Positions 1 to 64,000 of a DNA stretch of 64,000 nt are shown here, one piece after another. Made by a program: the position numbers and the translations under genes. The stretch lies in assembly GCF_039555335.1 (NCBI RefSeq), contig NC_092647.1:12123594-12187593 (forward strand). The letters are read 5' to 3'. Numbering within the stretch: position 1 is the stretch's first letter; every line of letters begins with the position of its first letter. The notes below the pieces were generated by a model that was not told the DNA's origin, ran no database searches, and saw only the letters and a program-made list of their open reading frames with translations. The DNA comes from Amphiura filiformis. Taxonomy: Eukaryota > Echinodermata > Ophiuroidea > Amphilepidida > Amphiuridae.

Positions 1-219
1 ATTGGTGGAGATATAAAAGATCAAATTATTACCAGTGGTGTTGCTCTTATGAAACACATTTCTTTCTTATCGGCTGAACCAAAAATGGCGACTCCGTTAA
101 ATGATGACGTCATCACTCGAATCAAAGCACTCTCTTTATTATCATTTCCTTTTGCTTTGATGGAAAATCCAGATAAAGAAGTCTGTCCCTTGAGTAGAAA
201 GGTTGTATCTGATCCATGA
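1..219 (+). CDS. possible 3'-terminal exon, unknown protein
   Basis: Frame 1 is open from the first base of the window to a TGA at 217-219, giving 73 codons and a stop. The start lies outside the window, so this would be the C-terminal end of a protein or its last exon. The peptide is mixed in composition (for example NDDVITRIKALSLLSFPFAL followed by a charged tail ending VVSDP) and does not look like a microsatellite translation. I do not recognise a family. No polyadenylation signal is obvious just downstream. A chance open frame of this length is possible in sequence of this composition, and it could equally be a transposon tail. It is the only stretch in the window outside mobile elements that reads like ordinary protein. 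Confidence 0.3.
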   Translation: MGGDIKDQIITSGVALMKHISFLSAEPKMATPLNDDVITRIKALSLLSFPFALMENPDKEVCPLSRKVVSDP

Positions 220-559
220 ATTATGGGCAGGTACCGTTTTAATTAGGAAACAGACTAGTCCAAATACATTAAAATATATAGTAGAAAGGCTCCCTGAGAG
301 GCTTTCAATCCGACGTATCCGTTAATACGTTAGTGCTCGTATCTGCTATGTTATTTATATGCAGATATTACATCTTAACTTTGGGTGCACACTGATTTAA
401 AAACAGTTGACTCGCGAATTAAAAGGTAATATATGCTATGTTACTTATTAAAACAATACTGTGTTTTAATTTGGATGGACGTTTGGAATGTACGTACGTG
501 TGTACACCGCACGTGACTTGTTTATCCTGAAAAGCTGAAGTGTTTCAAATTCCCATGAT
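220..559. other. non-coding, nothing recognised
   Basis: AT-rich sequence without a convincing open frame, RNA gene or inverted repeat. It runs into the repeated block that begins near 560. Confidence 0.5.
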
Positions 560-2229
560 TATATATTTATATAGAAGAAGCATTTTCATGACTGTGTATT
601 TAAAAGACGTGTAAACATGTCTAGTTTGAGATAAGTGGCTCATGAGTAAGCACTCAGTAATGTCTGAAAGATAAAAGGATTCGCTCTGGTCTCACCAGTA
701 AAAATGCAATGTCAGTAAAATTAGATACTACCTTCTTACTTAGGATGCGGGTGTATTTGAATAGATGTGAAAACAACTTTCAAATACATGCAGTATCTAC
801 GAGTAAATAACACAGCAGATACATTGTTTTGAATTGGGATGCAAACATTTTTGAATATTTTGGATCCCAAAATACTTTGCAGTATGTGCTTGAAATAAGC
901 AAGTAGACTACTGTGATTTTAAATGAAATAATGGCGCTAATATGTAAACGCACCAAAGCGACTGAAACGTATAAGGTCTTTAAAAGAAGCATTTTCATGA
1001 CTTTGAATTAGGCTGCAAATATTTTAATGAATTTGATTAGTCTGATCCCAATGTATACCGAGGGTTGAGAGCCAGAAAGCCTCAACTCACAATCACCTGC
1101 TCCCACAAAATGATCATAAAGTCGCCATGGCACTATAGAAAATACAGTCCACTAATCATAGAAAACAAAAGACATTGTGGGGGAAATATTGATTTTTGAA
1201 GACCAAAGCAAAAAGCCAACATTGTGCTCATTTTGTGAGTCAAAGTGAGTTACGGCTTTCTGGTTCTGAACCATCGATATAAATGCAGTGTATGCTTGTA
1301 ATAAACCAATGGTAGCGCTTAAGTAGATGCACCTATGCGACTGAAATGTAATGGTCTTTGAAAAAGCAATATGAGACAATGAAAGTGCGTTAATACGGGT
1401 CATGTTACATATTCAGGCATATCTTATAGCTATTTTCTTAAATCTGGAACCAGCTAAGGGGATGGTAAGAGGAGGCGCGAAATATCGTCTCATACAGAGC
1501 ATAATTTAAAAGGTTGTTTGTGTAACTAGTCCCCCCCCCCAATTCACAGTAACGATCAGATATATACCGGGCAGATATTCGACCAGCTTCTTTTTCGCCA
1601 GTTTAATACCAAATTTACCTTGATTATGGGCCAAAATAGTGTGAAATTGTCCTTGTATACGATTAACCATGAAGTATTCCGAGTCAAAATTAGCACTCTG
1701 TTGATCTTCAAGAACATGTAGATAATACAAAGAGACGTTATGCTTTCTTTTTCTTCAAGAAATGATAGGTTTCTTGAACAGTGAGAGCAATATACATTCT
1801 TTGGTGAATATTGTCAGCAATACAATAATAGTTTCGCTTAGAAATATTCTCAATTGCATTTAGGAAAGAAAAAAGGCCAATAATGGCTTTACAACCTTTA
1901 GCTACATGGTGTGCATGTGTTTGCCTCATTTTCATAATACTTTCCTCAAAATATTTATTCAGAACGTTTAATTATTTTTTTAATTAAAATGAATCAGCGT
2001 AATAATTCGCTGATAATACATCCTGTTAATTTAGCTCGTGGTCTATTATATCTAAATATAGTAGCCTAATTATGACAATGATGACAATTTCCATGATTAT
2101 TTCGACAATTTAAATAAATTTACTTTCTAATGATAACCGGTATAATGACAGCTAGACAATGATCTAAATATGTAGCATATGTTACTAATGAGGCTTAATT
2201 ATAATCACGAGTTTGCATTATATATATAT

Positions 2230-3588
2230 AACATCTCACAAAAAGTAACTAACCCCCCCTTAAATAATGACCATTATTCAAATGGGGGTTATTGTATTAC
2301 AAATCTGTAAAATGCGTTGGAAGCAGAATCTATTTCTGCGCATTTTGACACCTCATTTGATACGATAGCCTACTCTCTAAATTACAAAGTCTTATTTTTA
2401 AATCTAAAAGACTTACTTTTAAATCTAACAGAGACTGTTATTAGTGACGAACCCTTTGGGATCTAAATTAAGTCTTTGTTAAGACTTAAAATTTTAAAAC
2501 CACAAAAGACTTAAAATATAAATCTCTTAGACTTGAAATTTAAATCTTTTCAGTTTGACCTTTAAATCTTTTCAAGATTTACTTATAGATAAATCTTCTT
2601 GAGATTTAAAATTTGCAAAGGAGTTGGGACGCAGAAAAAACAACAACACAGACTCAAAATGTGCAATTTATTCAGGCAAACATTGATCTCTTTTATTGCA
2701 GCTCCATAATAAACACATTGAATAACATCCAAACATAATATCATAATACTAGTAATTGCGATATGTGTCAAATGCAGAAATTGAATCCTAGGTGTATAAT
2801 GCATAGGTAAGCTTATACAGCAGAAGCACAGACTACTACCTCGGCGATTGAAGATAATGTTCACATTTGCCCTTCGTGCACATGCACAACAATGTAAGCT
2901 TTCTCATGGAAGTTATAGTCACTGACATTGGCAATTACAGCATCTGGATGCCATTCTGCAAAACAAATTCGTCCATATCACTTCATTCATTCGCTCGCCA
3001 CCACACGAAATCGCAAAAGAAAGATGGCGGCTGAGCAGTCCAGGAAAACGTTTCGATTTGATCACGTGCACGCACCATCGCGTTGTGATTGGTTTACTGT
3101 TTAAGTCTTTCGAAAGATTTAAAAATAGAATTTCTTTTTCCCGATCCAAAAGAAAATTTAAATCAAACCTCGCGTAAAATAAATCTTAAAGACTTAAAAA
3201 TTTTCAAGTCTCAACTAAGATTTAAATTTAAGTCTTTTTAATTTAGAGAGTAGAAAACAATAAAACACCGGTCAATTTAATGTAGTGAGGTCCAGATTTG
3301 AAAGTACAAATTTTTACAATACAAAAACACTGAGATATCATTACACAGATTTCCTTCCATTACAATGAATGCAAAATCAATAGAATTTACTGCAACTTTC
3401 AAATATTGGGTTACATTGATTTAAATGTACGCTGTGACGTGAATATTTAGTAAATTGCTACAAATGAGGTGTCAAAATGTGCAGAAATAAATTCTGCTTC
3501 CAACGCATTTTACAGATTTGTCATACAATTACCCATTTTTGAATAATGGTCATTATTTAAGGTGGTTAGTTACTTTTTTTGAGATGTT
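2230..3588. mobile_element. 1.36 kb inverted-repeat DNA transposon, non-autonomous
   Basis: The left end AACATCTCACAAAAAGTAAC and the right end (reverse complement AACATCTCAAAAAAAGTAAC) begin inverted repeats of about 130 bp, which continue through the segment reading TAAATAATGACCATTATTC. The matching place in block copy 2 (near 14080-14090) reads straight through, so this is an insertion. The flanks suggest a short TA or TATA duplication. No transposase frame is visible. A second element is nested at 2370-3253. A 194-bp relative lies at 6432-6625. Confidence 0.8.
2370..3253. mobile_element. nested 0.88 kb element rich in GACTTAAA motifs
   Basis: Its ends are CTACTCTCTAAATTA and the inverse TTAATTTAGAGAGTAG. 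Inside, the words GACTTAAA, AAATCTTT and AAGATTT recur in both orientations, mainly at 2385-2620 and 3100-3240, so both flanks could fold extensively. It sits inside the 2230-3588 element. Short open frames at 2583-2864 and 2919-3149 (minus) show no recognisable domain and I do not call them genes. Confidence 0.65.
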
Positions 3589-4559
3589 TATATGTCCAAT
3601 TATACCAAATAAGGACAAAGACGCCAAAGTTGAGTCTAAAAAATACGAATATTGTCGTGAAAGTTGAGTTTTAGTTGATACTTTATAGACTACATTATAG
3701 TCTCCAACAGAAAACTTCTTTATAGTTGCCGTAGTGCTGCAGGTGATATACTAATGATGATAAATATCAAGTTAAATTTCCATTAAAGGAATCACATATA
3801 AACACATCTTTGAAATGGATTCTATTTTCGTATTTTACAACATATGTGCAAATGTCATGGCAAATTAATTTGGTTATTATATTGTCATAATCGGCAAATC
3901 GTAGTATCTATTTTAAAACCACATTAGAAATGTTACCTGAAAGGCGGTTTTTTCTACATCAGCTTGCACCCAGAATAATTTTAGTATTTTTAAATACTAA
4001 AACATTTAAACATTTTTTGATTTGGGAGGTAAAAGTAAAGTAAAGATAAATGAGGCGAACCTGTATACAGTAAGCCAAAGAATTAAGGTACCAGTTATGT
4101 TCACTCCCTGTATATATGTCATAATTGAAACCAGAAGCCAACAGCTGAATCTTTTAGCTTAAATTTAAGGCCTCGTTTGTTGAAATTGTTCAAGAAATAA
4201 AGACACGACGATCCAAAAACCCAAGGAAGATTCCAATTTAAAAGTTGCTGTTTGCTCCATTGCATGCCATATTGATTTGTACACAACGCGGTCGCTAACA
4301 AGAGAACTAATGCCGTGTTTCCATTGATTAGCACGTGAAAATTAGCGTCGTGTTTTCATTGGTTAGAACACAAAAGTGCAACTTTTGATTTCGATTCTTT
4401 ATTAGGTCTTAGATCTTTAATTCTGAACCAATTTCAACAAATAAGGTCTTAAACCAGAGCTAATGAGTACAGGTATTGGCTGTTTGTTTTAATTTGGACA
4501 TATTTGTCTTTATTTAGGATATACAAGGGTAAACACAACTGGTACCTATAATATTTTGG

Positions 4560-4858
4560 CTTACTGTAAAGAGTAAACGGAGTGCAAATCTCTCTTTCAT
4601 TGGCGATTGGACCCGACTCCTCCATGTAGTATTGCTGTAGGGGGATCGCTACACCTCCTCCACAGCGATTCTGTTACCTTCCCAGCATTTAAGCATGCCG
4701 GTACCCATTTATACACCTGGGTAGAGAGGAGTAATCGAGATAAAGTATCCTACTCAAGGGCACAACACGATGGCGTCGCCGGAGCTCGAACCCGTAACCT
4801 TTCTATTATGATTCAGAGCCCGTTCTGCTCGGCCACCGTGCTCCCAATTTGGGATTTG
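4560..4858 (-). mobile_element. tRNA-derived SINE, minus strand
   Basis: Read on the minus strand from about 4855, the sequence begins like a leucine/serine-type tRNA: a GTGGCCGAGC A-box region followed by the B-box word GGGTTCGAGCTCC near 4790. The downstream body contains GTGCCCTTGAGTAGGATAC and ACCCAGGTGTATAAATGGG. I associate that body with the widespread conserved core of animal SINEs (MetaSINE-like); this assignment is from memory. The 96-codon plus-strand frame across it is a shadow. The element borders the MITE at 4902 closely. Confidence 0.65.
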
Positions 4859-4901
4859 AGAGGTAATGTTATAAATATTCAACGTAACTTTAAATGATAT
4901 A

Positions 4902-5360
4902 GGGTCCACAAGTTATAAATTCCCCCCTAAATACGTTTTAGAATAAATCGAAAAATATTTGAAGAAATGCAAACATGTAAAAAGGTATGGGTAGCCTTAT
5001 TTGTTTTACACAAAGTCACAATGGTTCATTGTGTAAAAAAGAAACCGTTTTAAACAGTGCTAAAAGTTGCATCTGAGTCCATAGGATTCAACTCTCAAAC
5101 GATACAGCAGTCAGCCAGGTCTATTCATGTGTATGTTACAGAAAACCTGACTGTTATGCACTCACGTGCAACTTTTAAAACGGCCTCTTTTCTTACACAA
5201 TTAACCATTGTGATTGAACGCAATGATGTGTGACGCTACAAATTGGTCCACATGTGTAAAACAAATAGGGCTATACATACTTTTTTACATTTTTACATTT
5301 CGTAAATATTTTTTGACTTATTTTAAAAAGTATTAGGGGGAACTTATAAGTTGTGGACCC
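4902..5360. mobile_element. 459-bp foldback MITE with TA target
   Basis: Ends GGGTCCACAAGTTATAA and its inverse TTATAAGTTGTGGACCC are flanked by TA on both sides. The inverted homology extends inward through the TTGTTTTACACAAAG and CAATGGTTAATTGTG-like segments, so nearly the whole element is a hairpin. TA duplication fits the Tc1/mariner superfamily or its relatives. No coding capacity. Confidence 0.8.
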
Positions 5361-5662
5361 TACAGTATTTCCTAAAATCGCATGTGACGATGAATACGAA
5401 GGAAAAGATAAAATAGCACTCATTTAATAGGGGTGGTTAAAATGTTCCACCCGGTGCATAAAACAACAGCAAATGACTCAGGCTATTATGGGACCAGCAT
5501 TAGTTTATTTGCATGCTTTTCATATGGCTCACTACCACCATAAACGGTTGTATAGAGGTAAAACATAGTGATTTTTATATTACTATAACCAATAATATTC
5601 GATGGTTCAAATCCGAGTGTGCTGGGAATCGTTACTCGGGAATTTGATGATACGTTCTTGTT

Positions 5663-6431
5663 GTGACAAACCACACATGCGTGTAATAAATGTCAGTTTG
5701 GAAATAACGGAAATCGAATAATTGAATTAGTAAATATTTTATATATTTTACTTCAGCAAAGTAAAGAGAAAAGAATGAATATTATATTTGAACATTTCCT
5801 GTTTGAACAAGAATTGCAAAAGTCATAACTATATTTATTATTTGTTTTGGCAGTAAGGGCATCAGACTTTAGTGCAAGAGGTCGCGAGTTCGAGAACGGA
5901 TGATGTTAAAAAAGTGTTCTCGTAAAATGCTTGGTTTACCCGTACGTTAGTAGATGTATCGGTAACGAACTGTCAGAATTAAAAAATGATTTTAAAAAGA
6001 ATTTAAAATGATCAAAAAATAATTGTTGGTATTCATCTTCTCTTTTGTTCAAATTAAGGGGTCTGCTTGCTCCAAAACATGGGTCTTACCTGGCGACGGA
6101 GGGAGCATCACGGTCACTTGAATTAGTTGCCTCTCAACGGATCACACACATGTGACAGATATTTACGTAAAACATAAAACGAAAGTAATGAATAAGCCGA
6201 ACAAGTGAATAAATGAATAGTATATTTAGAATTATCCATAATCATGGAATGACAGAACAAGGAGAATAAGTAAATATTGTTTTATTTATTGTTATTACGA
6301 CAAAGCACGTGGATTTTCACACACATGAGTGTAGCTGTTTACGTTTGAAAAAATGAAATGAAATGTTATAATCTGTAATCATGAAATATTTATTAAATTA
6401 ATCAGAATAAAAGGAATAAATGAATATTATA
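5663..6431. other. non-coding block sequence; possible decayed tRNA-like relic
   Basis: AT-rich part of block copy 1. Near 5858-5900 a stretch resembling a lysine-type tRNA arm (CAGACTTTAGTGCAAGAGG followed by GCGAGTTCGAG) may be the head of an old SINE. No gene is visible. Confidence 0.3.
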
Positions 6432-6625
6432 AACATCTCAAAAAAGTAACTAACCCCCCTTAAATAATGACCATTATTCAAAAACAGGTGATTGATTGCA
6501 AATGAGGTGTCAAAATGCGCAGAGATAAATTCTGCTTAAAACACATTTTACAGACTTGTAATACAATAGCCCCTTTTTGAATAATGGCCATTATTTAAGG
6601 GGTTACTTACTTTTTTGGAGATGTT
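6432..6625. mobile_element. 194-bp MITE, relative of 2230-3588
   Basis: Ends AACATCTCAAAAAAGTAACT and the inverse. It is essentially the two terminal repeats of the larger element joined with the middle lost, including the TAAATAATGACCATTATTC segment in both orientations. It looks like a deletion derivative mobilised by the same transposase. Confidence 0.8.
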
Positions 6626-8074
6626 TATTTAGAATTGTTGTTGTGGCAAACCAATTGCCCTGTAAATGAATATTATATTTACAGTAAGTTGTGGCAAATC
6701 AGTTACCCTATTTGTCTTTGACACATGTCAATTGGATGTTTACGTTTTGGAAGAACGGAAATCGACTATTATATTAGAAATCGTCAAGTATTTGACGTGT
6801 GCAAAGTAAATAGAAAACAATAATTGAATATTATATTTAAACATTTCCTGCTTACAATAGTCCTTTTTTCCGCTACTTTTAACGTGGGGGGGGCACCGAC
6901 CATGATTGGGATGTTTAAAATTTCGTCCAAGCAGTCCACCCGCTTACTACGCCCCTGGTTTTATAACACCGAACATTGGCTATGGGGATGAGGATGTCAT
7001 GTCGTTGCAATGATTTACTCATGAATATTTATCAGATGTAATAATCTCTAATATTGAATTTTATGCGACAATGACAAGACGAGAAAGAAAAAATATTAAT
7101 CTTCGTCTTAATAAGGTGTGGTAATAGCTTTCCACCGGGCCCGCACCCAAACCCTTTAATTAACCCCCAAATGACTTGATCTATTCATGGGACAACCTTT
7201 GCGTTTAAAAGGCTTATTTCCTACCACCTCACCCGGAGGTAAGGAGATGGAGTCCAGCGATATTAAAATTTGCAAATTTAGATTTTGAAAAGATTTTAAG
7301 TGGTCTGCCATAGACACTCTGTATTATGTTGTCCTGTGTGAAACAACAGAGGGCGTCCTATATGAAACAAGCGACGTCGTAATATCAACCAATTTATTAC
7401 CTTCATATTTGGACCAAAACTTGGTGTAAAGGTTAAAAGTACGTTTTTTGACCTAGGCATATCCTATGTGAATGCATGTATGCTGTTCAATTTTACGAAT
7501 GCACATTTATATTATCACGTTGTTGTAACGTCATTTGAAGAATGATGGTACTTGAGTTTTAGTATCTCTGGATAGCGACGACCTATATATCCAACAATCA
7601 AACACTACCTAACATTAGAGCAGCATGGTGTGTATAGGAATCCAAAGACTCAGTAAAGCATACCTAACTTTACCTCAGCTCTGTATAGACAGACAGTATG
7701 AAGCTTATAATTATGCCAAAAGTATTGCTGTTATATAAAGGTTATCACACATAAGGTCCCAAGAGGCTAACTTAGAGCGTTTTAGGATACCTATGCGAGA
7801 ATTCGTATCTATAATATGATGCAAAAATCTCACCATCGATTGGGTAAGTTTACGTGGGATGATTTTGTCAATCGGATCACTCACCTTTAAGATGTTCTCT
7901 CCTCGTACATCTGAATGTTTCATCCTTAGGGTTTGTACATGTCTTATATATGAAAGAAAACAAGGTGACATGTTATCTCTTGGCTTATATAGCATGTATA
8001 GCATGGGCTGGTTATTTTCTTGGTGATATAAGAAGTAGTTCGCAGTCATTCATTCATTCCCATATTCATTCACA

Positions 8075-8076
8075 CT

Positions 8077-8111
<35 letters not shown>

Positions 8112-8113
8112 TT
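8075..8113. repeat. (TTTA)n microsatellite, short allele
   Basis: About ten TTTA units. The same locus in the two other block copies is far longer (19985-20095 and 23766-23897), so this is an orthologous microsatellite with very different lengths. Confidence 0.9.
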
Positions 8114-9729
8114 GCCGGAGTTCCCCTTTAATTTAAAGCAACATTGTAACAGTTTTGGCCACTTTCAGATATGTGGTCTTTTAAAGCCAAATAAAACGAG
8201 GTAAAATGAAAGAAAATCGCTATTACATTCTACCGTATAGATCGTGATTGTAAGTTTCGTTAGGGATAAATCGGCGAATTTGACTGGCTGATCTAGACTT
8301 TTAGGATTCCGAGATTTTGTTGTTAACATATAACATAGCATTATAGATCATTAAAGTACATGTGTATAAACCGTGGCTACCACATCGATAACGTTGTTGA
8401 ATATTGTGTTGATTCACAATACGATGCGCCTCCAGCGTTTGCTAGGGAGAAGTCAAAATACCCAGTGCATAATGGGAAATTGTCGACATCCAAAACCCGC
8501 GTAATACAAATACAACACAGGAACAAAATGTGATTGTGTGTTTAAATGTCAATATAACGATGTTATACACGAATACACAGTAAAACAGTATAATTTACAA
8601 TCATATTAGATGCATTTTCTATCTATTAATCACACCGAATCATCCGTGGAGCTGTTTTCAAAATCAATGTTATCACACTCGCGTGGAATTCCAATGGTGG
8701 CAAGAACGCCGATGTCGACCCTGAAGGTCATAAATTGGACTGTCAAGACAACCACTGGCAGCGCATCGTATAGAAAATCGCCAGAATTGTAAGTCTCGCC
8801 ATGTATTTAAGACTTATCATTGGTTGATTGCCATCCATCTTTCACCTCGTGATTACATTTCTACACAAATAGACAGTTAATATTTATATACTAGCAAACA
8901 GGTAAGGAAAAAACCGAATGATTATAGGAAGTAATCAAGCCAACAAACAACACACACAGCCGTCAACAATAGTTACAATAAGCAGACTTTATTTTAATAA
9001 TTTTCGTAATCTCAGCTTGCCAATTCTGAATCTGTGCAGAATGGCCTTCTACATGGTAAATTAGTCATTAGACTAATTACTAATTATTCTGTCATTGTTT
9101 TCAATGACAACAAGAAGATGATGCCATTAGGTTTGTTATTTTAATGGCAAATTATTATATTTAAATAGCTTTCAGTATTCAGGTCTTAATTTCAAGGTCA
9201 CAATTGCCCGATGAGATATCAATCACGTTACATTTTGAAGAAGAAAAACGTTGGTACGAGTAGCTGATGTGGTATAGGTTTTGGGCACTGTACTAGAAAC
9301 GAGATTCTACCATTACAAAAAGACTGTTATCATGGTTATAATATATCGGTAGAAATCAATTGCATACCCGAGAATCTAGGTACTAAAGGTACTTGTTAAA
9401 ACTCCGTTAATTCTCCCCTTGGTCACAAGGCTCCTCCACTTGGACATAATTCGCAGTGAGCGTCGGGAGTGGATAAGGAAAGATTTGGATATCATCATTG
9501 AACATTAGAGGCGTTCTTCTTATTGTAACTGCAAGTCTAAGGGAAACAATCGGTTGTTTCCATTAAAAGTGATCCAAAGCTATGACCGGGGACAGATGTT
9601 AAATTGATATTTCCGACCTCCATACGCATTGTTAGATTGGAAATTCTATTAAAAAATGATCTCAATCGATCATCATCAACTATATCATAACTGAAGATAA
9701 TGATTTTCGTCGAAATTTCACAAGTAAAT

Positions 9730-11831
9730 GGTCAATTCCAGCAAAAGCGGACAAAATTCTCTCTATGTTAACTTTCCACTTTAAAATGTCATTAATAAAG
9801 GAAATCACGTTATTGATGGAGCATATCATGTCACGTCCAATGTGCTCTCTTTGTGCATATAGGCCTTTACTAGCAAGTCATACCAGGGGACAAGTTATGA
9901 TAGCTTAAATGAATTGGCGTTACCCACGAATTCAAAGATAAAGCACCATATATGTCATTGAATGTCCTTCAATCAAAATGAAATTATTGCCGTTAGAAAG
10001 ACGTTTGCATGATCTCTCATCATATGTAAAACGATTGAATTCCACTAAAGTTTGTGGACTCGAGAGGCCATTAAGTCAATTTGGCTAATAATTTTGTTAC
10101 CCGCGTATCAAAAATAAAATGATCGTTCTGGAAAATGTTAAGTGAATATGCCATAAATGACTATATCATGAAACGAAGTTTCTTTCTATAATTCTGAGGT
10201 CCAAGTGATTATTTTATGCAAATACGTTTTACCCATAAAATTCCATAAAATCAAATTTGACGTTACCCACGTATCAACTGTTACCCACGAGTCCAGCAAA
10301 TATAATTGCCATAACTTAAATTAACATTTAATGACTTTGGACACTGAATTTAGTTTGACAAGCGCTTAAAATTGTAAATCGTAAAAATACGTTCACCGCT
10401 TTAAAAAAGAATCTACGACGGTTTAAACTTTTGTTACCCACGAATCCCGAATAGATGCTAACCTTGAAAAATAAGGAGATTGTTTATTTTAAGTTTAAAT
10501 CAGCACATATTCAAGCCATGGGTATGCTATAATTTTGACAGTACTTACAATTTATACACCTAAGAAACGCAAACCCCAAACGGTACTATATTACTTATAG
10601 CTTTACCCACGAATTCGGCGTTACCCACGAATCCAAGGATTTACTCGTAAATTATATGTTTATTATGCATCATTTTGAAAACATGCGAAATAGGTTCCAA
10701 AACAGTCCTGTTTAATAGCGTCCTCTTGAAGGTATACTGAAGCTGTATCATGAAGTTTTGATTGAGTATCCTCAATTATCATTTTTTGGGTAAATGCAAT
10801 TGGTTAGAGAAACGGGAATCATTGAAACACAATGGAGGAATAACCGCATGGTGGTTTCCAACCTTCTGTAATATTTTCTATTTTGCCGCTTACCAATACA
10901 TACCTTCAAATATGTGTTACCCACGAACATTTTGGTTACCCACGAATCCCTACTTAAATTATAGTTAACAATGTATTGATAGTGTTTTTAGTTCATAGGA
11001 AATGTCAAACACGAGTTCATAGAATATTGCTGCATGAAAATATGGAATGATTTTACTTAAATAATAATATAAAACTGTTTACTCTGTCTATTTGAATTTG
11101 GCAACTTCATTATTCTCAAAATTTGTATACCCAAAATGCCATAATGATCCATTCTAAATATTCCATGTAGTCAGTATTTTGATTAAAATTCATTTTAGTG
11201 CCATTGCAGCCTGAATTATTGACATACGGAAAAGTATTTTTTTTTAATTAAAAAAAATTAATAGGAATTGCTATTTTCCAGACGCTGTTACCCACGAATC
11301 CATCCGAGACCCTCATCCTGCGACGAGATACAAAATCTAACTTTATATTTATATGAAGCATTTATTCTATCTTTCGAAATATATAATACAGTAATGTTAA
11401 ATGACAGCCACTTTGGAAAGAGTTCGAAGAATTGACACAATCTTAACTGTACACCTGGTTCTTTCTTAAAATTTGTAATAACCAAAATATTTCTTTGTAG
11501 ATATATGTAATAAAATTCTATTTTATGTTCAAAGTCTTCACCGATTTCTAGTGTATATGAGTCACGCATAAAATATTGAAAGATATTAAAGAAAGTGAAA
11601 TTTTATGGCGTACAACAGGTGAAAAATCCTTGAATTCGTGGGTAACATGCATATGCGCATTTAACACTTTATTTGGTCTAGCAAGAAAAGTTATTTTTCA
11701 ATCCGATGGCACTACCACCTGATGATTCACTAGACATGATCGTCTCATTTGATAAGTCTAGAATTGAAAAGGAAAACATTTTCAAAATGGCCCCCAGAGA
11801 GAATTTTGGCCCGCTTTGGCTGGAATTGACC
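9730..11831. mobile_element. 2.1 kb inverted-repeat element with dispersed GTTACCCACGAAT motif
   Basis: Left end GGTCAATTCCAGCAAAAGCG continues into GGACAAAATTCTCTCT. The right end is its inverse with a few differences, giving about 38-bp terminal inverted repeats. Inside, the motif GTTACCCACGAATYC (with minor variants) occurs at 9919, 10096, 10262, 10280, 10433, 10602, 10620, 10916, 10935 and 11287, and inverted at 11632-11646 near the right end. Outside the motif the intervals do not resemble each other, so this is not a simple tandem repeat. No transposase frame is visible and no clear target duplication was found. The motif may be a transposase or host-protein binding site, which is inference. 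Confidence 0.7.
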
Positions 11832-11968
11832 ACATAAGGTGAATAGTTTGAAATTCACTTTCACACTCTCAATGAGCATGATGAGAAACACACATTTTTT
11901 TACTTGTATTGATATGCTTTTGAGGTGTACTTATTATTGGTCTTTTATGTTGTAAAAGGAAAACGTAA

Positions 11969-12220
11969 TATGTGATGCGATCAAGCCAAATCAGTCGGAA
12001 CTCGGCAATATTGATTTTGAGATATAGCCAAACAAAGGACATGTTTCCTTTTGTTTCCTAATGTTTTGGAAACTCTTCAATTGCTCTTTGGAACTGGTTG
12101 TTCAATTTCAATGGGATTTTCTGCAAAATCCAGCTTTATAAATACTTTTTACAATCCTATAGGAAACTGAAAATTTATTATTGCCGAGTTCCGACTGATT
12201 TTGCTTGATCGCATCACATA
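11969..12220. mobile_element. 252-bp foldback MITE
   Basis: TATGTGATGCGATCAAG at the left and its inverse CTTGATCGCATCACATA at the right start inverted repeats of about 48 bp, passing through CAGTCGGAACTCGGCAAT. The centre is unrelated AT-rich sequence. Non-coding. Confidence 0.85.
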
Positions 12221-12400
12221 TGTTTGGTATCTAGATAATTGCATGAATTTACTCTTTCCAAATATGTATCCTTGGGAAAGATATGACGGTTCAAAATGGT
12301 ATCGAGACTTTTGGGATACCTTGTATATTACTTTTAAAATACTACCTTCTTAGTTAGGAGGCGGGTGTTTTCGAATAAACGTGAAACCAACCTTTAAATA

Positions 12401-12621
12401 ACGTAAAACCTCGTCTACAAGCATATAATGAAAGATTAATTAATACGAAACAACCGTTAATATGTCAATGCAAAATATTGGTCTTACAATAACACTTGTT
12501 TGTATATGCTTAATTTATTTACTCAAACTTCACAATGTTATAATTTTGTCAATAGATGGTGCCTGGATTAATTTAGCTTTCATCAAAATTACTCTCTGTG
12601 CTTCTAGACGAGGTTTTACGG
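12401..12621. mobile_element. TA-flanked MITE, family with ACGTAAAACCTCGTCTAC ends
   Basis: The left end reads ACGTAAAACCTCGTCTA and the right end GACGAGGTTTTACGGT. The corresponding place in copy 1 (near 786) is uninterrupted, which proves an insertion. Two more copies occur at 21873-22112 and 27490-27661. Confidence 0.8.
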
Positions 12622-14708
12622 TATATGCAGTAGCTATGAGTATATAACATAGCAGATGCATTGTTTTGTACTGGGATGCAAACATTTTTGAATATTTTGG
12701 ATCGGGTTTGCTCCCAAAATACAAAGCAGTATGTGCTTGAAATAAACAAAGTAGACTACTGTGATTTTGAATGGAATGATGGCGCTAAAGTAAACGCACC
12801 AAAGCGACTGAAACATATAAGGTCTTTGAAAAAGCATTTTCATGACTGTGTATTTAAAAAACGTGTAAACATGTCTAGCTTAAGATAAGTGGCTCATAGC
12901 AAAGCACTCAGCAATGTCAGAAGAATTAAAGAATTCGCTCTGGCCTCCTCAGTAAAAACTCAGTATTAGTAAAATAATACGTTTCTTAAATCTGGAGCTA
13001 GCTCCGAGATGCTAAGAGAAGGCTCGATATATCGTCACATATCGAGCATAATTTAAAAGTTTCAAGTCAGACAAGGGCGAAAGTTATGAAATAGAACAAT
13101 GATTCTGCACTCTAACATTAACCGAGATGAAATAATTAAAATTATTTATCCCCTTGTTACTCCGTCCACATTTCGTCAAAATTGTAATGAATTCAATATT
13201 GCAAAATAGTTATTTTTATACCTGAAAAGTTACTCCATTTCTTGAAGTCAGAAAACGTCCAAAAATGTTACATCATTAATTAATATTTCATGAATACTAA
13301 TTAAGACCTTAATCATAACGTAGCTGGTATCTTATTGTTTTCCTATGTTGACGATACTGCTCAAGAAAACGTCCATTCCACTTCTCTGTTATTCGTGTAA
13401 CTATTTTTTGCCCAAATCCACAGTAACGATCTACCGGGCAGATATTCGACCAAGTTTATTTTCGCCGCTTTTAATAATAGTGTGTAATTATCCTTTTTCA
13501 AGAAGGCTGACGGGACTTTACCAATCCGGTATACGATTACCCATGAAGCATTCCGAGCCAAAATTAGCACTCTGTTGATTTTTAAGAACATGTAGATATT
13601 ACCTAGAGACGGTGTGCTTTCTTTTTCTTCAAGAAATTATAGATCTCTTGAACAGTGAGGGAAATATACATTCTTTGGTGAATATCGTCAACAATGCAAC
13701 AACAGTTTCGCCTGGAAATGTCCTAAATTCCACTTAGAAGAGAAAAAGGGCCAATAATGGCTTGGCAACTTTTCGTTACGCTAGGTGTGGGGGTGTGTGT
13801 GTGCCTCACTTTCATATAAACTTTCCTTAAATTATTTATTCAAAATATTTCATTTAAAAAACACCAGAAGCACAAGAGGATGTATGGACCAGCGAAATAA
13901 TTCGACGAGAATGCATCCTGTTACTCTAGCTCATGGTCTATTATATATTTATATAGTAGCTTAATTATGATGACAACATAATTAAGAAAGTAAACCTTTT
14001 TTTTTTGACAATTTATATACTTTAAATACATAGTGTGTTACTAATGAGGGGCAATTAAATAATACACGAGTGCGCATTATAATCTTGTGGTCCAATTACA
14101 TAAAATAAGGACAAAGACGCCAAAGTTCAGTCTCCAAAATACGATTATTGTTGTAAAAGTTGAGGTTGTGTCGATACTTTTGACCACATTACAGTCTCCA
14201 ACATAAAACTTCATTTAAAGATGCCGGGGTGCTACAGGTGATATTCAAATCTTCTCTAATTAATGATAATGATAAATATCAAATTAAATTTCCATTAAAG
14301 GAATCACATATAAACATATCCTTGAAATGGATTATATTTTTATATTTTACAACATCTGTGCAAAATTAATGTCATGGCACATTAATTATTGTGTTATTAT
14401 AACGACAAAATGTAGTATCGATAATTATATTAAAAGAGAGATATTGTATTTACTTAAATGGTGAGTTTTCTGAATCAGCTTGTAACAAAATTATCATTAA
14501 TATCTATAAGTAAATAACATTTAATTTGGGAGGTATTATTATAAACATGTAATAGCCTATAACTTTAAATGATAGTATTTTTCTAAAATTGGCATGTGGC
14601 AATGAATATGAAGGATAAGAAACAAATAACCTTTGTTTCATAGGAGTGGTAAAACGACTCAGGCCAATCATGTGACCAATATTTTGTGCTTTCATGAACA
14701 CCACCTAC

Positions 14709-16967
14709 CACGGCCGTTCGCCGCCTATGCGTGATGTCTACTTTTATCTAGAGCGCCCTCAGTTTTGACTTAAGGAGTCTTATTTCGTTAAAGTGGTGTA
14801 GGGCGATACAAAGAGTTATAATTGTAAACTACCGATACCAATTAGCACATAAAAGTATAGCGGTACTGTTGACTCAAAATTCCCATACCGCCCAACCCTA
14901 CATAGTTACCGAATGTAATCGGTCGCCAATAATGGCGACGAAATGTCCTTTCGAAGTTGAAAATAGCCCATTTTGATCACTAGAATAGACCCACAAAAAC
15001 ACTCCCAATTATATTTTATTAATTTTTTCAAGTAAACCAGAAGCTTTAGATAAAAATGCTATCCAAGAGTTACCGTTCACACTCCTTAGATGCTTGATAA
15101 TAGACAACATATGTCCGTACACCATCACTAAATTCACTGCACAAAATGCGAATCATACCGTACGGTATAGCGTATTTTAGTCAGAATATTGGAACATAAA
15201 AACAGTTAATAATATCATCCTCGCTTTATTTACAAGTAAAACAGATGCTAATGATAATAATTTGTGCGAGCATAACAGTGTCACAGTCCATATACTTTGC
15301 AGAAATGATATGACATGTACTGATAATACACGCACTATAGCCACTCATGATACTGTACTACATTACAGTACATGTACATGTAAACTCTACATAGAAACCC
15401 AAAAGTATAACATGTAGTGTGTGTGCGCTGACTGAAATCATTGTGAGTTGCGATTTTGTTGTCAAACCCTTACGAAGCATTAATTTGCTTCGTGAGAGAT
15501 ACGTAACGATACGCTATGACTTTTCGCTTGTTTTTACCAATCTCGATAAATTCTCCATTTTTATATTTTGTCCTTCCGTAGTTCTTTACAATGCCGAAAT
15601 AGTGTATCGGTATGTTCTGATATCATCGTCGCACTCTTCCGAAGAATAAATTTGGTCCGATTTACAAATGTAACGCTACGCGATGAGTTTTAGCTTGTTT
15701 CAACCAGCTACGTAACTAAATGCTCTACGGGCCAAAATTTCCGTATTAATTTACAGGTTCCGTAGCAATTTACGGGTTCCGTAGCAATTTACGGGTGCCG
15801 TAGCAATTTACGGGTTCCGTAGCAATTTACGGGTTCCGTAGCAATTTACGGGTTCCGTAGCAATTTACGGTTCCGTAGCAATTTACGGGTTCCGTAGCAA
15901 TTTACGGGTGCCGTAGCAATTTACGGGTGCCGTAGCAATTTACGGTGCCGTAGCAATTTACGGGTTCCGTAGCAATTTACGGGTTCCGTAGCAATTTACG
16001 GGTTCCGTAGCAATTTACGGGTTCCGTAGCAATTTACGGGTGCCGTAGCAATTTACGGGTGCCGTAGCAATTTACGGGTGCCGTAGCAATTTACGGGTTC
16101 CGTAGCAATTTACGGGTTCCGTAGCAATTTACGGGTGCCGTAGCAATTTACGGGTGCCGTAGCAATTTACGGGTGCCGTAGCAATTTACGGGTGCCGTAG
16201 CAATTTACGGGTGCCGTAGCAATTTACGGGTGCCGTAGCAATTTACGGGTTCCGTAGCAATTTACGGGTTCCGTAGCAATTTACGGGTTCCGTAGCAATT
16301 TACGGGTTCCGTAGCAATTTACGGGTTCCGTAGCAATTTACGGGTTCCGTAGCAATTTACGGGTTCCGTAGCAATTTACGGGTTCCGTAGCAATTCCCGA
16401 TAAAATTCTACATTGTCTAATATCTTGTTCTGTACTGGGTTCCGTAGTACTTTACGACGCAACAATACACGATAAGTTATAGTCTATTTTAACCAGCTAC
16501 GTAACTTATTTTTTACGGGGCCTAAAATCTGGAGTAAATTGTACATTTTGCTGTGTCGTACTTCTTTACGATGTTAAATAGGCTAAAATAGCGTACCGGT
16601 ATGTTCAGATTCACCGTCACAGTTTATGTTTACTGACCGGGTCTTCAAGAATCGGACTTTCACTTTGGAATAGATTAATTGCTTTAGCTTAGAGACAAAA
16701 TTATTGTTAAATTGAAGATATTGGACACTATTATATAACCATGATCTAATGGGATTTTAAGGAAGCTTAACTTTCAGTAAGCTTAAAAACCTAACTTTCA
16801 GTAAGCTTAAAGCGTATTACGTGTCCATATCTTCAACGTACTCATCAGTAACGGTGGGCATTCGCTGTGTAGGCGTCTGACACGCCACAAACGTATATAC
16901 GAGACTAATAGTTTACCCCCTCAGTTTTCGTTGTTTTCGATAAAAGTAGACGTTAAAAACGGCCGTG
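14709..16967. mobile_element. 2.26 kb inverted-repeat element containing a minisatellite
   Basis: The left end CACGGCCGTT and the right end AACGGCCGTG open imperfect inverted repeats that continue through GTCTACTTTTATC and CCTCAGTTTT. CTAC flanks both sides. The uninserted allele is visible in copy 1 at about 5525-5545, where CACTACCACC runs straight through. The interior holds the 19-bp array at 15739-16395 and, on each side of it, related sequence (for example AACCAGCTACGTAACT at both about 15700 and 16490). No transposase was recognised. Confidence 0.75.
15739..16395. repeat. 19-bp minisatellite, about 34 units
   Basis: The unit is GGGTTCCGTAGCAATTTAC, alternating in blocks with a variant having TGCC instead of TTCC. 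A few units are 18 bp (one G missing). Every unit contains CCGTA and TACGG separated by six bases, so each can form a 5-bp hairpin. Towards the right the order becomes homogeneous: six TGCC units at 16134-16247, then eight TTCC units to the end, which suggests recent block expansion. Degenerate versions outside the array (near 15573, 16440 and 16560) look like the ancestral sequence. Confidence 0.95.
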
Positions 16968-18522
16968 CTACCACCACCAGTGATTTTTATTTTACTATTA
17001 CCAGTATAATTGGACCCCCAAAGTTGGTACAGACCCGAGAGTGCTGGGAGAGGTTACTCGGAAATATAACCCAGCTCTGTTTTGGTAGAAATTCAGGGGT
17101 CTAAAATCGAAATGGAATAAACGGAATAACGAGAAGAAATTAATACTATTTAGAATTACCAGTAATCTTGAAACAGTACTGAATTAATAAGCAGAATAAG
17201 GGAAATAAATAAGTAATATTATATTTGTTATTTCGACAAACCGTATGCCTATTTTCACAGCTAATTTATAGATCTGGTTATGTACGTTTGGAAAAATGAA
17301 ATGGAAAACTATTATCTGTAACCATGGAATATTTATTTAATCAGAATAAAGGGAACAAATGGAAAGTTTATTTAAATCGTTTCCACCCGATGTCCAGAAC
17401 CCTCAATAGCTCACGATCTACCACTCCCACCTTAAACAGGATAAAGAGGTGAAACCAAATGATTTTTATTTTGCTATTACCAATATATTTGGACCCTCCA
17501 AGTTGGTACAAATCCAAGTGTGCTATGAGTCGTTACTCGAAAATTTGACACATCTAAAATAAGAGTGTAATGTCATATAAAGAATGTTGGTACTCATTAC
17601 GGATAGAGAAGGCCAATGGCAATCTATCAGTAAAAATAATTACCGACAACAGCAAGGTGTGTCTAGCAATAACCCAAATTAAAGACAGACCGTCGGCAGA
17701 GTGCAACACTATCGTAAGTGCAGTAGAATACAATAGCTGCCTTTTGTAAAACACCTATTGTTTGCAGCACAATCCCCTCATCATGCTCATTATATGAAGT
17801 GTTGATGTTCTGTATACTTTCCTGATGGCCACTAAGCTAACCCAAGATATGACCTTTACATTGTAGTTGAGTGTTTTTTCTAGTGTTATTGGTTAAAAGT
17901 AAGTACATTTATTGAAATGTTGCAAATGGCAGCTATTGCATTCTACTGCACTTACTATGTTGTTGCACTCTGCCGACGAGACGTTATGAAGCGTTTAATT
18001 ATGCAGAGGGTATATTGATGTTATATAAAGGTTACTACGCATGAGGTCCCGAGAAACTGACTTGGACCGTTAAATTTCAAGATACCTAATAGAGAATTTT
18101 TAATGTATCGGTAAAATGGGGCCTTTCGCAGCTGCGAACTGTCAAAATCATGAGTCTTTCTTCGTTTTCTGATTGCATATCGCCTGAAAAAATAGAAATG
18201 AGAGTTATGAGCAGTTTAGGGTATTCCTCTTTTCATGTGACAAATGTTTACGTTTGGAATAAAATGGAAATGAATAAGCCGAACAAGGGAATAAATGAAT
18301 CGTATATTTAGAATTATTCAAAATTCTGACTACAAAAATATGAGCAGAACAAGGGGGATAGATAAATACTATTATATTTAGAATTGTTATTACGACAAAC
18401 CACGTGCACTGTCGTACACATGTTGTTTACGTTTGGAAAAATGAAATGAAATCTTATAATGTGTAATCATGAAATATTTATTGAATTAATCAGAATAAAA
18501 GGAATAAATTAATATTATATAC

Positions 18523-18935
18523 TTCATTAATATATTCTTGTTCATTGATTGGTTAAAAGTGGATCACATGACCAAAAATAGTTCTACCATCAGTACTCCT
18601 ATCCGTAAATAGTACCTCTAAGCCGTAAATAGTATTTTCAATGTCCCGGATGAGCCGTAAATAGTACCTCCAAGCCGTAAATAGTACTTTTGACCATGCC
18701 TTCCGCGTGCGCGCATTCGATGCGACGGAACAGTTTACGCACGCGAAACTGCCATAGCGTGATTTCTCGCTGCTGTAATTGGTTAGCCCGATTTAGCCTA
18801 TTCGATTTTTTTGAAGGGCAAAATATAGGTTGTGCTTAAATTGGTCGTGCTGTTCACTCAGGATAGAAGCTGGAGAGTCAAAACGTCAAATACTTTTCTT
18901 TTAACCAATCAATGAACAAAGATCATATTAATGAA
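18523..18935. mobile_element. 413-bp inverted-repeat element with CCGTAAATAGTA repeats
   Basis: Ends TTCATTAATATATTCTTG and the inverse of TTCATTAATATGATCTTTG, both continuing into TTCATTGATTGGTTAAAAG. The interior carries four copies of GCCGTAAATAGTA-like sequence at about 18602-18690 and a GC-rich stretch. The second copy of the right-hand part begins at 22431, inside this element, so that copy lacks the left end. Confidence 0.75.
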
Positions 18936-18945
18936 ATATATAAAA

Positions 18946-19112
18946 CAAATATATACTGCCTTTATTCGAAGTTCTGGTTAAAACTATGGTCCCTCGTTGA
19001 GATCAATTAATACTATTTTCCTTCGGGGCTGCGCCCTCAGGAAAATAGTACTATTGATCTCGCCTCGGGCCCATAGTTTTAGCCAGGGCCTCGCAGGGCA
19101 GTATATATTTGT
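18946..19112. repeat. long palindrome (hairpin arms about 75 bp)
   Basis: Starts CAAATATATACTGCC and ends GGCAGTATATATTTG. The arms pair through GGTTAAAACTATGG and GAGATCAAT...ACTATTTTCC, closing near GGGGCTGCGCCC. A near-identical copy is at about 22722-22887. It is probably a foldback MITE. It could form a stable hairpin in single-stranded DNA or RNA. Confidence 0.75.
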
Positions 19113-19984
19113 ATATTATACTTAGAGTTGTTGCAAACCAGCTGGGGCATTTATGACAAACGTAGTTACTGTGCTAGTCCGGCATAAATTCGGACTAGCG
19201 GCGTGTTTTTCAGAATTAAATGTCTGACTATCGCAGTGTCGGACTGTTGCAGTGGTTTTAATATTTGGACTAGCGCATGCTTTTTTCGGACTAGCGCAGT
19301 GTTTTTCATTTTAGGACAGACGCACCCCTTAAGAATAGGGAATATTGTGTGCACCTAATTCTAATGTCATTTGAAAAATGTTGGTACTTTTTTTGTTGGT
19401 ATCTTTTAATGGCGATGATCTATCCAACAATACCGGAACGATGTGTCTAGTAATCCAAAGGCCAATTTCCTCATTAAGACAACTATTATGAAGCTCATAA
19501 TTCTTGGGCATTGCTGTTATCACGCATAAAGTACCTAGAGCTGATTTGGATCGTTTCAGGATACCTTCGAGAATGCGTTTCCCCGGTTAGTAGCTATAGA
19601 TACGAATTCTCCTATAGCGTAATACGCTCGTATAATATGATCGATTGGGTAAGTTTGCGTGGGATGATTTTGTCAATGGAATCACTCACCTTTAAGATGT
19701 TCGCTCTTCCTATATCTGAACGTTTAATCCTTAGGGTGTGCACATGTCTTATATATTAAAGAAAACAATGTGACATGTTATCTCTTTGCGTATATAGCAT
19801 AGGCAGGTTATTTTCTTGTTGATATAAGAAGTAGTTCGCAGACACTGAACTCGTTGACCAGTGATGCATTATATCAAATATGAGCTGAAAGGCAATACAA
19901 ACCAATCATGTCGGTGCTTTTCATCAACAGAAGGAATTTTAATTTTAATTATCTACTTATGTGTTCATTAATTAGTCAATTCAT

Positions 19985-20010
19985 TCACATTTATTTGTTT
20001 GTTTATCTAT

Positions 20011-20093
<83 letters not shown>

Positions 20094-20095
20094 TT
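19985..20095. repeat. (TTTA)n microsatellite
   Basis: Almost pure TTTA units for about 110 bp. Its translation gives LFIY repeats, which are not a protein. Confidence 0.95.
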
Positions 20096-21447
20096 TGCTG
20101 GTTAATCGTACATTAAATCATTTATCAATTTGTTTACACAAATTATACAATTTTGCCTGTATTAGTGATGCTCGCTAACTATTTAGTTTAAAGCAACGTT
20201 AACACTGTAACCTAGGACACCACCAATGTCCAGATTGGATAAAGGATCAATAATATTAGTCAACAATCAGCTACCACCCGCTGATGACAGAGAAAGGTTT
20301 CCAAAAAAAAAGTGAGTGTTGAAGACTTGTTTTAAACTTTCACACACAAATAAGGTAACAGTTCTGACAAAAAATCTTTTTCACAAAATGTCAGTGTTCA
20401 TTATCAAATGTGTGTACCGTTTTCATTTTCAGCCAAATTAAATGAGGTTTAATGAAAAAGAATTGCTATTTACCTTTAACCGCCTAGATAGTGATTTTAT
20501 ACGTCCGAGATGTAACAGCGAAACTGACTGACTGATCTATATCTCGAAAATTTATTACAAATCACAGATTTTGTCTATAAATACAACACCTATCGGGCCA
20601 TTGTTTCCGGACTAGCCCATGCGTTTTACGGGTTAGTGCTATGTTTTTCTTTTTTAGGACAATTTTCATTGAAGTACATTACAGTGTTTAAAAAACGTGT
20701 CTACCACATCGATTAGGTTATAGAATATTGTGTCGAATTGTAATTCTCGCTATGTATAATGGCGGGTTTACAAGGATTCAAAAAAAGCGAAGTGATTTTT
20801 GGTGCGCTACGCACAGACACAACGCCTAGACGTTGACCCACAAGCCTCATCACACTTTACAGTGCTTCACAACACTCATACATAAATTTTAGAATATTCA
20901 TTGGTTGATTGTCATCCATTTTTCATTATATTTGTACACTCATTATTATACCATGTATACAATTGACAAACGTTACTTTGATGATTACCGTAATATCAGC
21001 TTGCCAGTCCTGAGTCTGTGGAGTATGACCTTCGCCATGGTAAATTAGTCTATTATAAGACTAATTACTAATTAATCTGTCATTGTATTCAATGACAACT
21101 AAATATTGTAAATGCTATTAGATTTGTTTTTATTGGCAAACGAACTGTTTTAATTATATAGCTTTCAGTCTTAATTTTAAGGTAAATTTTGCCTGATGAG
21201 ACATCAGTCACGTTAAATTTTGAAGAAGAAAAACGTATGTATGATATGAGTAGCTAAGTAGTAGTTTTGGGCACTGTAATGGAAATGAGATTCTACCATT
21301 CCAAAAATATGACTTTTAAAGGAAAATCGAATTCTTTAAAACTTACCTATAACATAAAATGTCGTCCCTTTCAAACATTCATGCATAAAGAACATGTAAA
21401 CGTTCCTAGCAAATGTGACTAATTCCTTATGGAATTACTGATATTTT

Positions 21448-21758
21448 ATGCAGCGTGATTTTGGTAGTCTACAGTGTTTTTATTAATGATAATCATCATG
21501 ATCATGTAATAAATTGATATCAAATGAGAGCTCCTATTTTCTCATTAACATATTGAAATTAGAGTTCCAAATCGGTGTATTTCCAAAGATATGATCAAAA
21601 AACTGTTGAATTAGTCTAAAATATGGTATACCACATGTGAGACTAATTCGACAGTTTTTTGATGATTTCTCCGGAAATATACCGATTTGGAACGCCTAAT
21701 TTCAGCATGTTAAGAGAAAAATATGATTTTTCACCTGATACCAAAATCAGCATTTTGA
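21448..21758. mobile_element. about 310-bp foldback element
   Basis: The left arm runs from GCAGCGTGATTTTGGTA to AAAAAACTGTTGAATTAGTC. The right arm is its inverse, ending TACCAAAATCAGCATTTTGA. The second copy is at about 25244-25556. The duplicated unit ends exactly with this element. Confidence 0.7.
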
Positions 21759-22430
21759 CGGTTCAAAATGGTATCGATACTTTTGGGACACCTTGTATAT
21801 TACTTTTAAAATACTACGTTCTTAGTTAGGAGGCGGGCGTTTTTGAATAAACGTGAAACCAACCTTTAAATAACGTAAAATCTCGTCTACAAGCATATAG
21901 AGTGTTTTTAATGAAAGATTAATTAATACGAAACAACCGTAAATATGACAATGCAAAATATTGGTCTTGCAATAACACTTGTTTGTATATGCTTGTATCA
22001 GTAATTTATTTACTCAAACTTCACAATGTTATAATTTTGTCAATAGATGGTGCCTGGATTAATTTAGCTTAAATCAAAATTACTCTCTATGCTTGTAGAC
22101 GAAGTTTTACGGTACATGCAGTAGCTACGAGGAAATAACATAGTAGATACATTGTTTTGAACTGGGATGCAAACATTTTTGAATATTTTGGATCGGGTTT
22201 GCTCCCAAAATACAAAGCAGTATGCGCTTGAAATAAACAAAGTAGACTACTGTGATTTTGAATGGAATGATGGTGCTAAAATAAACGCACCAAAGCGACT
22301 GAAACATATAAGGTCTTTGAAAGAAGCATTTTCATGACTGTGTATTTAAAAAACGTGTAAACATGTCTAGCTTAAGATAAGTGGCTCATAGCAAAGCACT
22401 CAGCAATGTCAGAAGAATTAAAGAATTAAA
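21759..22430 (+). repeat. block piece identical in layout to 12284-12935
   Basis: Begins at the same GGTTCAAAATGGTATCGA word as 12287 and includes the TA MITE (21873-22112). It stops at AAAGAATT, where copy 2 continues with unrelated sequence. It separates the two 3.1 kb copies. Confidence 0.8.
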
Positions 22431-23775
22431 GCCGTAAATAGTACCTCCAAGCCGTAAATAGTACTTTTGACCATGCCTTCCGCGTGCGCGCATTCGATGC
22501 GACGGAACAGTTTACGCACGCGAAACTGCCATAGCGTGATTTCTCGCTGCTGTAATTGGTTAGCCCGATTTAGCCTATTCGATTTTTTTTGAAGGGCAAA
22601 ATATAGGTTGTGCTTAAATTGGTCGTGCTGTTCACTCAGGATAGAAGCTGGAGAGTCAAAACGTCAAATAATTTTCTTTTAACCAATCAATGAACAAAGA
22701 TCATATTAATGAAATATATAAAACAAATATATACTGCCTTTATTCGAAGTTCTGGTTAAAACTATGGTCCCTCGTTGAGATCAATTAATACTATTTTCCT
22801 TCGGGGCTGCGCCCTCAGGAAAATAGTACTATTGATCTCACCTCGGGCCCATAGTTTTAACCAGAACCTCTCATGGCAGTATATATTTGTATATTATACT
22901 TAGAGTTGTTGCAAACCAGCTGGCATTTATGACAAACGTGTTACTGTGCTAGTCCGGCATAAATTCGGACTAGCGGCGTGTTTTTCAGAATTAAATGTCT
23001 GACTATCGCAGTGTCGGACTGTTGCAGTGGTTTTAATATTTGGACTAGCGTATGCTTTTTTCGGACTAGCGCAGTGTTTTTCATTTTAGGACAGACGCAC
23101 CCCTTAAGAATAGGGAATATTGTGTGCACCTAATTCTAATGTCATTTGAAAAATGTTGGTACTTTTTTGTTGGTATCTCTTAATGGCGATGATCTATCCA
23201 ACAATACCGGAACGATGTGTCTAGTAATCCAAAGGCCAATTTCCTCATTAAGACAACTATTATGAAGCTCATAATTCTTGGGCATTGCTGTTATCACGCA
23301 TAAAGTACCTAGAGCTGATTTGGATCGTTTCAGGATACCTTCGAGAATGCGTTTCCCGGTTAGTAGCTATAGATACGAATTCTCCTATAGCGTAATACGC
23401 TCGTATAATATGATCGATTGGGTAAGTTTGCGTGGGATGATTTTGTCAATGGGATCACTCACCTTTAAGATGTTCGCTCTTCCTATATCTGAACGTTTAA
23501 TCCTTAGGGTGTGCACATGTCTTATATATTAAAGAAAACAATGTGACATGTTATCTCTTTGCGTATATAGCATAGGCAGGTTATTTTCTTGTTGATATAA
23601 GAAGTAGTTCGCAGACACTGAACTCGTTGACCAGTGATGCATTATATCAAATATGAGCTGAAAGGCAATACAAACCAATCATGTCGGTGCTTTTCATCAA
23701 CAGAAGGAATTTTAATTTTAATTATCTACTTATGTGTTCATTAATTAGTCAATTCATTCACATTTATTTGTTTGT

Positions 23776-23818
<43 letters not shown>

Positions 23819-23823
23819 TCTAT

Positions 23824-23894
<71 letters not shown>

Positions 23895-25556
23895 TTTGCT
23901 GGTTAATCGTACATTAAATCATTTATCAATTTGTTTACACAAATTATACAATTTTGCCTGTATTAGTGATGCTCGCTAACTATTTAGTTTAAAGCAACGT
24001 TAACACTGTAACCTAGGACACCACCAATGTCCAGATTGGATAAAGGATCAATAATATTAGTCAACAATCAGCTACCACCCGCTGATGACAGAGAAAGGTT
24101 TCAAAAAAAAAGTGAGTGTTGAAGACTTGTTTTAAACTTTCACACACAAATAAGGTAACAGTTCTGACAAAAAATCTTTTTCACAAAATGTCAGTGTTCA
24201 TTATCAAATGTGTGTACCGTTTTCATTTTCAGCCAAATTAAATGAGGTTTAATGAAAAGAATTGCTATTTACCTTTAACCGCCTAGATAGTGATTTTATA
24301 CGTCCGAGATGTAACAGCGAAACTGACTGACTGATCTATATCTCGAAAATTTATTACAAATCACAGATTTTGTCTATAAATACAACACCTATCGGGCCAT
24401 TGTTTCCGGACTAGCCCATGCGTTTTACGGGTTAGTGCTATGTTTTTCTTTTAGGACAATTTTCATTGAAGTACATTACAGTGTTTAAAAAACGTGTCTA
24501 CCACATCGATTAGGTTATAGAATATTGTGTCGAATTGTAATTCTCGCTATGTATAATGGCGGGTTTACAAGGATTCAAAAAAGCGAAGTGATTTTTGGTG
24601 CGCTACGCACAGACACAACGCCTAGACGTTGACCCACAAGCCTCATCACACTTTACAGTGCTTCACAACACTCATACATAAATTTTAGAATATTCATTGG
24701 TTGATTGTCATCCATTTTTCATTATATTTGTACACTCATAATTATACCATGTATACAATTGACAAACGTTACTTTGATGATTACCGTAATATCAGCTTGC
24801 CAGTCCTGAATCTGTGGAGTATGACCTTCGCCATGGTAAATTAGTCTATTATAAGACTAATTACTAATTAATCTGTCATTGTATTCAATGACAACTAAAT
24901 ATTGTAAATGCTATTAGATTTGTTTTTATTGACAAACGAACTGTTTTAATTATATAGCTTTCAGTCTTAATTTTAAGGTAAATTTTGCCTGATGAGACAT
25001 CAGTCACGTTAAATTTTGAAGAAGAAAAACGTATGTATGATATGAGTAGCTAAGTAGTAGTTTTGGGCACTGTAATGGAAATGAGATTCTACCATTCCAA
25101 AAATATGACTTTTAAAGGAAAATCGAATTCTTTAAAACTTACCTATAACATAAAATGTCGTCCCTTTCAAACATTCATGCATAAAGAACATGTAAACGTT
25201 CCTAGCAAAGGTGACTAATTCCTTATGGAATTACTGATATTTTATGCAGCGTGATTTTGGTAGTCTACAGTGTTTTTATTAATGATAATCATCATGATCA
25301 TGTAATAAATTGATATCAAATGAGAGATCCTATTTTTCTCATTAACATATTGAAATTAGGAGTTCCAAATCGGTGTATTTCCAAAGATATGATCAAAAAA
25401 CTGTTGAATTAGTCTAAAATATGGTATACCACATGTGAGACTAATTCGACAGTTTTTTGATGATTTCTCCGGAAATATACCAATTTGGAACGCCTAATTT
25501 CAGCATGTTAAGAGAAAAATATGATTTTTCACCTGATACCAAAATCAGCATTTTGA
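22431..25556 (+). repeat. 3.1 kb direct duplication, second copy
   Basis: Partner of 18654-21758. Its left junction lies inside the inverted-repeat element that starts the first copy. The microsatellite here (23766-23897) is longer than in the first copy and has one TCTA interruption in the middle. Confidence 0.9.
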
Positions 25557-26068
25557 TGGGGGTAAAGTGAGGGGATGAGGTTGTCAATCATGTTTACCCA
25601 CCTTTAAGGGGGCACTCAAAGTGGGAAATTTTAGATATTGTTTTGTATTGTATCTTTAAAAGTAAAGATGATATATATAAAATTATAAAAGTATATATTT
25701 AGAAAGGAAATGATGTAAGAAATCTAACTAACACGGCAGATTTCTGCACACATTGCAGTTTTGGAGAAAAGCGTCAAATTTGATTTTTCATGCTAATTTT
25801 TTTTCTTCCACCAATTACACTATTTTAATAATATTTGTAAGGACAAAAAAATATTGTCGACAGGTCAGAGTTCAACGACACCAACTTTAGTCGTGAGCGT
25901 AATTAGAACCAAATGGACATACCACATATCTAACACAAACGGGAACCATGTGGAACAGGAAAATAAGCGCATATTAAAAGAAATATTTGTGAGATATCAG
26001 ATATTACACTCACAGTTCTGTATTACTGCGTTTAAGCGAGAAATAGCAAAATGAGTTCTCCACCATGT
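25557..26068. other. non-coding, nothing recognised
   Basis: AT-rich sequence. The plus frame at 25854-26054 (66 codons) has no recognisable domain and is probably chance. Confidence 0.5.
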
Positions 26069-26397
26069 GTTGTGTTGCCCTCAAGTGGAAAAATGGGAAA
26101 GTTGGGTCGGGCGGTCGGATTTTTTTTTTTTTTTTTTTTTTTTTTAACCTTCAGATTTTAAAAATCCCTCAAATATTAAATAATGCTTCTTCAATTAGGG
26201 GACATTTGTCAATTTTGACTTCTGGATACCTGTTAGACATCAATTAAAGACTAGTCTTTCAATATAATATTAATTTTAAGTGAAAACATTGATTTTTTGA
26301 ACAAATCTGTAAAAATCATCATTCCAAAAAAAACAAAAAAAAAATTGCGACCCTGATTTTTCAGGATTTAGGACCGGACGGTTGAGGGCAACACAAC
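26069..26397. mobile_element. 329-bp MITE with GTTGTGTTGCCCTCAA ends
   Basis: GTTGTGTTGCCCTCAA at the left and its inverse at the right, then partly matching GGTCGGGCGGTCGG / CCGTCCGGTCC segments. Homopolymer T and A runs lie inside and outside. Non-coding. Confidence 0.75.
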
Positions 26398-26399
26398 AA

Positions 26400-27169
26400 T
26401 TTTTTTTTTTGGCCTTAGTTAGAATCATGGGTTACTACTTTTCACACCGCCAATGTGAATTTCAAAAGAAATCTTGTTAGCGTCAACTTAAACAAAATAA
26501 ATAAAACGGGGCATTCAATAATCTGTAAATATTTTAACATGAAAAAATTAAAACCATATGCAAAAATAAATAACAAGGAAACAAACATATCGAAAAAGAA
26601 AAAACAGAGTTACATTATTGTGTTTTTAATAATTGAGGTGACAAAAAAGCATATTACGAATAAACCGACCTCATTTATAGAAAAACAAGTTTGAATGAAT
26701 CACTTTTTAAGTGATCATTCTTGACACATATAGGTATCTATATCATTCTAAGTGTGATGTTTACGAGTCCGCAATACACTGTAAAAATATAAACAAAATG
26801 TGTGGTGTATAATTTACTGATAATTCCGGTAAAAACCTCTTCCGTAAACATTTCTGTCCGGGGGCGATTCGCATGGTGGAAGAGACACTGGTATGTGCCA
26901 CCATTTTGTGGTGCCGATGGATGGGTTTTTAGTAGAGACCAATGCGAATTATTGTGCGCATTTGGGAAAAAATGTCCTCAAAAGCGCCCAATCAGGGCAA
27001 AAGGTAGGTATAGAGACAGTCAGTATCCGAAAGTCTGCCTGGCACATCCAGTGCAAAATATTTGGAAGACCACCCCAGGTTCTGTCAAATTATGTAAGTT
27101 TACGCTGATGTTCGGCATAGCGCCGCCTATCAGTGTTCTCTAATTTAGTTTGTCATTATTATAGTTTGG
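26400..27169. other. no gene supported
   Basis: Two overlapping plus-strand frames (26802-27143 and 26893-27108) cover a less AT-rich patch, about 26860-27110. Neither resembles a known family and they exclude each other, so I leave them uncalled. This patch could be an unrecognised exon or repeat. Confidence 0.3.
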
Positions 27170-28060
27170 CTACACCAAGTTTGAAACGCGGGTTCAGATT
27201 TTCGAGATTATGTTATTGCCGGTTTTTCTCTTGGTATTTTGACGAGCCTTTAGTGCTCCATAGAGGGCTTGACGTGCCGGTGTAATTTCTGGCAGTCTAA
27301 GCATGTAACCGACCCAAATGAGCCTCATGTTTGTAATGCATTATGATTCTTCTGTAATTTCATAGTTTTGTGTATAGTTATTTAAATTTTCTGAGTAGGT
27401 TTCTCTGAAATAATTTTAGGTAATTTTATTTTCTAGCTCTTTAGTGAGAGTCCAAATCTCACTATTATATAGGAATACGCTGGTGATATACGGTAAAACC
27501 TAGTCTACAAGCATATAAAATGCTCATTGTGAAAGACGCTATTATAAGACCAATCTATTGTTTTGGCATATCTACGGCTGGTTCGTATTAAGTAACCTTT
27601 CATCAATAACACTATATATGCTTGTAGAAGTTTGTTTGTTTGTTTGTTTGTTTTTTTACGGTATACAAATAACCGGCAGGCAGCATAGGCTGAATAGGCT
27701 TTACAAGACATACACACTCAACAATTTACTTAAAAACAAAACGAAAACAGTGCAGAGATACAGGCCAGGGGAGTTAAACGGTATACATCATAAATTCTGG
27801 GCCTGGTTTTAAGATCTACTTTTTTTTGCTGGTAAGGATGTTTTTATATTGATCTACTTTTTTTTGCTGGTAAGGATGTTTTATATTGAGTGAAGGCAAT
27901 GTTACCTGGTTGCCAACCAGCAATGTTCCTTCTAGCAATGCCATCTTCAGTCTTTCAGAATGTTCCCAAGTACTTGCATTTCTTAAATCATCTCCGCCTT
28001 TCTCTTGAAGGTGTATTGTTCAGTATTTTGCTATTTATTGAGTCCTGTTTGACAGGGTAG
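27170..28060 (-). pseudogene. LINE reverse-transcriptase C-terminal debris, split by a MITE
   Basis: Minus-strand reading, with several frame changes, gives remnants typical of the end of a non-LTR retrotransposon polyprotein. About 28040-27890 gives a VLGNIL word resembling the usual YLG(S/N)I motif. About 27470-27430 gives SEIWTLTKELENKI. About 27290-27250 gives a PARQAL-like word. The stretch 27490-27661 between them is a MITE. A 37-bp direct duplication (GATCTACTTTTTTTTGCTGG...) lies at about 27813-27882. The element is dead; the clade cannot be fixed from this. Confidence 0.45.
27490..27661. mobile_element. third copy of the ACGGTAAAACCT MITE family
   Basis: Left end ACGGTAAAACCTAGTCTACAA, and the right side TTGTAGAAG with TTTTTTTACGGT. 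It lies inside the LINE fragment, so it inserted after that element was in place. Confidence 0.65.
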
Positions 28061-28064
28061 TAAG

Positions 28065-28879
28065 ATGTGGTGTAGTGGAAATATGTTTTTTTTTCTGAAG
28101 TACCGTTTTGTTTGCAATATTTGTGGTCAGATGATATATAGTATAATCGTACAGAATATCGAGTAATTTTTACACACCAATCCGCCATCATCGCTTTCGG
28201 ACATTACCGTAAAGTACGGCATATATTTTAACAGTGTACCAATTCATTATTTTCATTTAGCTGCGATGGTTCGTGATCGCCAGGAGTCATCAATCGACCA
28301 ATTTGTTTCCTCTTCTCTTATTTAATGGACATGGTAAAAATTTTGTGCTTAAGGATTACTCTGATACTTGACCTACTTGCAGGCATTTGATATGAAAATT
28401 AAAAACACACCTATTAGTGGGCAGGTGTAATGTAGGCGGAGGTAACACTTCAAGGGCAATTCGAAACCGTGGTATACTTGACTTGGGACTTGGATTAATC
28501 TCTTGATGCAGCACATGATAAGTCTAACCATTTGACACAAATAAATAATTTTGAGGTGGATTTATGTTGATGTTCCATTTGTTCCATTTTAGGATTTGGT
28601 CGTATTCAAAGTACAATATCATAATTGTTTACAATGTATATAAGATCAATCTATTCCGGCAAACTGCATTGTATATGATGTGGGTGAATTCGAACAGTAT
28701 TTGCGATATTTCTATGAATGTATCAGGCACACACGTTAAGAGCAATCAACCATTAACAAGTAGTGACGCGATGACTTAGAAGGTGTAAACTGACCCCTGA
28801 GATATTTTTCTTTGAGGCGAAAGCAGGATGAAGTTCATTGTACGAGAACCAAACACTACTCGTTCAAAACAGGACTTAA
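28065..28879. other. non-coding, nothing recognised
   Basis: AT-rich sequence with only chance-length frames (for example 28564-28779 plus). Confidence 0.45.
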
Positions 28880-30667
28880 ACTAGTGGCAAATGGTGGTCA
28901 TAGACCATAAACCTAGCTGGGGCATGTTGGTGTTTTGGAGGTATCTGACCCCTGCAAAATGTTCCAAAAATGTTCCCCTGGTCATGACGTTTGTTGTCAC
29001 CGAGTTTGAGTCCCATACGACTTGCAGATGCACAGAAAGTTTTCAGCATTCCAAAGTGTTCCCCTGGTCAGTAAATTTGTTATCACAGAGTTTGAGCCCC
29101 ATACCCCATACTGATATCCAGAAAATGAAATTATATGATTTGACCCCAGTTAACCTTTGACATGACCCCTGCAAAGTGTTCCAAAATATTCCCCTGGTCA
29201 TTAAGTTTGTTGTCACAGAGTTAGAGCACTGTACCCCTTACAGATGTCCAGAAAATGCATTTCTAAAATTTGACCTCTGCATGACCATTGACCTGACCCC
29301 TGTAAAATGTTCCCCAGGTAATGAGATTTGTTGTCACTGAGTGTGAGCCCCACACCCCTTACAGATATCGAGATAAGGCAAAATAGATTTTACCCCCTTA
29401 ATGACCTTTGACCCCAATTCTGTGTGCAAGGTATGGGCACTGGGTAAAGCCGATGCACATGTGTAAGTGACGTCATTGTGCTATGTAATATCTGGCAGAA
29501 GAAGCATTTTGAAGGTATTTGATTATATACCGGTAATGCCCCCTTAAAGACCTTTGACCCCAATTCTGTTTGCACCCTATGGGCATTGTATATAGCCGAT
29601 ACATATGTGCAAGTTACATAATTGTAAGGTGTAACATGTAGGAGGAGAAGCATTTTGAAATTAATTGCCAGAAAGAAAGAAAGAAAGAAAGAAGAACTAG
29701 TGGCAAATGGTGGTCATAGACCACAAACCTAGCTGGGCGTGTTAGTGTTGTGGAGGTATCTGACCCCTACAAAATGTTCCAAAAATGTTCCCCTGGTCAT
29801 GAGGTCTGTTGTCACCGTGTTTGAGTCCCGTACTCCTTACAGATGTCCAGAAAATGCAATTTTAAGATTTGACCCCAGATGACCTTTGATCTGACCCCTG
29901 CAATATGTTGCAAAAATATTCCCCTGGTCATCAAGTTTGTTGTCAACAAGTTTGAGCCTGTATCCCTTACAGATGTCCAGAAAATACGTTTCAAAGATTT
30001 GACCTCTGCATGACCTTTGACCTGACCCCTGCAAAATGTTTCCATGGTCATGAGATTTGTTGTCACTGAGTTTGAGCCCCATACCCCTTACAGATATCCA
30101 GAAAATAAAATTATAAGATTTGACCCCAGTATAACCTTTGACCTGACCCCTGCAAAGTGTTCCAAAATGTTTCCCAGATCACTAACATTGTTGTCACCAA
30201 GTTTGAACTGCGTACTCCTTACAGATGTCCAGGAAATGCATTTCTAAAATTTGACCTCTGCATGACCTTTAACCTGACCCCTGCAAAATGTTCCCCTGGT
30301 CATGAGATTTGTTGTCACTGAGTTTAAGCCCCATACCCCTTACAGATGTCCAGATAATACAATTGTTAGATTTTACCCCTTAATGACCTTTGACCCCAAT
30401 TCTGTGTGCAAGGTATGGGCAATGGGTAAAGCCGATGCACATGTGTAAGTGACGTCATTGTGCTATGTAATATGTGGCAGAAGAAGCATTTTGAAGGTAT
30501 TTGATTATATACCGGTAATGCCCCTTAATGACCTTTGACACCAATTCTGTTTGCACCCTATTGGCATTGGATATAGCCGATACATATGTGCAAGTTACGT
30601 AATTGTAGGGTGTAACATGTAGGAGGAGAAGCATTTTGAAATTAATTGCCAGAAAGAAAGAAAGAAC
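28880..30667 (+). repeat. two head-to-tail copies of a repeat element with about 140-bp internal units
   Basis: The first unit runs from CTAGTGGCAAATGGTGGTC at about 28882 to a (GAAA)n tract ending near 29690. The second restarts with the same word at about 29697 and ends in a shorter (GAAA)n tract at 30667, again before CTAG. Inside each, about 140-bp tandem repeats contain GACCCCTGCAAAATGTTCC, TGTTGTCACCGAGTTTGAG and TTACAGATGTCCAGAAAATG, followed by one unit of another type with ACCGGTAATGCCCC. Many units end in TGACCTTTGACC or a close variant. No protein coding. It is probably a non-autonomous element family. Confidence 0.75.
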
Positions 30668-31943
30668 TAGATATATTGCATCCTTAAAAGGCTGCGAAGT
30701 CTAGCCGTGACCTTCAAATGACCTTGAAATGACCTTCACCACGTTTTGCATCATATCAACAACTGTGTGATATTTGACCGCACGATTGTCATGTGACAAA
30801 GCGTGGTCACGGGCAGTGATTGTCTGTGGTAAAGTTTGATATTTTACATGTACTTCAAATAATTAATTGGTGTGGCCCTGCATTGCATACGTGCTCCGTG
30901 TAGATTTCGCCAGGCGCACAACACTAAATCCTTCCGCATTTGGTGTAACCCTTCATAGTCCCGGTAAAAAATAGTGCCTAAGCGAAATATATCGGCGTTC
31001 CGAGGGAACCGAATTTTGAGTGACTCTTGGTTGAGTTGATAGTTGATAAAAACGATAGAATAGGAGCTCAACCTTACAAATTTGTTCAGAAAACGTTCCG
31101 AATCGAATGTGCATGGGCTCTCGGAACAATAGCATGGCCGTAACTGGGAAGGAGGCGCGAGTGTCTGCTAAAATTCGGGATGGCGCTGTTCAGGGTTTCG
31201 TATCTGTCAAGTTTGTCTTAATTTATTTAAATACAAAAATAATATTTAAGACATTTGTGCGATCAAAATATTAATAAATGATTGGAACGTTCTGATAATA
31301 ATCAGGCTGATAGCACATGCGCCGATGACTGCATACTGAGAAGCCTACTGAGAAAAGTAGTAGGGGAATACAAGTGTTGAAAGTGACTTGCCGGAATCAT
31401 TGCATGGTGAACGGAATTGCTTCAGGGCTTGGTAATAATCCTTAGAAAGCCTATTTAATATTATGTAATGTATAGTGAAGAATGAAAAGGATTAGAACCA
31501 TAGTGTTGCTTTATCGTAGCAGTTGCCTATACACCGAATACACAGTCATAGTGGGTGATTAGAAAAGGTCGGGGACTCTATAAAACGATGATAAAATCTG
31601 TTTGGGCGTTCGCCGGCGCGGCAAATTCGGGATAAATTCTGGCAACTCATCTGGCACACATCAACTCGCCATCATGTTGTTTTCGTGTCAGATGGACGGT
31701 GAAGAATAACACAGAATTCCTATGACCGGTATAGGCTCTTATCGCGTGACTGATAGCCGATGCAGAGACTGCAGTAATTAAAAGACCAAAATGACCCACT
31801 TAATGACGGTTGATCTAAAATCTGTGAAGACCCCTAAACTACATTAGTCAATAAACAGTTTGAGTAAATTTCGTGGAATTCTGTCAACTGCTCTAGGCGA
31901 AGAAGGGAATTGTGCTAAATTGAAAAAGCGTGAAGAGATACAA
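30668..31943. other. non-coding; short TGACCTT repeats at left, otherwise nothing
   Basis: 30700-30760 holds three GACCTT(C/G)AAATGACC-like words and looks like the edge of the neighbouring repeat family. The rest contains only short chance frames. Confidence 0.4.
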
Positions 31944-31944
31944 G

Positions 31945-32960
31945 AGTCTAGCCGCCGCTCGGCTAGACTAAAGGAAGAAAGAACTAGACTTAGCTGTGGT
32001 CTAAGACCACGAACACAGCCGTGTTGTAACCCCCAATGACCTTTGACCCCAAAATATATGAAAACCCCATAGACATTGGCTAATGTCAATGCATGGGTGC
32101 ACGTGGCATCACTTTGCTATGTTATTTGTGGCAGAAGTGGCATTTTGAAGGTTTTTCGTCTCAGGCCGGAAGTGACCCCTTAATGACCTTTGACCCGAAA
32201 TAAAAAAATACCACATATGAATTGGGTAACCACAATTCATGTGTGAACATACCGTTACTGTCCTATGTTTTTCTTAGCAAATAAAAATTTTTGAAGGTTT
32301 TTCGTTTTATACCGGAAGTGACCCCTTAATGACCTTTGACCCCAAATCTGTTAGGACCCCATAGACACTGGGTAATAGCAATTCATGTGTGCAAGTGGTG
32401 TCACTGTCCTACGTAATTTGTGGGAGAAGAAGCATTTTAAAGGTATTTCATTTTATACCGGAAGTGGCCCCTTAATGACCTTTGACCCTAAATTAAAAAA
32501 TACCACACATACACAGGGTAACTACAATTTATGTGTGAACATACCGTTACTGTCCTATGTTTTTCTTAGCAAATAAAATTTTTTGAAGGTTTTTCGTTTT
32601 ATACCGGAAGTGACCCCTTAATGACCTTTGACCCCAAATCTGTGAGGACCCTATAGACATTGGGTAATAACAATGCATGTGTGCAAATTGCGTCACTGTC
32701 CTACGTAATCTATGGGAGAAGAAGCATTTTGAGCTCAAATCACGTTTTTGACCCCTATGACCCCTGCGTGACCTTTGACCCCATGAGTTGCATGTGACAT
32801 GTAGGGGCATGGACAATGATGGCTGTGACCAAATTTGTGTTTGTGGGCAGGGAAAGGAGATAAGTATAGGGTCACGGGCATAGATGTTCGTGTTTTGTCG
32901 AACACAACTCTGCTGAAGCCACGTGGTTAAGCTATGCAAATGATGATATTCCTAAACAAT
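31945..32960 (+). mobile_element. TGACCTTTGACCCC repeat element with terminal hairpin
   Basis: It opens near the hairpin AGTCTAGCCG-CCGCT-CGGCTAGACT (31945-31969), a purine tract and GAACTAGACTTAGCTGTGG. The body consists of about 145-bp units, each containing ACCGGAAGTGACCCC, TTAATGACCTTTGACCC, a CATGTGTGAACATACCG or CATGTGTGCAAGT segment, and TGTCCTACGTAAT. The same family lies in the opposite orientation at 62660-64000. Open frames here (32385-32576, 32547-32939) recur only because the repeat recurs and are not genes. Internal tandem units plus a hairpin end are reminiscent of Helentron-derived non-autonomous elements; that link is inference. Confidence 0.65.
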
Positions 32961-34150
32961 TTGAAGCAGCAAGAGATTTGCGGATTCGTCCTCAGTGCCC
33001 AGGACCCGCAAGACTGTACTTTGTCAAATCAAGAGAAGACAAAGTAGGAGACTAAGACTCGTTTCTGACTAGTGCAATTTTTGTTGTAGATAGAAAGGGG
33101 TCCAGAACAGTGTACTTTGTCTGCAGAGAAGACAAAGTTGCCCCATTTCTAACATACGCACAAATTGCCCTACCCTGGGCATACGAGTCTTAACTAAGAC
33201 TCAATTATAATTATTGGTTAGCATATAGTATATACAATAATTGCAAATAATTTATTATGATTCATGACAAATTATTTTATGTAGGCTATATGCAGAGTGA
33301 CATTAATACATTATTAAAATATAAACAGAATATTTTATTGATATTGCACAAAGTGAAGGTATATATAATTTACAAAAAAGTGAATAAAAAGCGACTACAA
33401 TATTATCTGATATAGTGATGTCATGTATAATAGGCCGGACAATGTGAAAGCATAAATAGAATTACAACATAATTATCGAGGTTATGTCACAGAAATACGC
33501 AGGCTTATAATTTTTATTGTAGGCCCCGTTGCATTTTCTAAAAGTTATACTAAGATAGAGGCATATATGTGTACCAATTCTCTGAACCATTAACAAATTA
33601 TGAAAATGCATTTTTTTACACTTTGAATATGAACATGTTGAAAAGTAGTTCAATGGAATGACGATGTTCGTTATATTATAGAAGTTATAGTATGATGAAA
33701 TTCGGTAATTGATTGACATGATTCGTGTATTTTATTTTTGATAAATGAGGTATTGAAACTGTTAAAGACGAGTATAAAATATGCAGGAAAAACACAATAT
33801 TTAAATAATCCGATTCATGAAACATTCATAGATCATTGTACAATTAACAATGTTATATAGATATTAATTAACATCTGCTATGTCACAATTATTGCGTATA
33901 ACAAAATACTTGGATTAACATAAATATGTTTCACTGAGCTCAATTCTTTTTAAAAAAGATATATAAAATTTAGATTCTCATGCAAGACATTACTAAGTGC
34001 ATGGTTTATATTAATTTTGACATAAGTTAACAGTTATCCTGCTCTTAAACTTGCTTTTGCATATAATCAAACATTTTACCTTTATTGTTTTGTTTCAGTA
34101 CAAGGGAATCGTCTTTGTTTGTAAATCTAAATGGTTTACCTGAAAAGAAT
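32961..34150. other. non-coding; possible 3' flank of the Helentron
   Basis: Two similar hairpin-forming words (GTACTTTGTC ... GACAAAGT) at about 33017-33046 and 33111-33137, and a perfect 8-bp-stem hairpin GAGTCTTA-AC-TAAGACTC at 33185-33202. A Helentron is expected to end in a hairpin downstream of its gene, that is at lower coordinates here, so one of these could mark its end. The remainder is AT-rich without signal. Confidence 0.35.
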
Positions 34151-34152
34151 TG

Positions 34153-34691
34153 CTAATACGTTATGGCAATAAATGTTGGCTGATGGTAGCTGTAATATGT
34201 TGTCATTACAGATGCTTGGTATTGCTTGGGCTTGGGCTTGACATAAATGTGATCTAGCAGAGTTCCTTTAGCGGTGGTAGAATTGGAGATGACCTGATGG
34301 TATTGTCTGAAAGCGGGTAAAATGGTTTCTTTGAACAAGTTGCGATTGAAATCTCCGACGAGTACTTTGTAATCTGTATCTAGTACTTCCATTTGGGCTG
34401 TGATATTGTTCATTTCGGTGCTAAACGTGCTTGTAATTGTTGCCATAGGCTTGTATATTGTCGCAACCAGCAAGTTTGTTTTTCCACTTGTTCTTATGGC
34501 AAGTATATCACATTCATTACTGAAAAGTGGTACTACTGTATAACGGATGCCGTTCTGAATATACATAGCGACACCTCTACCATTTCCAGAGTTAACTACT
34601 TCCAATGTGTATCCTTCAATTGAAACAGAGTCGAGGTTACTGTCGTCGGTAAGCCATGTTTCAGACAAACAGATCACATGGGCCTTTCTTA
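34153..34691 (-). pseudogene. Helentron ORF part 9: EEP (AP-type) endonuclease
   Basis: Continues the fused endonuclease: HVICLSETWLTDD carries the metal-binding Glu. GRGVAMYI, LLVATIYKP and VLVGDFNRN follow, then LLDHIYVKPK and a last motif YYSYHQP. In retrotransposon endonucleases the last motif is usually SDH; here it is SYH, so either this lineage uses another residue or activity is reduced. This type of nuclease is also found in CR1-like LINEs. In Helentrons it is thought to help cut the target or the element. The stop is TAG at 34153-34155. Confidence 0.9.
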
Positions 34692-35687
34692 TTTCTGGGT
34701 TCTTTTGAGATCATCTATGTGTCGATGTAAACTCTGTATGTTGTGATGAGCGATTACAAAATTTGTGTTGTGGTCGATTTCTGTCAAAGGGTTTGCTTTG
34801 GAAAGATCACATGTAGGCATTTTGGCGACGTTTGCTTCGATATCTTCATTACAAAAGATGCGGGATTCATCATAATCCATCAAATACATTCCTTCAAGAT
34901 GAGTGACTCGACTGAGTGCCACGTAAGCCATCGATTTTCTTAGACCTTTCATAGAAATCACTGCCTGATCTGTCGTTTGGCCCTGCACTTTATGAACAGT
35001 AACAGCCCATGCAAGTTTCAATGGCATCTGTTCTCTTGTCGTAGTGAATGTTCTACCTTTAACCTGGAACGATTCTTTACGTGGCTTTATTGGTACACAT
35101 CCTGCATAGTGTGGTGGAATAAACTGGGTAGTTCGTGTTTTTGCTCCAACTCGATCACTGTCAAATTTGACATATACAACAATTGGCATATTTTGAGAAT
35201 TGCAGAACTCGATTCCTTTCACTATGCCAGGAACTCCGTTACATAGTCCATCTGAAACATCTACATTTGCTATGAGCATAACTCGAGCATCTACTGCTAA
35301 TTTCAGGTAAGATGCTAAAGAAGTATCATCTGCACGTGTTGTTCTATGTGGCGTTTCATGCACTTGGATAATTCGTCCACCTCTTTGGTCAACGTCATTA
35401 GCTTTAATGGTGAACATTTCAGTGTTCAGTGACGCAAGTTTTCTTTCATTGTGGCTATCGACATCTTTGTTAAGGTAAAACAAATGCAATGCATCAGGAG
35501 GCGCTGTTAGATTATTTTCCTCAACTCTTCGTGATTCGAGCAATTCTTTGTCTGTCTTTTGCAGTGGTTGCTTCTTTTTCCGTTCACGTAGCCGATTAAG
35601 CATTTGAGCAAAGATAGCATCATCTTTTTGGCGCATGATTTCTTTGAGCTCAACTATTTGAAAGAGTGGGTTCCATATATCTTTCAA
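34689..35687 (-). pseudogene. Helentron ORF part 8: Pif1 helicase C-terminal half and start of endonuclease
   Basis: Begins near [19 protein letters not shown], the Pif1 arginine-finger-type region. It continues with DARVMLIANVDVSDGLCNG and IVKGIE, then motif V/VI sequences AWAVTVHKVQGQT and YVALSRVTHLEGMYL. The tail FVIAHHNIQSLHRHIDDLK has the Asn-containing first motif of EEP endonucleases, so the helicase is fused directly to the endonuclease. It ends at a TAA produced by a one-base change in a short run at 34692-34694. Confidence 0.9.
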
Positions 35688-36069
35688 AAATTTCGTCGTG
35701 TGGAAAGCATAATGGTGTAGGTGGGCTAATTGGTGGCAATTGATAGAAATCTCCCACTGCTAGGATTGACACATTGCCAAAGTCAGTATATGTTCCTTTA
35801 ATCTGCTGCAACCGTCCGAATATATATGTCAGCTGAGTTGTACTAACCATTGAAATTTCGTCTATAATTACTAATTGCAAATGCCGATATTTGACTCGTA
35901 AAGTGTTTAGTGATTCTTCACCAAGTGGTTTGTATTCTTTTTGAGATTTAGGATTAATTTTTAATCCGGAGCAGATTGTTTGACCACAAATATTGAATGC
36001 AGCTGTTCCAAGGTGAGCAAGTGACAAGACTGTCATATCTTCGGCGGATTCTGTCATGCGTGCAAATAC
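35650..36069 (-). pseudogene. Helentron ORF part 7: Pif1 helicase Walker B region
   Basis: Contains [17 protein letters not shown] (the motif Ia region; many Pif1 proteins have TIHS where this has TICS), Walker [12 protein letters not shown] and motif [15 protein letters not shown]. It lies between the Walker A part and the C-terminal motifs, in a different frame. The frame changes again at the five-base run 35686-35690, where one base fewer restores continuity with part 8. Confidence 0.9.
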
Positions 36070-37110
36070 TTTTTTGCATAGTACTGAATGCATTTGATAA
36101 CATGCGACTTTCCGGTTCCTGCACCTCCAGTAACAAACATTTGAAATGGGTCGACACTCTGATCTCTTGCTTTATCGTCACACCATTTTGAAACATGATT
36201 AAATACCTGACGTTGCTTTTCGTTCAGTTGGCGCATCATGTGTTGTGCTTGTTCTTCGGTTATTTCAGGATCGCATGTTTCAATCGCACATCTAGGTTGA
36301 TCTCCCTGATGTATATTTTGTCGTGACTGCAGTTCAGGAACCTCAATTTCGGCAAATTCATCATCTGAATCTTGAACTAAATTGCGGTCTAATTGGTCAT
36401 CCAGACGTTGTTGTTCACCTTGTGGATTGATTGCTGCCCATACATCTTGAAGGTCTGCAACATGTTGAATCGCATCCCATGCTTCATCTAGTTGATCAGT
36501 TGCTGGTTCAAACTCTTGCATATTTTCTTTAACTATATCTTTGACTCGTGCTCTTTTGCCATTGATATTCACATTACCTTTCATATGATAATCTTCATAT
36601 TTGGTAAAGGCATTTGGCTTGATTTGTTCATTTCTGTGTGGCAAATATAAGCGTAGCATGTTCATATGATAACGCTCACTGTCTTTCTTAACTGATACTC
36701 TTGGGTAACGAATAACAGCTGGCTTTCCTCTTGTACGTTCTTTCATCTTGATGGAGCAATTTTGCAGTTCGATTGGTTTATTTCGTTGGCAAGATTTTGC
36801 TTGTTTCTCATTACTTGCTTCATCACCTACATCTTGTTCATTCTCTGATTCAGTTTGCTCAACATCTGTTTCGTTTTCTGCTTCATTGTTTGTTTCGTCA
36901 TTACGTACATTTTGTTCATTCTCGGGTTCAGTTTGCTCAATATCTCCAGCATCTGTTTCGTTATCTTCTTCATTTTCTGTTTCGTCATCAATTAATTCAT
37001 CTGGACTGGCATTGATATTATCTGATTTGCCTGATACTTGATAATGACTGGAGAAAAATTTAGCCATGCACATGTTATTATACTTTGAGGTTCTTGGTCT
37101 ACCTATATAC
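36054..37110 (-). pseudogene. Helentron ORF part 6: acidic linker and Pif1 helicase Walker A
   Basis: The frame passes MCMAKFFSSHYQ, then a long acidic stretch of imperfect ETE/QTE/NEQ repeats (about residues 25-90 from the ATG at 37073), then IRYPRVSVKKDSERYHMNML and LRLYLPHRNE. The helicase starts near QLNEKQRQVFNHV with Walker A GGAGTGKS at residues 316-323. Superfamily 1B Pif1-type helicases unwind the displaced strand. The frame is lost in an A run at 36070-36075 (six bases where seven keep the frame), directly after Walker A. Confidence 0.9.
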
Positions 37111-37553
37111 TTTTCAATTTGGGATGTTTTCCAAACTTGTTCAGATTTCCTGCGTTTGCTTGTACCTCTTTCAATGGCAATGATATTTTGTGTCCGTCCA
37201 AATCAGTTTGAACAAAGATGACCTTTCTGGTACTATTTCGTAGAGGCATGCTACAGATTAGGTAGATAGCGCCCATGACACTTATTTCTCTATGTTGCAA
37301 ATAAACACTACCAAGTTTTCTCAATTGCGAAACAGCATCATCATTTCCCAATTCCCTTGCTTCTCTCTGTGCAATTCTTAACAAATCACCCATTTCTCTT
37401 TCAGATTTGGTAATGTAGGAAAGCATGTACATGGCGGCACCAAATGGATCTAACACGAACTGTATGTCCATATTTCCATTCCAGCATCGAATCAAGTGTG
37501 GGTTGTAATTGTTGATCCATTGATCTTGGATACGTCGTTTCAGGTTTATTGTG
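37103..37553 (-). pseudogene. Helentron ORF part 5: Rep catalytic tyrosines
   Basis: Contains [19 protein letters not shown] and then [14 protein letters not shown], the Y-x3-Y-x2-K signature of the two catalytic tyrosines of Helitron Rep (residues 23, 27 and 30 counted from the ATG at 37495). The remainder, with [20 protein letters not shown] and [16 protein letters not shown], matches the usual segment between Rep and helicase. It ends at a TAG caused by a one-base loss in a T run between 37111 and 37120. All residues I would need for nicking and strand transfer are in place. Confidence 0.9.
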
Positions 37554-38413
37554 TTTTTCTTGTAACCAATGCTAAGTACTCTTCAAATTCAGATTGTGTA
37601 ACTTGTGCGGTACGGAGTATTTGTTCAAAATCTGCGTCAGTGTTACCTTCGACAAGTTCCCAAATCTTCTTTAAAGTTTCCTTTGCCTTTGTCTCATCTT
37701 CTTTTCTATGTTCAAGAGCTTCTTGATATTCGAGATCTTCTTCATTTCCTTCTATCCCTTCAACTGGTCTGGAGATAAATGTTCTGTTGGATGGTGGTTT
37801 TGGAAAATTAAACCGACATACTTTTCCAGTTTTCCGACATGATTTCGAATGACTTTTACTGTGTAGTTGCACATTGGTCACTAGTTCATGTAATTCTTCA
37901 TCAGTCTCAGGGGGAAGTTCACAAGATATATACTTGTCAACAAACTCTGTAATATCTTCATCAGAATCTTCATCAAACTTCGGTGCATCTTTAACCCATA
38001 CCATCATGTGAATGTGTGGCCAACCTCTTTGTTGGAACTCTGTCCTGTAGTAATAGTCCTCAACTTTACCAATTGGGTTAGCTGATGAGCACATTACATC
38101 TTTAATTAAAGTGTGCACTCTTCGTTCAAACATTCTGGCTGCTGCTGCAGGATTAGACATGATGATAGTACAGTGATCTTCCCATGTCATGTTCTTATGT
38201 TGCTCTTCAGTCATTGGTGGTTTACCTTGTGATATTAGGATACCATTGGTTATTTCGATCCAGCGTCTGTCTGCAGCACTAAATGACATGAAAAATGTTG
38301 GGATTCCTAATTGACGTATCATTGCAAACAGATCTCGCTTTGATCTTTCCCAATAAGCAGGTGTTCCTCTTATTTGTGTCAGGAATCTATATCCTTCGTC
38401 CCTTTTGATTAGG
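37546..38413 (-). pseudogene. Helentron ORF part 4: Rep domain, HUH motif (Helitron_like_N)
   Basis: Continues from part 3 after a one-base loss in the A run at 38414-38418 (plus-strand T5). It begins with GTPAYWERSKRDLFAMIRQL, then FFMSFSAADRRWIE. The metal-binding motif HIH occurs in FQQRGWPHIHMMVWV (residues 103-105 counted from the ATG at 38322). An acidic stretch and CRKTGKVCRFNFPKPP follow. HUH nucleases nick one DNA strand and stay linked to it through tyrosine, starting rolling-circle transposition. The key histidines are present. The frame closes at 37546 shortly after another A-run change at 37554-37558. Confidence 0.9.
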
Positions 38414-40805
38414 TTTTTACTTGTTCCTTGTCTCGCAACATAGATGCAGTTATCTTTCTACCTCCTGCTGTCTTAGTATTACCTACTCTAATTGCGATAG
38501 AAATACCGGAGTGAATTTGGTGAACCTCTGTTGCATACAAAGCAAAATATATATATTCCGGATTCCTGACAAATCTGTTGTCCATTGAAAATAAGCGAGC
38601 ATTAAAGTATCGTGAAGGTGATATCTTTTTCTCTCTCTTTTCCATGTAGGTGTTTTTGCCATCAGGAAATTCAGTTGGAAAACTCTTTGATTCCATTTCC
38701 AAAACCTTTTCAGGTATATTTCCTTCGCCAGGAGCAAGACACATTATTGATTCATCATGTTTGTCTGCAACATATTGAGCAAAATCTACTGGATGTAAAA
38801 AAAAAAAAAGTGGTGCTGAGGTATTTGTAACATAGTCAGTTTCCGCTTGTACATTATTTTCTGATGCATCTGGAGGGTTATATTCGGAAGGCTCATCTAT
38901 CATCATACGATCCAGATCAGAATTGTCTTTAGTAGCTTGGCTATCTTTATTTGCATCATCAGCAATATCATCTTTGTGTTGATCTTCAACATTACTCATA
39001 TTGTCACTGGCCAGATGACTGGAACATTCTGATTCATTTTGGTTGACATCGGTAGACTTAATGTTTGTTGTTTCATTCACAGATATATATGTATCGACTT
39101 CTATGGCTAGTGGTTGAATGACAAACGTTTTGTATCTTAGATGCAGTTCCTCAGACAAGAGAAGCAGATAGTCGTGAAGGTTTTCAAAGTTTTCAAAATA
39201 CAATGCAACTGCAGTTCCTTCTGATGTTGGAAAACCGAATTCATCTCGAGAATGAGAATCAAAAAATACATATTGTCCTGATGTAATGTCCTTATAAATC
39301 GCCATCATGTAAGGTTCAAATATCAAAATGTTAAAATTTGATACATGGAATGCGTCCTGTAATTCAACATTAAGTGGTCTTAACGCACTGTCTGGAGTAG
39401 CGTCTAATCTTCCACATCTTTGAATCAGATATCGAATCGGGAAAGATGCATTGCCAAAGGTACAAGTCGTCGGCAATTGTTCACTATCTAGATACTTGCT
39501 ACGATCGAGTTGGCCATTTGCATTTAGTTCCTGAGATGTTGTCTTGTACAATTCATCACCATATATCAGAATTTGGTCTAAATCATCGGATGTCAATTTG
39601 TGGGAAATACTCGGTATATAGCATAACATTACTAATGCATTACACGAACATTGTACAGCTCTTGATTCTTCGCTGAATTGGACATCTCCTTGATGAAAAT
39701 TTGCGAAAATTCTGTTTGCATAGGTTAATCTAATGGCCAGATCATCATCTTGGAAGTCATGATCTCTGTTCTCATTAACGTGGTCATCGTAACATTGACT
39801 AGAACTTCCGTCATAGTCGGTACTTTGTATGAATGACTTATCATCGTTCTTCGAGGTATCATGGAAAAGTTCATCTGAAGCATTAGTGTGGTGACTTGAT
39901 TCCGACATTGTTTCTTCCAACGCATCGTTTTGTGCCTGATGTTCTTCATTGCGAAGTAACTGATCGTCTAACATAGTGTCAAACTCGTCGAAATTTATAT
40001 CAATACTTTCATACTCCGGATTGTTTTGTTTTAACCAGACAAGCGCTTGCCTTACTTTTGTTGGATTTATGTCCTGACACATGTGATGTCCTTTGTACTC
40101 TAATTTCTTTTTTAGTTTCACTCTGATTAGACTTTGTTCTGTTGGCAGTCTTGGTAAACATCGAGCAGTATTATCGACATTAGCTTTGACGCATACAACC
40201 TGTCCATTGATTCCTTTTTGAGCACCCTTTATAAGTGAAATCATCTTCATGAATAGTATGGCAGGCGAAATGAGATGTCTTTCCAGCATATTTAACTGAG
40301 ATAGTTCAGGTGGCTGCTCATGTAAGCTAAGCTTATTTACTGTTGCTAATCTAGGAACAGAATTTGATAACATATTTCTATGACATGCTTCACAGATCCA
40401 TTTATTTTGGTTATCATTATCTGAAGTAAGAGCAAATTCTGCAATTGCAATATTTGCTGGTATACTCTTGAGTAGGATGCGCTCATTATATTTGTCTCGA
40501 TATAATGCTCTAACCTGTTGTTTGAAAAGGATTCGCTGGCATATTTGGCATATGTATATTAGTTGTTGGTCTTCTTTGCACGATTTTTTGAAATTCGCAA
40601 TAACAGTATCGATATCTGATGATTTCTTTAATCTATTAGACTGAACATGTTGTCGTTTTGTGTCGGCCTTTTCAGGGTCTTTATACTGAAGTCGAGACTG
40701 ATTTCGTGCTTGTTGTCGTTTTCTGTCAGCCTTTACAGGGTCTTCATACTGAAGTCGTGCTTGTTGTCGTTTTATGTCGGCCTTTTCAGGGTCTTCATAC
40801 TGAAG
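38409..40805 (-). pseudogene. Helentron ORF part 3: zinc-finger-like, DUF6570-like, protease-like domain B
   Basis: Same frame as part 2, open after the TGA. More DPEKAD repeats are followed by a CxxC...CxxCH cluster (YICQICQR and WICEACHR, about 40550 and 40390), and then a region starting at ATG 40371-40373 with LHEQPPELSQLNMLERHLIS and RCLPRLPTEQSLIRVKLKKK, the pattern of DUF6570. An acidic serine-rich linker leads to protease-like domain B (about 39735-39070), nearly the same as domain A with QCSCNAL and FDSHSRDEFGF intact. The tail has LAPGEGNIPEKVLEME and SRYFNARLFSMDNRFVRNPE, typical of the stretch before Helitron Rep. A 13-base T run in the coding strand near 38800 is read in frame. 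Confidence 0.85.
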
Positions 40806-41130
40806 TCAAGACTGAAGTCGTGCTTGTTGTCGTTTTATGTCGGCCTTTTCAGGGTCTTCATACTGAAGTCGAGACTGAAGTCGTGCTTGTTGTCGTTTTA
40901 TGTCGGCCTTTTCAGGGTCTTCATACTGAAGTCGAGACTGAAGTCGTGATTTTTCTCGTTTTATGTCAGCTTTTTCAGGGTCTTCATACTGAAGTCGTGC
41001 TTGTTGTCGTTTTATGTCGGCCTTTTCAGGGTCTTCATACTGAAGTCGAGACTGAAGTCGTGATTTTTGTCGTTTTATGTCAGCATTTTCAGGGTCTTCA
41101 TACTGAAGTCGAGACTGAAGTCGTGTTTTT
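40640..41130 (-). repeat. in-frame coding tandem repeats, DPEKAD unit
   Basis: About eight near-identical units of 60 to 78 nt (the longer form adds RLQS). The plus-strand core reads GGGTCTTCATACTGAAGTCG. The repeats stay in frame and encode charged helical peptide. They lie between protease-like domain A and the zinc-finger-like region. Confidence 0.9.
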
Positions 41131-41768
41131 TGTCGTTTTCTTTCTGCGTATTCTGGTGATGAGTACTGCTCCTTTGATCTTTTCCTTTTTTGTGCGCGAA
41201 TTTCATTTTGTTCTTCTATTGGTTTATTTTGGAACCATTTTTGTTGTTTCGTTAGTTTTTTTCTTGGTTTTGGTAAACTGCAACCATCTTGGCTACTTTT
41301 AAACGGTGTCATATTTTCTTCAGTCCATGCCGAACATCCTGGTTTATTAACAGTCTTGGTAGATCTAATGTCTGTATCACTCGCAGATATATGTGTATCG
41401 ACTTCAATGGATAGTGGTTGAATGACAAAGGTTTTGTATCTTAGATTCAAATCCTCAGACAAGAGAAGCAGGAAGTTGTAAAGGTTTTCAAAGTTTTCAA
41501 AATACAATGCAACTGCAGTTCCTTCTGATGTTGGAAAACCGAATTCATCTCGAGAATGAGAATCAAAAAAGACATATTGTCCTGATGTAATGTCCTTATA
41601 TATTGCCATCATATAAGGTTCAAATATCAAAATGTTAAAATTTGATACACGAAATGCATCCTGTAATTCAACATCAAGTGGTCCTAATGCGGTGTGTGTA
41701 GTAGCGTCTAATCTTCCATATCTTTGAATCAAATATCGAATCGGAAAGATGAATTGCCAAAAGTACAA
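40806..41768 (-). pseudogene. Helentron ORF part 2: rest of protease-like domain A and in-frame tandem repeats
   Basis: Continues domain A with FPIRYLIQRYGRLDAT, then VFFDSHSRDEFGFPTSEG, which supplies the Asp-x-His expected of a cysteine protease triad, and AVALYFENFENLYNFLLLL. A basic linker (KKLTKQQKWFQNKPIEEQNE) leads into about eight repeats built on RLQYEDPEKADIKRQ, highly charged and probably helical. The frame ends at a TGA (40806-40808) where every sister repeat has CGA (Arg). It is therefore a point nonsense mutation of CpG-decay type, and the same frame continues beyond it. Confidence 0.8.
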
Positions 41769-42184
41769 GTCGTCGGCAATTGTTCACTATTTAGATACTT
41801 GCTACGATCGAGTTGGCCATTAGCATTTAGTTCCCGAGATGTTATCTTGTACAATTCGTCGCCATATATCAAAATTTGGTCTAAATCATCGGATGCCAAT
41901 TTGTGGGAAATAATCGGTATATAGCATAACATTACTAATGCATTACATGAACATTGTAAAGCTCGTGATTCTTCGCTGAATTGGACATCTCCTTGATGAA
42001 AATTTGCCAAAATTCTGTTTGCATATGTTAATCCACCTGTAGGCCTATTCATATCCGGCTTTTTGTCAATTAAGCTCACAGATTCGCTACATTCGATTTT
42101 ACTATCTGGATTATCATGATTATTGTCCTGTAAGTTCTTGAGAAATGCCAATCTGGCACGTGCTTTTGCAGAACGTCTAGGCAT
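41729..42184 (-). pseudogene. Helentron ORF part 1: basic N-terminus and first half of protease-like domain A
   Basis: Begins MPRRSAKARARLAFLKN (ATG at 42182-42184; an upstream in-frame TTG is not needed). After a polar linker comes LTYANRILANFHQGDVQF and the QCSCNAL motif, which holds the presumed catalytic cysteine. The frame then closes. Comparison with domain B shows that one G is missing from a GGG run at 41743-41744, and the next frame continues the domain. QCxxNA with a later FDSHSR motif resembles the C76/herpes-tegument-type deubiquitinase fold found in some Helitron proteins. That family name is my inference; an OTU or C48-like fold is the alternative. A basic N-terminus could be a nuclear localisation signal. 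Confidence 0.7.
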
Positions 42185-42189
42185 TTTCA

Positions 42190-44070
42190 AAAATAATGTA
42201 ATTGAATAAACAGTAATAAATGGATTAAGCTAATTGGTATAAGTTTAATAAACGCGAACAATGAAACGTTTAATACAATATAACGGCAAAAATATTAACG
42301 ATATCTATTAAAATACGTAAAAGTAGCAAATTATAACTACAAGAATACAGCAATTAATTGTAACAAATGTAACTTTTAAACAAACAAGTTTATTAATAAT
42401 AATATAGAACACTATAAAAACTATAACTATAACTATTTATAACACTTAACTACGGATTAATATGTTAACTGATGTACAAAAGATAATTCTTTGAATGAAA
42501 TATATCGGAGTACTTTATGATGAAACTACTTAAAATGTCCAACATATACTTTGAGCTACCTTTGGTTTTTGAAGTAATTACTTTAACGGGACTGCACGAA
42601 GAGTCAAGACTGAAGAAAAGGTCTAACCGTTAATTGTCACTTTTATCTATCAACAGAACACTAGTTTTAGACAGAACGCTAGATATTCAAATTTGTTGTC
42701 AAGTACGAATGTAGATTTTAGCATTACCCAGGGTCGGTTGTACGCTTATTAAACGTTGTTTTATATCATACGGAACCAATCTACAGACCCCATAGACAAT
42801 AAATAGAACCGTGTTGTTCACATTATTGTTGTACTTGCATTTGTTTTAAAATAATTTCATAATTAGGCCTGAGTTTTGGTTTATTCTCAAAGTCACATTT
42901 CAAATTCGGTTTTAACTCCCAATACAGAACGTAAATTCTATAATAATTATGTTCATTGATCTTTTTTTGAAGAAAAAGTTTAACATTGTTATTCCAGTCG
43001 AAGATACTGTGTGTCTGAACACCAGTGGTTGAGGCTGATGTTGGCAAATGTAAAATTTACTGTACTTCTATAAATCGTCAATAAGGTGTTCAAAAATTCA
43101 TTTTTTTGGCCGAAAATACCTTGATATCCCTTTCAAACCATATTTTATCCACGTTAACATGTTCAAAACAGAGAATGTCTTTTTTTTCTACATATGCGTG
43201 CAACTTTAAAGGCTTGTTTCTCTGTATTTTGTATTCAAGTTCCATGACCTTTGACTGATAATAACTTTGTAACTACATATCCCAAAGGTATCATTTTAAT
43301 CCACACTTACTGCTTTATAATTATGAAACTGTAAATATCTCAATTAACTAATTTATGCCATGTGCCTTATTTACATGCGTTCGGTAAATTAGTAAGCAAT
43401 TCTTGAAATATGAACGGCGATGTCTTTTACCTTTCTGCAGATGTGAAATGTTGTTGCATAAACTCTGAATCAATGATAATTGAGTATAATCGACTTTGGT
43501 GCACTGTAAAAGAACTCGGCCGATATTTTCAATCTAGGGTCAACTTTGTCAAGCGAAACACATGTATAATACATAGTAGCACGAATCCTAATGTTATTCG
43601 TGTTGCTAATCAAATCTACTTCCAGGGTGCTTGAATTCTTCAATAACGCCATTTGTATTTATCAAAGTCCCGATTGACTTGTTACAAAACGAGCATGTGC
43701 ATGGATTGTTTTCTATCATGCCGTATTGATTTGAAACAACGGATTCTTCCCCCGCAACTTTAATAAACTTAGTGACGTTGTTTTCCCTGTATCACGATGT
43801 AGCCTACTCACACTTAAGATAATCTCACAAGAGGCAAAAGAGACGTTCTGGATGAGAATTAATTTTTTTAATTGCTGGTACAACAAATTAGATCAAATAC
43901 ATGAGATACAATTAATATTTGAAAACACATCATGATGTACATCTGATAATAAACAATAAATTTGTACAGAAAATATAACTACGCATTTTAGTTAATTAAA
44001 TCTGGTATTTCATGACTAATAATCCATATCCATTGGTGTAAGCATGAAAGAATCACAAGATGCATTAGAA
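42190..44070. other. non-coding, 5' side of the Helentron
   Basis: AT-rich, with no recognised promoter or terminal sequence. The Helentron's 5' end should lie here. The short frames at 42823-43047 (minus) and 43410-43652 (both strands) overlap or lack any domain and are not called. Confidence 0.4.
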
Positions 44071-44395
44071 TTATAATAATGTATAGACAAAAATATGAAT
44101 CAAATACTGGACTCACCAACGATTTTTTCAGTAACGTTGCGACCCGTTCACCGGGTCTTCATCAGACTGCGACTGCGCAGAGACTTGACTGATGGTTTGG
44201 TCACGTGATGGTAATCGGCGAGGAAGTAGTTTCACGGTGGGGTCCCAGGCGTGTGATAGCAGGAAACGGAGGCCCCCTTCTTGTTGAGTGCTGGCTGCTC
44301 AGCTCTTTCCCGGATGGATTCTTTCACTCCCCTCTCAAACCACCTCTCCTCCTTGTCGAAGATTATGATGTCGTCGGCATTGAATTGGTGGCCAG

Positions 44396-45499
44396 TTGAA
44401 ACAATTGTCTGAGTTGGTTGATATTTGTCTGAATACCGCGTATTTCTCGTACAAAGGGCAATACTACAAGCAGATCCATGGCTGTGTCATGGGATCCCCC
44501 CTTTCACCAATTGGTATTGACATACGTATGGAAGAATTTGAGCAATATGTCCTGAAGAACTTTCCAGGCAAACCTCCAAGACTCTGGCTCAGATACGTGG
44601 ACGATACATTCGTTGTTATCGATCAGAACGAACAAGACTACTTTTTCAAGTATATCAATCAAGTTGACTCCAACATTAAGTTTACTCAGGAAAGTAGTAA
44701 AGACAATCGGCTTGCTTTCCTAGACTGTCTTGTTCAAGTTAACCCTGATAACACCCTTAGTACTACTGTTTACAGGAAACCGACCCATACTGACCAATAC
44801 CTTCAGTTTGGGTCACATCTCCCCCTTGTGCACAAATTAGGGGTGATCCGTACCTTATATCATCGCGCGGATACCATTATTTCTGAAGAAAGTGACGTTC
44901 AGAAAGAAAAAGATCACGTCCGCAGTGCCCTTCAACAGTGTGGCTACCCAGACTGGGCTTTCGAGAAAGCCGCCACAACCAAAGACACCCCACAACAAAA
45001 TAACACGGGAGATGTCATTGCTAGCAAAGCCAGAGTTACTATACCTTACTCCACAGGCCTTTCAGAGAGAATCAAAAACACTTTCAAGGCATTCGGCATT
45101 GCTACCTCCTACAAGCCCTCTAATAATTTACGGAGCAAACTAGTGCACGTAAAAGACAAAATTCCAAAAGACAAACAGTCTAACCTAGTTTATGGACTCA
45201 CATGCTCTGAAACTAGCTGTGCCCAGTCTTATGTAGGAGAGACAAAACAGTCTATTAAAGCCCGCTTCAATCAACACCGGAGAGGAAGTTCCAACGAAAA
45301 CCAGGACTCCGCAGTCTTCACCCATTCAAAACTCTCTGGCCACCAATTCAATGCCGACGACATCATAATCTTCGACAAGGAGGAGAGGTGGTTTGAGAGG
45401 GGAGTGAAAGAATCCATCCGGGAAAGAGCTGAGCAGCCAGCACTCAACAAGAAGGGGGCCTCCGTTTCCTGCTATCACACGCCTGGGACCCCACCGTGA
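44396..45499 (+). pseudogene. Penelope-like RT (C-terminal part) and GIY-YIG endonuclease
   Basis: 367 open codons to a TGA at 45497-45499. The first codon read is TTG at the junction with the inverted arm, so there is no true start and the protein is N-terminally truncated: the fingers and the first catalytic Asp motif are missing. What remains is GCVMGSPLSPIGI, RYVDDTFVV (the catalytic YVDD), AFLDCLV and VYRKPTHTDQYLQFGS, all typical of Penelope-type RT. Then comes a GIY-YIG endonuclease with LVYGLTCSETSCAQSYVGET and IKARFNQHRRG. The frame has no internal stop, so the insertion is fairly young. This copy cannot make a full RT. Confidence 0.92.
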
Positions 45500-45562
45500 A
45501 ACTACTTCCTCGCCGATTACCATCACGTGACCAAACCATCAGTCAAGTCTCTGCGCAGTCTG

Positions 45563-45981
45563 CACCTTTGTTTCCAATGGACATTTTATTGTGAAATGTC
45601 ATTGTACAAGGAATACATAAAAAAAATTCCACATAGCCCCCGAATGAAAAGTATTTAATTATCTTTGTAATCACTCAAAAACCATTTGGTGTGAATTTTA
45701 CGTCCGAACTAGAGGCTATTAAATTTTTACGAGCCTTTTTATTTTACATGTAAAGCCTATGGGAGTGACGATTAGAAATGGACGGCAATATTGAAAAACC
45801 CTAATTTTGGGCCATTTTAGACACTAAAATGCCCATAAAAAAAGAATAGCCTCTAGTTCGGATGTAAAATTCACACACAATGCTACCTGAGTGAGTACAA
45901 ACATAATTAAATACATTTCATTCGGGGGCTATATCAAAAACAAAAAATGTCCTATACCCTAATGGTTATGGAACAAAGGTG
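45563..45981. mobile_element. 419-bp foldback MITE inside the Penelope element, TCTG TSD
   Basis: Ends CACCTTTGTTTCC and GGAACAAAGGTG, flanked by TCTG (45559-45562 and 45982-45985). The opposite inverted arm of the host element (about 44155-44170) lacks it, confirming an insertion. The interior is one large imperfect palindrome, for example TAGCCCCCGAATGAAA paired with TTTCATTCGGGGGCTA, and GAATTTTACGTCCGAACTAG paired with its inverse. Confidence 0.9.
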
Positions 45982-46129
45982 TCTGATGAAGACCCGGTGA
46001 ACGGGTCGCAACGTTACTGAAAAAATCGTTGGTGAGTCCAGTATTTGATTCATATTTTTGTCTATTTTATACTACTGGATGACTCAAAACATTCATAATC
46101 TTATAATAATGTATATTAACGGGGTTATT

Positions 46130-47055
46130 GTGTATTGTTTGGGTACGCCTATACTTGATCATCTTCGACTATGATTTAGTATCCTAAAAAAACTAGTTTA
46201 CGTTTAATTATCTATATTCATTAGGTTTTTGGTAACTATCCCATGTAAGAATTACGAGAGTCAAATGATCAATGTTACTCATAACGGGGCTTCACTTGCG
46301 TATTTTTAGCTATGTATGGATAGTCCTATGACTGACTGTGCTTTGCTATATATATATCGTTTTCCTTTCCTTGAATTTGTTTAGGCCAACCTGATTCTTT
46401 GGCGACGCTTTGGTATATCATTGTTATTAATATTTACATGTACTTATATTGTTCCATTGTCCATGTTGATTATTAGGTTTTTGGTTAATGTTTCATGAAT
46501 GTAAGAATTACGAGATTGCTTGGGTAGGCCTATGCTTAATCATCTTTAGCTATTTTACTATCCTTGACTTGGCTGTATCATACTGTAATTAAAATCTACT
46601 TAAATATTATTGTTATGAAATCAAAAAGCTAGTTTACGTTTAATTTTCCATATTCATTATGTGTTTGGTAACTGTCCCATGTAAAAATTACGAAATTCAA
46701 ATTATCAATATGTTAATAATAAATATTTACGAGGCCTTACTTGGGTATTTTTGGCTATACATGGTAGACCTATGATTGACTGTGCTTTGCTAATTATTTG
46801 TCTATTTGTTTGCCTACCTGAGATGATGCTTTGGTACATCATTGTAATTTAAAATTACATGTACTTACATTGTAATGGAATAAATTGGGTAGTTTCATTC
46901 GCCATGTTCATTATCAATTCAGTTCAACTCATGTTTCATTTCAATTCAATGCGCTTCGATTTCGTTTCACTTCAATTCAGTTCGTGTCAATTTGTTTAAA
47001 TTCGTCTCAATTAGTCTCATTTCGTCTCAATTAGTCTTAATTCGTGTATATCTAT
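46130..47055. repeat. degenerate direct repeats and TTCGTCTCAATTAG minisatellite
   Basis: CTAGTTTACGTTTAATTATC followed by TATTCATTAGG and TGTAAGAATTACGAGA at about 46190-46260 recurs at about 46628-46700, and partly at 46460-46520, giving diverged units of about 430 bp. From 46890 to 47050 short words such as TTCGTCTCAATTAG and TTCAATTCAGTTC repeat in a decaying minisatellite. Confidence 0.6.
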
Positions 47056-48447
47056 GTTGGGTGCAAGGTCCAGTTCCAGCTCTAGTCCGACGGACCCCAG
47101 AACTCCCTTGTCGAAGAGATTACCTACAATTCAAGAACAATAGGTAACTCTGTGGTAGTCTGCAATCGTGACATATAACGAGGACAAAAACAACACAATG
47201 GCCTGCAGGTAACCATGTCACATATAACAAGAACAAACACAAACATAACATGAATGAAATTGTCGCTGATCTAGGACAGCGTTCAAGCTTTTGACTTACG
47301 TTTGGTGATCAGAATGGTGGGAACTTGAAGTGAAAGATATCCTTCTTAAAGGAACATTTTGTAGGGTGAAATTGTGTGTAGAAACTGAATCTGACATAAA
47401 AAAAAATGCATAATTATCAACTTGAAAATTTCCCCATAGCACTGTACAGGCATATTTCTGCCCGAAGTCCTCAAATTTGAGCGAAACTTGTCACAAAAAA
47501 AACAAGTCCTTCAAAACTGGGACTCTCAGGGCTAAACAAATATAAACTTGCTCTAGAGGAGGTCTTGGCTGTAGCAAGTTTATATTATTTTTTTTTGTTT
47601 AGCTTTAAACCTCAACAGTTTTGAAGGGCTTATTTTTTTTTGCGAAGGCCTTTATTTTGTTCACACCCGCCAAAATGTTAGGGGTAGTAACATATTACTA
47701 ATTTATTTTTGTCAGTACATTTAACCGAGTCAAGTGTTATACCACCATTTAACTATTGAAATACTGAACAAAAAGACACAAAAAGCATTTCAATAGCTCA
47801 TACCATTGAGTTAGGCGAAAATTGCATTTTTCTCAAATCAATGGTCACCCTAACCCCCAACTTTCTAACCCTGTTACAAAAATAAAGAAATTGATTTATT
47901 CCATTTAATGATTTGAATATCACAAATGTGCCCTTGTCACATAATTAGTATAAACAATTAGGCACTACTCAGTAGTTTTCATGTTCATACACTCACAGGA
48001 AATTAGCATGTGAACATTTTTCTCACCCTAAAACTGCCATTTTCGGCCAAAATTGGACCAAAAATGATTTCTTTCTCAAAATCAGTGAAAATAAGGGGAT
48101 TTAAGTGCCAAAATCTGAAAATATGTGACATTTTACCCCTAGAAACATTAAAGTACCAGGTAATCAATAATTTTGACTGTTTTCACCCCGAAATATTTTT
48201 TTCACACGTGTGTCCGCCAAAAGTAAGTCAAAGTTTGAATGCTGTCCCAGCAACTTTTTCAAATTTTGATGAATTTTTGAAAATTTTGTATATAATTTTA
48301 TATACATGAATCATGTCCTAAAGTTTATCCTAGTCTCACTGATTAACCTCCTGTTTTGGTCATATTTATCACAAATTTCCAGTCTCATGGAAAGACATTT
48401 TTGGGACCTTCCCAATGAAAGACCGCACCCACTTTTTCGGTGTCAAG
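47056..48447. other. non-coding, nothing firm
   Basis: Inverted word AAATATAAACTTGCT...AGCAAGTTTATATT at about 47538-47590, inside a weak palindrome (about 47460-47650). Otherwise AT-rich with no gene. The frame 48010-48309 (plus) has no recognisable domain. Confidence 0.35.
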
Positions 48448-49185
48448 GCTCTCACTGAAAGACCCTTTTTTTTCTAAAACCTATCCGGACATCACTGTCA
48501 CTTCCAAAGTTGAGTGCCCCCCCCCCCCTCCGACGGAACTCCCTTGTCAAAGAGATTATCTACAATTCAGGAACAATAGGCAACTCCCAAGATAGCAAGA
48601 CAACATTAACAATGTTCAGCATGGTCACAGTCGGTAAGCTGACACCAAGACAATGTTAGACCATTGTTAAATTATGGTTGCAATGGGAACGTCAGCCTAA
48701 CATTGGGTCAACGTTGTTATTCCAACCTTACATTATGGTCAGTATGTTAACGTCAAGCAGCCATCCTTAAAATGACGGTCAGCAGTGATGTAGCGTCATA
48801 GGGGCAAGTGCCCCTAGGCTCTCACTGAAAGACCCTTTTTTTTCTAAAACCTATCCGGACATCACTGTCACTTCCAAAGTTGAGTGCCCCCCCCCCCCCT
48901 CCGACGGAACTCCCTTGTCAAAGAGATTATCTACAATTCAGGAACAATAGGCAACTCCCAAGATAGCAAGACAACATTAACAATGTTCAGCATGGTCACA
49001 GTCGGTAAGCTGACACCAAGACAATGTTAGACCATTGTTAAATTATGGTTGCAATGGGAACGTCAGCCTAACATTGGGTCAACGTTGTTATTCCAACCTT
49101 ACATTATGGTCAGTATGTTAACGTCAAGCAGCCATCCTTAAAATGACGGTCAGCAGTGATGTAGCGTCATAGGGGCAAGTGCCCC
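48448..49185 (+). repeat. recent 370-bp tandem duplication
   Basis: 48448-48817 and 48818-49187 are the same sequence apart from one extra C in the poly-C tract. Each carries CTCACTGAAAGACCC, the C run, CCGACGGAACTCCCTTGTC and a stretch of AACATTG/CAATGTT words. This is a young duplication or a collapse/expansion artefact. Confidence 0.9.
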
Positions 49186-49625
49186 CACCCCCATCGATTG
49201 CAAAATTTAGAAAATCCCATAGGAAAATTGCCAAGACACAGCTTGTGCCCCCACACTATGCCACTGACGGTCAGCATCAATTCAAGTTTGATATCAAGAC
49301 AACATTGGCCCAACGTTGACAATGGTCGGTATGGTCACAGTCGGTAAGCCGATGCCAAGCCTATGTTAAACCAACGTTGACATGCCAACCTTAAATAATG
49401 ACTAGATTGGGAACATCTGGCCAACGTTGGGTCAATGTTGTTATGCTAACCTTATAATATGGTCGGTATGCGTCAGCCAATCTTAACATGACAGTTGGCA
49501 TGCCAACGTTGTTGTGCCAACGTTAGATGATGGTCAGTATGCCCATTACATCGAGCCAATGTAGCCAGCCAATCTTAAAATGACAGTCGGCATACTAACG
49601 TTGTTGTGCCAACCTTAAAATGAGA
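48590..49625. repeat. degenerate CCAACGTTG / CAATGTTA repeat field
   Basis: Many variants of GTCAACGTTGTTATGCCAACC, TTAAAATGACGGTCAGCAT and similar words at irregular 40-60 bp steps. They are rich in the self-complementary CAACGTTG. Traces continue to about 49990. Confidence 0.7.
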
Positions 49626-49629
49626 ATTC

Positions 49630-52389
49630 TATTTATATTACTTTTTAAGAAAAAAAATCAACATTTATAGTAAATGTTACCAATATTCACAGAAACTTTG
49701 ATCAATATCCCTAAAAAGATGGACTTGGGTGGTTAATAGTCATTAAAATATATCTAATATTAAAAATACTTCTTCAACTATAAACACCCCATTAGCTCAA
49801 TGACTTGTGTAAAATTAAGGTACGGTAATCAATTTGTCTTCGTTGTAAAATAGAGAATATAAGACTACATGTAAGCATAGTATACACTAATAACTCATTT
49901 AAAAAAGATTTTTGTCTCATTGAGCTGGTTTGCTAATGGTTGGGTCAACGTTGGCTAACGGTTGGATCAACTCGGGTCAATGGATGGATTAATAATGTTG
50001 GCCCACACATTACATCTGTATTAGGCCAAAAAAAGTTTGTCTTGACCTTTTGGCTAAAAAACTGTCCTTTGTGATTTTTTTTTTTTTTTGCAATCCTGTT
50101 TTAGGGCTTTTTGTTTAGCAAGAAGCAGAACACATGCCTTACTACGAAAATGTAGTTTGCCTATTCTAACTGTCACTCCTAAACCCCAAACCTATGCTCA
50201 CTAAACCCTAACCCTGACCTAAAACTACACATCTGCTAAATAATTCAAACATTTAATAATTCAAACCCTTAAAAACTTGCGAAGTTCTGAAAAATCAAGA
50301 TCACACAATGTGACAATGTAATGTCAATGGTGCAAAATTAAGCACCCCAAATGTTGATGTGCGACACTAATTTACTGTTATTTTATTCTACATGTATATT
50401 AAAACATTACCGAAGTAGGAGTACAAAAAGTTGACTTTTATGTGTTGAGGAAACCCTAATATTTACTCGGCATGACATGAAAATGAGTGAAAAGGTGATC
50501 TTTCCTCTACCAATATCAATCGAGCAGTAACAGTAAAAAATTGATGGTGTTATACAAAGCGGAGATCTATTTATAAGTAGAGTTGATTCTCCCGCTATTT
50601 TGATCACAGAGCCAAGACTTGTATGCTCTTTCAATAGATCGATATTCAGAGCGATATTCTGATACAGTTTTTGGAGTATTTATTTTTGACATTTTGTCTG
50701 AAATGATTGGAAATTGTTTTGTGCCCAAAATGTTATTTTTCTTGGAAACTTCAATGATTTTATCATTTAAAAAAAATGCACTGGCACTGGCGCATTGTGC
50801 TAAATCTCATTTTAAAAGCTATGCGCGTGTGGTCCGGAGACAAGCTTTTTTTTTTGGACTAAGAGTTCGGTCAATGTTGGATTGACGTTGATTTTAGTGA
50901 TTTCCAGTGAATCTACATAAATGGGAAAATTTCCAAATGTAATTTTCTCAAAATGCTGTTTTTTGTGATATGCAGGTATAAATTTACATGTACATGCAGA
51001 AATTGTTACAGATATTCTCCATTCATTTGACATAGTAAGGATATGACCAATTATAATTTTAATATAAAACACCCCAAAACAAATTTGATGTCACAAACTT
51101 ACATGAATTTGACATCTAATAATATGAAATTGCAAATGATGAATGCAGTTGTCTTATGGCCTTGTTCACATTAATAATAAATAAGCATTACAAAGTCATT
51201 CAAACCAGATCAATTATACACAAAACATACAATCATATCAATGATCATAACAGAGTGGTGAAATGCACACGACTGTATCCAAACAAAGGGCTGGGACACG
51301 ACAGTATACAACCGCGCATATGTACCCCCAAACACCATACCAGGAGTTTTACAGTGTAGATGCACAGATATGGCTCCTGAGAGCTATAGCCATACATCCC
51401 ACACAACATGTGTACAAATAAGAACAATCAATAGATAAGTGCAACAACAATTACAAAATGTGAGAAACAAATAAAACATAACTTCAGCACAGAGCGGAAA
51501 CAATTCTGAGTTCACACAACCATTTCCCAACATAGCTGCTAGGAAGTAATTGTGTGAGTCCAACAATCATGAAATGAGAGGCCCACTATCACAACTCCAA
51601 GAAAGCAGGAACAGTGCACCTCGCATAGCCCCCATTCATCAAATAATAATTACAAAATTAATAAATGGTCATGTGTCATAAGTTGGGACCCCTTTCGGTA
51701 ACACATGGGAAATTTTGAACATTACAATGGCTTAACATCTTACTTGATGAGGCTTGTTTTCCTAAGCATTTATTTATTGCGATGAAAAGAGTATAGATTA
51801 CTCTTTAAAATGACACAAACTTTATTATTGTATAACTAGTATTATGGAAAATATGACATAATCATCACTGGAAAAGTGTTATTCCAACGTCAAATTAGGT
51901 ATCCCAACTCATAGCGCAGGACCAAATCGAGTAAATTAATACACAATATAGCAATTAAGACATTTATAAGGAAATATTTCTTATAAATGGCAGTAAAAAA
52001 TATGATCATGTATGAAAAGCCCACCGACTGACCACTGATGATGGGACAGTCGGTGTACCTCACATACAAAGTAACACATAATACAATATAAATACATTCT
52101 TTAAATATTAAAACATTGCACAAAGTGAGACCTCTCTCAAGCACACACAATCAGTAGCATCAGGGGAAGCTTAGGACCCACTAACATGATTCCAGGGAGC
52201 CAGTCAGTGGGCCTCGCATAACATTCCGGTACATGAGTAATAAAAAGCATAACATGAAAAGGTCCCAATTAGTGATACAACAACTCAGCAAGTAAAACAA
52301 TCATACATGTATAAAACAGCACAGTTCAATAGGCAATACATACATGTAGCAGGTAAAAACACTGAAACACATTTATAATTAAAATGAAA
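49630..52389. other. non-coding; right part may be LINE 3' flank
   Basis: No supported gene. From about 51,370 to 52,390 the sequence is less AT-poor and repeats phrases such as GACTCACTGGGCCTCGCATA-like words (for example CCTCGCATAGCCCCC at 51620 and GCCTCGCATAACATTCC at 52210). It may be the 3' untranslated part of the LINE next to it. Confidence 0.35.
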
Positions 52390-53420
52390 ACAAGTATGTT
52401 TTTAATTTAAAGATGCTTTAAAACTAGTCACTGACATAGAACATTTGATTTGTAAAGGCAGTTCATTCCATAGCATTAGTGCTGTAGCAGCAAAATACCA
52501 GCTTCCATACAATTTAAATGTCTTCACTGGAGTAAGTATTTGGCACCGGACCTGAGCGAGCGAGTGGGCTTGTATTCCACAATCAACTAAGAGATATAGT
52601 CCGGTGCAAACCCATAGTGATTTGTAAGTTATTAGCAAGATCTTATGTATAATACGCTTCCGTACTGGTAACCAAAGAAGCTGTTGCAGAACCAGTGTTA
52701 TATGTTCATACTTTCTCACCCGAGGTACCATCCTAGCTGCAGTGTTCTGCACTTCCTGTAGTTACCGATTTCATAATGCGGTAGTCCATAAAGAATTATG
52801 CTATTGCAGCAGCTGTCTAAGAGTGAACTCACGAAGGCATGGAAGAGTTTCTCAGTGCATGCATGAACGAGGTACTTTCGAACATGACCAATTTAGCGTA
52901 GAGCGAAGTTAGATGCTTTGCAGATTTTATGCACATGAGCGGATATATACTAAGGTGTTTATCAATGGTCACACTAATCACTAAGGTTCTGTGCTGAAGA
53001 AACTGCATGAACAGATTCCGAGAGAATATGAAGACGTGGAATGGTATTACTTTTACGTAAGAACTTGGAAATAATATGCAGGAATTCGGTCTTGCTTCTA
53101 TTCAGTTTCATCTAATTGTCTGCACACATCCAGTTTTTCACATCATGGATGCAGTGTTCCAGATTGGAGATGGCAGTTGAAGTCTCTGACTGATTGAAGA
53201 TCATGTAACAGTTGTGTATTATCAGCGTAGAACATCAGCTCTATACCATCATGGGACGTTATTATGTCTTCTAAGTTCTAACAGAGCGGTGTACATGGTA
53301 AAACACAACGGGCGACGCACTCATTCGATATTATGTGCCTTTTTATGTATGGACGTCTAATAAAGTGATGCTGTTGATTGAAAATCAGAATTACTTCAAT
53401 TCATCCATGAGTGCACCCTG
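52390..53420 (-). pseudogene. CR1/L2-like LINE, reverse transcriptase 3' end, degenerate
   Basis: Minus-strand reading from about 53,250 gives FYADNTQL in place of the catalytic YADD, then SNLEHCIHDVKNWMCADN, LNRSKTEFL and VTIDKHLS. GHVRKYLVHACTEKLFHAFV and LLDSCCNSIILYGLPHYE follow, with frame changes and stops. A clean final frame at 52752-52402 reads QNTAARMVPRVRKYEHITL, LQQLLWLPVRKRI, LITYKSLW and LWNELPLQIK, the usual end of CR1/L2-group polyproteins. The missing second Asp, in-frame stops and 5' truncation make it dead. Confidence 0.85.
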
Positions 53421-53845
53421 ATCTTAAGATTGTGAATATAGAGGCCAGGTTATGACAATCATTGAATCATGGTTAACACATTACTCTTTTCAACTGTGTG
53501 ATCATCAACAAATAACTAATTGTATTTGTGACCGATGGCTTAGGTATGTACTTTCATGGTTCATGTACCTGATTCTAAATGTACCATAAGTAAAGTGAAA
53601 GCCTGACTTTAATGTACTGATGTCACCACTTAAAGCCAGACATTTATCTTCTGATGATTTTAGTCTTATTTAAATTCGGAATTCATTCAGTTTCTTGTAA
53701 ACTTCATTGCTCAGCAAATTGTGCTGATAATCTATATTGAAAGTACTATTGGAGTAAGCAGCAGCAACTGCTTTGTTTGAAATGTAGTACTAGTTACTAC
53801 TGGTTTTGAATGCATCACATGATGAATGGGCTAGCAGATACTTAA

Positions 53846-54174
53846 GGGAGTACTATATCCGTGCCAAATTTTGTGCCTATTTTTGCATTTTTCTGAAAAA
53901 TTATAGCGTATTGGTGACAAGTAAGATATGTATATTATAGGGGCAAGGACTACAACTACTGCACTGGAAATTTTATTTCAGCAGTCAGCACAGAAAACAG
54001 TTGTGGAGTTACAGTCAAAAATGAGGGAAAACCAATATTTGATCAATAAATCAATAACTACTTGACTTGAGTTGCTGATTTTTCAGTGCAGTAGTTGTAG
54101 TCCTTGCCCCTATAATATACATATCTTACTTGTCACCAATGCACAAAATTGCCCGCCAGGGGTGTAGTACCCCC
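53846..54174. mobile_element. 329-bp MITE with TTAA target
   Basis: GGGAGTACTA at the left and TAGTACCCCC at the right, with TTAA at 53842-53845 and 54175-54178. An internal inverted segment runs through GACAAGTAAGATATGTATAT and GGGGCAAGGACTACAACTAC. A TTAA target is the hallmark of piggyBac-type transposases, so this may be a piggyBac-mobilised MITE. Confidence 0.8.
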
Positions 54175-54359
54175 TTAATGAACTAAGTTCTTAATTTGTT
54201 TTGTTGATGTAATTCATTCATGTTAGCAAGCCTTCATAGGCATAGTTTGAGGGTGCAGGCATGTGCTGCAACGGCCTGCTATACTATAGCATCTCTATCT
54301 AGATATTCTGTGCTATTTTACATGATCCATTGCCTGGCAAAGGTGGTGCAATCTCTGTA

Positions 54360-54545
54360 CATGCTATTGAGTGAATAAATCTAAAATCCAAACAGTTCAG
54401 TTTCACAAAGAGATGACATCCTTGAGAATCCTGTTGTTTCTTTAATAATGCGATCAAAAATATCAATCTCTATAGATGCTGCTTACTGAGAGAATAAATC
54501 TAAAATCCAAACAGTTCAGTTTCACTAAAAGGTGAACACAAAACA
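54360..54545 (+). repeat. about 119-bp direct repeat
   Basis: The phrase GAATAAATCTAAAATCCAAA followed by CAGTTCAGTTTCAC occurs at about 54373 and about 54492, with partly similar sequence after each. Non-coding. Confidence 0.6.
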
Positions 54546-54549
54546 GCAG

Positions 54550-55100
54550 CTGTGATCCTTTGGAATCCTGCTGCCTCTTTGATCAACAATATTGGCAAAT
54601 GCTATTACCAAATCCATGCACAGAACATAATCTGCTTCATATGGAATGTTGGATGCTAGAAAGTATTTTTCTGAACGTCAGAATGGTTGCTGAGTAACAT
54701 AATATAATAGAGACTAGTGTCCTGGTTTGTCTGGTCAACTTGGGCAGTCTGTGTAAAAACAAAAGATAATAATACTACATTATGAACAAAACACAAACAT
54801 CATATTCAGAAGTGGGCAATTAGGGTCAGAATTTTGGCGAGAATCGATTCTCGGAAACATTCTGGCAAACAGATTTGTATGAATCAAAGTAAATTCTCAC
54901 AAACTTTTGTAGTTTACACAGAAGTTGATTTGCAAGAATCAAAGGATTACCGCAAATTTATTCTGCAAGAATCAAGATTGATTCTCGCGCTGTGAAACAA
55001 AACTCTGACCCTGGATGTGAAAGATTACAAAGGTTCAAAGTGACTTGTGCAATGTGAAAGTTTTGTTTTCCTTTTTAGTAATGTGTTAGTCCACCTTCAT
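54550..55100. other. non-coding, nothing recognised
   Basis: No gene. A few GATTCTCG and AGAATCAA words recur at about 54840-54990 as a weak local repeat. Confidence 0.4.
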
Positions 55101-55119
55101 TCTCACCAAATTCATTGCA

Positions 55120-56080
55120 ACGATTCTGCATTCTATTGACCAGGTTTCGAATGCATTGCTGTGCAGGTGACTCCATGCACGTTGCAGTATTCTCAGCAAC
55201 CCTTGCAGTGTTGTGTTGTCATTTAGTCGGGTATCTACATGTACCAGGTTTTAATGTGCATCCCCCCAGGACTCTACCAAACCAACTTTTTTAGCTTCCT
55301 TTTATGGTCCTATAACATATTCAAAATGTTAACAAAAAATATTTCTCAAATTGCTTGTTATGTAAAAATAAGTAAAATAAGGAATAGTTGTAACCATGTA
55401 GGATGTTTCGTTACCTAGGAAACGTCACAACATAGGTTGTGGTCAATAGGCTGTAATGGGGATCTTGACCTTTATGGCCAATTTTGTCAATAACGAAGCA
55501 TTTTAGACAGTGCAAACAATTCCTTTTTGACTTGCTTTTGCATGACGAGCAATTTTAGACCATTAAATTTGCGTTGAAATTGGAGCATTATTAATTTTTG
55601 GCCCCTGTGTGGCCAAAACAACTGACCACCGCTCAAAATTTGACCTTTTTGCTTATAACTCAAGAACGGTAAGTCGCAGGTAGGTCAAACTATACTTTTT
55701 CTGAATCATTACAATGAGAGGAATAATTTGGTGTGCTTGTTAACCAGATTTAAGCAACTTTGAAATTTGACCCCTGTGTTGACCTTTAACCTTGAATATG
55801 GCCGGAGTGCCGGGAAATATTTTTTGTTAACATCTTGAATGTGTTATAGGACCATAAAAGGAAGCTAAAAAAGTTGGTTTGGTAGAGTCCTTGGTGGATG
55901 CACATTAAAACCTGGTAGATACCCGACTAATTTACATTCTTGTTTCCAGCTTGCTTCAGATGGTCTCAGAGATGTCCAATGGGGTTTGGCAGTGCACTCC
56001 AGTCAGTCATTCAATTCCTTCATGGAATCACCTGAACCGGCAGTGCATTCGAAACCTGGTTAATCACATTCAATTGACAA
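55120..56080. mobile_element. about 1 kb foldback element
   Basis: The outer arms ATTGACCAGGTTTCGAATGC and the inverse of ATTAACCAGGTTTCGAATGC lie at 55135 and 56068. The inner arms of about 120 bp (55220-55345 and 55815-55936) run from TAGTCGGGTATCTACATG to AACAAAAAATATTT. The centre is unrelated and contains TGACCTTTAACC-like words. No transposase was recognised. Confidence 0.75.
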
Positions 56081-56084
56081 TAAC

Positions 56085-57790
56085 CACTCAGCCATGATTT
56101 TAAACCATAATGATAGCAATTTCATCAAATTTGTTTGTTTTCAACATCGAAATGCATAGATGTGAGTAGGCCTACTTGGAATCCCGATGTAAAAAATGTA
56201 GCTTTTTGGGCCTCAAATTTCATAAATGGCTGTATTTTCTGATGAACGACAAAATGTTGAACAAAAAAGTAACGCACATGTAATGTGTAACTAATCAGGC
56301 TACATTTCACACTTTAAATCAACTTAAGGGGCCTAACAGTTTTTTAGTTATGTCAGGGGACTTAGTTTTTTGGAACCATTGACTACATCATACATGCTTG
56401 TGCATATTGCTAAACCAGATATCTGTGACCGTTATGGGCGCCCAGTTTAAATTCTTTCTTTGTGCTATGTGCCTGCAGTGTGACGTTTACATGGCAGACA
56501 CTCACCTTACTCGAGAACTCCAGCTTCAAAATTGCACACAATAGTTTTGACTAGAGTCCAAAGCTATCGTTTTTCGGTAGATCAGTATTGCGATTTTTTG
56601 CAATGCATTACGCATATATGTTAAATACCCTGTTCATGTTTAAATTTGGATTTTAATGATATTGTTATCTTGGGTCTTGATGAGGTATGGTGACACAAGA
56701 GGGCGCTGCACACCTTTTTCTTGGACACGAGGCCAAAAATTTTGTCATTTCATGTTGAGATAGATTATATAGGACAATAAAAACTGTTTAGAAACAAAAA
56801 TAACCAAAAAGTCATTTTGGCTTCGATATAGCCAACTGGTATTTGAAGGTAGGCTTATCAAGCAACTCACCATTATAGCCTAATGATGTGCGACTTGATA
56901 TCCACGTCTGTCTACATGCTTCCTTCTTTTCACAGGTTCTCATAAATCGATGCAGTTATGACAAAACCGTGGTGGGTGAATGTTGTTATGTGTAATGTCA
57001 ACATTGCAGTATTGCAACAGTTTTGTATTCCAAGTGATGTTTGATAACTTATCCACACCCTTACTGTCAAAACTTGTTCCAGCCAACTTTGATCCAGGCC
57101 TACGACAATTTCTGCCACACATCCTACAGTGTACACACCTTTTACAAATTTTGCTGATGCTGAAGGAGCCATATTTTAGCCTGTGAATGAAGGGAAAATA
57201 AAAATTAAATTACAATTTAAATGTGATTGTTCCAATCACTCACATAAATAATCCGCTTATGCGTCCCGTTTCTTAACACGCAAACAAGCACATGTAATCA
57301 CCATGTAAGTTCACATACTAAAGATCGCATATTAAATGTGCATGAAGTTCACGAACGGAAGATACATTTCATAAGTTTTTAAGAGCCAATCTTACTTTAT
57401 ATTATGTACGGATCTGTGATACAAAAAAAGTTTAAAATTATTTTGTTAAATATTAACACCAACAACTCGCATACATACAGTATGAGCGTGCATAGCGCCC
57501 TCATTCACCTTTAAAAAATCATGAAATCTCAGCCTTTCTGAGCCTTACAATGATAAACTTTGGAGGTGCATAATGTACATGTATAACATTGTGAGCCATC
57601 ATCATCCCAACCTGCATTTTGCATTTTTTGAAGTACCAAATGATTACATCACAAAAACAAAGGGGAAAAAATGTGATCTTTGATGGCGCAAAAAAACCCA
57701 GCAAATCCAATGTTTGAATCAAAAGTGCCCTCGTGCAAACTTCTAAGCATCATAACCATGCATGGAGGTCTTCAATTTCAAACTTGTTCA
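56085..57790. other. non-coding, nothing recognised
   Basis: AT-rich DNA with short frames only. The plus/minus pair around 56930-57186 covers a somewhat more balanced stretch without a known domain. Confidence 0.4.
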
Positions 57791-57791
57791 G

Positions 57792-57996
57792 ACTTGGGCA
57801 GGCCAGTATGCAGGATTTTTTTGGGGGGTGGGCGATTTTGTGAAAAGTGGACTTTCTTCTCCAAATTTAAGGTAAAAAAACTGATTTTTTTTCTCGCTAC
57901 TATCGCAAATTCTTATATTTTGGGACTTTTTGTATAATTTTGCAAATTTGGGGAGGTGCGGTCGCACCCCCACACACCCCTGCGTACGGGCCTGGA
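57792..57996. mobile_element. about 200-bp MITE
   Basis: Left end GGGCAGGCCAGTATGCAGGA and right end TGCGTACGGGCCTG are imperfect inverses (core AGGCC-GTA-GCAGG). The interior includes GGGGGGTGGGCGATTTTG and the inverse-like GGGAGGTGCGGTCGCACCCC. The small frames across it on both strands are shadows. Confidence 0.6.
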
Positions 57997-58159
57997 CTTT
58001 GGACAAGTTTAATTTTGCAGCAACAAGTTTTTGGGATTTTGATGGCGCACATACTGTTAACAGAGGTAAAGCTCAAATTTTCTCAACTTTTTACATGCCT
58101 ATATTTCCACACTCCAACGTCACCTGATTCTAAATAGCATCTCATCAAAGAAGATGTAA

Positions 58160-58530
58160 TTCTCTGCAAGAACTGAAACAAGGTGGTTCTTGAACCACAG
58201 TCCACAAGTCTCGCCTGCTTTCATGACCGCCTGCTTTCGCGATTACTTTTAGTAGAAATGAACCAGCAACAACCCATGAAGACCTCGAAATGACCTTCCA
58301 AAAATTTGGCTCTACATGTAAATGTTGGCTGAATCCACTAAGTTTCATGCCTATACAATAGTTTTTAGTAATTTGACCTCATCTGACCCCTGGATGACCC
58401 CCAAATGACCTTCCAAACATTTGGCTCTAAATGTTGAATGTAGGCCTACCCACTAAGTTTCATGCCCATATGACAGTTATTAGTAATTTGACCTCAAATG
58501 ACCCCTGGGTGACATTTGGATGACCCAAAA
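58160..58530 (+). repeat. about 115-bp tandem repeat, roughly three units
   Basis: Units contain AATGACCTTCCAAA, TTTGGCTCTA, CCACTAAGTTTCATGCC and TTAGTAATTTGACCTCA. They are related in style to the TGACC-rich families at 28.9-32.8 kb. Confidence 0.75.
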
Positions 58531-58989
58531 TGACCTCCAACTCCATCCCCATGTCAAAAAGAAATCTACGCCACTGTTAATGACGTACGGTATATATATA
58601 TTTTTTTTTAGGAAATGAAGGGGAATCAACAAATTTTTGGGGATAAAAAATCCACCCTTTTTAAGGGGATCAAAAATTTTTGATGTCCAAGGTTCCAACT
58701 TTTCCAACAACTCTCACCAAAGTATAAATTTATGAACACTCCCTTAGGTAACTGAAAACAATTCTTGTAAAGTCACTTTATCTGAAAATATCAAGCAAAT
58801 CCTGATATTCTTGGGAAAGAATGGTGGTATTAAGGGACCATTCGCAAACACTTGTTAGGGGGGGGGCCTGATGCAAAAAGGGGGGCCTGAAAATTTTTGA
58901 AAAAATTGAAAAGAAATGGAGTTTTAAATAATATTGAACTTTGGAATTTGCAAAGTGTAAATCAAATCATGATGAGTCTAATATTACCG

Positions 58990-59197
58990 TACTATAGAAA
59001 AATTATCAAGTTTGTGTACATCGTGGAACATACTCTTTGCTGTGCGTAGTAAGCAGTAATGTACGCAGATAGCCTCGCTATATGGACGCGTAGAGTAGCG
59101 TTGTACGGCTGTACGCGCGTGTACTTAGCATGATTAGTCGCGGAGTTACAAGCATAGTTGAATGTTCCACGATGTACACAAATTTAATATTATAGTA
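58990..59197. mobile_element. 208-bp MITE with TTTGTGTACATCGTGGAACA arms
   Basis: TACTATAGAAAAATTATCAA at the left and the inverse of TACTATAATATTAAATTTG at the right, then a perfect shared TTTGTGTACATCGTGGAACA. The GC-richer centre has CGCGTAGAGTAGCG. Non-coding. Confidence 0.85.
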
Positions 59198-59199
59198 TT

Positions 59200-59780
59200 A
59201 GTCTTAACAACATGTCTAAGGCTGTGCTAACACTTTTGAGTTTGACCAGAATTTTTTTATTTTTTCAAATATCTTAAAAATACAAGATAAAGAATGTATT
59301 AACTACTATGGTTTGCCCGTCATATTATACGTAGCCAAGAAAGACCCTAGATTTTGACTGCTCGTAGCTCCAAAAGACCCACCACCTCAAATTTCCGGGG
59401 GAGCAAAATTTTTTGATGTGCCCCCCCAGGTGTGTTCTAGGCGAATTTGGCTGACTAACATGTGGTAAGGTTTGCCTGGCATACCTACATACATGCTGCA
59501 TGCACAGGTAAGCGTTGGATTCCTGCGCTTAGAAGGAGGTAATGAATATTGATACACTACGTCACTGTCCTGGCATCGGCTGCAAACATTTCTGTATGAT
59601 AAGTAATTTGTAGGGGTGGGGGTGGTCTGATATGATATTTATATAATTATAACAGAGGCCACAATTTTGTCAAGACTTTTGGAGGTTTAGTTAAGATTAA
59701 GTTAAACCCATATTATAACATTTGCTGGGAAGAACGCCCTCAAAAATATTTTAATTCAGGTTTTTGCACAATTGTTAATG
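59200..59780. other. non-coding, nothing recognised
   Basis: No gene or clear repeat. Confidence 0.4.
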
Positions 59781-60759
59781 TAGGGGAGATTGGAGTTAGT
59801 TGAAACACTTTTCACAAAATCGTCTTTTTAACGCAAACCGATTACTTTCAAGAAACACTAACCATCAGTATAAACATATACATGCTACAAATACAGCCTT
59901 AAACTTTATTGGACCTGCTTATGATTATTCATATAATCCAATTTGAAAATTTGAAAAAAAGTGTTTCAACTAACCCCACCCCTGGGGTAAGTTGAAACAT
60001 AGGTGAGGGTTAGTTGAAACATGGCTTGTAAAAATTTCAAAATAATTATTATTGTGTTGTTAGGGTTATACTTCCCTTGAAGGCACCCTTTAACATACAA
60101 TCAGTGTGAAAGAATGAATAAATAAATATGTGGGAGTGCGGGACTGCGGGTCAATACTTTGGACACAATGTGACGAGTGTCACCATGGACCAAAATATGA
60201 GAAGCCTAAAATATTATAAAATGTACTTTCTGTGTGCAATTTTTGCTTGTATTATTGCTCTTTAACCATATTAAAGCAATATTGAAGAAATGGTAAACAT
60301 GTTACAAATTTTTAAAAAGTCAAATTTTTAACCATATTTTTCTATGCGATTTTCACGTGTCAACTAACCCCACCTCAAAAGTTTCAACTAACCCCGATGC
60401 ATATTTTTACATTTCAAAGTTCATTACACAAAATAAGAAATACAATAAAACTTTTATTTAACATTATTCTGGGACTTACTACTAGTGCTTATGATACTCA
60501 AAAATAATCCCTGAATCTTCAAACAACATGGAGATAACACATCTTTCTGAGGGGTATAAAATTAGTCAGCAAGTCAAAAACAGATATTCCTTTCCCAAGC
60601 CAACACTGGTGGGGCATCAGTGATGTTGCTAATTTGGTGGATGACCCTTACTAATACCTATTACTAGGTGCCAGTATTTTACGAAATTATTTTTTTGTGT
60701 CAGAAAAAAATACAATGTTTCAACTTACCCCGCGTTCCAACTAACCCCAATCTCCCCTA
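59781..60759. mobile_element. 979-bp inverted-repeat element with GTTTCAACTAACCCC motif
   Basis: Ends TAGGGGAGATTGGAGTTAGT and the inverse of TAGGGGAGATTGGGGTTAGT, likely with a TA target. GTTTCAACTAACCCC or its complement occurs at about 59795, 59963, 59984, 60008, 60361, 60381, 60717 and 60735, in both orientations and clustered in three groups. No coding capacity was recognised. The layout parallels the 9730-11831 element. Confidence 0.8.
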
Positions 60760-61519
60760 CCTTAGTAAACAAAGATTCTCTGCAAAAAAGACTTCAGGTG
60801 CTGTAGTTTTGTCAAAATCATATCCGAGATTTTGAATAAACCACGATGGAAATATTACTCGAACCAAAGTGTATTCGATGTCAACACACCCCTACGTACA
60901 CGGCGTGCGGGACACACACACATGCCAGAGGATCGTACCATATTACAACCACCGGAGTAACATGCATTGGCGCTAGTAGTAAATTCCAATTTTCTTTGCT
61001 TTACCTCACTTGTTCGGCTCAAAATTAAAGGGGACATACCGTATCTCAGTGATATCTGACAGTAAATGTAGGTACATGTATGCCAGGTGAATTCAAATTT
61101 GCCATCAAACTGCATCATTTTATAAATTTATATCAAATTAAAGCCCTTGAGTATAAAAGAAATTAAGCCAACACTGAAAACCTTTTTGTCATAGCACTTT
61201 CCGTAGCAAAATTAGGCTCTAGTCAAAGATTGACTTTCATCAAATAGATTCTGCTAGCAAAATTCCCAAAAAAAGCATTATGGGGGTGTTTCTAGATCTT
61301 AGTCTCATGACGATAGCAGCTTTTTTTAATGGAACTGCTATCAAAATCCCTCTGAAATTCCATGTGCGAGTCTCTCAAAAAAAAAAAAAAATCATATATT
61401 TGGGTCAAGTGAAGTATAGACAACATATTTATGAAGGTTTCCTTGAGCAAGCGGTTCTTTTAAATTTCAATGTAAATTTGTATTGCCGGTTTAGGCCATT
61501 TTGGCTGACTAGCAAATGT
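60760..61519. other. non-coding, nothing recognised
   Basis: No supported gene. The small frames at 60846-61118 overlap on opposite strands. Confidence 0.4.
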
Positions 61520-61527
61520 GTTAAGCC

Positions 61528-61825
61528 CAGGGCTGTCAACTCTCATGCATTGGCCGTGAGTCTCACGCATTGGGTCACTTTCTCACACCAAGGTAGTATA
61601 ATCTCACGCCTAGGTAGTAAATCTCACGCAAAAAGCTCAAAAATGTGTAAAATCTCACGCATCGTCATGAATAATTTGTTGCTCCTACCCCCCCCCCCCG
61701 CTTTTCACATTCTCGAGCGCCGTGGCTCAAGTAATCATGGTACAAAATGAACATTGCCTTTGAGTTGGCAAATCCCGGTACGCCTCTGTCTCACGCCAAG
61801 CAATTCCAAAAAGTTGACAGCCCTG
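61528..61825. mobile_element. 298-bp hAT-type MITE with perfect 8-bp TSD
   Basis: Ends CAGGGCTGTCAACT and its inverse AGTTGACAGCCCTG (17-bp scale). GTTAAGCC is duplicated at 61520-61527 and 61826-61833. A CAGGG start and an 8-bp duplication are hAT features. The interior carries several TCTCACGC words and a C12 tract. The 156-codon plus-strand frame at 61280-61750 runs into it and is not a gene. Confidence 0.93.
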
Positions 61826-61866
61826 GTTAAGCCTCCAGCATACTTTTGTTTGCGTTTCAACCAATG

Positions 61867-62245
61867 GGCCGTATAAAATTAATGTTTTGGTTCTCGTCCC
61901 CTCCTCCTCAATTTCTGGGATTTGTCAGATTTTTTTTTTTTTTTAGATTTTCAATTATTTTAGACTTTGGAATGATTTATGAATTTTTCATACATATAAA
62001 TAAGTTTATTAGAGAACAAGGACCACTTCCAAGTCTTTTTGTGGTACTCTAGGGGTTTATACCTCAGAATCTTACATTTGAAAAAAAAGTGCCTCATCGT
62101 TTCCTTGAGCACTGTTGGAAAAGACCGAAAACTACAGACAATGCTGATTTTATACACTGAAAAAAAAAAGAAAAAAAACACCTCCTCCCTCATCAATTCA
62201 TGAAAATCCTCTGGACGAGAACCAAAATATTAATTTTATACGGCC
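61867..62245. mobile_element. 379-bp MITE with 33-bp near-perfect inverted ends
   Basis: GGCCGTATAAAATTAATGTT then TTGGTTCTCGTCC at the left, and the inverse with one change at the right. ATG may be duplicated at the flanks. Homopolymer T and A runs lie inside. Non-coding. Confidence 0.88.
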
Positions 62246-62448
62246 ATGACAAGCCTTGATTGTGGCCGTTTGTCTGCAATACGCGTATGCCACGCCGCTG
62301 AGCGGCAAGGTAGTATGAAACCAGCATTAACTGAGGTTTCCTTGTCAAACCTTAGGGGGCGGTCACTATTTACGCCAGGGGGGGAATGGAGTAGTAAATG
62401 CTAGCATTTTATTTTATTGAAAATAATGAATACTATTACTATATTTTT

Positions 62449-62660
62449 ACACAGCCGTGACGTTAGTCACGGCTGTGTCTTTTTTCTTACAGGTTCTTTA
62501 CACAGCCGTGACGTTAGTCACGGCTGTGTCTTTTTTCTTACAGGTTCTTTCTTACACAGCCGTGACGTTAGTCACGGCTGTGTCTTTTTTCTTACAGGTT
62601 CTTTCTTCTTTCTTTCTTCTTTCTTCTTCTTTCTGCCGACCACTTCATTTGCTCTAGCAC
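62449..62660. repeat. three palindrome plus acceptor-like units
   Basis: Perfect palindromes with 13-bp arms (ACACAGCCGTGAC, GTTA loop) at 62449-62478, 62500-62529 and 62554-62583. Each is followed by CTTTTTTCTTACAGGTTCTT. One and a half more lie at 63720-63800. A TTCTTTC purine/pyrimidine tract follows. In the minus orientation the palindrome is the start of the neighbouring repeat element. Confidence 0.9.
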
Positions 62661-64000
62661 TTACATGCTTACACCGATTTTGACCTTACTTGGTCACAAC
62701 CATCATTGACCATGCCCCTACATGTCATATGAAACTCGTGGGGTCAAAGGTCACGCAGAGGTCATAGGGGTCAAAAACGTGATTTCAACTAAAATGCTTC
62801 TTCTCTCACAGATTACGTAGGACAGTGACACCACTTGCACACATGCATTGTTATTATCCAGTGTCTATAGGGTCCTCACAGATTTTGGGTCAAAGGTCAT
62901 TAAGGGGTCACTTCCGGTATAAAACGAAAAACTTTCAAATTTTTTTATTTGCTAAGACAAACATAGGACAGTAACGGTATGTTCACACATAAATTGTAGT
63001 TATCCTGTGTATATGTGGTATTTTTATATTTAGGGTCAAAGGTCATTAAGGGGCCACTTCCGGTATAATACGAAATACGTTTGAAATGCTTCTTCTCCCA
63101 CAAATTACGTAGGACAGTGACACCACTTGCACACATGCATTGTTATTACCCAGTGTCTATGGGGTCCTCACAGATTTGGGATCAAAGGTCATTAAGGGGT
63201 CACTGCCGGTATAAAACGAAAAACCTTCAAATTTTTTTATTTGCTAAGAAAAACATAGGACAGTAACGGTATGTTCACACATGAATTGTGGGTACCCAAT
63301 TCATATGTGGTATTTTTTTTTGGGGTCAAATGTCATTAAGGGGTCACTTCCGGTATAAAACGAAAAACCGTCAATTTTTTTTATTTGCTAAGAAAAACAT
63401 TGGACAGTAACGGTATGTTCACACATGAATTGTGGGTACCCAATTCATATGTGGTATTTTTTTATTTAGGGTCAAATGTCATTAAGGGGTCACTTCCGGT
63501 CTGAGACGAAAAACCTTCAAAATGCCCCTTCTGCCACAAGTAACATAGCAAAGTGGTGCCACATGCACCCATGCATTGACATTAGCCAATGTCTATGGCC
63601 GTTTTCATATATTTTGGGGTCAAAGGTCATTAGGGGTAACAACACGGCTGTGTTCGTGGGTTAGACCACAGCTTAGTCTAGTGTCTTTTTGTAGCTTCTA
63701 AGGTTTGCTGTAACTTTTTACACAGCCGTGACGTTACAGGTTCTTTACACAGCCGTGACGTTAGTCACGGCTGTGTCTTTTTTCTTACAGGTTCTTTCTT
63801 CTTCTTCTTTCTTCTGCCGACCACTACATTTGCTCTAGCACTTACATGCTTGTACCGATTTTGACCTAACTTGGTCACAAACATCATTGACCATGCCCCT
63901 ACATGTCATATGAAATTCGTGGGGTCAAAGGTCAAGCAGGGGTCATAGGGGTCAAAAACGTGATTTCAACTCAAAATGCTTCTTCTCTCACAGATTACGT
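62660..64000 (-). mobile_element. TGACCTTTGACCCC repeat element, opposite orientation to 31.9-32.9 kb
   Basis: Contains GGGGTCAAAGGTCA, ACTTCCGGTATAAAACGAAA, CATAGGACAGTAACGGTATG and AATTACGTAGGACAGTGAC units at about 145-150 bp steps, the complement of the units at 32 kb. It ends with GTCTAGTGTC and AACACGGCTGTGTTCGTGG near 63640. A second copy starts at about 63720 and runs off the window. Open frames here are repeats of those at 32 kb and not genes. Confidence 0.8.

Follow-up and report, generated by a model that had tools for sequence, protein, structure and literature searches.

A two-VTD Helentron of Amphiura filiformis with a broken reading frame: assembly error weighed against decay

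When the coding region of a long transposon is found broken in an assembled genome, is the element itself decayed, or has the assembly only made it look so? This question is raised by a 64,000-nucleotide stretch of Amphiura filiformis DNA (contig NC_092647.1 of GCF_039555335.1, forward-strand positions 12,123,594 to 12,187,593; hereafter the window), whose minus strand encodes, from 42184 to 34153, a Helentron comprising a first VTD deubiquitinase, coding repeats, DUF6570, a second VTD, Rep, a PIF1 helicase, and an AP-type endonuclease. As written, this coding region begins with an ATG at 42184 and ends with a stop at 34153, but no uninterrupted reading frame joins the two, since the sequence as given changes frame seven times and contains an in-frame TGA. 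In the ORF reading, positions 42229-34153 of the minus strand are tiled by nine consecutive stop-free stretches. A sequence-only reading had proposed a Helentron with uncorrected sequencing or assembly errors laid over a recently active, near-intact element, and the analysis described here asked how much of that proposal the locus supports.

The nine pieces were scanned separately against Pfam, and the domain order was read from these separate pieces, all of them on the minus strand. VTD copy 1 (41358-42033), whose frame is broken near 41743, gave a match to Herpes_teg_N on its first part at E 0.0041, below the curated cut-off, and it is followed by 51/63-base coding repeats of the EDPEKADIKRQQARLQ type (40650-41156) and by DUF6570 (39987-40364; PF20209, E 5.2e-21, residues 148-273 of the piece 38412-40805). 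VTD copy 2 (39051-39730) lies in an open frame and matches PF04843 at E 1.2e-5, just above the cut-off, as well as the structure PDB 8add at E 8e-17. Next comes the Rep domain (Helitron_like_N, 37999-38394; PF14214, E 2.1e-29, residues 22-153 of the piece 37549-38457), with its HIH motif at 38008-38040 and, near motif 2, the diagnostic residues YYR, together with a W rather than an S between G and P. A stretch at 37103-37582 holds a Y-x3-Y-x2-K motif read by eye, and it gave no Pfam match above the cut-off and no relevant structure match. Downstream of Rep sits the PIF1-type helicase, in three broken pieces with approximate limits 34849-36230 (PF05970, E 3.3e-10 on 35653-36171), of which the piece 34692-35759 matches PIF1 structures at E 1.6e-17. 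The AP-type endonuclease (34153-34710; PF03372, E 1.3e-7) closes the series; no solved structure matched it, and single-sequence structure models of the endonuclease and of VTD2 were of unusable quality (mean pLDDT 33 and 46, respectively). The Helentron with the domains first proposed is thus borne out, with these domains found on separate pieces, and by its coding content of Rep, helicase, and endonuclease the element is a Helentron, that is, an endonuclease-bearing rolling-circle transposon.

This assignment is made by coding content, given that no convincing ends or subterminal repeats were found. Helentron ends carry subterminal inverted repeats of about 11-15 bp and a 3' palindrome, and they are T-rich. 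The flanks at 42230-44170 and 33001-34153 contained no inverted 12-mer and four 11-mers, against about 2.6 expected, and a palindrome at 33185-33202 had no partner near the 5' end, its sole other match with up to three mismatches lying at 2470-2487. An RPA gene, reported in Helentrons (PMC4067079), had no match among the 30 pieces and ORFs covered by a general rather than RPA-specific scan. Self-BLAST of the window gave no second Helentron copy; its only matches within the element were the internal ones of the VTDs and the coding repeats, and an 80%-identical repeat within 36820-36988. Protein scans of viral contigs (two) and of genome contigs (one) confirmed no relative. A Rep-motif pattern scan of the viral contigs gave 14 loci, and tblastn of the nine pieces against all of them produced no Helentron and nothing beyond four weak matches, all by the Rep piece (L004, L005, L007, and L010; E 0.004-0.007).

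Seven of the eight junctions between neighbouring stretches change frame, six of them in one direction and one, near 35686, in the opposite direction, in line with the six-to-one split claimed earlier. At these seven breaks the neighbouring open frames overlap by 22-118 bases, and these overlaps are the intervals where the frame must change. That each break is a single-base change holds for the one near 41743, where alignment with the sister VTD shows a short run to differ in length by one base; at the other six, only the frame modulo 3 is visible, and the one-base size is an assumption. Not all of the break positions are well placed: the sister copy fixes 41743, and placement by codon usage (80% sets) shifted three others, namely that of 37111-37120 to 37122-37196, that of 34692 to 34699-34708, and that of 35686 to 35653-35683. 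Codon-usage placement has low resolution, since its set at 41743 spans 41732-41781 even though the sister copy fixes the site. The PIF1 alignment starts at residue 26 of its piece, at about 35684, in agreement with the shift near 35686.

All seven breaks had been described as lying in or next to runs of 2-6 identical bases, which is a weak criterion because 69% of the positions of the element belong to or adjoin a run of at least two bases (28% for at least three, 10% for at least four). The breaks nevertheless show a modest association with longer runs: all seven intervals contain a run of at least four bases (random mean 4.06, P 0.015) and four contain a run of at least five (random mean 1.45, P 0.033), although for runs of at least six the count is one of seven (random mean 0.49, P 0.41). 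Both a run of 13 bases (38797-38809) and one of 7 (from 41256) keep the frame, and as length errors should be worst in such runs, this speaks against simple length errors.

The eighth junction is of a different kind. The frame stays the same there, and what interrupts it is a TGA at 40806-40808 (minus strand), in one of six repeat units having the same join, of which the other five read CGA, so that compared with its sister units this one has changed from TCGA to TTGA. The claim that the codons from one break to the next remain open is thereby contradicted, and with it the implication that there are no stops. AP-type endonucleases have the motif S-D-H-x-P, in which D is a catalytic position, while the C-terminus of the endonuclease encoded here reads S-Y-H-Q-P, with SYH at 34183-34191. 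The SYH in place of the expected SDH is probably a second substitution-type lesion, one that would damage the nuclease site. The catalytic motifs, which had been described as intact, are present in both VTDs, in the HIH of Rep, and in the helicase, but the endonuclease departs from its expected motif. Length errors cannot make substitutions, and therefore neither the TGA nor the SYH is explained by them. The earlier reading had reasoned that decay should also produce substitutions and stops; both occur here, which counts against explaining the locus by errors only.

As a control we used the repeats of the window itself, comparing the counts of small indels and of substitutions in duplicated pairs. 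Seventeen pairs were hand-picked from the self-BLAST list, with overlapping rows omitted and two satellite pairs kept. Pair A, a 3.1-kb duplication elsewhere in the window (18653-21761 / 22430-25559), shows 18 substitutions between its two copies, along with 11 gaps of 1-2 bases and one 28-base microsatellite gap. The pairs of the window carry about 0.06-0.09 small indels per substitution, and the 13 older pairs, with 44 small indels and 536 substitutions, lead one to expect only about 1.5 for pair A (P ~5e-7). When a constant error term was placed beside the mutation term, the resulting model was favoured (P 8e-6 without pair B), the error term falling to zero once pairs A and B were removed. 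We rejected the likelihood-ratio value of 1e-14 obtained from all 17 pairs, given that it was inflated by pair B, which has no substitutions and one indel. The assembly-error term rests on one pair, and the indels of pair A could be real slippage. As for other coding sequences, 20 control ORFs outside the Helentron coding region, chosen from the 89 ORFs of 78 aa or more in the window (a count that includes the Helentron frames), gave two Pfam matches below the cut-off and 18 none, so that they offered no host gene to check for breaks; Rfam and tRNA scans returned nothing. A Penelope ORF, 44384-45499, stays open throughout its 1.1 kb, an observation neither for nor against assembly error.

Taken per run length, the indel rates of pair A would give 9.1 breaks in a Helentron that was itself whole, and seven are seen (P(<=7) 0.31). 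A single stop in about 2,675 codons corresponds to a neutral divergence of 0.24-0.30%, with a one-sided upper bound of 1.1-1.4%, thus implying little neutral decay. The excess of pair A is, we infer, assembly error, and if so, the seven breaks need no other cause. In long-read-only bacterial assemblies, the errors that remain are reported to be mostly in homopolymer length, and repeats to be hard to polish (Polypolish, PMC8812927). On balance, we consider assembly error somewhat more likely than decay as the origin of most of the seven breaks, in a recent copy that stems from a selected lineage but is itself probably not fully competent. The copy is young in substitutions and would encode a single long protein, whose Rep and PIF1 parts would, judging from homology, nick and unwind DNA, while its two VTD deubiquitinases may shield transposition proteins from degradation, as has been suggested in the literature. 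Most frame breaks would be small-indel assembly errors of the same kind as those in the other recent duplication of the window, and with them comes substitution-type damage, which includes the TGA at 40806 and probably the SYH as well. The original proposal of uncorrected errors in a recently active, near-intact element therefore gains from the indel excess of pair A and from the low implied decay, while the TGA and SYH weigh against it and its near-intact state remains unproven.

Real early decay has a lesser, although still substantial, probability. According to this explanation, the assembly is correct, and a recent insertion was followed by seven real small indels, one nonsense mutation, and one catalytic substitution. 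The TCGA to TTGA change relative to the sister units and the SYH of the endonuclease are both as expected from it, as is the preserved frame of the 7- and 13-base runs, and the ratio of seven indels to one stop is tolerable under it, with P 0.05-0.27 at 0.06 to 0.10 indels per substitution (P 0.05-0.37 for plain decay, depending on the assumed rates). Against it stands the small-indel excess of pair A, where such lesions have arisen in this same sequence without matching substitutions; this excess, if a property of the assembly, already predicts all of the breaks. It is improbable that the physical element is fully intact, with all seven breaks and also the TGA being sequence errors and the SYH a tolerated variant: the catalytic residues of both VTDs, the HIH of Rep, and the helicase motifs are all in place and the implied decay is low, but a C-to-T change at a TCGA site is typical of real mutation and not of length error, and the SYH alters a catalytic position of AP-type endonucleases. 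That the breaks belong to a functional gene, as its introns or as programmed frame changes, is hardly credible, for despite the overlapping open frames at all seven, seven separate frame changes would be needed, the sister VTD copy passes the same place unbroken, and the mite Helentron ORFs and a Phytophthora one are reported as intronless (PMC4067079).

The two VTD copies give their own account of the lineage. They lie about 2.3 kb apart, with the coding repeats and DUF6570 between them, and their DNA is 92% identical across an alignment of 680 columns; besides 49 substitutions, this alignment holds a 3-base gap and a 1-base gap, the latter being the 41743 break. After three gapped codons were dropped, the remaining 223 of 226 gave a Ks of 0.170 and a Ka of 0.051, and hence a Ka/Ks of 0.30 (bootstrap 0.17-0.56). 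In the section that includes the Asp-x-His motif, codons 120-180, a single amino-acid change stands against six silent ones. The Ka/Ks of 0.30 argues that both VTDs have been maintained by selection since their separation, in the lineage leading to this copy. VTD2 shares 63 of 182 aligned residues with 8add, the Cys and Asp-x-His being conserved (QCSCNAL and FDSHSR), and VTD1 carries the same catalytic residues. Given that the two VTDs resemble each other much more closely than VTD2 resembles the zebrafish VTD, their doubling, or a conversion between them, probably took place later than the split from the zebrafish element, as judged from these sequences. More tentatively, it is conceivable that VTD has doubled more than once in Helentrons, here within the element (Ks 0.17), with both copies under purifying selection, and separately from the two-VTD zebrafish element. 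If true, the dose of deubiquitinase would matter for rolling-circle transposition, and many elements of this type would seem dead merely through assembly errors that break an 8-kb frame. Diverged and yet both constrained, two deubiquitinase domains in one element point to a benefit of having two.

More generally, draft assemblies easily make long single-ORF transposons look dead, and autonomous Helentrons are being undercounted in such genomes if the breaks described here stem from assembly error. A test that needs no reads, as the window shows, is to compare the counts of small indels and of substitutions in further young duplicates that the sequence contains.

Among known systems, the Rep and the helicase are related by sequence to those of Helraiser, a bat Helitron (PDB 7lcc; E 1.8e-7 for Rep, with further E values of 1.9e-4 and 0.015). 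Helraiser is not known to carry endonuclease or VTD domains, in contrast with the element of the window, which has both. With Helentron-Mo of a mite and Helentron-Cq of a mosquito (PMC4067079), this element shares Rep, PIF1, a C-terminal AP-type endonuclease, and the Y-Y-R before HxH. The diagnostics reported for Helentrons near Rep motif 2 are F/Y-w/l/y/k-R and an S between G and P (PMC4067079), and while Helentron-Mo and Helentron-Cq are reported with G-S-P, the motif 2 found here reads G-W-P. VTD Helitrons have been reported from vertebrates, insects, cnidarians, and molluscs (PMC9741609), and Helentrons with two VTDs are already known from zebrafish DrT1 (LOC108180207), in which both VTDs are active deubiquitinases (PMC9741609). 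The structure 8ADD is the crystal of a DrT1 VTD, named as VTD1 in the data statement, while the Results describe a VTD2 crystal (PMC9741609). DrT1 is, like the element of the window, an endonuclease-bearing Helitron (Helentron) with two VTD domains; those of the window are 92% identical in DNA and about 2.3 kb apart, and the element of Amphiura filiformis adds another Helentron to those already known to carry two VTDs.

The Helentron, a rolling-circle transposon with a C-terminal endonuclease, holds two VTD (deubiquitinase) domains within one element, at 41358-42033 and 39051-39730, which share 92% identity, and both domains are under purifying selection. The control duplicate, a 3.1-kb direct duplication (18653-21761 and 22430-25559), shows 99.4% identity counting substitutions, yet 11 small indels, and the 371-base tandem duplication at 48446-49185 differs by no substitution and by one length difference, lying within a C run.

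A Penelope-like element at 44083-46065 has an ORF with reverse transcriptase (RVT_1, 3.8e-6, narrowly missing the cut-off of the Pfam scan) and GIY-YIG (0.001, below its cut-off) matches. Inverted repeats flank it, one 225 bases long and the other 85, both perfect, and this perfection marks the element as very recent. Also present are a satellite of about 35 copies of a 19-base unit (15739-16395) and two oppositely oriented minisatellite arrays of a 146-base unit (32026-32832 and 62690-63493), about 89% identical and spaced by about 30 kb.

Comparison of the Helentron flanks and the rest of the window found no 5' partner for the near-perfect 18-base palindrome that, followed by a small hairpin, lies at 33166-33202, about 950 bases past the endonuclease stop; this palindrome and hairpin resemble a Helentron 3' end.
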